Source: Candidatus Onthousia faecigallinarum
GTDB taxonomy: Bacteria > Bacillota_I > Bacilli_A > RF39 > UBA660
DNA length: 40,341 nucleotides
Assembly: GCA_018716225.1 (NCBI GenBank)
Contig: DVKE01000052.1
Coordinates: forward strand, 1-40,341
Reading direction: 5' to 3'
A program made the position numbers and the translations under genes. Position 1 is the stretch's first letter. Each line of letters starts with the position of its first letter. Below, piece by piece: positions 1-40,341 of this stretch. Below the pieces are notes generated by a model. That model was not told the DNA's origin. It searched no databases and saw only the letters and a program-made list of their open reading frames with translations.

Positions 1-94
1 GGAATAACTTAGGAAATTCAAATTGCTAGATATGAATTAAAGTTACTCCATAAAGGCTACTTTCTAATTTCCTTCTTTCATATCCAGCACTTAA

Positions 95-123
95 ATTGTA
101 CCACATTTTTAATTTCCGAACAA
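95..123 (-). promoter_or_regulatory. Leftward extended -10 promoter
   Basis: On the minus strand there is TTGTTC, a 17-base spacer and TACAAT, with TG one base before the -10. It would drive transcription out of the left edge. No start codon with a ribosome binding site follows before base 1, so its gene lies outside the window. Confidence 0.45.
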
Positions 124-202
124 CTCTAATAGAAAATAAGGAACTGATAGCTTTGTGCTATGATTTTTTACGTAAATTGTATTGCTTTTTTCTTTCGTGT
201 TA

Positions 203-231
203 TTGTTGATTCCTTCTGCTCGTGTTATTCT
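203..231 (+). promoter_or_regulatory. Promoter of the gene at 255
   Basis: TTGTTG (203-208), a 17-base spacer and TATTCT (226-231) with an extended TG at 223-224. The start would be about 20 bases upstream of the GTG at 255, leaving room for the AAAGAGGTG ribosome binding site at 241-249. The remainder of bases 1-254 contains no gene that I can support. Confidence 0.5.
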
Positions 232-254
232 TAAGATAAGAAAGAGGTGTTTTT

Positions 255-1067
255 GTGGTAGAGAAAAATTCAAACAAAAAAGTTGTTATTTTGGTGATTT
301 TACTCTTTGCTGTTGTTCTCCTTTTTGCGGCTTATATTCTATATGACCAAGGAATTTTATTTCAAAAGGAAAGGGAAGAAGAAGCACCGGTACAAGAGGA
401 GTCAAAAATTGAGGAGCTTGCTATTGATACTGGAATTGTACCCATTTTGTATAATAAGGTAGTATCAGGTACAGGGAAAGAGAGAGAAAATCTTAATTAT
501 TGGATGTATCGAGAAGGAGAAGGACAGTTTCAGATCGATAGTGCTAGTGAACAAACAAAAATGTATTTTGTAGGGCTTCATTTGAATACCGAACGTGCTA
601 ATATACTCAATTGTAGCGCAATTTCGATACCAGATACGATTCCATCACTCAATGAGTATGCGACTTATTCGAGCGCATGTTATTACAATAATATTAACGA
701 TTTTTATTCTGTGGAATATGCTTTTTCTCGATCTTATGTAGAAGCTATTTATTATGATTTGTTTGGGACTTTAGATACTTTTGATTTATCTGTTTTCATT
801 GATACTGATCCTTATGGAGGACATCGTTATTTCTATAATCAAGATTTAGATATGTATGTGATGTATATGACAGAAACGGGAGGAACTTCTGGGCCAGGTT
901 CTGTCTATTCTGTTACAAAGGCTGAAAAAGAAGATAAGGTAATTCGTATTTATGAAAGTTCTACGCCAGAAGAGGATTCTAATGACGTAGCTTCTAGTTA
1001 TGTTTATACGTTTGAACAAGATGAAGATGGATTATATCATTTTGTTAGTCGAGTCAGAGAAAGCTAG
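255..1067 (+). CDS. Membrane-anchored protein of unknown function, paralogue of 27884
   Basis: This 270-residue protein starts at GTG 255, preceded at good distance by AAAGAGGTG. It has a short basic N-terminus, one hydrophobic helix at residues 10-30 (uncleaved anchor or signal), a charged Glu-rich linker, then an extracellular domain of about 220 residues rich in Tyr, Asp and Ser. I recognise no catalytic motif. It shares its plan with the protein at 27884-28654: the same GTG-started N-terminus, an ILYDQGILFQKE-like stretch after the helix (LMYDNNIFSKEK in the other), an LFG-x-x-x-TF motif in the middle, and a C-terminal strand ending YxFVS. I therefore place both in one lineage-specific surface family. 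It stands alone between its own promoter and a terminator. Confidence 0.75.
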   Translation: MVEKNSNKKVVILVILLFAVVLLFAAYILYDQGILFQKEREEEAPVQEESKIEELAIDTGIVPILYNKVVSGTGKERENLNYWMYREGEGQFQIDSASEQTKMYFVGLHLNTERANILNCSAISIPDTIPSLNEYATYSSACYYNNINDFYSVEYAFSRSYVEAIYYDLFGTLDTFDLSVFIDTDPYGGHRYFYNQDLDMYVMYMTETGGTSGPGSVYSVTKAEKEDKVIRIYESSTPEEDSNDVASSYVYTFEQDEDGLYHFVSRVRES

Positions 1068-1088
1068 TTGCAATTGGCTTTCTTTTTT
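1059..1088 (+). terminator. Rho-independent terminator after the gene at 255
   Basis: GAAAGC (1059-1064) pairs with GCTTTC (1077-1082). The stem extends inward through G-U pairs and is followed by six T. The hairpin overlaps the TAG stop codon of the gene. Confidence 0.7.
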
Positions 1089-1096
1089 GTTATAGT
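1088..1096 (+). promoter_or_regulatory. Extended -10 promoter for the gene at 1159
   Basis: TGTTATAGT lies just after the preceding terminator: extended TG at 1088-1089, -10 TATAGT at 1091-1096. I see no convincing -35. The predicted transcript would begin just before the hairpin at 1109-1146. Confidence 0.4.
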
Positions 1097-1108
1097 ATTA
1101 TTAGAAGT

Positions 1109-1146
1109 GCTAGTAAAGACTTTGGTGGTTTTTGCTAGCTTTTTTT
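1109..1146 (+). terminator. Terminator-like hairpin in the leader of the gene at 1159
   Basis: GCTAGTAAAGAC (1109-1120) can pair with the segment ending TTTGCTAGC (to 1139) using two G-U pairs, followed by a run of seven T. The ribosome binding site GGAGG starts at once at 1147. It looks like an intrinsic terminator between promoter and gene, so it may be an attenuator, a second terminator for the upstream gene, or a 5' stabilising hairpin. Confidence 0.5.
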
Positions 1147-1158
1147 GGAGGGTAAATT

Positions 1159-1854
1159 GTGAAGAGGTTTGTGGTAGCGTTATTTGTAGTGACATGTATT
1201 TTTTGTGTGCCTAGTTCTGTTTTGGCGCAGAGGGGTTGTTGTTCATGGCATGGTGGAGTTGTTGGTTGTGGAGAAAATGGCAAGCAATTATGTGCTGATG
1301 GAACGTATAGTCCATCTTGTACTTGCACTCCGCCACCAGTTTATGGATGTACCGATCCCAATGCTATCAATTATAATCCCAAAGCTAACACAGATAATGG
1401 CAGTTGCATTGCAAGGGTATATGGGTGTATGGATACGAACAGTATTAATTATAATGCTTTTGCAAATACAGCAGATGGAAGTTGTCAGTATGAGAGAATT
1501 GAAACTAGAACGGAAGAAATTCCATATGATACCAATCGTGAAAGTTATTCTAATGTTCGGATTGAACAAGAAGGGGTAAAAGGAGAAAAAGAAGTTACAG
1601 AACGAAAGATTGTTGGAGAAGATGGAACTGTTATTTCGAGTGAAGTAATAGAAGAAAAAGTAATAAGGGAACCAGTTTCGGAGATTGTAGTAGAAGTTCC
1701 TGATACCATGGAAGAAGAGAAGGTAGAAGAAGAAGCGTCTCAAATGACCCAAACTGATGTGGTTGGTTGGGTTGTTATATTAGGAGGAATTGGCAGTTAT
1801 ATTCTTTATCGAAAAATGCATCCTAGGAAACAAAAAAAGGAAAATGACAATTAG
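1159..1854 (+). CDS. Secreted Cys-rich protein with G5-like domain and C-terminal anchor
   Basis: The 231-residue protein starts at GTG 1159 after GGAGG (1147-1151). A signal peptide ends at VLA (residue 23). Residues 25-56 form a Cys-rich module (RGCCSWHGGVVGC...SPSCTC) of a type I recall from other small secreted proteins. Two tandem copies of a GCxDxxxxNYNxxANxxxGSC module follow (64-83 and 90-109). Residues 114-182 resemble a G5 domain, a fold linked to binding of cell-wall or GlcNAc-containing polymers. A Glu-rich spacer, one transmembrane helix (201-217) and a Lys-rich tail end the protein. There is no LPxTG motif, so it should be held by the helix. A role in cell-wall binding is inference from the G5-like part. 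Confidence 0.8.
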   Translation: MKRFVVALFVVTCIFCVPSSVLAQRGCCSWHGGVVGCGENGKQLCADGTYSPSCTCTPPPVYGCTDPNAINYNPKANTDNGSCIARVYGCMDTNSINYNAFANTADGSCQYERIETRTEEIPYDTNRESYSNVRIEQEGVKGEKEVTERKIVGEDGTVISSEVIEEKVIREPVSEIVVEVPDTMEEEKVEEEASQMTQTDVVGWVVILGGIGSYILYRKMHPRKQKKENDN

Positions 1855-1896
1855 GTTGTCAAATTTTTCTTTTTTTTTATATTTTTTCTTTTTCCA

Positions 1897-1905
1897 TGTT
1901 ATAAT
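1897..1905 (+). promoter_or_regulatory. Extended -10 promoter for the SGNH hydrolase
   Basis: TGTTATAAT: extended TG at 1897-1898 and a consensus -10 TATAAT at 1900-1905, about 30 bases upstream of the GTG at 1935. Upstream is a long T-rich run. No good -35 is seen at the usual spacing. Confidence 0.55.
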
Positions 1906-1934
1906 CAGTAGGTAGGAATTTGAGGTGAAACTTT

Positions 1935-2714
1935 GTGAAAGCAAGAAAGAACAGTAAGAAGAAGCCAAATTATTTAAATAAAGTAAATACTAGCAGAACA
2001 GATCGCAATCGAAAAAAATATCGACAAGTAGTTCAAAAAAAATCTATGTTACCTCTTTTCATTTTTCTTTTTTTCTTAAGTATTTTAGGAAATGTATTTT
2101 TGATAGGGCATTATATTACGTTTGATCATAATAAGGTTCGGGTAGAGACCAAAACAAGAAAAGTAGCGACCGTTAGTCCTAATTATCTTTTTTTGGGTGA
2201 TTCTATTACTGATTTTTATGATTTAGAAAAATATTTTCCAGATGAACCGGTTGTCAATAGTGGGGTTGGGGGAAATATGACGGATGATATATTAGAAGAT
2301 ATGAAAAATCGTGTTTATCAATATAATCCTAGTAAAGTTTTTTTATTGATTGGAACCAATGATTTACAAGATGGAAAAACACCCGAAGAGATATTTGATA
2401 ATATCAAAAAAATTGTAGAAGGAATCAAAGAAAATCGTCCAAAAGCAAAAATATATCTTGAAAGTATTACTCCTATCAATCATAATTTTGAGCGGAATGG
2501 GGCGCAAGATCGTCAAAAGGAAGATATTGAAGAAATTAATGAGAAAATAAAGAAGTATTGTGTGGATGAAAATCTTACTTATATTGATCTTTATAGTACT
2601 TTAGAGGATGAGAATGGGAATTTACGGGCAGAATATACAACGGAAGGCTTACATTTATCAGAAGAAGGGTATGACGTTGTTACCGAAATAATTGAAAAAT
2701 ATCTTTATGAATAA
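1935..2714 (+). CDS. Membrane-anchored SGNH/GDSL hydrolase
   Basis: 259 residues from GTG 1935. A long basic N-terminus (1-38) is followed by one transmembrane helix (39-59), and the catalytic domain faces outward. SGNH blocks are clear: GDSIT with the nucleophile Ser90, the NSGVGGN glycine loop (108-114), GTND with Asn142, and GLHLSEEGY with His240. The residue three before that His is usually Asp; here it is Glu237. Related enzymes remove acetyl groups from surface polysaccharide, peptidoglycan or lipids, or act as lysophospholipases. The neighbouring acyltransferase favours a glycan O-acetylesterase, but this is inference. It has its own promoter and is followed by a weak AT-rich terminator. 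Confidence 0.85.
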   Translation: MKARKNSKKKPNYLNKVNTSRTDRNRKKYRQVVQKKSMLPLFIFLFFLSILGNVFLIGHYITFDHNKVRVETKTRKVATVSPNYLFLGDSITDFYDLEKYFPDEPVVNSGVGGNMTDDILEDMKNRVYQYNPSKVFLLIGTNDLQDGKTPEEIFDNIKKIVEGIKENRPKAKIYLESITPINHNFERNGAQDRQKEDIEEINEKIKKYCVDENLTYIDLYSTLEDENGNLRAEYTTEGLHLSEEGYDVVTEIIEKYLYE

Positions 2715-2767
2715 AAGATTTTTTCTTTTTTCTTAATGAATGATAAATTGATCTTTTCCTTAGGAAT

Positions 2768-2804
2768 GAAAATAACAATTAAAAAAATAGCGTTGTTATT
2801 TTTC
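2768..2804 (+). terminator. AT-rich terminator after the SGNH hydrolase
   Basis: AAAATAACAA (2769-2778) pairs with TTGTTATTTT (2793-2802), a 10-bp AT-rich stem that runs into a T run. Its right arm overlaps the -35 of the next promoter. Confidence 0.4.
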
Positions 2805-2821
2805 CTTGGTTGTGCTATATT
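2793..2821 (+). promoter_or_regulatory. Promoter of the acyltransferase gene
   Basis: TTGTTA (2793-2798), 17 bases, TATATT (2816-2821), with an extended TG at 2813-2814. The ATG at 2849 follows a GGGGGGAG ribosome binding site. Confidence 0.6.
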
Positions 2822-2848
2822 TTTATTATAGTCGGGGGGAGATAAAAG

Positions 2849-3964
2849 ATGAGTCTAACTTTGAAAGAGAAACAATCAAACTACGAGTTTATGAGAATCT
2901 TATCTATGTTTATGATCGTGTTTTGGCATGTCATAGGTAATAATGTTCCTATTGGTAGTTTAAATTCTTCTCTTTCTTTTTGCTTTAAATTTATTCAAAC
3001 TTGTATTGTTGTTCATGTCAATTCTTTTGTTTTATTATCAGGTTATTTTTCTACTGGTAAGACGACAACTTGGAGGAAAGGATTATCTATTTTCTTTACT
3101 TCCTGGTTTTATCGGGTTGTTTTTGCTTGTCTTTTGTTTTTTACTGCTTGGGTGCCCTTAAGCCATATTCAGTTTTTTCAAGAAATAATGCCTTTTGATC
3201 TTAAAAATTATTGGTTTATTAATTGTTATCTCGTTTTATTGCTTTTGGTACCATTTTTAAATATTTTGATTCATCATATGACAGAGAGACAACATAAATA
3301 TTTATTATTTGTTTCTTTCTTTTTATTTTCTATAGTTCCTTTTTTAACAAGTCAAGCGACGGTTTCTAATGATGGATATACTGTTATACAATTTATTTTT
3401 CTTTATTTTTTAGGAGCTTATTTAAAAAAATATCCTATCGCTCAAAATTATCATTTTAAGTCTTGGTCCAAAAACAAATTACAACTACTCTTTGTATTTC
3501 TTTTCTTTGGTTGTTTTTTGACTAATTTTATGCTTTCTTATTTTTCAAATGATTTAATACAGATGAATAATTCGATTCTTAATCATATTGGAACTACTTT
3601 AAATTCTTCTTTGTTAAACTATAGCAATCCTTTGGTAATGATTCAATCGGTTTCCTTTTTCTTGTTTTTTGGGACCTTAACGATTAAAAATAAATGGATC
3701 AATAAAATTTCGACTTTGACTTTTGGAGTATATTTATTCCATGATAATTATTACTTTAAACAAATTATTTATCAGCCGTTTCATATTGGAAACTATCTTA
3801 ATTTTTATGTCTTAATTCCTTATTGTCTTCTGGTAGCATTCATTTTATTTTGTGCTGGATTGCTTTGTGAGTTTTTAAGAACTCGTTTGGTTTCGTTTTT
3901 GAAAAAAAGAAAGCTGGTTCAGAAAATTTTCACTAAGTGTGAAAACTATGTGCAAGAGTTTTAA
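2849..3964 (+). CDS. Acyltransferase family 3 membrane protein
   Basis: 371 residues from ATG 2849. The protein is almost entirely hydrophobic with about ten transmembrane helices. It opens with the family signature NYEFMRILSMFMIVFWHV, in which the Arg and the membrane-embedded His of helix 1 are the conserved acyltransferase-3 residues, and continues with a FVLLSGYF motif. Members use acetyl-CoA or another acyl donor to O-acylate sugars of peptidoglycan, capsule or O-antigen at the membrane. No SGNH domain is fused here, unlike OafA or OatA, but a separate membrane SGNH hydrolase lies directly upstream. The glycan made by the locus starting at 4050 is a plausible target; that link is inference. 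Confidence 0.85.
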   Translation: MSLTLKEKQSNYEFMRILSMFMIVFWHVIGNNVPIGSLNSSLSFCFKFIQTCIVVHVNSFVLLSGYFSTGKTTTWRKGLSIFFTSWFYRVVFACLLFFTAWVPLSHIQFFQEIMPFDLKNYWFINCYLVLLLLVPFLNILIHHMTERQHKYLLFVSFFLFSIVPFLTSQATVSNDGYTVIQFIFLYFLGAYLKKYPIAQNYHFKSWSKNKLQLLFVFLFFGCFLTNFMLSYFSNDLIQMNNSILNHIGTTLNSSLLNYSNPLVMIQSVSFFLFFGTLTIKNKWINKISTLTFGVYLFHDNYYFKQIIYQPFHIGNYLNFYVLIPYCLLVAFILFCAGLLCEFLRTRLVSFLKKRKLVQKIFTKCENYVQEF

Positions 3965-4020
3965 AGGAATATATGTTATGATAACTTCTTTTCTTACTTT
4001 CTTTTTTTGAGTAAATACGG

Positions 4021-4026
4021 TATAAT
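4021..4026 (+). promoter_or_regulatory. Possible -10 of the lysozyme/glycan operon
   Basis: A perfect TATAAT at 4021-4026 lies 24 bases upstream of ATG 4050, with GAGGAGGT between. The -35 region (TTTCTT at 3998) is weak. Confidence 0.4.
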
Positions 4027-4049
4027 TTTTTTATATGAGGAGGTAGAAC

Positions 4050-5978
4050 ATGAGAAAACAATTTTTTGTTTTAATTATGATGATTATGATAGGAATGGGT
4101 ATCTGTATCAATGTACGAGCGGAAGACAAAACTGGTTTTTTTGTGGAAAATGGTTCTTCCTATTATTATAAAAATGGCGTCATTCAAATGGGCATTACGG
4201 AGATTGAGGGAGAAAACTATTTTTTAGGCGAATATACCGGGAAAGTACAAGTAGGCTTTGTTACTTCTTCTTTAACAGGAGATCATTATTATACAGATTC
4301 TACTGGTAAGATTCAAACTGGTTTTGTTACGATTGGTGAGGATACTTATTATTTTGATCCAGATGGTAAATTACAATATGGTATTACAGAGGTAAATGGG
4401 GAAGATTATTTTTTAGGGGAATATACTGGAAAAGTACAAGTAGGCTTTGTTACTTCTTCTTTAACAGGGGATCATTATTATACAGATTCTACTGGTAAGA
4501 TTCAAACTGGTTTTGTTACGATTGGTGAGGATACTTATTATTTTGATTCTGATGGAAAACTACAATATGGTATTACGGAGATTGGGGGAGAAGATTACTT
4601 TTTAGGCGAATATACCGGGAAAGTACAAGTAGGTTTTGTTGCTTCTTCTTTGACAGGAGATCGTTATTATACGGATGAGAATGGAAAGATTTTAAAAGGA
4701 ATTACTGAATTAGAGGATGGGAGTTATTTCTTTGGTGAATATACTGGTAAAATACAGACCGGTTATGTACAATCTAGTTTGACGGGCAAGTATTATATTA
4801 CGGATGAAAATGGAAAGATTTATAAAGATTCTTTTGATTACAATGGAACAACTTATTACACCTTAGAAGATGGTAGTTTAATTGATGGCTTTTATGACAA
4901 GGAAGGAGCTCGTTACTATTATATTTTAGGGGTATTGCAATATGGTATTACGGAGATTGAGGGAGAAGATTACTTTTTAGGCGAATATACCGGGAAAGTA
5001 CAAGTAGGTTTTGTTACTTCTTTTTTGACAGGAGATCGTTATTATACGGATGAAAATGGAAAGATTTTAAAAGGGATTACCAAAATAGGAGATCAAAAGT
5101 ATTTTTTAGGAGAGTTAACCGGTAAAATACAGACTGGTTGGGTTACTGCTTTAGATGGTAAAATTTATTATACTAATCAAGAGGGAGTGATACAGACAGG
5201 AATTCAAACGATAGAAGGTCGAGTTTATAAATTTGATGAAAATGGTGTGATTGAGACAGGATTTCAAACGATTAATGGTAATACCTATTATTATGATGTG
5301 GATGGCACTATGGTGACAGGTGTTCAGAAAATTCAGGGCTCTTGGTATCGTTTTAATCCAGATGGCGTGTTGAGAGAACAAGGCTTCAAAAGAATTGCTG
5401 ATATTTCTTATCATCAAGGAAAAATTGATTGGGACACTTTGTGGTCTTCTGGTGAAATTGATGGTGTTATTTTAAGAATTGGTTATAATGGAGTTGAGGA
5501 TTCTTTGTTTAAAGAATATCTTAGCAATGTTAAACGGTTAAATATTCCTTATGGTGTTTATTTGTATAGCTATGCTCATAATCCGGCGGAAGCTATTTTT
5601 GAAGCGAATGCAACGGTACAAATGTTAAGTAAATACGATGTAAATCCTGATTATCCAGTTTATTATGATATCGAATCCTATTCTATTCCAAGTCAAAATG
5701 AAAGTTCGGATGATATTTCACAAGAAGATTATGAAGGAATGGTTTATAATTTTTCAAATCGTCTTCAGGCTGCTGGATATGAAACGAAAGTTTATACTTA
5801 TTTAAATTATGCTATGAATCGCTTTAATGAAAATACTAGAAGTATGGTAGATTGGATTGCTCATTATACTTCTTGGGACTGTGGATATGAACTTCCTCAC
5901 CGTGGTTGGCAATATACATCAACAGGACGCTTACCAGGGATTTCTACAAATGTTGATTTAAATATCTTTTATTATTAA
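4050..5978 (+). CDS. Cell-wall-binding-repeat GH25 lysozyme
   Basis: 642 residues from ATG 4050 after GAGGAGGT. A signal peptide ends near residue 25 (VRAED). Residues 28-445 are tandem aromatic/Gly repeats of the choline- or glucan-binding type (units such as GKIQTGFVTIGEDTYYFD). The C-terminal catalytic domain, residues 450-642, is a GH25 muramidase: ADISYHQGKIDW, the active-site pair D540-x-E542 in YYDIE, then WIAHY and WQYTSTG near the end. It should cleave the MurNAc-GlcNAc bond of peptidoglycan outside the cell. The catalytic domain at the C-terminus after the repeats is a common autolysin layout. Only 17 bases separate it from the next gene, so it may be co-transcribed with the glycan genes. 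Confidence 0.92.
   Translation: MRKQFFVLIMMIMIGMGICINVRAEDKTGFFVENGSSYYYKNGVIQMGITEIEGENYFLGEYTGKVQVGFVTSSLTGDHYYTDSTGKIQTGFVTIGEDTYYFDPDGKLQYGITEVNGEDYFLGEYTGKVQVGFVTSSLTGDHYYTDSTGKIQTGFVTIGEDTYYFDSDGKLQYGITEIGGEDYFLGEYTGKVQVGFVASSLTGDRYYTDENGKILKGITELEDGSYFFGEYTGKIQTGYVQSSLTGKYYITDENGKIYKDSFDYNGTTYYTLEDGSLIDGFYDKEGARYYYILGVLQYGITEIEGEDYFLGEYTGKVQVGFVTSFLTGDRYYTDENGKILKGITKIGDQKYFLGELTGKIQTGWVTALDGKIYYTNQEGVIQTGIQTIEGRVYKFDENGVIETGFQTINGNTYYYDVDGTMVTGVQKIQGSWYRFNPDGVLREQGFKRIADISYHQGKIDWDTLWSSGEIDGVILRIGYNGVEDSLFKEYLSNVKRLNIPYGVYLYSYAHNPAEAIFEANATVQMLSKYDVNPDYPVYYDIESYSIPSQNESSDDISQEDYEGMVYNFSNRLQAAGYETKVYTYLNYAMNRFNENTRSMVDWIAHYTSWDCGYELPHRGWQYTSTGRLPGISTNVDLNIFYY
4195..5080 (+). repeat. 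189-bp tandem coding repeats in the lysozyme
   Basis: The block beginning GTACAAGTAGG recurs at 4245, 4434 and 4623, exactly 189 bp (63 codons) apart, and again at 4998. The first two copies are near identical at DNA level for more than 110 bases. Such identity suggests recent duplication and makes copy number prone to change by recombination or slippage. Confidence 0.85.
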
Positions 5979-6001
5979 TAAGCTAGACGAGGAGAATGAA
6001 A

Positions 6002-7591
6002 ATGAGAAAAATAGAACTATTGGATTGTACTTTAAGGGATGGTGGTTATGTTAATGATAATCAGTTTGGGTATGAAAATATAAAACTTTTAATTAAATAT
6101 TTGGAAGAGGCCAAAATTGATTTGATTGAATGTGGCTATCTCATGGATACGGCCGAAGAGTATTCAAAAGATAAAACAGAATATCGTAGAATGGAAGAAT
6201 TAGAAGAACAACATCTGATCCCAAAAGAAAAAAAGTTTCAATATACTTTAATGCTTTTAGGCGAAAAATATATTATTGAACATTTACCAGATTGTAAAGA
6301 TTTTTCTTATATTCTTCGGATGTCTTTCCATAAAAAAAGTTTACCAAAAGCTATGGAATATGCTAAAAAAATTACAGAGAAAGGCTATCGCTTGTTTTTG
6401 CAGCCAACGGTAATTATGGGGTATAGTGATGATGAAATAAAAGAAATGATTCGTCTTTGTAATGAGAATTTATCTTTGGAGGGATTAGCCATTGTAGATA
6501 CTTTTGGACAAATGAAACCACAAGATATTATAAGATTGTCAAAATTATTTGATCAATATTTAGATCCTTCTGTTAAGCTTGCTTTTCATTCTCACAATAA
6601 TTTACAGATGGCCTATGCTAATGCTATTTCATTTATCGAAAATACTTCTAGTAATAGAAATCTTGTTATTGATAGTTCTATTTATGGTATGGGACGAGGA
6701 GCTGGCAATTTGCCAACGGAATTAATTGCTAATTATTTAAACGAGAAGGAAGGAAAAAATTATTCCTTGACTCCGTTATTAGAGGCTGCGGATAATGTTT
6801 TAGAAAAAATAAAAAAAGAGCATCCTTGGGGGTATTCTCTACCATATTATTTATCTGCTATTTATGCTTGTCATCCTTCCTATATTTTATATTTATTAAA
6901 TAAAAAGACTTTAGATAATAAAGATATTCATGAGATTGTGCAAATGATTAGTAGTCAAAAGAAAACAGAATACGACGCAGAATATATTGCAGAATTATAC
7001 CAAATTTATAATGATCATCATTATTCTGACCAAGTCTCTTATCAAAAATTGCAGCAGTTGATTCAAAATAAAACGATTCTTTTAATTGGTCCAGGGAAAA
7101 GCATTATAGAATATCATGATAAAATTGAAGAATATCAGAAAAAGCATGATTGTTTTACTATTGTAGTTAATAATCCTAATTTATATGATCATGATGCTGT
7201 TTTTTACAGTAATCGGAAAAGATATCAAGAATCTCAAGATCTTTTACATCCACAGGATATTAAGATATTAACTTCTAATATTAGTACGAATAGGGAAGAC
7301 AATTCTTTAATTTTTGATTATAGTCAATCTTTATCTAGAAATGGAGAAGTTTCTGATTCGGCTTTGTTAGTTTGTTTAAATATTTTGACAAAGGCAGGGG
7401 TTAAAAAAGTGGTACTAGCTGGGTTTGATGGCTTTGTTCCTAATTTTGAAAATAATTTTTATCAGAGTGATATTGCTTATTTGCTGGATAAAAATTATAT
7501 GGAGCAGTTGAATCATACAATGAAGGAAAATATCAAAAAATATCAAGAGAAGATGTTAATTAAAACAATTACACCTTCTAAGAATATTTAA
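6002..7591 (+). CDS. DRE-TIM aldolase fused to a GT42/DUF115-like domain
   Basis: 529 residues from ATG 6002. An in-frame ATG at 5996 is only one base after GAGGAG, so 6002 (spacing 7) fits better. Residues 3-270 match the HMGL-like/4-hydroxy-2-oxovalerate aldolase barrel: LDCTLRDGG with Arg12 and Asp13, the metal-binding HSHNN (His196, His198) and a GMGRGAGN loop. These enzymes use pyruvate or an acyl-CoA enolate. Residues about 358-525 are a second domain with GPGKSI, AVFYSN and VVLAGFDGF, reminiscent of GT42 sialyltransferases and DUF115/MptE proteins; this likeness is from memory. Followed by CMP-sugar genes, it may form the C-C bond of a 3-deoxy-ulosonic acid from pyruvate. The exact substrate is unknown. 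Confidence 0.75.
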   Translation: MRKIELLDCTLRDGGYVNDNQFGYENIKLLIKYLEEAKIDLIECGYLMDTAEEYSKDKTEYRRMEELEEQHLIPKEKKFQYTLMLLGEKYIIEHLPDCKDFSYILRMSFHKKSLPKAMEYAKKITEKGYRLFLQPTVIMGYSDDEIKEMIRLCNENLSLEGLAIVDTFGQMKPQDIIRLSKLFDQYLDPSVKLAFHSHNNLQMAYANAISFIENTSSNRNLVIDSSIYGMGRGAGNLPTELIANYLNEKEGKNYSLTPLLEAADNVLEKIKKEHPWGYSLPYYLSAIYACHPSYILYLLNKKTLDNKDIHEIVQMISSQKKTEYDAEYIAELYQIYNDHHYSDQVSYQKLQQLIQNKTILLIGPGKSIIEYHDKIEEYQKKHDCFTIVVNNPNLYDHDAVFYSNRKRYQESQDLLHPQDIKILTSNISTNREDNSLIFDYSQSLSRNGEVSDSALLVCLNILTKAGVKKVVLAGFDGFVPNFENNFYQSDIAYLLDKNYMEQLNHTMKENIKKYQEKMLIKTITPSKNI

Positions 7592-7604
7592 AAGAGGTGA
7601 AAAA

Positions 7605-8351
7605 ATGAAAGTAGTTGCTGTAATTCCAGCGAGGTACCATTCTTCTCGTTTTCCAGGAAAACCCCTAGCTTTGATTGAAACAGAACCTATGATAGCTTGG
7701 GTTTATGGGCAAGTAAAACAGGTCAAAGAGATTGATGAAGTTGTTGTAGCCACGGATAATTTAGAAATCAAGAAGGTGTGTCAAGAGAAGGGAATGCAAG
7801 TAATATTAACGAAAGAAGATCATCCGACTAGTACAGAGCGTGTACAGGAGGTATCTGATTTTATTGATGCTGACCTTTATCTTGTAGTGAATGGTGATGA
7901 GCCTTTGATTGATCCTAAAATGATTGCTAAGATTATTCCAAAAGCACTTCCAGCGTCGGATAAGGTTTTTGTAGCCAATTTAATGACTAAAATTAAGGAT
8001 CCTGTAGAAGCGGTTGATTTTACTAATATTAAGGTTGTAACGGACCGTTTTTCCAATGCTATGTTTTTTTCAAGAAGTCCTATTCCTTATCCAAAAGGTA
8101 GTATGGATTATGATTATTATAAACATGTAGGTGTATTAATTTATAATAAAAAAGCACTGGATTTTTTTGCTAATACTCCAAAAGGATCTTGTGAAAGGAT
8201 TGAGGATGTCAATGAAATACGTTTTTTAGAAAATGGAGAAAAAATAAAAATGATCCCAGTGGAGAGTAAGAGTCTATCCGTAGATACACCAAAAGATTTA
8301 GAACATATTCGTCGTATCGTAAAGGAGAATCATTTATCGTGTTACCATTAA
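7605..8351 (+). CDS. kdsB: KdsB-like CMP-ulosonate cytidylyltransferase
   Basis: 248 residues, the usual KdsB length, from ATG 7605 after AAAGAGGTG. The nucleotide-binding N-terminus VIPARYHSSRFPGKP is the KdsB form rather than the NeuA form (IPARGGSKGIPGKN). VATDN, the NGDEPLIDP loop and the late RIEDVNEIRFLENG stretch also fit. The reaction would be CTP plus a 3-deoxy-ulosonic acid giving a CMP-sugar and pyrophosphate in the cytoplasm. Kdo itself is typical of Gram-negative envelopes, so in a Gram-positive this points to a Kdo-like sugar for a surface glycan. The sugar cannot be named from sequence. The gene overlaps the next by 13 bases. Confidence 0.85.
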   Translation: MKVVAVIPARYHSSRFPGKPLALIETEPMIAWVYGQVKQVKEIDEVVVATDNLEIKKVCQEKGMQVILTKEDHPTSTERVQEVSDFIDADLYLVVNGDEPLIDPKMIAKIIPKALPASDKVFVANLMTKIKDPVEAVDFTNIKVVTDRFSNAMFFSRSPIPYPKGSMDYDYYKHVGVLIYNKKALDFFANTPKGSCERIEDVNEIRFLENGEKIKMIPVESKSLSVDTPKDLEHIRRIVKENHLSCYH

Positions 8352-8803
8352 AAATGTTGGTTCTTGATGTAGATGGGACCTTAACGGATGGAAAAATTTA
8401 TATGGGTGAACATGGTGAGTTAATGAAAGCTTTTAACGCCCATGATGCTCAAGGACTAAGAAAGCTTCCAAAATTAGGAATTAAAACAGTGATTCTTACT
8501 GGAAGAGAATCGAGTATCGTTTTATTACGCGCGAAAGAGATGGATATTTCTTTTGTTTATCAAAAGGTCGTAAATAAAAAAGAAAAGTTAATGGAAATTG
8601 TAAAAGTAAATAATCTATCTTATCAAGAAGTTGGATATATTGGGGATGATGAAAACGATTTGGAAGCAATGCAATTATGTGGTTTTAAAGCTTGTCCTTT
8701 TGATGCTGTAGAAAAAATTAAGCAGATTGTTGATTATATTTCCCCATGTTCTTGTGGGGAGGCTGCGGTAAGAGAAATTATAGAGAATAAAATTTTAAAA
8801 TAG
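8339..8803 (+). CDS. KdsC-like HAD phosphatase
   Basis: 154 residues from GTG 8339, 13 bases inside the previous gene, with AAAGGAG at 8321-8327 (spacing 11). It is a capless HAD-IIIA phosphatase of the KdsC type: LVLDVDGTLTDG holds the nucleophile Asp and the acid/base Asp, TGRES holds motif II, and GDDENDLEAM holds motif III/IV. KdsC removes the phosphate from Kdo-8-phosphate before CMP activation. Its overlap with the KdsB-like gene implies co-translation and that the ulosonic acid is made as a phosphate. The aldolase upstream would then use a phosphorylated aldehyde; this is inference. Confidence 0.85.
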   Translation: MLPLKMLVLDVDGTLTDGKIYMGEHGELMKAFNAHDAQGLRKLPKLGIKTVILTGRESSIVLLRAKEMDISFVYQKVVNKKEKLMEIVKVNNLSYQEVGYIGDDENDLEAMQLCGFKACPFDAVEKIKQIVDYISPCSCGEAAVREIIENKILK

Positions 8804-8814
8804 GAGGAAGAAAG

Positions 8815-11556
8815 ATGATAGTACCTTTAATCTTTGAAAGTGAGGAATATATTAAACAAAAGCCGGCCTATTTATGGGTTTTTTATAAATTTTCTCGTTT
8901 TGCTCTTGATGCAGATAGTCCTATTATAGCTACAGAGGAATATTTTAAAAAGCCTTCTTATTATCGAGGACAAAAACATCCGGCCACGAATGTAATGGAT
9001 TATTATGGTATCAATGATGATTCTTTTGCTCATTTAAAAAAGTATGTTATTTCCAAGGAAAGTAAAGATAAAATTTTAAAAGGTTACGATTCTAATTTAA
9101 CTGCTTGGGTTTCTCTTCTGAAAGAAAGAAATATAGAATTAGAACGAATTTTAGAACAAGCGATTGAGACACTTGAAACTCAATATGAGAAAATAGAGGC
9201 TTTGATGGTATGGACTTATTTACCAAGTATTGATTATGTGGCTAAAAAACATCATATCACTTTAATTAATCAAGAGGGTAGTGCGATTCGGCAGCCGTTC
9301 TATAATCGATTATTAAATTATTTTCAATTTCAAAACAAATATGATACTTCTCATGTGCAAGAACGCTATTTAGAGTTTTCACGTTCTCAAGATACTTTAT
9401 TTCTTAGCCGAAAAGAGTTATTTGCTCTTTTGGTTGATCAAAAAAATTGGGGTTATCTAGATCAATTAAATATTTCTGCTTCTTTTGAAATTGGTTATGG
9501 TCTAGGAGTTGCTACAGATTGTTTTGCTAAAGTCTATTCCAAATGGGATCAAAACAAGGTATTAGACAAATTAAGTCATCTTACCGAATCAGAGAAAATT
9601 TTGATTCGACCTCATCCTAAAGAGCCAGTTGATTTATCAAAATGGAATTTTTCTTGTGATGATTCTCCTTCTTCTTTTGAATGGATTTTAAAGTGTAAAA
9701 GAATTGTAGCTGATTTGTCCAATGTTTCTTTCGAAGCGGCTTTTTTAGGAAAAACGGTGATATCACTTTCTAGTAGAATGCCCGTATCTTTTGGGAAAGA
9801 GAGTTCCCTTGATTTTTTAGAAGAAGATGTTATGAGTGTAAAACAATTGAACTTTTTGCTTTTCGCTTGGTTTGCTCCTGAAGAATTGACTCAGGATTTA
9901 GATTATGTAAGATGGCGTTTACAAAATCCTAGTCAAGTAGATATTTATAAAAAAAATCTAGATTATATTTTGCATTCTTTTGATATGAGTTATCAAGAAT
10001 TAAGGAAGATAGAACCAAAAAGAAGATTTTCTTATATATTAGAAAAAAGGCAAGTGAAATCTCTCGATAAAATAAGGGGAAGAGAAAAGTTTGAATTAAG
10101 GAGAAGTTTGAATATGAAAGACATTAATAGTTATGAAATGACGGCGTATGATTATCGTAAAATGATTTTAGAGTTAGAAAAAGAAAAAGATTCTTTAAAG
10201 GAAAATATCGAGGAGAAAGAGAATGAAATTTCAAAGTTAAATGAGAAATTAAAAGATTATCAAGTGGAATTAAATAATATTTTACATAGCCATAGTTGGA
10301 AAGTAACAAAGCCTTTGCGGAGTGTTTCTCGGTTGTTACATGGGGAAGAGAAAAAAGAAGTGGTAGAAATTCCCATTGAAGAGTCCAAAGAAAAAGAAGT
10401 AGTAGAAGGAACAGACTATCATGAATTTCCTGCTTATACGAGTGAATATCAAGCGGATGAAGATTTCTCTAAGTATCATACGGATATTAAGACACTTGCG
10501 TTTTATCTTCCTCAATTTCATACCTGTAAAGAAAATGATACTTGGTGGGGGAAAGGTTTTATGGAATGGACGAATACCAAAAAAGCACAACCTCGTTTTG
10601 AAGGACATTACCAACCTAGAATTCCCCATAAAGATATTTGTTATTATACCTTAGATAATATTGATACGATTAAAAAACAGGTAGATCTTGCGAAAGAACA
10701 TGGACTATATGGATTCTGTTTTTATTATTATTGGTTTAGTGGGAAACGTCTTTTGGAAAAACCAGTAGATTTGTATTTAGAAGATAAAAGTATTGATTTT
10801 CCTTTCTGTTTTTGTTGGGCTAATGAAAATTGGACTAGGACTTGGGATGGATTGAAAAATGATATTTTAATTGAACAAAAGTATCGAAAAGAAGATCCCA
10901 AACAATTCATCAAAGATTTAAAAAAATATTTTTTGGATTCTCGTTATATTCGAATTGATGGGAAACCGTTACTTTTAATTTATAATCCTTCTGAAATTCC
11001 TAATTTTAAAGAAACAATTGCTTTATGGCGTAAAACTGCTTTGGAAGAGGGGATTGGAGAGCTTTATCTTTTATCCAAATGTGATTTAGCGGATACCAGT
11101 TATCAATATTGTGAATATGTGGATGGAGAATTTGACTTTCCTCCTCAAGGAATTGGACATCCTGCTTCTAAAATCACGGGTCTTCCTTCCGAGAAAATAT
11201 TTAATTATGAAAAAATAGTAAGTGATATTGCCCATTTGTATCAAGAGCATTATCCCTTGAAGCCATTTTACTATACTGCTACTATGGGGTGGGATAATTC
11301 TTCTCGCCGTAAGGATGGTTATACAATTTATTATAATTATTCTTTAGAGGCTTTTTATAAGTGGTTAAGAATTATTATTGAACAGACACGAAGAAGACAC
11401 GACCCTACCAAACGTTTTATGTTTATCAATGCTTGGAATGAATGGGCAGAAGGTACTTACTTAGAACCAGATGAAAAATATGGTTATGCCAACATTAATA
11501 CTTTGTCAAAAGCTATTTTTGATTTACCTTTGGAAGATGAGAATCCGAAAGAATAA
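8815..11556 (+). CDS. Fusion: Kdo-transferase-like domain, coiled coil, WbsX/GH99-like domain
   Basis: 913 residues from ATG 8815 after AGGAGGAAG. Residues 1-400 have the pattern of KpsC/KpsS-type capsule transferases: LIRPHP (263-268) and VADLSNVSFEAAFLG (298-312), the paired phosphate/nucleotide-binding segments of beta-Kdo transferases. Residues about 445-490 are a charged coiled coil, followed by a short Arg/Leu segment and an acidic linker. Residues 560-905 are a clear WbsX domain (GH99-like): LAFYLPQFH, WWGKGFMEWTN, YYWFSGKRLLEKP, WANENWTRTWDG and NAWNEWAEGTYLEPD. It probably transfers the CMP-ulosonate made by the three upstream enzymes and trims or adds another sugar. The transferase assignment is inference; the WbsX assignment is firm. 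Confidence 0.8.
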   Translation: MIVPLIFESEEYIKQKPAYLWVFYKFSRFALDADSPIIATEEYFKKPSYYRGQKHPATNVMDYYGINDDSFAHLKKYVISKESKDKILKGYDSNLTAWVSLLKERNIELERILEQAIETLETQYEKIEALMVWTYLPSIDYVAKKHHITLINQEGSAIRQPFYNRLLNYFQFQNKYDTSHVQERYLEFSRSQDTLFLSRKELFALLVDQKNWGYLDQLNISASFEIGYGLGVATDCFAKVYSKWDQNKVLDKLSHLTESEKILIRPHPKEPVDLSKWNFSCDDSPSSFEWILKCKRIVADLSNVSFEAAFLGKTVISLSSRMPVSFGKESSLDFLEEDVMSVKQLNFLLFAWFAPEELTQDLDYVRWRLQNPSQVDIYKKNLDYILHSFDMSYQELRKIEPKRRFSYILEKRQVKSLDKIRGREKFELRRSLNMKDINSYEMTAYDYRKMILELEKEKDSLKENIEEKENEISKLNEKLKDYQVELNNILHSHSWKVTKPLRSVSRLLHGEEKKEVVEIPIEESKEKEVVEGTDYHEFPAYTSEYQADEDFSKYHTDIKTLAFYLPQFHTCKENDTWWGKGFMEWTNTKKAQPRFEGHYQPRIPHKDICYYTLDNIDTIKKQVDLAKEHGLYGFCFYYYWFSGKRLLEKPVDLYLEDKSIDFPFCFCWANENWTRTWDGLKNDILIEQKYRKEDPKQFIKDLKKYFLDSRYIRIDGKPLLLIYNPSEIPNFKETIALWRKTALEEGIGELYLLSKCDLADTSYQYCEYVDGEFDFPPQGIGHPASKITGLPSEKIFNYEKIVSDIAHLYQEHYPLKPFYYTATMGWDNSSRRKDGYTIYYNYSLEAFYKWLRIIIEQTRRRHDPTKRFMFINAWNEWAEGTYLEPDEKYGYANINTLSKAIFDLPLEDENPKE

Positions 11557-11575
11557 TGCATAATTATTTAAAGTA

Positions 11576-11584
11576 TGTTATACT
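11576..11584 (+). promoter_or_regulatory. Extended -10 promoter before the exporter genes
   Basis: TGTTATACT: extended TG 11576-11577 and -10 TATACT 11579-11584, about 24 bases before ATG 11608. The -35 is poor. It may give the exporter and glycosyltransferase genes transcription separate from the lysozyme/aldolase genes. Confidence 0.4.
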
Positions 11585-11607
11585 AGAAAAGCAAGGAGGA
11601 ACGAGTC

Positions 11608-12351
11608 ATGGCAAAGAAAGATTCCGATATCGCAGTTGAAGTAAAAGATGTGACGAAATATTTTAAATTGTATTTTGATAAGCCAAATACTTTGAAAGAA
11701 CGTCTTGTCAATATTGGTCGAAATAAATCGGTAAAAAGAATTGTATTAGAGCATATTAATCTAACGATAAAAAAAGGAGAAACAGTAGCTTTAGTTGGTA
11801 CGAATGGAAGTGGGAAAAGTACTTTATTAAAGCTTATGACCAAAATTATCTATCCGAATAAGGGTCAAATTATTACCAATGGGAAATTAACTTCTTTACT
11901 TGAGTTGGGAGCTGGATTTCATCCGGATTTTACCGGAAGAGAAAATATTTATTTTAATGCTTCTATTTTTGGATTATCAAGAGAGGAAATTGATAAAAGA
12001 TTGCAATCTATTATTGATTTTTCTGAATTAGGAACTTTTATTGACAATCCAGTTCGAACTTATTCATCTGGTATGTATATGCGTCTTGCTTTTTCTATTG
12101 CGATCAATGTCGATGCTGAAATTTTATTAATTGATGAAATATTAGCGGTTGGAGATCAGCATTTCCAAGAAAAATGTTTTGAAAAATTGGAAGAGTTAAA
12201 AAAGAGTGATAAAACCATCGTGATTGTGACACATGATATGTCTGCCGTTCGCAAATTGTGTACGCGTGCTGTTTGGATTTATGAAGGGCATATCAGAATG
12301 GATGGGAAACCGAATGAAGTGGTAGATGAGTATTTAAAAATATGTCAGTAG
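11608..12351 (+). CDS. Polysaccharide ABC exporter ATP-binding protein (Wzt/TagH type)
   Basis: 247 residues from ATG 11608 after AAGGAGGAA. Walker A is GTNGSGKST (64-72, Lys70), the signature is YSSGMYMRLAFSIA (from 152), Walker B is ILLIDEILAVGD (from about 172) and the switch His lies in VTHDMS. The SSGM signature is typical of polysaccharide and teichoic-acid exporters (Wzt, TagH, RfbE). The length means that it has only the nucleotide-binding domain, without the C-terminal carbohydrate-binding domain of some Wzt proteins, so recognition of a modified chain end is unlikely. The permease starts nine bases later. Together they should export the lipid-linked polymer across the membrane. Confidence 0.92.
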   Translation: MAKKDSDIAVEVKDVTKYFKLYFDKPNTLKERLVNIGRNKSVKRIVLEHINLTIKKGETVALVGTNGSGKSTLLKLMTKIIYPNKGQIITNGKLTSLLELGAGFHPDFTGRENIYFNASIFGLSREEIDKRLQSIIDFSELGTFIDNPVRTYSSGMYMRLAFSIAINVDAEILLIDEILAVGDQHFQEKCFEKLEELKKSDKTIVIVTHDMSAVRKLCTRAVWIYEGHIRMDGKPNEVVDEYLKICQ

Positions 12352-12360
12352 GTGAGATAA

Positions 12361-13137
12361 ATGAAAGTATTTAAAGATTTATATCAGTATCGAGAATTAT
12401 TGAAGTCGAATGTAAAAAAAGAGATTCGTGGTAAATATAAAGGATCTTTTCTAGGGGTTTTATGGTCTTTTATTAATCCTTTACTAATGGTTTTGGTTTA
12501 TGCGATTGTATTTCCTTTGATTTTGAAAAATCCAGAACCTAATTATGTTATTTTCTTAATTGTAGGAATTATCCCGTGGAACTTCTTTACTACCGTTATC
12601 AATCAGGGAACAACGACGGTTGTCAATAATGGTAATATTATTAAAAAGGTTTATTTTCCAAGAGAGATCTTACCGATTTCTGTGGTTATGAGTGGCTTAG
12701 TAAATTTCTTTATTTCTTGTCTTATTATCTTAATCTTTATTATTTTTGGAGGGATGAGTCTTTCGCCTGTTATGTTATTCTTACCTTTGATTGCGATTAT
12801 TCAATTTATGCTTTCTTTAGGTTTGGTTTTCATTCTAAGTGCAATTGATGTTTATGTACGAGATACGGAATATATTGTAAATTTTATTGTTATGATGTTA
12901 TTTTATGCTACGCCAATTTTATATTCGAGTGAATTGTTTAAACATACCACCTTTGCTTGGATTATGCAAGTAAATCCTATGGCCCATCTTATCAATGCTT
13001 ATCGCGATATTTTCTATTATCAAGTGATGCCAGATATGAAAACTTTAGGAATTGTGGCTCTTGTTAGTTTTGCTATTATGGTAATTGGCTATCAAGTCTT
13101 TAAGAAATTAGAAAGACGTTTTGCTGAGGAATTGTAA
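12361..13137 (+). CDS. Polysaccharide ABC exporter permease (Wzm/TagG type)
   Basis: 258 residues from ATG 12361, with an AGGTGAG ribosome binding site that overlaps the preceding stop. It is an ABC-2 type membrane protein with about six transmembrane helices. The N-terminal cytoplasmic segment RELLKSNVKKEIRGKYKGSF and the following LGVLWSFINPLLM are the family hallmark that contacts the ATPase, and the NPM...YRDIFYY segment near the end is also conserved. It forms the channel for the exporter with the upstream ATPase. Use of an ABC exporter instead of a Wzx/Wzy pair implies that the chain is completed in the cytoplasm. Confidence 0.92.
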   Translation: MKVFKDLYQYRELLKSNVKKEIRGKYKGSFLGVLWSFINPLLMVLVYAIVFPLILKNPEPNYVIFLIVGIIPWNFFTTVINQGTTTVVNNGNIIKKVYFPREILPISVVMSGLVNFFISCLIILIFIIFGGMSLSPVMLFLPLIAIIQFMLSLGLVFILSAIDVYVRDTEYIVNFIVMMLFYATPILYSSELFKHTTFAWIMQVNPMAHLINAYRDIFYYQVMPDMKTLGIVALVSFAIMVIGYQVFKKLERRFAEEL

Positions 13138-13138
13138 T

Positions 13139-14005
13139 ATGAAAAGAGATATTGTGATGGCTTTTGTTATTTTACATTATAAAAACTTAAAGGATACCTT
13201 AGAGTGTATTGAGTCTATTCGTGATCTGCATTTCACTGATTCTTATCGAATTGTAGTAGTGGATAATCAAAGTTGTACTCCCAAAGAAGCAAAAATATTA
13301 GAAGAGAAAGCTGACGATTTTGTTCAAGCCAAAGAAAATTTAGGGTTTGCCCAAGGAAACAATTTAGGAATTGCTAAGGCAAAAGAGTATTCTCCTTCTT
13401 TTATTGCAGTCATTAATAATGATACTTTAATTACTCAAAAAGCTTTTATTGAAAAAATAAAAAAAGATTATCAGAAATATCATTTTGATGCTTTAGGGCC
13501 TAAGATCATTACGGAAGGTGGAGAATCCGTTAATCCTTTTCCTGCTTATACCACAAAGGAACAAGTGAAAAAAGCAATTCATAAATCCAAACAGTTAATT
13601 TCTATTTATAAAAGTCATTGGAAACGGTTTCTATTAAGAAATTATATCCGAATCAAACATATTTTAAAAAAACCAGTTCCGTTAGAAAATGGGAAAACTT
13701 TGCAAGAAGACGTACCTTTACATGGTTGTGCTATTGTTTTTTCAAGAAAATATTATAAAAAGTATCCAGATTGTTTTTATAAAGGCACCTTTTTATATCA
13801 TGAAGAAGAATTTTTGGAATATCGAAGAAAAAAAGATCAGTTAAAATTTGTTTATGATCCAGAAATTGAAATTTTTCATAAAGAGGGTTCTTCTCTTAAT
13901 TATAGTTATGATGATAATTTGTATCAGAAATTAATTTTTCGAGAAGGAAATATATTAAAGTCCTTACAGTTATTGGAACAAGTAATGGAAGAAAAAGAAG
14001 AATAG
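13139..14005 (+). CDS. GT2 family glycosyltransferase
   Basis: 288 residues. I take ATG 13139, eight bases after GAGGA (13126-13130); a TTG at 13121 in the same frame would overlap the permease. It is a GT-A fold GT2 enzyme of the rhamnosyltransferase-like group: FVILHYKNLKDTLECIESI, VVVDNQS, the ENLGFAQGNNLG loop, and the metal-binding INNDT. An acidic LYHEEEFLEYR segment near residue 225 fits the catalytic base region. No transmembrane segment is seen, so it acts on the cytoplasmic face. Donor and acceptor are unknown. Confidence 0.88.
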   Translation: MKRDIVMAFVILHYKNLKDTLECIESIRDLHFTDSYRIVVVDNQSCTPKEAKILEEKADDFVQAKENLGFAQGNNLGIAKAKEYSPSFIAVINNDTLITQKAFIEKIKKDYQKYHFDALGPKIITEGGESVNPFPAYTTKEQVKKAIHKSKQLISIYKSHWKRFLLRNYIRIKHILKKPVPLENGKTLQEDVPLHGCAIVFSRKYYKKYPDCFYKGTFLYHEEEFLEYRRKKDQLKFVYDPEIEIFHKEGSSLNYSYDDNLYQKLIFREGNILKSLQLLEQVMEEKEE

Positions 14006-14015
14006 GAGTGTTAGT

Positions 14016-16916
14016 ATGCAAAAGAGAATGAATCAAATAATCTCATTTATTTTTATTATCCTTTTTACACTTTTTTTCGTTCAAGGAATTTCATTTGAAC
14101 GATTATTTCAAGGGGGAAGAATCTTTGCCTTTCTTTTCTCTTTTCTTTTTATGATAGGAGTTTTAATCTTTTATCAACTTTATTTAAAAGCTAATAGCAG
14201 AACTTTAAAAAAGAGGAAATGGTTACTGTTGGTCGTATTATTAACTTTGCTGATTGGAGTTTCTGCTCACATTAAACTTTTAACGCCTCAAATATTAGGC
14301 ATGATTTTATTACAAGTTGCTTCCTGCTTTTTTATCTGTTTTTATATTATGAAAGATTATGAGGTAGAGAAAGGAGCTTTAGCAGTTATCTTTTTTTCGA
14401 TAGCTGAATTATTATTCACGCTTACTTTTGGACTATTAGAGACTTTTGCTTTCTTCTTATCTAGTTTTTCTTTGTTTTGCTTATGCTTAATCGATCGGGG
14501 GGCGATTTATCGGAAGAAGAATTATCTTATTATGATGATGCTTGGTATTTCTATGGGAATTTGTTCTTCTATTACCAGTATTTCTCTTTTGTTTTTTCTC
14601 TTTATATTCTTGTTAACTTTTCGGATTCGAGGAATGAAAAGTGCTATTAAATTATTTGTTCCTGCTACCATCTTCTATTTTCTAACTTGGTTTTTGAGCA
14701 AAGATTTATTTACCTCTTTTCAATGGAGTAAAAATTTATATCCTGTTTTAACGGAAGCGATTCTTGTTGGTATTACTTGTATTTTCTTACTAGGAAGTAT
14801 TTATTCTATGCTGAAAGCAGAAAGAAAAATAGGGCTTGTTTGTCGTATATTTCTTATTCTTTTCCTTCTTTGGTTATGGCTATTTCCTAGTGTCTCTTTT
14901 GCTTGGTATGGTATTTTTTGCTCTACCTTTCTTTTACTGCTCCTTTCTATTTATGATAATTTACCAAAACTATATTCTCTACACGTCAATATATATCGTT
15001 TTAAACCGAAGAAAAACTTAGTTCCTACAAAAAGAGTTACCGCTGTTGTTCCAAACTATAATTATGCTAATTATGTACTTGAGAGAATCGATTCCATTTT
15101 ATTTCAAACGTATCCTATTACAGAATTAATTATTTTGGATGATTGCTCGACCGATAATAGTGTTGAAATAATCGAAAAGAAAGTACAAAAAATAAAAGAA
15201 CAATATCCATACCTCAAAGTAGAGTTTTTGCCTAGTAAGAAGAATGGGGGAAATGTCTTCCGGTCTTGGGCACGTTGCTTTGAAGTTTCGCATGAAGATT
15301 ATTTATGGATTTGTGAAGCGGACGATAGTGCCTCTCCTAGATTTTTGGAGAATGTCATGAAAGCTTTTGATGATGACAAAGTTGTTCTTTCTTATAGTGA
15401 AAGTTTAACGATGGATGAGAATGATGTTCTCTTAATGCCAAATTTACGAGAATGGATTGATATTTATGATACTGGAAAATGGAATCAGTCCTATGTAGCG
15501 AGTGGAGAAGAAGAATTAAGAACTACTTTGTGTATTAATAATACAATCGCTAATGTTTCTTCCGTTGTTTTTCGGAAACAGAAAAATATTGATTATCAAC
15601 AATATTTAAAAGGAGCGGAAGAGTTTAAGTTAGCAGGTGATTGGTATTTCTATAGTAAAGTATTAGAACATGGAGATATTGCTTACTGTCGTAAATCTCT
15701 TAATTATCACCGGATGCATCAAAAAAGTGTTACTTTGACAACAAAAAATGATCGACACTATCTTGAAATTTGCCGGATTCAAGATATGATTATGAAAGAG
15801 CATAAAGTGCCAAAGAAAGTAAAAGCTCTTGTATATGATCGAAGAGAAAATGTTAGAAGGAGTTTTTGCCTTGGAAAAGAGGAATTACGTCTTTTGGATG
15901 TGCCATTAGAGTCATTAATAAAAACACAGAAAGTAAAAGATGAAGTATTATTATCGATTATTATTCCTGTTTATAATACGGAACCATATTTACGAAAATG
16001 TTTGGACTCTGTTGTTTGTTCCTTACCACTTCGAACCGAAGTAATCATTGTAAATGATGGTAGTCCTGATAATAGTGAAGAAATTATAAAAGAATATTGT
16101 AAGAAGTTTTCTCAAATAAGAGCTTTTAAAAAGAAAAACGGAGGACTTTCGAGTGCGAAAAATTTTGGATTGAAAGAAGCGAAAGGAAAGTATATTATTT
16201 ATTTAGATTCGGATGATTATGTTTCTCCTAATATGTATCAAACTATGTTAAAGTTGGCTATAGAACAAGAAGCTGATATTGTTTATTGTGATATTTTTGA
16301 AGTATTTGATGATGGTAGTCGGATTTTTATGAGTATGACAAATTATGATAGGAAAGATCCTTTTATGCAAATTGTCGATACTCCTTTAATGGCATCATCA
16401 GCAAATAAAATGTTAAAAAAGTCACTATATGGTGATTTATTATATCCCGAGGGAAAGACGAATGAAGATGTAGCGATTAGTCCAGTTTTATATTTAAGAG
16501 CAAAGAAAATTGTTAAAGCAGATTCTCCCTTTTACTTTTATTATCAACGTTCTGGTTCCATTCAAAATAGTTCTTTTTCTTCCAAGAGATTTGTTATTTT
16601 TGATACAGCTAAAATATGTTTTGATCATATTAAAGGATGCGATCCAAAGAAAGAGAAAGAAATCAAAGGCTCTATTTATACGCATCAAATCTTAGGGTTA
16701 TTACTTTTCTTAATTCCTCATGAAAAAAGAAAAAAGAGATTAAAACTGATTTCCATCTTTTGCGAAAAGTTACAAACCTTTGATGATTTTGCTACGAATC
16801 GCTATGTATTAGAGTATATGGAAGAATATCACTTGCCAAAATTAATTTCTTATTTAGAGAAAAAAGAGATTAAGAAAATTGATATGTATTTACAAATAAA
16901 GATGCGTTGGAGGTAG
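14016..16916 (+). CDS. Membrane protein with two GT2 glycosyltransferase domains
   Basis: 966 residues from ATG 14016 after AGGAG. Residues 1-330 form about ten transmembrane helices. Residues 340-600 are a first GT2 domain (AVVPNYNYANYV, ILDDCSTDNS, WICEADDS, then NVSSVVF and GDWYFYSKVL). Residues 640-960 are a second GT2 domain (SIIIPVYNTEPYLRKCLDS, IVNDGSPDNS, YLDSDDY, then GSIQNSSF...KRF.IFD). Each has its own DxD-like metal site. One protein could add two sugars in turn at the membrane. Both catalytic domains have close relatives in the next gene, in the opposite order. Confidence 0.88.
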   Translation: MQKRMNQIISFIFIILFTLFFVQGISFERLFQGGRIFAFLFSFLFMIGVLIFYQLYLKANSRTLKKRKWLLLVVLLTLLIGVSAHIKLLTPQILGMILLQVASCFFICFYIMKDYEVEKGALAVIFFSIAELLFTLTFGLLETFAFFLSSFSLFCLCLIDRGAIYRKKNYLIMMMLGISMGICSSITSISLLFFLFIFLLTFRIRGMKSAIKLFVPATIFYFLTWFLSKDLFTSFQWSKNLYPVLTEAILVGITCIFLLGSIYSMLKAERKIGLVCRIFLILFLLWLWLFPSVSFAWYGIFCSTFLLLLLSIYDNLPKLYSLHVNIYRFKPKKNLVPTKRVTAVVPNYNYANYVLERIDSILFQTYPITELIILDDCSTDNSVEIIEKKVQKIKEQYPYLKVEFLPSKKNGGNVFRSWARCFEVSHEDYLWICEADDSASPRFLENVMKAFDDDKVVLSYSESLTMDENDVLLMPNLREWIDIYDTGKWNQSYVASGEEELRTTLCINNTIANVSSVVFRKQKNIDYQQYLKGAEEFKLAGDWYFYSKVLEHGDIAYCRKSLNYHRMHQKSVTLTTKNDRHYLEICRIQDMIMKEHKVPKKVKALVYDRRENVRRSFCLGKEELRLLDVPLESLIKTQKVKDEVLLSIIIPVYNTEPYLRKCLDSVVCSLPLRTEVIIVNDGSPDNSEEIIKEYCKKFSQIRAFKKKNGGLSSAKNFGLKEAKGKYIIYLDSDDYVSPNMYQTMLKLAIEQEADIVYCDIFEVFDDGSRIFMSMTNYDRKDPFMQIVDTPLMASSANKMLKKSLYGDLLYPEGKTNEDVAISPVLYLRAKKIVKADSPFYFYYQRSGSIQNSSFSSKRFVIFDTAKICFDHIKGCDPKKEKEIKGSIYTHQILGLLLFLIPHEKRKKRLKLISIFCEKLQTFDDFATNRYVLEYMEEYHLPKLISYLEKKEIKKIDMYLQIKMRWR

Positions 16917-16917
16917 T

Positions 16918-18837
16918 ATGAAACAAGAAAAGATTTCAATTATCGTTAGTGCTTATAATGTAGAAAAGTATATTGAAAAATGTATTTCTTCTCTTTTAAA
17001 ACAGACGTATACTAACTTCGAAATTATTGTAGTAGATGATTGCTCTCAAGATAAGACTCTTTCTCTTTTAAAAAAAATGGCAAGAGAAGACAGTCGCCTT
17101 AAAATTTTGCATAATAGAGAAAATCATGGTCTATCTTATTCGAGAAATAAAGCGTTGAAGGAAGCAAGTGGTGCCTATTACGGTTTTGTCGATGCAGATG
17201 ATTTTGTCCCTCTTGATTTTTATGAAACATTATATACTGCTTTAAAAGATCAAAAGGCCGATATGTCTTTTTGCGATATCAATGTCATTTATGAAGATAA
17301 GGGAAATTATCAAGAAAAGGTAGCGCTTTGTGAAGGAAAGCCAACCGCTCTTCATGCCATCAATCATGGACTAGCAGCTACTTGTTGCAATAAACTTTTT
17401 AAAAAAGAAGTTTTCTTATATCCTTTTGAAGATGGAAAAATCAATGAAGATGTGGCAACGATTTTACCGATTGTCATCAAGGCTCAAAAGTTAGCTTATA
17501 CCAAGGATACCTATTACAATTACATTCAACATAAGGGTTCCATTCAAAATAGTTCTTTTCAAGAAAAAAGATTTGATATTTTTGATATGGTTTCCCTTGC
17601 ATTGGATCGAGTAAGAGAAGAAAAAGATTTTTCTAAAATAAAAGAATGTATTACTTGGAATCAATTGATGGCTGTACTCCTATATGCCATTCCAAAAGAA
17701 GAGAAGTTCTTTCGAAGAAGACACTATATTTCTGTTTTTATAGAAAAGATGAAGGATTATCCGGGTTTAGATAATCCATATTATCAAGAGTTTTTAAGAA
17801 AATGTAATCGGAAGAATAGATTGTTTTATCAGCTTTATGTAACTTTTTCTTTTCATCATTTTTTCTTTCTTGCTAGTTTGCTTGTTTCCTTTTATCAAAG
17901 TTATAAAAAATTATCTTTTAAAAATGTCTTAAAAGATACCATAACTTTTAAAAAATTAAAAGAAGAAGCCATGCAACAGCAAGAACTAGCAGAAGATATT
18001 TCCGTGATTGCGATCATTCCTAATTATAATTATGCAAGATATTTAAAACAGAGAGTCTATAGTATTCTTTATCAAACGAAAAAAATTCGCAAAATCATTC
18101 TTTTGGATGATTGTTCTACTGATAATAGTAAGGAAGAAATTTTAAAAATTCAGAAGACAATTTCCCCTTATGTGCCAATGGATGTGATTTTTAATCAAAT
18201 GAATTCGGGATCTGCTTTTCAGCAGTGGGCGAAAGGAATGAGGTTAGCTTTGGGCGAAAGTGATTATATTTGGATTTGTGAAGCGGATGATTTTTGTGAG
18301 AAACAATTTCTAGAAAAGGTAGAAAAGCCTTTATTAAAAGAAAAAAGCGTTGTTCTTTCTTATTCGAATACAGCTTTTATTGATCCTGTTGGAAATGTTA
18401 TTTTAAAAGATGTTACGAGTCAAATTGATTTAAAGAAAACGGGTCATTGGAAGAAAAATTATATTATAGATGGGAAAGAAGAAGTAAAGCATTATAGTTA
18501 TTTGAATTGTACGATTTCAAATGTTTCTTCTGTTTTGATAAAAAATGGAGATTATGATGATATATTTCAAAAGACAGCCAAATTTCATCAAGCAGGGGAT
18601 TGGCTTTTCTATGTATCTTTAATGAAAAAAGGAAAAGTCGCTTATACTAATAAAATTTTAAATTATTATCGAGTACATGGTAATAATGTTAGTTCTACCT
18701 TTAAAAAAGAAGATCATTTGGAGGAGATTAAAAAAGTTCACCAAATCATAAAACAAGAATTTTCTTTAGAAGAAGGGGCAGAAGAACAGATGAAAAAAAG
18801 GTATCAGGAATTAGAAAGAATTTGGAATATTGAGTAG
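16918..18837 (+). CDS. Soluble two-domain GT2 glycosyltransferase
   Basis: 639 residues from ATG 16918, one base after the previous stop, with GGAGG just inside that gene. Residues 3-330 are a GT2 domain (SIIVSAYNVEKYIEKCISS, VVDDCSQDKT, FVDADDF, GSIQNSSFQEKRFDIFD) matching the second catalytic domain of the previous protein. Residues 360-639 are another (AIIPNYNYARYL, LLDDCSTDNS, WICEADDF, NVSSVL, GDWLFYVSLM) matching its first domain. No transmembrane part is present apart from a hydrophobic patch near 310-325. Domain order is thus inverted relative to the neighbour, which suggests duplication and shuffling. Sugar specificity is unknown. Confidence 0.88.
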   Translation: MKQEKISIIVSAYNVEKYIEKCISSLLKQTYTNFEIIVVDDCSQDKTLSLLKKMAREDSRLKILHNRENHGLSYSRNKALKEASGAYYGFVDADDFVPLDFYETLYTALKDQKADMSFCDINVIYEDKGNYQEKVALCEGKPTALHAINHGLAATCCNKLFKKEVFLYPFEDGKINEDVATILPIVIKAQKLAYTKDTYYNYIQHKGSIQNSSFQEKRFDIFDMVSLALDRVREEKDFSKIKECITWNQLMAVLLYAIPKEEKFFRRRHYISVFIEKMKDYPGLDNPYYQEFLRKCNRKNRLFYQLYVTFSFHHFFFLASLLVSFYQSYKKLSFKNVLKDTITFKKLKEEAMQQQELAEDISVIAIIPNYNYARYLKQRVYSILYQTKKIRKIILLDDCSTDNSKEEILKIQKTISPYVPMDVIFNQMNSGSAFQQWAKGMRLALGESDYIWICEADDFCEKQFLEKVEKPLLKEKSVVLSYSNTAFIDPVGNVILKDVTSQIDLKKTGHWKKNYIIDGKEEVKHYSYLNCTISNVSSVLIKNGDYDDIFQKTAKFHQAGDWLFYVSLMKKGKVAYTNKILNYYRVHGNNVSSTFKKEDHLEEIKKVHQIIKQEFSLEEGAEEQMKKRYQELERIWNIE

Positions 18838-18849
18838 TGGGAGGATTTT

Positions 18850-20427
18850 ATGGAGCATATTAAGAAGAAAAAAAATTTTAGAGAGATTTTATGCCTTATT
18901 TTTTATTTTCTCTTTACCTTATCTTTCTCTTATGTTTTTGTGAATTGCTTTTTTCGGGAGATCTCTGTTTATCAGAAATTTCATTCTTGGATTTATCTTT
19001 TACTTGGAATTTTTGATCTTTTTTTGTGGTGCTTTCTTTATAAAGCCATTAAAAAGATCTTTACGAAACTTTCCAAAAAACAAGTGATTCTTGTGTTTGC
19101 AGTAACTTTTCTTTTCGCGATAGGCGTTCTTATTGCGGTATCAAATCTTTTTGAAGCCCCTCTGGCTTGGGATTTCGGGGTCGTTTATGCACAAGCGGAT
19201 TCTTATGTCAGGACAGGAGATCGAAATCTGTTAGCTACTTATCCCGAGTATTTTCAACTTTTTCCGAATAATATTGCGATTTTCTTGATAGAAGTTGTCA
19301 TTTTTCGGATTGGAAAATTCTTTGGTTTTACTGATTTTGCTTCTGTGGGTATCTTTTTTAATGGTATTGCTATTTTTCTTTCCATTTTCTTCTTGGTTCT
19401 TTATTGTTATCGGCGATTTGGAAAAGAAAAAGCTTATTTTAGTTTAATTATTAGTTTCTTCTTTTTCCCTTTATTTTTATATTTACCAATTTTTTATTCC
19501 GATACGCTCTCGGTAGCGGTAGGACCATTTCTTTTGTTTTTATCTACTTTTATGGAAGACAAGAAATGGAAAAAAAATATTCTTCTTTGTTGCATCATGG
19601 CCTTATCTCTTTTTATCGGAATGAAAATTAAAATGACAGTGATATTTTTCTTGCTTGGTTTTCTTTTCTTGTTTTTTATTCAGAAAAAATATAAACTATT
19701 ATTCATGTTCAGTCTTGTGTTTTTAATTGGTTATGTAGGACTCAATCAAATCTACCAAAAGGTAGTAGTCGAACGAGGAAGCTTTTCTTTTCAAGTGAAT
19801 GATTATGGTAAGATACCAGTTACTCATTGGCTTATGATGGGGATAGAAGATTCCAAAGCTGATAATTCTTCGCGAAATGCTTATGGGGGGTATAATTTAA
19901 ATGATTATAATATTACTCAAAGTTATGAAAAAGGAGAGGATAGTATTCCTCGACATAAAAAAGAAATTATAAAAAGATTGAAAGAATATGGTTTTTTTGG
20001 CTATCTTGATTATCTTACTAAAAAGGCAGTGAATGCCTGGGGAGATGGTAGTTATTATGTGCAGATTGCTTTAACTTTAAACAAAGAGGTAAATCAAAAA
20101 GGAGAAGTTCAACACTTTTTGACTGGTAAAAGCAGTGATACTATTTTCTATTTAGAAGAGGGGGTTCAAATTGCTTTTCTATTTATTCTTTGTTTTTCCG
20201 GTTTTTATTGTTTTAAAACGAAAAGCAAAGAAACGTTAGTAGAGCACATATCTATCTTTTTGCTGTTTTTATTCTTGCTTGTTTGGGAGAATCGCTCACG
20301 TTATTTATATAATTATATTCCTATCTTTATTATAATTATTACTGTTTATATCGATAAGTTGAAATATTTTGGAGGACATTATGGAAAAAATATTAAAAAG
20401 AGAAAGAAAAATTTTAAATTGGATTGA
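18850..20427 (+). CDS. GT-C type membrane glycosyltransferase
   Basis: 525 residues from ATG 18850 after GGGAGG. About ten to twelve transmembrane helices. An acidic first outer loop, WDFGVVYAQADSYV near residue 107, fits the catalytic Asp region of GT-C enzymes (GT39/ArnT-like), which use a polyprenyl-phosphate sugar on the outer face of the membrane. A larger non-membrane part lies at about residues 300-415. The last 47 bases overlap the next gene. In context with the GtrB- and GtrA-like genes downstream, it probably glycosylates the exported polymer or a lipid. Family assignment is by topology and motif only. Confidence 0.72.
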   Translation: MEHIKKKKNFREILCLIFYFLFTLSFSYVFVNCFFREISVYQKFHSWIYLLLGIFDLFLWCFLYKAIKKIFTKLSKKQVILVFAVTFLFAIGVLIAVSNLFEAPLAWDFGVVYAQADSYVRTGDRNLLATYPEYFQLFPNNIAIFLIEVVIFRIGKFFGFTDFASVGIFFNGIAIFLSIFFLVLYCYRRFGKEKAYFSLIISFFFFPLFLYLPIFYSDTLSVAVGPFLLFLSTFMEDKKWKKNILLCCIMALSLFIGMKIKMTVIFFLLGFLFLFFIQKKYKLLFMFSLVFLIGYVGLNQIYQKVVVERGSFSFQVNDYGKIPVTHWLMMGIEDSKADNSSRNAYGGYNLNDYNITQSYEKGEDSIPRHKKEIIKRLKEYGFFGYLDYLTKKAVNAWGDGSYYVQIALTLNKEVNQKGEVQHFLTGKSSDTIFYLEEGVQIAFLFILCFSGFYCFKTKSKETLVEHISIFLLFLFLLVWENRSRYLYNYIPIFIIIITVYIDKLKYFGGHYGKNIKKRKKNFKLD

Positions 20428-21547
20428 AAAGCATATTGATGTACTCATGTTAATTGTCATTGTTTTAGCAGCATTGATGGCACGGTATTTTTTGCTTTCT
20501 TATGAATCTGGTGATTATCTTACCTTTTTAAAGCCTTGGTTTTATGAATTGAAGGAGGCTGGAGGATTAAGGGGGTTAGCAAATTATCCAGGAGATTACA
20601 ATGCTCCTTATATGACAATTATGGCTCTTCTTACTTATTTAAAAGTAAATCCTTTAATTAGTATTAAATTAGTTTCGATTTTCTTTGATTTTCTTCTTGC
20701 TTTTGTGATTGGTAAATTTGTATATGAAGTAAGAAAAGAAGATAAAAATCGATCGATGCTAGCTATTTTAGCTTTTGGTATTACTTTGTTTTTACCAACG
20801 GTGTTAATGAATGGTGCTTTATGGGGACAATGTGATGTCATTTATACTACTTTTTTGGTTTTGGCTTTTTATTTTCTTTATAAAAAGAAAACCTTCTATT
20901 CTTTTGTATTTTTAGGACTTGCTTTTGCTTTTAAATTGCAATTTATCTTTGTTTTGCCCATCTATATTATTTTATATTTTCGTCAAAAAAACTTTTCTAT
21001 TCTTTATTTTTTAATCATTCCTTTGGTAGATATTATTCTTTGTTTACCTGCTATTATTGCAGGGAAGCCAATTTTGGAGTGCTTATTCGTTTATTTCAAT
21101 CAGACTTCAACGTATGACAGTTTAAATTTGAATTTTCCTAATTTATACAGTTTAATCACAGGTGATGTTCCATATTTATCAAAGATTGGTATTTTCCTTT
21201 TGATCGCTATTTTTGCTTTTTTGCTATTCTATATTATTAAAACGAAAGTTGTTTTCAATCCTGAAAAGATTCTACTATTAACAATTTTATCAATTGCTTT
21301 ATGTACTTTCTTTTTACCTCATATGCATGAACGTTACTTGTTTGCTGCCGATATTTTTAGTTTATTGTATTGTTTTCTTTATCACCGAAATTATTTGGTT
21401 GCTATTTTGATTTCATTTATTTCTTTGACTTCTTATGTTATGTTTTTATACTCTAGTTATTTAATTCCTACTTATCTGTTAGCTTTGATCTTTTTCTTTT
21501 TAATTCTTTATTTAATAAAAGATTTTATGAAAAAAATTGTGGAATAA
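20381..21547 (+). CDS. GT-C type membrane glycosyltransferase
   Basis: 388 residues. I choose ATG 20381, with GGAGG at 20371-20375; an in-frame TTG at 20369 would sit before that site. The gene starts 47 bases inside the previous one, so translation is probably coupled. About ten transmembrane helices. The first outer loop has YESGDYLTFLKPWFYELKE, with the Asp expected in GT-C enzymes, and there is a late HMHERYLFAADI motif, the HERY element seen in Dol-P- and Und-P-sugar-dependent mannosyl- and glucosyltransferases. It should use a lipid-phosphate sugar outside the membrane. The sugar is unknown. Confidence 0.75.
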   Translation: MEKILKRERKILNWIEKHIDVLMLIVIVLAALMARYFLLSYESGDYLTFLKPWFYELKEAGGLRGLANYPGDYNAPYMTIMALLTYLKVNPLISIKLVSIFFDFLLAFVIGKFVYEVRKEDKNRSMLAILAFGITLFLPTVLMNGALWGQCDVIYTTFLVLAFYFLYKKKTFYSFVFLGLAFAFKLQFIFVLPIYIILYFRQKNFSILYFLIIPLVDIILCLPAIIAGKPILECLFVYFNQTSTYDSLNLNFPNLYSLITGDVPYLSKIGIFLLIAIFAFLLFYIIKTKVVFNPEKILLLTILSIALCTFFLPHMHERYLFAADIFSLLYCFLYHRNYLVAILISFISLTSYVMFLYSSYLIPTYLLALIFFFLILYLIKDFMKKIVE

Positions 21548-21550
21548 AAG

Positions 21551-21579
21551 TAGACAACTTTATTGGTTAATGCTACACT
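21551..21579 (+). promoter_or_regulatory. Internal promoter before the GtrB-like genes
   Basis: TAGACA (21551-21556), exactly 17 bases, TACACT (21574-21579), with an extended TG at 21571-21572. A start near 21586 excludes the in-frame TTG at 21563 as start codon and supports ATG 21605. Confidence 0.6.
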
Positions 21580-21604
21580 AAAGGTGTTGGAGGAAGTGAA
21601 AGAG

Positions 21605-22618
21605 ATGAAAAAGAAAGAAAAAGATCAAGAAGAGGGGCAAGTTTTAAAAGAAAAACAAGCTATTTTATATATTGTTATACCTTGTTATAATGAAGAACCT
21701 GTTTTGGAGGAGACAACAAGACAATTAAAGGTTAAAATGGAAAAATTAATCAAAGAAAAGAAGATTAGTCCTATGAGTCGAGTTATGTATGTTAATGATG
21801 GTAGTAAAGATAAGACTTGGGAATTAATTCAAAAGATTCATAAACAAGAACCTTTGTTTACGGGTATTTGTCTTTCTCGCAATCGAGGGCATCAAAATGC
21901 TTTACTAGCTGGTTTGATGACCGCTAAAAATTATGCTGATGTTGTGATTAGCATGGATGCTGACTTGCAAGATGATATTAATGCAATTGATGAGATGATC
22001 GATAAATATTATGCGGGAAATGATATTGTTTATGGCGTTCGTAGTAAAAGAAAGAAAGACACATGGTTTAAAAGGGTTACTGCGGAAGGTTTTTATAAGT
22101 TTATGAGTAAGATGGGGGTTGATATTGTATATAATCATGCCGATTATCGTCTTACTAGTAAACGAGTATTGAATTATCTAGAAGATTATAAAGAAGTTAA
22201 TTTGTTTTTAAGAGGAATCTTTCCTTTAATTGGTTTTTCTTCTGATGTTGTTTATTATGAACGGAACGAAAGATTTGCAGGAGAGAGTAAGTATCCTTTA
22301 AAGAAAATGTTATCTTTTGCTTGGGATGGTATTACTTCTTTTTCCATTAAACCAATTAAAATGGTATTGAATCTTGGAATTATTATCTTTATTGTGAGTA
22401 TTATTGTGCTAATTTATTGTCTTGTTGTAAAATTTCTGGGGAATACCGTTGCTGGTTGGACTTTTACTACTTGCTCTATTTGGTTAGTAGCAGGTCTTGA
22501 GATGTTATCCCTTGGTATTATTGGAGAATATGTTGGAAAGATTTATAGTGAAACGAAAGCAAGACCTAGATATATTATTTCTAGAAATTTAAACGAGGAA
22601 GAGAAAAGTGAAAAATAA
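21605..22618 (+). CDS. GtrB/DPM1-like polyprenyl-phosphate glycosyltransferase
   Basis: 337 residues from ATG 21605, with GGAGGA at 21589-21594 and a promoter directly upstream. The GT2 domain has YIVIPCYNEEPVLEET, VNDGSKDKTWELI, SRNRGHQNALLAGLMTA, the metal-binding MDADLQDD, and the DYRLTSKRVL and GESKYPLKKM segments typical of bactoprenol glucosyltransferases (GtrB, YkoT, YkcC). Two transmembrane helices lie at the C-terminus. It should make an undecaprenyl-phosphate sugar on the inner face for use by a GT-C enzyme outside. The sugar cannot be told. The end overlaps the next gene by 11 bases. Confidence 0.9.
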   Translation: MKKKEKDQEEGQVLKEKQAILYIVIPCYNEEPVLEETTRQLKVKMEKLIKEKKISPMSRVMYVNDGSKDKTWELIQKIHKQEPLFTGICLSRNRGHQNALLAGLMTAKNYADVVISMDADLQDDINAIDEMIDKYYAGNDIVYGVRSKRKKDTWFKRVTAEGFYKFMSKMGVDIVYNHADYRLTSKRVLNYLEDYKEVNLFLRGIFPLIGFSSDVVYYERNERFAGESKYPLKKMLSFAWDGITSFSIKPIKMVLNLGIIIFIVSIIVLIYCLVVKFLGNTVAGWTFTTCSIWLVAGLEMLSLGIIGEYVGKIYSETKARPRYIISRNLNEEEKSEK

Positions 22619-23549
22619 AATAGCGGTTTTAATTCCATGTTACAATGAATCAAAAACGATAGAAAAAGTGGTAAAGGATTATAAACAAGCTTTGCCTGAA
22701 GCGGACATTTATGTTTATGATAACAATTCTAGTGATGGAACAGACGAGATTGCTCGTAAAGCGGGTGCTATTGTAAAATATGAATATCGGCAAGGGAAAG
22801 GGAATGTTATCCGTAGTATGTTTCAAGATATTGAGGCGGATTGTTATTTAATGATTGATGGGGATGATACTTATCCTGCCGAAAATGCGAGAGAGATGTG
22901 CGATCTTATTCTAGAAGGAAAAGCCGATATGGTTATAGGAGATCGTCTTTCTTCTACCTATTTTACCGAAAATAAAAGACCTTTTCATAGTCTTGGAAAT
23001 CTCTTGGTAAGAGGACTGATCAATAAACTCTTTAAAAGTAATGTTCATGATATTATGACGGGATATCGGGCTTTTAGTTATGAATTTGTGAAAACCTTTC
23101 CCGTGTTATCGCAAGGGTTTGAGATTGAAACAGAAATGACAATTCATGCTTTGGATAAAAACTTTTTATTAAAAGAAATTCCTGTAAATTATCGAGATCG
23201 ACCAGCAGGTAGTATCTCAAAACTAAATACTTATCGTGATGGTTTTCGGGTTTTAAAAACAATTGCTCGTTTATTTAAAGAATATAAACCAACTATTTTT
23301 TTTAGTATTATTGGTTTGATCTTTTTGATTATTTCGGTCGTATTTGCTGTACCTGTTTTTGCAGAATATTTTGAAACAGGGTTAGTACCACGTTATCCAA
23401 CTTTGATTTTCTCTGGTTTTATGTTAATCGTTTCTATTTTAATGTTTGTTTGTGGGGTTTTGCTGGAAGTTGTTGTGAAAAAACATCGCCAATTATTTGA
23501 GCTTATTTTGATTCAGATAAAGGAGGATAAGAAAAATGAAGAAGGATAA
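22608..23549 (+). CDS. Second GtrB-like glycosyltransferase
   Basis: 313 residues from GTG 22608, overlapping the previous gene by 11 bases, with GAGGAAGAG upstream. GT2 domain: VLIPCYNESKTIEKVV, YDNNSSDGTDEIA, GKGNVIRSMF, MIDGDDTYPA, TGYRAFSYEFVKTFP, GFEIETEMTIHAL and YRDRPAGSISKLNTYRDG. Two transmembrane helices near residues 225-247 and 262-285. This is the DPM1-like group often placed beside GtrA proteins. It differs clearly from the first GtrB-like protein, so the two probably load different sugars. This matches the presence of two GT-C enzymes in the same cluster, a pairing that I infer. Confidence 0.88.
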   Translation: MKNKIAVLIPCYNESKTIEKVVKDYKQALPEADIYVYDNNSSDGTDEIARKAGAIVKYEYRQGKGNVIRSMFQDIEADCYLMIDGDDTYPAENAREMCDLILEGKADMVIGDRLSSTYFTENKRPFHSLGNLLVRGLINKLFKSNVHDIMTGYRAFSYEFVKTFPVLSQGFEIETEMTIHALDKNFLLKEIPVNYRDRPAGSISKLNTYRDGFRVLKTIARLFKEYKPTIFFSIIGLIFLIISVVFAVPVFAEYFETGLVPRYPTLIFSGFMLIVSILMFVCGVLLEVVVKKHRQLFELILIQIKEDKKNEEG

Positions 23550-23988
23550 TGCTAGTGTTTTTGTTAAGAAGTGTTTAAAAATATTTCATATTAAGGTAAA
23601 ACCGAAAACGGAAAAATTATTAATTCAGATCTTTAAATTTGGAATTGTGGGAGTTATTGCAACCGTCATTGATTTTGCTTTTCTTTATCTTTTCCGAGAA
23701 TTTCTTCATTTTCCAGTTCTTTTGGCGAATACGTTATCATTTTGTATTTCCGTGATTTATAACTATACCGCTAGTGTCAAATGGGTATTTGATGTCAATA
23801 AAGAAAAAGATGCTAGAAAGCAGTTTGTGATTTTTATTATCTTTAGTGTGATTGGCTTATTATTAAATGATTTGATTATGTGGGTAAGCACTGATTTACT
23901 ATCTATTTATTACTTACTTGCTAAAATTATTGCAACCCTTATTGTAATGGTCTTTAATTTTGTAACGAGAAAATTATTTTTGGAATGA
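23536..23988 (+). CDS. GtrA-like membrane protein
   Basis: 150 residues from ATG 23536 after AAAGGAGGA, 14 bases inside the previous gene. After a basic N-terminus it has four transmembrane helices. The family features are FKFGIVGVIATVIDFAFLYLF, ANTLSFCISVIYNYT and the C-terminal IATLIVMVFNFVTRKL. GtrA proteins are proposed to flip or help move undecaprenyl-phosphate sugars across the membrane. It closes the glycan locus, and a terminator follows. Confidence 0.92.
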   Translation: MKKDNASVFVKKCLKIFHIKVKPKTEKLLIQIFKFGIVGVIATVIDFAFLYLFREFLHFPVLLANTLSFCISVIYNYTASVKWVFDVNKEKDARKQFVIFIIFSVIGLLLNDLIMWVSTDLLSIYYLLAKIIATLIVMVFNFVTRKLFLE

Positions 23989-24027
23989 GAAGTTTTTTCC
24001 ATTATAATTATGTTTATTGAAAAATAC

Positions 24028-24055
24028 GATTCTAATTTGGTTTAGAGTCTTTTTC
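24028..24055 (+). terminator. Terminator closing the glycan locus
   Basis: GATTCTAA (24028-24035) pairs with the TTAGAGTC arm (about 24042-24049, one G-U), followed by T-rich sequence. Confidence 0.6.
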
Positions 24056-24070
24056 TTTTATTAAAAAACA

Positions 24071-24079
24071 TGATATAAC
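24071..24079 (+). promoter_or_regulatory. Extended -10 promoter of the sirtuin gene
   Basis: TGATATAAC: extended TG 24071-24072, -10 TATAAC 24074-24079. It lies 19 bases before ATG 24098 with AGAGGTGAG between. The -35 is not clear. Confidence 0.4.
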
Positions 24080-24097
24080 GTTAATAGAGGTGAGTTT

Positions 24098-24814
24098 ATG
24101 AATTCGATTGAAACATTACAAAAATGGATTGATGAAAGTAAGACAATTGTTTTCTTTTTGGGAGCAGGGGTATCTACGGAAAGTGGGTTAAAAGATTTTC
24201 GGAGTGTCGATGGTCTTTACCATATGAATTATACATATCCCCCAGAACAGATCTTATCCCATTCGTTCTTTTTAAAACATCCTGATATTTTCTTTGATTT
24301 TTACAAAAAGTATTTGAATGCTTTAGAGATAAAGCCTAATCTTTGTCATGAATATTTGGTAAAATTAGAGAAGAAGGGAAAGTTAAAAGCCATCGTTACC
24401 CAAAACATCGATGGACTTCATACTAAGGCAGGGTCTTCCTGCGTATTTGAATTACACGGAAGCATTTATCGAAATTATTGCATTTCTTGTGGTAAATCAT
24501 ATTCTGCTTCCTATGTGTTTTCCTCTTCAGGCATTCCTCGTTGCAGTTGTGGGGGCATTATCAAACCAGATGTTGTATTGTATGAAGAACCACTTGATGA
24601 TAAGGTGGTTCGTGGAGCGATTCAAGCGATCCAAGAAGCTGATCTTTTTATCGTAGCGGGCACATCTCTTACCGTATATCCTGCTGCCTCTTTCCTTCAT
24701 TATTTTAAAGGACGACATCTTGTTATTATTAATCGAGATAAGACTTCTTTTGATGAACAAGCCGATTTGGTATTGCATGAGAGCTTAGGTGATGTTTTTG
24801 CAAAGCTAAACTAA
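24098..24814 (+). CDS. cobB: Sir2-type NAD-dependent protein deacylase
   Basis: 238 residues, normal for a bacterial sirtuin, from ATG 24098. Motifs in order: FLGAGVSTESGLKDFRS (NAD binding), TQNIDGLH, ELHGS with the catalytic His, a zinc site CISC...CSC, and GTSLTVYPAASF. It removes acetyl or other acyl groups from lysine using NAD in the cytoplasm. The substrate-pocket Tyr/Arg pair that marks desuccinylases is not obvious, so deacetylase is the default. It has its own promoter and lies between terminators, so it looks monocistronic. Confidence 0.93.
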   Translation: MNSIETLQKWIDESKTIVFFLGAGVSTESGLKDFRSVDGLYHMNYTYPPEQILSHSFFLKHPDIFFDFYKKYLNALEIKPNLCHEYLVKLEKKGKLKAIVTQNIDGLHTKAGSSCVFELHGSIYRNYCISCGKSYSASYVFSSSGIPRCSCGGIIKPDVVLYEEPLDDKVVRGAIQAIQEADLFIVAGTSLTVYPAASFLHYFKGRHLVIINRDKTSFDEQADLVLHESLGDVFAKLN

Positions 24815-24856
24815 AATAGTTTTCGTCAATTTTTGTCAAATTTTTCGGTTTTTTCC

Positions 24857-24883
24857 TTGATCTTCCTTTTTCTATGTTATACT
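24857..24883 (+). promoter_or_regulatory. Promoter of the alcohol dehydrogenase
   Basis: TTGATC (24857-24862), 15 bases, TATACT (24878-24883), with extended TG at 24875-24876. The spacing is short, so the extended -10 is probably the main element. GATAGGAGTTGATAGA carries the ribosome binding site before ATG 24907. Confidence 0.5.
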
Positions 24884-24906
24884 CCTTTTAGATAGGAGTT
24901 GATAGA

Positions 24907-25935
24907 ATGAAAGCCATTGCGATTAAAGGCGTAAGAGAATTTGAAATGAAAGAAATAGAGAAACCAGTCGAGGCAAAGGATGGTTATGTATTAATTGATG
25001 TCAAAAAATCGGGAATCTGTGGATCGGATCTTCATTATTTTGAAGCGGGAGGTCCTGTAGGACTTATCATGGGTCATGAATTTAGTGGCGTAGTAGTAGA
25101 TCCTGGAACCCGTACGGATTTAAAAGTAGGAGATAGGGTAACGGGGTTACCAATTTCTCCTTGTGGAAAGTGTCATGCTTGTTTGACAGGCAATCCTCAA
25201 TATTGTTTAGAAACTTGGAATCAAGCGGTGGGACTTTCACCGGATCATCCAGGAGGTCTTACTTCTCGTATTTTTGTAAGAGAAGATATGGTATTAAAAT
25301 TACCAGATTCCGTATCTTTTGAAGAAGGGGCTATGGTAGAACCTACTGCTGTTGGACTTCATGCAGTCCATCTTGCTGATATTCGCGTGGGAGCGAAAGT
25401 GCTTGTCATTGGGGGAGGGATCATTGGTCTTGTTTCCGCTATGTTTGCCAAAAAAGAAGGAGCAAGTTATGTAGCATTATCCGAAACCAATGAAGCAAGA
25501 GGAAAGAAAGCTCTTACTTTCGGCGTTGCCGATGAATATTTTGATGCGAAAAATCAAAAAGTGATAGAAGAAATGGTGGCGAAAACAGAAGGTGGTTTTG
25601 ATGTTGTTATCGAGTGTTGTGGTAATTCTGCTGCTGTTAGTAGCGCTTTAATGGCCGTAAAGCCTGGTGGATGCGTCATATTGGTAGGTGTATCCTTAAC
25701 TCCTGTTACGATTCCAACCGTACTTTCGGTGATGCGGGAATTGACAGTAAAAGGAGCGATTGGTTATACAAAGGAAGAATTTGCTTCTGTTATTGATCTC
25801 ATGGCAAACAAACAAATTGAAGTTTTGAAGTTTGTTTCTGAAGAGGTTGGTTTAGAAGGGATACAAGCAGCTTATGAAAAATTAACCTCAGGCACTTCGG
25901 AGGAAGTAAAAATTTTAGTGGATCCAAACAAATAG
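24907..25935 (+). CDS. Zinc-dependent medium-chain alcohol/polyol dehydrogenase
   Basis: 342 residues from ATG 24907. GroES-like N-terminal half: catalytic zinc ligands Cys38 (GICGSD), His57 and Glu58 (MGHEFSG). A structural zinc site with four Cys lies in PCGKCHACLTGNPQYC. The Rossmann half begins with VLVIGGGIIGLVSAMFAKK. The form resembles sorbitol/butanediol/threonine dehydrogenases rather than ethanol dehydrogenase. It would oxidise a secondary alcohol or polyol with NAD(P). The exact substrate is unknown. Codon use is like the neighbours. A terminator follows. Confidence 0.9.
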   Translation: MKAIAIKGVREFEMKEIEKPVEAKDGYVLIDVKKSGICGSDLHYFEAGGPVGLIMGHEFSGVVVDPGTRTDLKVGDRVTGLPISPCGKCHACLTGNPQYCLETWNQAVGLSPDHPGGLTSRIFVREDMVLKLPDSVSFEEGAMVEPTAVGLHAVHLADIRVGAKVLVIGGGIIGLVSAMFAKKEGASYVALSETNEARGKKALTFGVADEYFDAKNQKVIEEMVAKTEGGFDVVIECCGNSAAVSSALMAVKPGGCVILVGVSLTPVTIPTVLSVMRELTVKGAIGYTKEEFASVIDLMANKQIEVLKFVSEEVGLEGIQAAYEKLTSGTSEEVKILVDPNK

Positions 25936-25950
25936 AAAAATGGTATAAAA

Positions 25951-25993
25951 AAGACAATTTCGTTATTTGGTTGACGTAAATTGTTCTTTTTTT
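25951..25993 (+). terminator. Terminator after the alcohol dehydrogenase
   Basis: AAGACAATTT (25951-25960) pairs with AAATTGTTCTT (25978-25988, one bulge), with an overlapping run of seven T. Confidence 0.65.
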
Positions 25994-26071
25994 ATGAAAT
26001 AAAAATATTCTTTTTGGGAAAGTCGTGATATTCTAGAATAAAGAACATCTGGTAAAAGTCAATAGGTAAAT

Positions 26072-26102
26072 TATGGCAGTTTTAGTATAATTTCCTGCCA
26101 TA
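26072..26102. repeat. Perfect 8-bp hairpin downstream of the IS110 transposase
   Basis: TATGGCAG (26072-26079) and CTGCCATA (26095-26102) form a perfect stem around a 15-base loop. No T run follows on either strand, so it is not a normal terminator. It lies in the non-coding stretch 25994-26211 and may belong to the element end. Confidence 0.5.
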
Positions 26103-26155
26103 TCAAAAAAATTATTCCACGACAAAAAGGTTTTAGTTAAAGCCAAAACAAGTGT

Positions 26156-26211
26156 TCGCTATTTAAATATTCCTTTCAGACTATAGTCCTGCAGTCATAT
26201 TCAAATAGCGA
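26156..26211. repeat. 14-bp inverted repeat abutting the IS110 transposase stop
   Basis: TCGCTATTTAAATA (26156-26169) and TATTCAAATAGCGA (26198-26211) pair with one mismatch. The loop contains the 10-bp palindrome GACTATAGTC. It begins directly after the transposase stop codon when read on the minus strand, suggesting a structured 3' end of the element or transcript. Confidence 0.6.
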
Positions 26212-27492
26212 TTAACCGATCTTTGAATTTTGAACTGAGTCAATTGGTTTGTAGTATTGATTTTTTCGCAGCAATCCAAAAATCAATCTTTCAAGTTTAC
26301 GAGCAGATAAAACGAGTGCACGTTTATGTTGATGTTTAGTAACTTCTTTATATTTAAGATTATAATAATCTTTTATAAAAGGAAAGTTCTGTCTAACACA
26401 GGAAACAGTCGCTTCAACTAAATAATAACGTAAATATTTATTAGACTTTTTGGAAGATTTCTTATCTTGAGAATCAAATTCTCCAGATTGATTTCTTTTC
26501 CAATAAAGACCTGAATATTTTGCAAGTTTGGAATTATGTGAAAACCTATCAATATTACCAATTTCAGCCATAATACCAGCAGCATAAACCTTACCGATAC
26601 CACGAATAGAAAGCAATATATGGTAAGTATTAGAATCTAATCCTAAGGCTGCATTCAAAATGGCTTTATCAATGTTTTTAAGTTGTTGTTGATAAAACTT
26701 AATGGTATTTAAAGAACAAGCAATGGCAATATTAATTGGCTCATAAGCAGTCTGATTTAATCTGTATGAAGCACGCATAGCCTTATTTAAAGCAGTAACT
26801 TTATCATTTAAATTAGACGAATGATGTTTACTCTTTTCTGTAATAAAGCTAATAAGTTCTTCAACAGAAGATTCGGCGATTTGATCAGGAGAGACAAATT
26901 CTTCTAAGAAAGCAGAAGAAGTGGCACCAAACAAATCAGAAAAAGGTAATTCATTTTTGTCTAAAGACATTAAACCAGAGAAAGAAAGATATAAATTAGT
27001 TAAAACATAAGTCTTTTCTCTTATCAATTCTTTACAAATATGATATCTTTGTCTTGTAAGACGTTGAAGTGCGATGTATTGAGAGCCTCTAAATGGATGT
27101 AAAGCTTTAGTTCTTCCAACTCTCGCATAGTCGGCAAGAATATAAGCATCAATACCATCTTCTTTATCTAAATCATGAAAGCTTTTCTTGTATTTATCAA
27201 AATCACAAGCATTAATTTGAAAAACTTCAGTATGGAACTTATTTAAGTATTCATTAGAAGAAAGATAACAAGCTGGATGAAAAGAATACATACCAGTAGA
27301 TTCCATAACAATAATGATTTTTTCAAAGAAGAATTTGTTTTCAATATCTTTAATTTTATTTATAACCATATCATTTCCTTCTGGATTATTGGGAAATTTA
27401 AGGTTGAAATAAATATGTTGATCAAAGTTCATAACACAGAATTGGTTACCTTTTAATGCAACATCAACACCAATGAATAAACAGTTTTGCAT
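26212..27492 (-). CDS. IS110-family transposase
   Basis: 426 residues on the minus strand from ATG 27490-27492, with AAAGGTGGTGA upstream. The N-terminal DEDD RuvC-like domain has IGVDVALKGN (Asp10), IVMESTGMYS (Glu) and KEDGIDAYILADYAR (two Asp). The C-terminal Tnp_20 domain has ILLSIRGIGKVYAAGIMAEIG, SKLAKYSGL and SSKKSNKYLRYYLVEA with the candidate catalytic Ser. Length and motifs are complete, so it may be active. IS110 elements insert by a recombinase guided by a bridge RNA encoded in their own non-coding end. It is the only sizeable minus-strand gene in the window. Confidence 0.93.
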   Translation of the reverse strand: MQNCLFIGVDVALKGNQFCVMNFDQHIYFNLKFPNNPEGNDMVINKIKDIENKFFFEKIIIVMESTGMYSFHPACYLSSNEYLNKFHTEVFQINACDFDKYKKSFHDLDKEDGIDAYILADYARVGRTKALHPFRGSQYIALQRLTRQRYHICKELIREKTYVLTNLYLSFSGLMSLDKNELPFSDLFGATSSAFLEEFVSPDQIAESSVEELISFITEKSKHHSSNLNDKVTALNKAMRASYRLNQTAYEPINIAIACSLNTIKFYQQQLKNIDKAILNAALGLDSNTYHILLSIRGIGKVYAAGIMAEIGNIDRFSHNSKLAKYSGLYWKRNQSGEFDSQDKKSSKKSNKYLRYYLVEATVSCVRQNFPFIKDYYNLKYKEVTKHQHKRALVLSARKLERLIFGLLRKNQYYKPIDSVQNSKIG

Positions 27493-27787
27493 TTATATCA
27501 CCACCTTTCTTTTATGAATTTTTGTGAGACATAACAGACTACAGATACCCTTGCTTAAAAGTTTGACAACAACCTCGCTATAAGAATACATCTTTGTTTA
27601 AGGATAATATGCTGCGATTAAACTTAAAAGAGAAACATCATCTGAGTTAGAAGGATAATAACTAATAAGTAGGGAAACATTCTTAAAAAGTAAACACCAT
27701 AAAGGGTTACAGGAGTGAATAGAATAGATCCTAGTTATTACATCTCAAAAGGATATAATAACACAAGGGTATAAATAATCCACAGTT
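27493..27787 (-). ncRNA. Candidate bridge RNA region of the IS110 element
   Basis: About 295 non-coding bases precede the transposase start on its strand, the usual place of the bridge RNA in the IS110 group. The stretch has a 10-bp direct repeat AAGGATAATA (27600-27609 and 27651-27660) and a 7-bp stem GTTATTA/TAATAAC (27734-27740 with 27756-27762). A possible minus-strand -35 (TGACAA as read on plus, 27564-27569) lies near the gene. RNA ends and guide loops cannot be assigned by eye. Confidence 0.4.
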
Positions 27788-27834
27788 TTAACTATTTTTA
27801 CTTATAAAAATAGAATAAATAAAAAAATAGTTAA
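27788..27834. repeat. Two mutually exclusive hairpins upstream of the gene at 27884
   Basis: CTATTTTTA (27792-27800) can pair with TAAAAATAG (27805-27813) or, within TTAACTATTTTT (27788-27799), with AAAAATAGTTAA (27823-27834). A further stem, TAAGTGA/TCACTTA, lies at 27837-27854. The arrangement may be a regulatory leader or part of the IS end. Confidence 0.4.
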
Positions 27835-27883
27835 TATAAGTGATTTCTCACTTACAAAAACTATTATACGAGGAGTGAGAGGT

Positions 27884-28654
27884 GTGGAGAAACATAAACA
27901 TTTTTATATTATGACCATTGTGGTTCTATTACTTATGATGGCGTTTGCTAGTAGTTTTTATTTGATGTATGATAATAATATTTTTTCTAAGGAGAAAAAA
28001 GAGACTGAAGTAGAACTTGATGTTATGAGTGAGGAAGTAACGTCTTTATATGATAAGATTAGTTATGGTCTTAATCTTTATTGTGGAGTGAATGATTATT
28101 ATACGAATAAGAAAGTTGTTGCAAGTGATATTTCGAATGAAACGGCTTTTGAACTTGTGTTAACGCAACTTCATGAAAAAGGTCTTTATAATATCATTAG
28201 TGGTGGTAGTTTTCGTAAAGAGGCAGTGGATGAGGTCTTATTAGAATTATTTGGATCGGATTATACTTTTCAACATCAAACCTATCAAACTTGTCCAATC
28301 TTTACTTATGACAGTATCACGGAAACTTATACGTCAGGAGATCCTGCTTGTGGCGGTATGTGTGGCGCCTATCCTTTGAAAAGGGTAGAGAAAGCGATTC
28401 AAAAAGATGATACCATTTCTTTATTTGTTCGCGTTTTATTTGCTGATACTTCTTCGGATAATGGGTTAGTTGCTTATTATCGGGATTATAATAAGACTGA
28501 TTTGATTCGTGATCTTGAGAGGGATGAGCATGGAGTCGTTTTAAATAACGAAGAAAATCTCTCTAAGGGAAGTTTATATCAACTTGATTTTGTTTTAGAA
28601 GAGGGAAATTATGTCTTTGTTTCTAGTACTCCTGTCAAGGAAACAGTCCAATAG
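27884..28654 (+). CDS. Membrane-anchored protein of unknown function, paralogue of 255
   Basis: 256 residues from GTG 27884, eight bases after GAGGAG (27870-27875). A GTG at 27875 in the same frame overlaps that site and is less likely. One N-terminal transmembrane helix (about residues 10-29) is followed by a Glu-rich linker and an outer domain with five Cys (LYCG, QTCP, PACGGMCG) that could form disulfides. Shared features with the protein at 255-1067 are the helix, the following YD-x-x-IF-x-KE stretch, a central LFG-x-x-x-TF, and the ending YVFVS. No enzyme motif is visible. A terminator overlaps its stop codon, so it is a single-gene unit beside the IS110 element. Confidence 0.75.
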   Translation: MEKHKHFYIMTIVVLLLMMAFASSFYLMYDNNIFSKEKKETEVELDVMSEEVTSLYDKISYGLNLYCGVNDYYTNKKVVASDISNETAFELVLTQLHEKGLYNIISGGSFRKEAVDEVLLELFGSDYTFQHQTYQTCPIFTYDSITETYTSGDPACGGMCGAYPLKRVEKAIQKDDTISLFVRVLFADTSSDNGLVAYYRDYNKTDLIRDLERDEHGVVLNNEENLSKGSLYQLDFVLEEGNYVFVSSTPVKETVQ

Positions 28655-28664
28655 GACTTTTTTT
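28645..28664 (+). terminator. Terminator after the gene at 27884
   Basis: AGTCC (28645-28649), loop AATA, GGACT (28654-28658), then T7. It overlaps the TAG stop. Confidence 0.65.
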
Positions 28665-28714
28665 CTTGTAAAAAAATCAGTTTATGTTTATGATCAATGT
28701 GACGAGGTGAAATT

Positions 28715-29614
28715 ATGTTACAAGTAAAAGAAATTGTCAAATATTATGGTAATAACAAAGCGGTAGATCATTTGTCCTTTTCCGTAAAGGATGGAGAGAT
28801 CTTTGGGCTTCTAGGGGAAAATGGAGCGGGAAAAACAACTACTTTCCGTATTATTATGGGTCTTTTGGAAGCGACAGAGGGAGAAGTTTCTTTAAATGGG
28901 AAAAAAATCAATTATGATGTAACCGATGAAATTGGTTTTGTTACCGAAGAGCGTAGTTTACTTACAAAAATGACGGTGAAAGATCAAATTATCTTCTATG
29001 GAGTATTGAAAGGTATGGAGGAAGAAGAAATTTTAAAAGAGATGAGAAAATGGTTACAGCGTTTTGATATTTCAGCTTACGAAAATCGGAAAATAAAAGA
29101 GTTATCAAAAGGAAATCAGCAGAAAATTCAATTTATTTCGGCTGTGATTCATCATCCGAAACTTTTGATTTTGGATGAGCCATTTTCAGGTCTTGATCCT
29201 ATTAATGTGGAAATGTTGAAAAAAGCTATTTTGGATTTACAAAAAGAGGGTTGTTCTATTATTTTTTCTTCTCATCAAATGGAACAGATAGAGGATTTTT
29301 GTGAAAAATTAATTATTCTTGTAAAAGGGAAACCAATTGTATCTGGTTATTTGAAAGATATAAAAAAAGAATATAAGAGAAAAAATATTCTTTTGCGAGG
29401 GGATGATTTACCTCTTGATAAGATTGAAAAACTAAAAGGTGTCCTATCGATTACTCCTTATCGAGGGGAATATGAAGTGAAAGTGGCAGATGATACGGTT
29501 GCTCCCCAGGTATTTGATTTGGTGAAAAATACGAATTTAACGAAATATGATGTGGAGGAACCAACGTTAAATGAAATCTTTATTGATAAAGTAGGAGGTT
29601 ATCATGAGTCGTAA
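28715..29614 (+). CDS. ABC transporter ATP-binding protein (NatA-like)
   Basis: 299 residues from ATG 28715 after GACGAGGTG. Walker A GENGAGKTT (34-42, Lys40), signature LSKGNQQKIQF, Walker B LLILDEPFSGLDP and switch SSHQM. A C-terminal extension of about 80 residues (from YKRKNILLRGDD) is the DUF4162-like region found in NatA/YhaQ-type exporters. It overlaps the permease gene by 11 bases. Such pairs export sodium, antibiotics, peptides or other small molecules; the cargo is unknown. Confidence 0.9.
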   Translation: MLQVKEIVKYYGNNKAVDHLSFSVKDGEIFGLLGENGAGKTTTFRIIMGLLEATEGEVSLNGKKINYDVTDEIGFVTEERSLLTKMTVKDQIIFYGVLKGMEEEEILKEMRKWLQRFDISAYENRKIKELSKGNQQKIQFISAVIHHPKLLILDEPFSGLDPINVEMLKKAILDLQKEGCSIIFSSHQMEQIEDFCEKLIILVKGKPIVSGYLKDIKKEYKRKNILLRGDDLPLDKIEKLKGVLSITPYRGEYEVKVADDTVAPQVFDLVKNTNLTKYDVEEPTLNEIFIDKVGGYHES

Positions 29615-30911
29615 ATTTTTATATTTAACTAAGATGAGTTTTAAGAAAAAAGTTTGTTCCAAATGGTTTGTTTTGGTCAATGTTTTTCTTGCTCTTGTGG
29701 TGATTGCTTTATTTAATATTAATTCTATTATTGCTTTTTTTGGCGGTGATTTTGATCAAACGATTCAGGTGTATGTGGTAGATGAAGGAGGACATTTTGA
29801 TACCTTTGAAAAGTATATAGAAACGTATTCGCAAGCTTCGAATGAGGAGGAAGAGGAACCTAAGATTTCTTTGGAAAAGGTAGAGAAGGATGTTGCCCTT
29901 TTGGAAGAAGAGATAAAAGAGGATGAAGTGATTGTTACTTTGGAGGAGAGTGAAAGTGAATTTTTGGTTTCTTCCGTTATTAGTAAAGAAAAAATCGATA
30001 GTTCTCTTTATCAGATTATTACCCAAAGTTTAAATGCTACCAAACAGGAGATTGGATTTATTCAAATGAATATCGATCCTACGATATTATCACAAATTAA
30101 TTCTACTGTTACCATTGATCGGGTTGTACTAAATGATCAAAATAGTGCGGATGAAAATATGGAAATGATTATGGGAAGTGTTTTTCCTACCTTAATATTA
30201 CCATTTTTTATGTTAATTATTTTCTTGGTACAAATGGTAGGGGGAGAAATTTGTGAGGAAAAGACCACGAAGAGTATGGAAATTATTCTTTCGAATGTTA
30301 GTGCTAAAACCCATTTGTTATCTAAAATAGTAGCTAGTAATTTGTTTGTTCTTTTGCAAGCGGTGTTGTTGTTTGTTTATGGAGTGATTGGATTTTTGAT
30401 TAGTACGAGGGGAAATGGGGTAGCGCTTCCAAGTTCGATTACTTCTGTTTGGGATAGTCTTGTTAGTAGTGGTTTTATTGATTCTTTTCTTACCTTGATT
30501 CCTTTGGCATTGGTTTTAATGATTTTATCTTTTTTAGCTTATTCTTTGGTAGCAGGAATTCTTGCTTCTATGACCACCAATGTAGAAGATTTTAGTCAAT
30601 TGCAAACGCCACTTATGTTAATTCTTTTAGCTAGTTATTACCTCGCTTTGATGGCTGGTATGTTTGAAGGAAGTTCATTTATCCGTATTTTATCTTATGT
30701 TCCTTTCTTCTCTTGCTTAGTGAGTCCCTCCTTATTTATAATGGGACAGATAGGAATAGGAGATATTTTGATTTCTCTTATCATTTTAGTCGTTTTCTTA
30801 TTCTTTTTATTTAAATACGGTTTAAAGATTTATCGAAATGGGGTTTTAAATTATTCCAATGAAAAAGTATGGGTTCGATTCAAAAAAGCTCTTAAGAGCA
30901 GAGAATCATAA
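29604..30911 (+). CDS. ABC transporter permease (NatB-like)
   Basis: 435 residues from ATG 29604, with GTAGGAGG just upstream inside the ATPase gene. Topology: an N-terminal helix (residues about 20-40), an outer domain of about 140 residues with a very acidic patch (EEEEEPKISLEKVEKD), then five or six helices. The GGEICEEKTTKSMEIILSNVS stretch is the hallmark of ABC-2 permeases of the NatB/YhaP group. It forms the exporter with the ATPase before it. A terminator follows. Confidence 0.9.
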   Translation: MSRKFLYLTKMSFKKKVCSKWFVLVNVFLALVVIALFNINSIIAFFGGDFDQTIQVYVVDEGGHFDTFEKYIETYSQASNEEEEEPKISLEKVEKDVALLEEEIKEDEVIVTLEESESEFLVSSVISKEKIDSSLYQIITQSLNATKQEIGFIQMNIDPTILSQINSTVTIDRVVLNDQNSADENMEMIMGSVFPTLILPFFMLIIFLVQMVGGEICEEKTTKSMEIILSNVSAKTHLLSKIVASNLFVLLQAVLLFVYGVIGFLISTRGNGVALPSSITSVWDSLVSSGFIDSFLTLIPLALVLMILSFLAYSLVAGILASMTTNVEDFSQLQTPLMLILLASYYLALMAGMFEGSSFIRILSYVPFFSCLVSPSLFIMGQIGIGDILISLIILVVFLFFLFKYGLKIYRNGVLNYSNEKVWVRFKKALKSRES

Positions 30912-30920
30912 GACTTTAAT

Positions 30921-30940
30921 AAGACCTTTAAGGCCTTTTT
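30921..30940 (+). terminator. Terminator after the NatAB-like pair
   Basis: AAGACCT and AGGCCTT form a short stem (one mismatch) around TTA, then a T run. Confidence 0.5.
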
Positions 30941-30954
30941 CTTATATTTTTTAA

Positions 30955-30983
30955 TTTACTTCTTTTGTTAGGCGTGCTAAACT
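30955..30983 (+). promoter_or_regulatory. Promoter of the lactate dehydrogenase gene
   Basis: TTTACT (30955-30960), 17 bases, TAAACT (30978-30983), with extended TG at 30975-30976. ATG 31006 follows with AGAAGGGTAGG between. Confidence 0.5.
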
Positions 30984-31005
30984 AATATAGAAGGGTAGGC
31001 TCAAA

Positions 31006-31923
31006 ATGAAGAGAATTGTTGTTATTGGATGTGGAAATGTAGGCCTTAGTTATATAGAAAAACTTGTTTTAGAACCCAATCTTTGTGCTGAAATCGTTCT
31101 TATTGATCTGAAGAAAGAGTCTTTAGAAGGAAAAATTCTTGATTTAGAGCAAGGATTAGTGCTTAAAACGAATAGTGTTTTTTTGCGTGTTGGGGATTAT
31201 GAAGATTGTAATGAGGCGGATATTATTGTTCTTAGTGCTGGAGTGAAGCAATCTTCTAAGGATCGGCTTGCTGATTTAGAAGGAGCCTCTAGAATAGTAG
31301 AAGAAATATGTAAAAAAATTGAAGAGACTTCTTTTCAAGGGATCTTTTTAGTGGCGACGAATCCTTTGGATGTTATCTGTCAATTAGTGTCAACTTATTT
31401 AGATTATCCAAGAGAGAAAATCATTGGAACAGGAACCACGTTAGATACTGCTAGACTGCGTAGTTTACTTTCCAAGAAATTAGGAGTTCGACCTTTGGAT
31501 ATTCAAGTCTATGTTTTAGGGGAACATGGAAATAGTCAGTTTGTCGCTTGGAGTAATGCTAATATCGGATTACAAAATTTAAGCAACTTTATTCGTGAGG
31601 AAGAAAAAGAGTCTCTTTCTTATCAGACGGGAAAAATGGGGGTTCATATTGTTTCCTTGCAGGGATATACTGCTGATGGGGTAGCTTCTTGTCTAGTACG
31701 TTTAACAATGGCCATTCTTTTAGATGAAAAGGCTATTTATCCTGTAAGTCATTATCAAAATGATTATGATGTTTATTTTTCTACTCCTGCTGTGATTGGA
31801 AAAAATGGAATTGAAAAAGCAATTCAAATTAAACTTTCTATCGAAGAGAAGAAAAAAATGGATTATTCTGCTAGGAAGATTAAAGAAGCAGTAGAACAAA
31901 TTTTACCACCAGAACTTTATTAA
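31006..31923 (+). CDS. ldh: L-lactate / L-2-hydroxyacid dehydrogenase
   Basis: 305 residues, slightly short for the family, from ATG 31006. Rossmann motif IGCGNVG (7-13), then the substrate loop SAGVKQSSKDR, where Gln82 stands in the LDH rather than the MDH (Arg) position and Arg87 is the mobile-loop Arg. Catalytic residues are LDTAR (Asp147, Arg150) and GEHGNSQ (His174). The usual GEHGDSE is altered to GEHGNSQ. It would reduce pyruvate or a branched 2-oxoacid with NADH; L-2-hydroxyisocaproate dehydrogenase is a real alternative. It has its own promoter and lies just before the pilus locus. Confidence 0.82.
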   Translation: MKRIVVIGCGNVGLSYIEKLVLEPNLCAEIVLIDLKKESLEGKILDLEQGLVLKTNSVFLRVGDYEDCNEADIIVLSAGVKQSSKDRLADLEGASRIVEEICKKIEETSFQGIFLVATNPLDVICQLVSTYLDYPREKIIGTGTTLDTARLRSLLSKKLGVRPLDIQVYVLGEHGNSQFVAWSNANIGLQNLSNFIREEEKESLSYQTGKMGVHIVSLQGYTADGVASCLVRLTMAILLDEKAIYPVSHYQNDYDVYFSTPAVIGKNGIEKAIQIKLSIEEKKKMDYSARKIKEAVEQILPPELY

Positions 31924-31977
31924 AATAAATTTTTATAAATAGGGTATCTTATTATAAGAAGCAGAGAGGAGGTAATT

Positions 31978-33687
31978 ATGAAAAATAAAGGAAGAAATTT
32001 GAGAATGTTTGTTTTTATAAATCTTTTTGGGATTGTTTTGCTTTCTTTGTCATCTTATCTTCTTGTATTTTTTCAAACTTCAAGAGCAGCGACTGGAGAT
32101 CCTCCAGAATCTTTTCATGGTTCTTATACAGAAGGTGTTCCTTTTTGGGGCAGTTATGCTCTGTATCAAACCATTTCTGGTACGGATCAGATTGTTTATT
32201 GTTATGATCACTTATTAGATCCAATGAATGGAATTATGGTATTAAAAGGAGAATTAACGGATAAAGGATTACTTTATATTATTCAAAACGGTTATCCAAA
32301 CAATCCAAATATTTGTAGTGGTACCTATATGGATAAATACATGGTTACACAGTATGCTATTTGGATTTATAAAGATCGTTATATTTTGGGGATTGCCGAT
32401 AATGTAGATGGTGAAATTGCTGCGGGGGGACAATTTGGAAAAATTAATCTTTTAAATAGTTTTGGAGAATATTCTATAGCAATTCAAAATCTATTGGCAG
32501 GAGCCGAAGCAGCTAGGAATGCACCAGATCCAAATTATAGTTTGAAGAATAGTACTTTCACATTTAGTGCTTCTGGAAATAATTATGTAAGCTCTAGTAT
32601 TGGTATAGATCAAGACACAGATTTTACTAGTTATACGATAACAAGTATTTCTGCTCCTGCTGGATATTATTTAACGACTAATACTGGCCGAACAATCCAA
32701 AGTGATGCGGTAACAAGCACTGTTTTTGCGAAAGATGAAACCTTTCAGGTTATTTTCCCTGCTAGCGGTCTGACTCCGAATGATATAATGGTCGATATGA
32801 AAATTACTGCTTCTGCTACCGTTAGCAAAGCATATATGTATGCTCCTGAAACGCCAGGTATGCAAGATGGACTTTTGACAACGATGTACGATGAGGATGT
32901 CACAGCTTCAGCTTCTTTAACCGGAATGATACCTCTAGGTCAGATTAAAATAATCAAAACGTATATGAATCCTTTGACCGGTGAAACGGGAACGCTAGGA
33001 GGAGCTCACTTAAGAATAACGGAGGAAGGGGGAACATTTACTCTTCTCAGCACGACAGAAGATAGTCCTAAAATAATAACAGGACTTTTACCTGGTAAAA
33101 CTTATCTTATTACTGAAACGGATGCCCCTGCTGGTTATACTATTAACACGAGAACTTATAAAGTGACAATTACGATGGATGACTGTTTTGCTTCTACGGA
33201 TGACTTGCAGGTAGTTACCATTCAAGATTATAAAATTGTAGTTCGACTGAATAAACGCGATATAACAACGAACCAAGCATTACCAAATGCCAAAGTGCGA
33301 ATCACTGCTCCTAGTATTTCTTATAGCCAAGAAATAACAACAACCTCAAGCTACGTGGAAATACCGAATGTTCAATCAGAAGTTCGCTATACGGTAGAGG
33401 AAATAGAAGCACCAAGTGGATATATGCTTCCAGAAGAGCCTTTTGAGTTTGAAATTTCAAAAGAGGGATTAATAAATGTAGTGAATACTTCAGAAAATTA
33501 TGAGGTAAATCCTGGACCAGGTATTATCACAATTACGATCAAAGATCGAGCTTATGATCAATTGCCAAATACAGGTGGTAGTGGTATTTATCCTTATTTA
33601 TTCGTAGGAATTGTTTTGGTTGGAGTTGGCATAAGTGGTTATGTTTTCTATCGAAAAAAAATAAGAAAAGAAAATAAGCGTTCTTGA
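31978..33687 (+). CDS. LPNTG-anchored thioester-domain adhesin
   Basis: 569 residues from ATG 31978 after GAGGAGGT. The signal peptide ends near residue 38 (SRAA). Residues 40-300 look like a thioester domain: Cys75 in VYCYD and Gln125 in VTQYAIW are the pair that forms the internal thioester in adhesins such as S. pyogenes Cpa. Two CnaB/SpaA-like domains follow (about 322-410 and 412-505), each with a Lys near its start (IIKTY, RLNKRD) and a Glu in ETDAPAGY or EEIEAPSGY for isopeptide bonds. The tail is LPNTG (529), a helix and a basic end. The gene ends with TGA. It is probably the pilus-tip adhesin binding host protein covalently; that role is inference. Confidence 0.88.
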   Translation: MKNKGRNLRMFVFINLFGIVLLSLSSYLLVFFQTSRAATGDPPESFHGSYTEGVPFWGSYALYQTISGTDQIVYCYDHLLDPMNGIMVLKGELTDKGLLYIIQNGYPNNPNICSGTYMDKYMVTQYAIWIYKDRYILGIADNVDGEIAAGGQFGKINLLNSFGEYSIAIQNLLAGAEAARNAPDPNYSLKNSTFTFSASGNNYVSSSIGIDQDTDFTSYTITSISAPAGYYLTTNTGRTIQSDAVTSTVFAKDETFQVIFPASGLTPNDIMVDMKITASATVSKAYMYAPETPGMQDGLLTTMYDEDVTASASLTGMIPLGQIKIIKTYMNPLTGETGTLGGAHLRITEEGGTFTLLSTTEDSPKIITGLLPGKTYLITETDAPAGYTINTRTYKVTITMDDCFASTDDLQVVTIQDYKIVVRLNKRDITTNQALPNAKVRITAPSISYSQEITTTSSYVEIPNVQSEVRYTVEEIEAPSGYMLPEEPFEFEISKEGLINVVNTSENYEVNPGPGIITITIKDRAYDQLPNTGGSGIYPYLFVGIVLVGVGISGYVFYRKKIRKENKRS

Positions 33688-33712
33688 AAGTAATTTTAGA
33701 ATATGATAGAAT
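33684..33712 (+). promoter_or_regulatory. Promoter inside the pilus locus
   Basis: TTGAAA (33684-33689), 17 bases, TAGAAT (33707-33712), with extended TG at 33704-33705. Its -35 overlaps the stop codon of the adhesin gene. It may drive the pilin and sortase genes independently of the first adhesin. Confidence 0.6.
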
Positions 33713-33740
33713 GTATTTAATAATAAGGTAGAGGTAGCGA

Positions 33741-35410
33741 ATGAAAAAGACGATTACGATTAATACATTGCTTATCATTTCTATATTAGGTTGTCTTCTA
33801 TTTTCTTACCGACAAGTGAGTTTAGCAGCTCCTGACGAAAGACCACCAGATTCTATTGATGCGGCAAGAGAATCTATCATTACAGCTGATTGGGATCGAG
33901 GGGATAATTCGATTAAAAAAATTACTTCTACAGGTGAAGTTATCTATTGTTGGGATTATGCTACTCCTTGGTAAGATGGGAAGAGATTGCCGATAAGGGT
34001 TTGGCTTGGATTATTTTAAATGGTTATCCTTATAAAAATCCTTTGGAAGGAATCAGTGGAGTGAGTATGGATACTCATGATCAGAATGCCGTAACCCAAT
34101 ATGCAGTATGGATTTATAAAGAGCGTTATATTATGGGACTTTCTGATGATCAAGATGGCAAATGCCAGCTTCGGAGAAGAATTGGATTTTATATAATGCG
34201 GAGCCTTATAGTACGGCAGTTCGAAATTTAATTGAACAAGCTCATCAAGTAGCTCAACAAAGTGATCCTTCTTTTGATATTACTTTTCAAACAACGAACA
34301 TAACCTTGTCGGCCTCTAGAGATGGACAAAGCTTTATTTCTTCTATGATTGGTTTAAAAAATAACTCAAACTTTAGTGATTTTACTGTTTCTATTACAGT
34401 TCCTGCGGGGTATTATCTTTTGTTTAATGGGAAACAAGTAGGGGCCAATGAGGTTGCTAGTACTGTTTTTCCAAAGGGCTCACAATTTCAATTGGTTATT
34501 CCCATTGATGCGATTAATCATTCTAATCGTAAAATTCGAGTTACCATTCATGCGACCGCGGTTGTGGAAAGACAGACGGTTTATTCCTATACTCATGATG
34601 GAGGAGGACAAGCTGGATTGTTAGCGTGAGTTTATTCTGAAACAGTGGAAGCAGAAACGACTGATACGATTTATATTCCAACTGCAGGACTATATCTTGA
34701 AAAGACTTATCAAAATCCTATGACAGTAGCCAAGGGTAATTTAGCTGGAGCGACTATTCACATTGAATCGGCAGATGGATATTATTCGAAAGATTATGTT
34801 ACAACTTCTATTCGACTTTTTGTTAATGATCTTTTGCCTGGCACTTATACTATTACAGAAACGGTCGCACCCGTTGGCTATATTAAAAGTTCTCAGACTT
34901 ATACTGTTGAAATTGATGCGAATGATTGTTATACCCCAATGGGAAGTATTCCAACTTATTCTTTTGTCAATACTGCTATTGTGGTACGAATCATCAAAGA
35001 AGATATGACTACAAGAGAAGCCCTGGCGGGGGCGACGATACAAATTATACCTAGTAATAGTTCCCCATATAGCATTACTTCGACCACTGAACCTTATCTT
35101 TTATTAAATGTTTCTACAGGTGTAACTTACACGGTGAAAGAGTTGGTCGCTCCTCCTGGTTATTTAGTACCATCCGATAGCTTTCAGATTACTTCTTCTG
35201 GAACGATTCAAGTGCTAAAAATTTCTTTATAATTATCGAGTCAATCCGGGGCCAGGAATTATTACGATTTATGTTTCGGATCGTCAAGTTGGTGTGTTAC
35301 CAAACACCGGAGGATCGGGAATTGGAGTTTATCTTATCACGGGTTCTATTTTACTTGCAATAGGAGCTGTGGGACTTATTTTCTATCTAAGAAGGAGGCG
35401 TAAAAAATGA
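33741..35410 (+). pseudogene. Decayed second thioester-domain adhesin (LPNTG)
   Basis: The reading frame is a paralogue of the adhesin at 31978 split into five pieces. It starts at ATG 33741 with a signal peptide and keeps the thioester Cys (VIYCWD). The frame shifts near 33950-33975, again near 34160, and a third time near 35220-35232. An in-frame TGA lies at 34627-34629. The pieces still encode TQYAVW with the thioester Gln, two CnaB-like domains (LEKTYQNP...ETVAPVGY; IIKEDMTT...ELVAPPGY), NPGPGIITI and LPNTGGSG with a C-terminal helix. At the TGA the paralogue has Thr, not Trp, so codon reassignment does not explain it. The final TGA overlaps the next gene's ATG (ATGA). Sequencing errors could mimic some of the shifts. 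Confidence 0.85.
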
Positions 35411-36081
35411 TAAAAAAAATAAAAATTACTATTTTAGTCTTTCTAATTTTCTTTGGCTTTGGTATGATAGAAGTGTATGCTGATAATATAGATCCAACGA
35501 GGGTATCCTTTCTTACACTTCGTTATCAGTATGATGATATTCTGATTCGAGATACGGGTATTTCTATCTATTATGTCGCAACGATTGATGAGGAGGCAAA
35601 ATTTACACCTGTTTCTTCCTTTCGAGATTTAAATGTTCCCTTAGAAGGTGATAGTGCTTCTTCTTGGCAAGAAGTAAGCAATGAAGTGTATGATTATGTA
35701 GAATCCAATCACTTAGAACCTTTGAAAAGAGCTTTAACCGATCAAGAGGGGAAAGTGGTTTTTACCGATTTACAACCAGGTTTATATTTAGTGGTAACGG
35801 ATGCTAAAGAGTTGGGAGATTTGATTTATTCTTCTTCTCCATCTCTTGTATCTATTCCTTTATTAGATGATATGAATGAGGAGTATCTTTACGATGTTGA
35901 TGCAAATGTCAAAACGGAGGTAACGGAAGTTCCTCCTGAGATTACGCCACCGAACACAATGGATTATTACTTTGCGGATGCTATGTTATTCCTAGTGTTC
36001 CTATTGGTTTCCATCATTTTGATTTCATATATATTAAAATTACAGAAGAAGGAAAGGAGAAAAGAAAATGAAAAGAAATAA
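35407..36081 (+). CDS. Minor (basal) pilin with atypical sorting signal
   Basis: 224 residues from ATG 35407, overlapping the previous stop as ATGA, after AAGGAGG. Signal peptide to about residue 25 (VYA). One CnaB-like domain includes KVVFTDLQPGLYLVVTD. The C-terminus has a spacer VPPEITPPNTM, a 20-residue helix and a Lys/Arg-rich tail. The pentapeptide PPNTM (181-185) sits where LPxTG would be. Position and size suit the basal pilin that links the shaft to the wall. The odd motif may be read by the class B-like sortase of this locus; that is inference. It overlaps the backbone pilin gene by 14 bases. Confidence 0.8.
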   Translation: MIKKIKITILVFLIFFGFGMIEVYADNIDPTRVSFLTLRYQYDDILIRDTGISIYYVATIDEEAKFTPVSSFRDLNVPLEGDSASSWQEVSNEVYDYVESNHLEPLKRALTDQEGKVVFTDLQPGLYLVVTDAKELGDLIYSSSPSLVSIPLLDDMNEEYLYDVDANVKTEVTEVPPEITPPNTMDYYFADAMLFLVFLLVSIILISYILKLQKKERRKENEKK

Positions 36082-37594
36082 AATTTTAACTCTTCTGACT
36101 ATTTTAGCTTTGATGCTATTTGGAACAATGAATGTTCAAGCTGCAACATCGATTACAACGAATCCCTCGAGACCTGGTACAACCGATACGGGAAGTCGTT
36201 ATGTCACAAATCAATCAACAATTACTATCAATGGGGTAGTATCAACCGATCACTTGAGTGCTTATAAAATCTTGGATGTATACTATAATAGTTCTACCAA
36301 TCAAATCACTTATGAATTTACTTCTGATTTTAAAGCTTTTCAAGCCCAAAATTCTACTTATCGGAATTTAACAGTGGATGAATATTATGATTTGACCAGT
36401 GGTAGTACTTCTGGTAGTACACAATCTCCATCTAGTACTTTGGATGCACTAGCGAGTGCTTATGCTGCTTATATTAAATCAGATGGTGGGGTTACTGGTA
36501 CACCAATGAATGTTTCTGGTACAAGAGCAACTCTAACTGCTGATGCTGGTACTTATTTAATTTTACCGACTCAGACTATGAATGTATATGCGGTTATGGT
36601 AGGTAATTTGGACTTTTCGGTAGAAGGTTCTGCTTGGAATTTAAATTCTGCTACGATTGCGGCAAAAGTAAGTGAAGTAGGAATTGATAAGTCTGTTACA
36701 ACTGAAGGAAATAAGGAAGATTCTTATTCATTTAATGAAAAATACAATTACATTATTAATGCAACCGTGCCACTATATCCATCCAACGCTATTCGTAAAA
36801 ATTATATTATTCACGACCACTTAGACGCAGGAATTACTTTTGATGATGTTTCTAATTTTGTTGTGAAAGATGGTACTAGCACTTTAACAATTTCAAGAAC
36901 AAGTGCTACAGAGGCTTATGTTAGCAAAGGAGGAAGTGATCGTGTTGCGCAAATTCGAATTAACGGACAAGATTTAACCATTACTTTTTATGTTGATCAA
37001 CTTACTTCAACGGATTTAACGATTACTTATTCTGCTCATTTGAATGATGATGCTGTTTTAGGAGCAGTTGGAAATAAAAATAGCGTTACTTTAGAGTATT
37101 CAAACGATCCATATGGAACTTCTGATTATACTACAGAACCTGTTGATACAACAGTTTATACTTATGGACTTGAGATTTTTAAACATTATTTAAATGGGGG
37201 AAGTAAAGTAGGACTTGGAAATGCGACTTTTGAAATTTACTCTGACTCTCAGTTACAACATTCCGTTGGAACGATTAAAACAGCTTCGAATGGACATGGT
37301 ACATTAGCAGGATTAAAAGAAGGTACTTACTACATAAAGGAAACCGTAGCCCCTACTGGTTATGCTTTGTTAAGAGATTCGATTCAAATTGAACTTAATG
37401 AAGATACGGCTACGAATGGTACTGTTACAGGTTATTATTTAAGAGAAATTGCGAATGCACCTACGGGAACATTACCATCTACTGGTGGTATGGGTACTAT
37501 TCTTTATACTGCTATTGGTATCGGTATTATGGCCGCTGCTGTAGCTATTATTGTTATTTATCGCAAAAAGAAAATGAATCAACAAAATAGTTAA
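36068..37594 (+). CDS. Backbone pilin with isopeptide domains (LPSTG)
   Basis: 508 residues from ATG 36068 after AAAGGAG. Signal peptide ends near 25 (VQAA). Residues 30-195 form an N-terminal domain with low-complexity Ser/Thr/Gly (SGSTSGSTQS). IAAKVSEVGIDKSV around 198-210 is the likely boundary; Lys200 is a candidate for the polymerising pilin-motif Lys. Residues 205-365 are a fimbrial D2-like domain. Residues 366-460 are a CnaB domain (LEIFKHYLNGG, ETVAPTGY). LPSTG (469-473), a helix and KKK complete the sorting signal. It should be the polymer shaft of the pilus, joined by the class C sortase downstream. Confidence 0.9.
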   Translation: MKRNKILTLLTILALMLFGTMNVQAATSITTNPSRPGTTDTGSRYVTNQSTITINGVVSTDHLSAYKILDVYYNSSTNQITYEFTSDFKAFQAQNSTYRNLTVDEYYDLTSGSTSGSTQSPSSTLDALASAYAAYIKSDGGVTGTPMNVSGTRATLTADAGTYLILPTQTMNVYAVMVGNLDFSVEGSAWNLNSATIAAKVSEVGIDKSVTTEGNKEDSYSFNEKYNYIINATVPLYPSNAIRKNYIIHDHLDAGITFDDVSNFVVKDGTSTLTISRTSATEAYVSKGGSDRVAQIRINGQDLTITFYVDQLTSTDLTITYSAHLNDDAVLGAVGNKNSVTLEYSNDPYGTSDYTTEPVDTTVYTYGLEIFKHYLNGGSKVGLGNATFEIYSDSQLQHSVGTIKTASNGHGTLAGLKEGTYYIKETVAPTGYALLRDSIQIELNEDTATNGTVTGYYLREIANAPTGTLPSTGGMGTILYTAIGIGIMAAAVAIIVIYRKKKMNQQNS

Positions 37595-37597
37595 TTT

Positions 37598-38491
37598 ATG
37601 AAAAAAAGAATTATAATTGTCCTATTTATAGTAATATTCTGTGTTGGACTTGGAATTTTACTTTATCCTTTCGTTAGTAATTATATTAATTCTCAGGAAC
37701 AGCTAGAAGCGATTGAAGCTTATAATGCAGCTGTAGATTCCAATGTGGTTAACACAAAAAAAGAAGCCTTATTGAAAGCAGCAAGAGATTATAATGGAGG
37801 TGTCACGAGTGATGATTTGAAAGATGCCTTTACTACTGCCGATCATGAGGCCTCTTCTCGTTACTATAGTATGTTAAATGTAGGTGATTTGGGCATTATG
37901 GGGTATATTTCTATTCCCAAAATCAATGTCCAACTTCCTATTTATCATGGTACAAGGGCTAGTGTGTTACAAAAGGGTGTTGGCCATTTGGAAAGTAGCT
38001 CTCTTCCAGTTGGGGGAGAAAGCACACATGCGGTGTTAACTGCACATCGAGGACTTCCTTCTGCCAAGCTGTTTACAGATCTTGATCAATTGCAAAAAGG
38101 AGATGTTTTCTATATTACGGTATTAGGTGAAACTCTTGCTTATCAAGTTGACCAGATTAAAGTGGTAGAACCATCAAATGTTGAGGATTTGAAAGTAGTA
38201 CCTGGAGAAGATTATGTAACTTTGGCTACTTGTACGCCCTATGCGATAAATACTCATCGATTGTTGGTAAGAGGAACACGCATTCCTTATCAAAGTGATA
38301 TGGCCAAAGATACCATTGTTTCAAGCTCATCTTCCACGTTACCTTACTATTTCGTAGGGGCGGGAATTTTAATTGGTCTTATCATTCTGATTATCATTAT
38401 TCTTTTGAGAAGAAGAAAGAAAAAGCAAAAGAAGCAGGAAGAGCCAATCGAAGTATTAGAAGTAGACGAAGATGGCATTGAAATCATATAA
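37598..38491 (+). CDS. Class C (pilus-polymerising) sortase
   Basis: 297 residues from ATG 37598, three bases after the pilin stop. No clear ribosome binding site is present, so translation is probably coupled to the pilin. N-terminal helix (4-27), then a catalytic domain with GYISIPKINVQLPIYHG, TAHRG (His150), TLATCTPY (Cys212) and HRLLVRGTR (Arg221). The C-terminal helix (about 248-270) and basic/acidic tail are typical of class C enzymes. The lid motif DPF/W is not obvious; a Ser/Asp-rich TTADHEASS stretch lies in its place. It joins the pilin Lys to the LPSTG Thr to build the shaft. Confidence 0.9.
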   Translation: MKKRIIIVLFIVIFCVGLGILLYPFVSNYINSQEQLEAIEAYNAAVDSNVVNTKKEALLKAARDYNGGVTSDDLKDAFTTADHEASSRYYSMLNVGDLGIMGYISIPKINVQLPIYHGTRASVLQKGVGHLESSSLPVGGESTHAVLTAHRGLPSAKLFTDLDQLQKGDVFYITVLGETLAYQVDQIKVVEPSNVEDLKVVPGEDYVTLATCTPYAINTHRLLVRGTRIPYQSDMAKDTIVSSSSSTLPYYFVGAGILIGLIILIIIILLRRRKKKQKKQEEPIEVLEVDEDGIEII

Positions 38492-38505
38492 GAAAGGACT
38501 ACATC

Positions 38506-39297
38506 ATGAAAAAAAGAAAATTATGGATTGCTATTATTCTTTTGATTCTATGCCTTATTTTTACAATTTTTTTCTTCGTTCAATTGGTTTTATGGCATAT
38601 TGATAGCCAGAATACGAAAAAAGAAGTTAGTGAAATTTTAGATGTTACTACTTTAGAAGAACAAGAAGGAAAACGAATTGTTTATGCTGATGTAACTTCA
38701 ACTTATCAAAATGAACCATTCTTAAATGTTGAATTTTCTTCTCTGCAAGAAAAAAATAATGAAGTAGTAGGTTGGGTTCAAATTCCAAATACCAATATTG
38801 ATTACCCTTTTGTAAAACATAACGATAATTCTTTTTATTTAAATCATTCTTTTGATAAAAGTTATAACCAAGCTGGTTGGCCATTCTTAGATTATCGTAA
38901 TTCCAATACCTTTGAAGATCAAAATACAATTATTTATGCTCATGGTAGACTTGATAAAACGATGTTTGGCAGTTTACGTGATACATTAAATAAAAATTGG
39001 TGGAGTGATCCTTCTAATTATGTTGTAAAGGTTTCCACTCCTTCTGATAATTATGTATTTGAAATTTTTAGTGTTTATCATATTAAAACAACAGATGATT
39101 ATTTAAAAACAAAAATTTTGAATGGAGGAGAATATCAAGATTTTTTGACAATGCTTCAAAATAGAAGTCAAGTTTCTTTTCCCGCTATTATTACGACGAA
39201 GAATCGTATTTTGACTCTTTCAACTTGCTATAATGATGAGGAGAAAATGGTTTTGCATGCGAAGTTGATTAAACAAGAAAAGCGGGAAGGATACTAA
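38506..39297 (+). CDS. Class B-like sortase
   Basis: 263 residues from ATG 38506 after AAAGGA. One N-terminal helix (6-27). The sortase B pattern is GWVQIPNTNIDYPFV, DNSFYLNHSF, IIYAHGR (His146), TMFGSL and LTLSTCYND (Cys241). After the Cys the usual class B Arg is missing: the sequence runs to EEKMVLHAKL, with Lys247 nearest that place, and the loop is short. Class B enzymes in some pilus loci polymerise pilins or attach the base to the wall. Loss of the Arg could lower activity or shift specificity. It is the last gene of the pilus locus. Confidence 0.85.
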   Translation: MKKRKLWIAIILLILCLIFTIFFFVQLVLWHIDSQNTKKEVSEILDVTTLEEQEGKRIVYADVTSTYQNEPFLNVEFSSLQEKNNEVVGWVQIPNTNIDYPFVKHNDNSFYLNHSFDKSYNQAGWPFLDYRNSNTFEDQNTIIYAHGRLDKTMFGSLRDTLNKNWWSDPSNYVVKVSTPSDNYVFEIFSVYHIKTTDDYLKTKILNGGEYQDFLTMLQNRSQVSFPAIITTKNRILTLSTCYNDEEKMVLHAKLIKQEKREGY

Positions 39298-39316
39298 GAA
39301 TTAAAAATATAGATAG

Positions 39317-39492
39317 AAAAAGCCTTGAATAAGGGATTTTGAAAGAAAGAGAAACAAAAAAAGAGGTGTTAAAAAATGCAAAAGAACAGTTTAAGAATTC
39401 AAAAAAGTTTTGTTTTTGCAAACCTCACTATAGTTAACTATATGTTAAATGGGTTGGCGCTTTAGAATTACAATATAGAATAAGGCTTTTTT
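39317..39492. repeat. Inverted repeat flanking a short ORF
   Basis: AAAAAGCCTT (39317-39326) is an exact reverse complement of AAGGCTTTTT (39482-39491). GAATAAGG recurs at 39327 and 39478. The first arm can instead form a local CCTT/AAGG hairpin. The gap 39298-39600 holds this repeat, the small ORF and a terminator. Confidence 0.5.
39376..39465 (+). CDS. Possible 29-residue leader peptide or small protein
   Basis: ATG 39376 follows AAGAGGTG at 39361-39368 with seven bases between, as good as the sites of the larger genes. The peptide has a basic Asn/Gln/Lys/Arg start and a hydrophobic rest ending NGLAL. The DNA inside includes the 12-bp palindrome ATAGTTAACTAT (39430-39441). It lies between the arms of an inverted repeat and before a terminator, an arrangement like a leader ORF. 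There is no recognisable homologue, so it could be chance. Confidence 0.3.
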   Translation: MQKNSLRIQKSFVFANLTIVNYMLNGLAL

Positions 39493-39503
39493 CGTGTGTT
39501 AAA

Positions 39504-39540
39504 AAAAGAATGGGATGTCGAGATCCTGTTCTTTTTCTTC
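39504..39540 (+). terminator. Terminator upstream of the gene at 39631
   Basis: AAGAATGGGAT (from about 39506) pairs with ATCCTGTTCTT (39523-39533, two G-U pairs) around a short loop, followed by a T-rich run. Confidence 0.6.
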
Positions 39541-39630
39541 TTGATACGATTCTATGTGTTAGAATAAAAAGAGAAAATAGGAAAAATACTAAAAGAAAGG
39601 AAGAAAAAGATAACATTTATTATTGTAATT

Positions 39631-40008
39631 TTGCTTTTGTTATTGATTTGTCCTAAAGTAGAAGCGAAAGAATACGATGTGGAAGAAATATTAACAGCTG
39701 CTAAATCAGACGGTAGTCCTTTTTGGTCAACTAGTTTTGAAGCAGAAGCAGGAGATGTCATAGAAATAAAAGGGCAAAGTGGGGACTTATACACTTATTA
39801 TAGAATGTATGTGTATGATGATCAAAAGGAAGAAGTAGAATATTATGATAAAAATCAAGATACCCTTCCCAATACTTATGTCATTAAATCTTATGAAGAA
39901 TTAACGGGGAAACAAATTCCCGAAGGATCCGCAGTTCTCATTCAAGTTGATTTATCAACAAATTGTTCGGCTGGAGCAATACATATTAGACCTGTTCGGC
40001 AAGCTTAA
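39631..40008 (+). CDS. Small secreted protein, start codon uncertain
   Basis: The frame from TTG 39631 gives 125 residues, but a proper signal peptide begins earlier: the in-frame codons from 39601 read KKKITFIIVILLLLLICP and then VEA, a good cleavage site. No ATG, GTG or TTG lies between the in-frame stop at 39565 and 39631; only ATA codons (39577, 39586, 39610) are available, with AAAGGAAG before the last. An extended -10 (TGTTAGAAT, 39557-39565) lies upstream. The mature part, about 112 residues, is acidic and rich in Tyr, with DQKEEVEYYD and a single Cys. I do not recognise it. It may use a rare start, or its start may be mutated. Confidence 0.55.
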   Translation: MLLLLICPKVEAKEYDVEEILTAAKSDGSPFWSTSFEAEAGDVIEIKGQSGDLYTYYRMYVYDDQKEEVEYYDKNQDTLPNTYVIKSYEELTGKQIPEGSAVLIQVDLSTNCSAGAIHIRPVRQA

Positions 40009-40068
40009 TTATAAATTTTGATTATATAAACAACAAATTATTCTTAACCTTTTTTCATATCTATTCAT

Positions 40069-40341
40069 ATGAATGATTGTTTAATACCATTTGGAATTCT
40101 TGATTTAAAGAACAACACTCCTTATTTTTTTAATTATACTTCAAAACCTACTTCTTTAGATTTAGTAGACTGTATAGAAGAATTTTTTGAAGAACAATAT
40201 TTAAATAAAAATATTAGCAAACTCATGATATTTTTAGATAACGGGCCAGACAATAGTGGCGTAAGAACTATATTTTTATCAGGATTAATCAATATAGCAA
40301 AGAAATACAACATACAAATAGAATTAGTATATTATCCTCCC
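40069..40341 (+). pseudogene. Truncated DDE transposase fragment (ISAzo13-like)
   Basis: From ATG 40069 the frame is open to the window edge (91 residues) and reads LIPFGILDLKNNTPYF, then IFLDNGPDNSGVRT, ending IELVYYPP. LDNGPxxSxxRT and the YYPP motif match the catalytic core and following segment of ISAzo13-type transposases as I remember them. These proteins are about 400 residues long and this segment lies past their middle. A stop codon at 40045 in the same frame cuts off the N-terminal part, so the gene is 5'-truncated or frameshifted. It continues beyond the window. Confidence 0.65.

Follow-up and report, generated by a model that had tools for sequence, protein, structure and literature searches.

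A GT99-coiled coil-WbsX fusion protein with an altered donor pocket, a possible cap-adding enzyme for an ABC-exported glycan of Candidatus Onthousia faecigallinarum

The stretch of DNA from the gut bacterium Candidatus Onthousia faecigallinarum analysed here (contig DVKE01000052.1, positions 1 to 40,341, hereafter the window) encodes a 913-amino-acid protein in which a GT99 glycosyltransferase module is followed by a coiled coil and a WbsX domain. We put at about even the chance that it is an enzyme of the terminator-ruler-polymerase type serving an ABC-exported surface glycan, with GT99 as the N-terminal module that adds the cap. A broader reading, whose probability falls a little short of that, is that the Gram-positive GT99 branch has switched its donor from Kdo to another CMP-3-deoxy-ulosonate, formed by a pyruvate aldolase and not by a PEP-dependent synthase, and caps such a glycan from an interchangeable N-terminal slot on a coiled coil-WbsX scaffold. 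The retaining ulosonate transferases characterised so far come from Gram-negatives, with a supposedly invariant QxxxD motif. A coherent Gram-positive clade with catalytic residues kept, donor pocket altered, CMP-sugar genes adjacent and KdsA and NeuB unmatched suggests an acidic sugar and a pathway not yet described. The recurring layout of a cap enzyme, a coiled coil and WbsX suggests that the use of exchangeable modules for capping extends beyond the O-antigen examples already known, and it makes the role of the WbsX domain testable.

The gene and its parts are all on the forward strand, as follows (window positions, with the evidence in brackets):

8802..8807, +, Shine-Dalgarno-like AGGAGG (sequence)
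8815..11556, +, GT99-coiled coil-WbsX fusion protein, 913 aa (open reading frame with ATG start)
8815..10044, +, GT99 module, residues 1-410 (Pfam PF21912, WbbB profile match, model, Z to WbbB)
10144..10284, +, coiled-coil helix, residues 444-490, proposed ruler or spacer (modelled helix, heptad test)
10288..10338, +, SHSWKVTKPLR helix, residues 492-508 (modelled helix 493-508, recurring motif)
10495..11502, +, WbsX domain, GH99-like barrel, residues 561-896 (Pfam, predicted structure)

Two Pfam families cover most of the protein, PF21912 (Glyco_transf_99) at residues 16-173 (E=3.9e-21, 76.4 bits against a curated cut-off of 27) and PF14307 (Glyco_tran_WbsX) at residues 561-896 (E=9.4e-120, 400.7 bits, over its cut-off); these matches and the heptad pattern between them far exceed chance. 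In a sequence search of the PDB, residues 16-390 match the solved WbbB (E about 6e-14), and the same comparison made with a 13-sequence profile places WbbB at E 3e-38. The model of residues 1-545, with pLDDT mostly 85-98 across residues 1-410, shares with WbbB its modified GT-B fold (Z 35.7 across 363-377 residues; Foldseek 1.8e-21), against Z 12-13 for KpsC and KrkA and about 9 for unrelated UDP-sugar or sugar-nucleotide enzymes. The GT99 fold and family assignment of residues 1-410 are thus held with very high confidence. KpsC (GT107) and KrkA (GT140) share the architecture of retaining ulosonate transferases; their structural similarity is far below that of WbbB, and according to the papers describing them both retain QxxxD. 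The preliminary description of this DNA had recognised a Kdo-transferase-like domain, fused via a coiled coil to a full WbsX domain, by its RPHP and DLSNVSFEA segments. Pfam, the PDB search and the heptad test bear this out: RPHP occupies positions 265-268 of the protein and DLSNVSFEA positions 300-308, WbsX is present as a complete domain, and the N-terminal fold is related to those of WbbB and KpsC (Z about 13), two of the proteins with which it had proposed a comparison.

For O antigens exported by ABC transporters, the terminator is placed at the distal tip of a coiled coil that serves as a ruler, and the opposite end carries polymerase modules or recruitment sites (PMC11231755). WbbB of Raoultella terrigena and K. 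pneumoniae O12 (GT99-coiled coil-GT102-GT103) and the protein described here have in common the N-terminal GT99 fold, the catalytic Glu, Asp and His, a coiled coil, a C-terminal module that is catalytic in WbbB and putatively so here, and Wzm/Wzt neighbours. They differ in sequence (about 22% identity, GxxxD for QxxxD, N179 and S233 replaced), in the C-terminal module, here WbsX and not GT102/GT103, in a Wzt devoid of a carbohydrate-binding module and in the host, a Gram-positive without a KdsA match. As in the WbbB and WbdD terminators, the presumptive terminator module is distal to the coiled coil and an ABC transporter belongs to the cluster, although the Wzt of those systems carries the cap-binding carbohydrate module that is missing here. 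The transporter genes lie directly downstream:

11608..12351, +, Wzt/TagH-like ABC ATPase, 247 aa (a length that leaves no room for a carbohydrate-binding module)
12361..13137, +, Wzm-like ABC permease

ABC_tran is the sole Pfam match of this ATPase, whose E. coli relative has 443 aa.

The model shows a single helix of 47 residues (444-490), with 86% of its heptad a/d positions hydrophobic, a value equalled by none of 5000 shuffles; applied to the E. coli WbbB-type protein, the heptad test was not significant across the stretch chosen. Oligomerisation or membrane association, suggested earlier for this segment, is too vague a description and misses the ruler role established for such coiled coils (PMC11231755). 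A short helix (493-508) bearing SHSWKVTKPLR comes next, and its SWKxTKPLR motif is also seen at the C-terminal end of stand-alone GT99s and, in other proteins, ahead of WbsX. It could be a docking helix for the membrane or for a partner; its amphipathic moment lacks significance, with 495 of 5000 shuffles reaching one as high, so binding to the membrane is only a guess.

The same coiled coil-SWK-WbsX core (residues 431-909) reaches 46-57% identity among the closest loci, and it is found unchanged in plan in methyltransferase-coiled coil-WbsX-RgpF proteins (e.g., loci L020 and L032 in our labelling). At the N-terminus these have a methyl-, sulfo- or pyruvyl-transferase where the fusion has GT99, and more glycosyltransferase modules come after WbsX. 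Among 13 other WbsX proteins, whose hand-picking makes the tally illustrative, ten carry such an enzyme in the N-terminal slot (methyltransferase in seven, pyruvyltransferase in two, sulfotransferase in one), and RgpF, GT2 or GT4 modules follow WbsX in most of them. Another GT99-domain match appeared in just one of 50 genomes with WbsX relatives. The order of modules shared with WbbB, the Wzt and Wzm genes directly downstream and the cap-type enzymes in the slot of the homologues together support a cap-adding role for the GT99 module, which we propose with moderate confidence. Against it speak the Wzt without a cap-reading module and the shortness of the coiled coil.

The main competing explanation is a bifunctional polymerase, in which GT99 and WbsX would take turns, one adding the ulosonate and the other a second sugar, and so build the repeat. 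There is a precedent in KrkA, a Kdo transferase (GT140) fused to a second sugar-transfer unit with ribosyltransferase modules, which builds the whole repeat of the E. coli K13 capsule (PMC12887879), and the protein described here is likewise a predicted two-activity fusion. A Wzt that cannot read a cap also fits this explanation, as export would then not need one. However, a coiled-coil spacer separates GT99 from WbsX, the enzymes that take the place of GT99 in homologous WbsX proteins are of the type that adds caps other than sugars, and polymerisation could be carried out by several further GT2 enzymes of the cluster. We consider the bifunctional polymerase rather unlikely on balance.

The cap-adding reading requires a donor, and the residues and genes that bear on it are the following, beginning with the active site of the GT99 module:

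9274..9276, +, E154, equivalent to the general base Glu158 of WbbB (alignment)
9505..9519, +, G231-V-A-T-D235, an altered QxxxD in which D235 corresponds to the nucleophile Asp232 and Gly stands for Gln228 (profile alignment)
9607..9618, +, R265-P-H267-P268, CMP-binding (K/R)xHP motif, with H267 corresponding to His265 of WbbB (alignment)
9712..9738, +, DLSNVSFEA, residues 300-308, region of NSSVGLEA in WbbB (alignment)
5996..7591, +, HMGL/DmpG-like pyruvate aldolase (residues 1-290) with a C-terminal domain of no known family, proposed ulosonate-forming enzyme
7605..8351, +, KdsB-like CMP-ulosonate synthetase
8339..8803, +, KdsC/YrbI-like HAD phosphatase

The double-displacement mechanism of WbbB relies on Asp232 for nucleophilic attack, on Glu158 as the base and on His265 to donate a proton to the phosphate, and the role of the WbbB QxxxD motif has been described in the same work (PMC9587256); (K/R)xHP is the CMP-binding motif (PMC12887879). 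All three catalytic residues are retained in the alignment (E154, D235, H267), together with Arg163 and the RxHP motif. The donor pocket is another matter. The Gln of QxxxD, described as invariant, touches the Kdo carboxylate; it is Gln in all four Gram-negative sequences, whereas the 14 Bacilli sequences have Gly (13) or Ser (1). At the position of Asn179, which in WbbB touches O8 or O4 of Kdo, every one of the 14 Bacilli sequences has Tyr or Phe; Ser233 is substituted in all 14 as well, and Arg12 is seemingly lost, in a part where the alignment is uncertain. The GT99 of genome G452 is without the Asp, a point against the reading proposed here. Judged from these alignments, the Bacilli GT99s are predicted to retain catalysis with an altered sugar pocket, which we read as a changed donor; a compensated Kdo site could also account for it. 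A natural Cys nucleophile (Cys236) was suggested when the sequence alone was aligned with WbbB D232C, and was discarded, as the wild-type profile alignment puts D235 at that position.

A CMP-sugar synthetase gene adjoins GT99 in 11 of the 12 loci of the family that could be assessed given contig ends (the window, G187, G421, L013, G206, G079, G419, G316, G409, G325, and G452; G004 is the one without it), and this linkage strongly implies a CMP-activated donor, with high confidence in a CMP-ulosonate. Use of a CMP-ulosonate had been put forward in the preliminary description: the CMP-activated donor stands, while Kdo itself is not supported, given the replaced pocket residues and the missing KdsA and NeuB matches. 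Co-occurrence of the fusion with the three CMP-sugar genes in other genomes, which it had proposed as a check, holds for two of them, since all five known GT99-WbsX fusions adjoin both aldolase and synthetase (an aldolase is also found at the G079 locus), but the KdsC-like phosphatase adjoins GT99 in the window only, being otherwise found just in G398, on a different contig. Five GT99 genomes with the synthetase gave no aldolase match, and their source of ulosonate is unexplained.

By family and sequence matches, the aldolase resembles pyruvate aldolases, and its condensation of pyruvate with an aldose (or aldose phosphate) would give a 3-deoxy-2-ulosonate; a literature search for an aldolase-based CMP-ulosonate route returned nothing usable. 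Neither KdsA nor NeuB was matched in the 14 GT99 genomes, in searches that were positive in control genomes. A PEP-dependent route is therefore unlikely, and the probable donor is some other 3-deoxy-ulosonate, produced via the neighbouring pyruvate-aldolase homologue; our confidence that it is not Kdo is moderate. The C-terminal domain of the aldolase, of about 240 residues and without a confident Pfam match, is found in close relatives, is missing in G079 (330 aa) and has nearly all gone in G206 (356 aa). The synthetase has NGDEP, as do most of the Bacilli partners, and this change parallels the loss of Gln in GT99.

It is improbable, and more so than the bifunctional polymerase, that the module is an ordinary beta-Kdo transferase acting on CMP-Kdo in which Gly merely stands in for Gln. 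The synthetase does exceed the cut-off of one NCBIfam KdsB subfamily, the catalytic residues are kept and a KdsC-like phosphatase is present in the window locus, although it scores under the KdsC equivalog cut-off and, in the synthetase, NGDEP takes the place of the QGDEP seen in the solved Kdo synthetases shown. Q228A left WbbB severely compromised (PMC9587256); as the change merely impairs the enzyme, Gly might be tolerated with Kdo. Here, however, Q228, N179 and S233 are substituted together, and KdsA went unmatched in every GT99 genome tested.

With a donor other than Kdo and a cap-adding GT99, the protein could work as follows. The neighbouring aldolase and CMP-sugar synthetase, here also with the phosphatase, would supply a CMP-activated 3-deoxy-ulosonate, probably not Kdo. 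The GT99 module would bind it, D235 attacking the anomeric carbon, H267 protonating the CMP phosphate and E154 activating the acceptor hydroxyl, and the ulosonate would be transferred with retention onto the chain's non-reducing end. The coiled coil would oligomerise and keep the cap-adding site at a distance from WbsX; at the membrane side, this barrel would act on the chain, most probably by glycosyl transfer. RmlB scored above cut-off in nine of 12 GT99 genomes, which would support a rhamnose acceptor as in WbbB; the draft genome that contains the window gave no RmlB match.

The WbsX domain contains one pair of residues to be added to those above:

11440..11451, +, E876 and E879, equivalent to the catalytic Glu pair of GH99 (alignment)

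Both align with the glutamates of GH99 NEWHEG (here NEWAEG) and do not vary across 83 WbsX sequences, and this protein keeps the invariant residues of the family. The model of the domain (pLDDT 94) has GH99 endo-mannosidases as its nearest structures (Foldseek E 9.5e-13), a match that is loose in structural terms (TM 0.55-0.62, rmsd 6-8). The barrel fold and the NEWxEG glutamates are shared with those enzymes, unlike which the WbsX protein has no evident signal peptide and is fused to glycosyltransferase modules. Pfam labels PF14307 a glycosyltransferase from context only, and a literature search on WbsX/GH99-like function gave nothing usable, the activity of PF14307 not being established there. 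The domain may act by transfer and not by hydrolysis, a role that we assign with low confidence. A cytoplasmic endo-hydrolase trimming or editing the chain modified by GT99 would explain the GH99-like fold and both conserved Glu, but we find it the least probable of the alternatives, given how loose that match is, the embedding of WbsX among glycosyltransferase modules in many bacteria and the Pfam name, itself from context.

Within the window's family, GT99 matches above or near cut-off came from no more than 13 genomes. Outside that family no genome sampled from the wider class and phylum had one, and the wider sampling added a single weak sub-threshold match from within it. GT99 is also present in Enterobacteriaceae, Aeromonas, and Rhizobium, with a degenerate copy on a Subdoligranulum plasmid. 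In the tree, the five WbsX fusions form one clade (100/99) and the Gram-negative GT99s another (100/99), and the stand-alone GT99s of the family mostly terminate in a coiled coil with the SWKxTKPLR motif. Two divergent copies deserve mention. One (L100, G419:C77, 1653-5165) is a relic without the CMP-binding half, fused to a long HAD-like-looking stretch in an open frame of 1171 aa. The plasmid homologue of Subdoligranulum variabile (L131, 9001-10881) lacks the HP histidine and has an altered nucleophile region; it adjoins a CMP-sugar-synthetase-like gene, and a long coiled coil follows.

Immediately 5' of the aldolase, a position kept in related loci, there is a choline-binding GH25 lysozyme-like protein (4050-5978), which hints at a phosphocholine-bearing wall. 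The GT2, GT2, and GtrA genes at 21563-23988, preceded by two membrane GT-C-like genes, resemble an extracytoplasmic decoration system of the Gtr type. Downstream of the glycan cluster, two sortases and pilin-like LPXTG proteins are encoded at 31978-39297.
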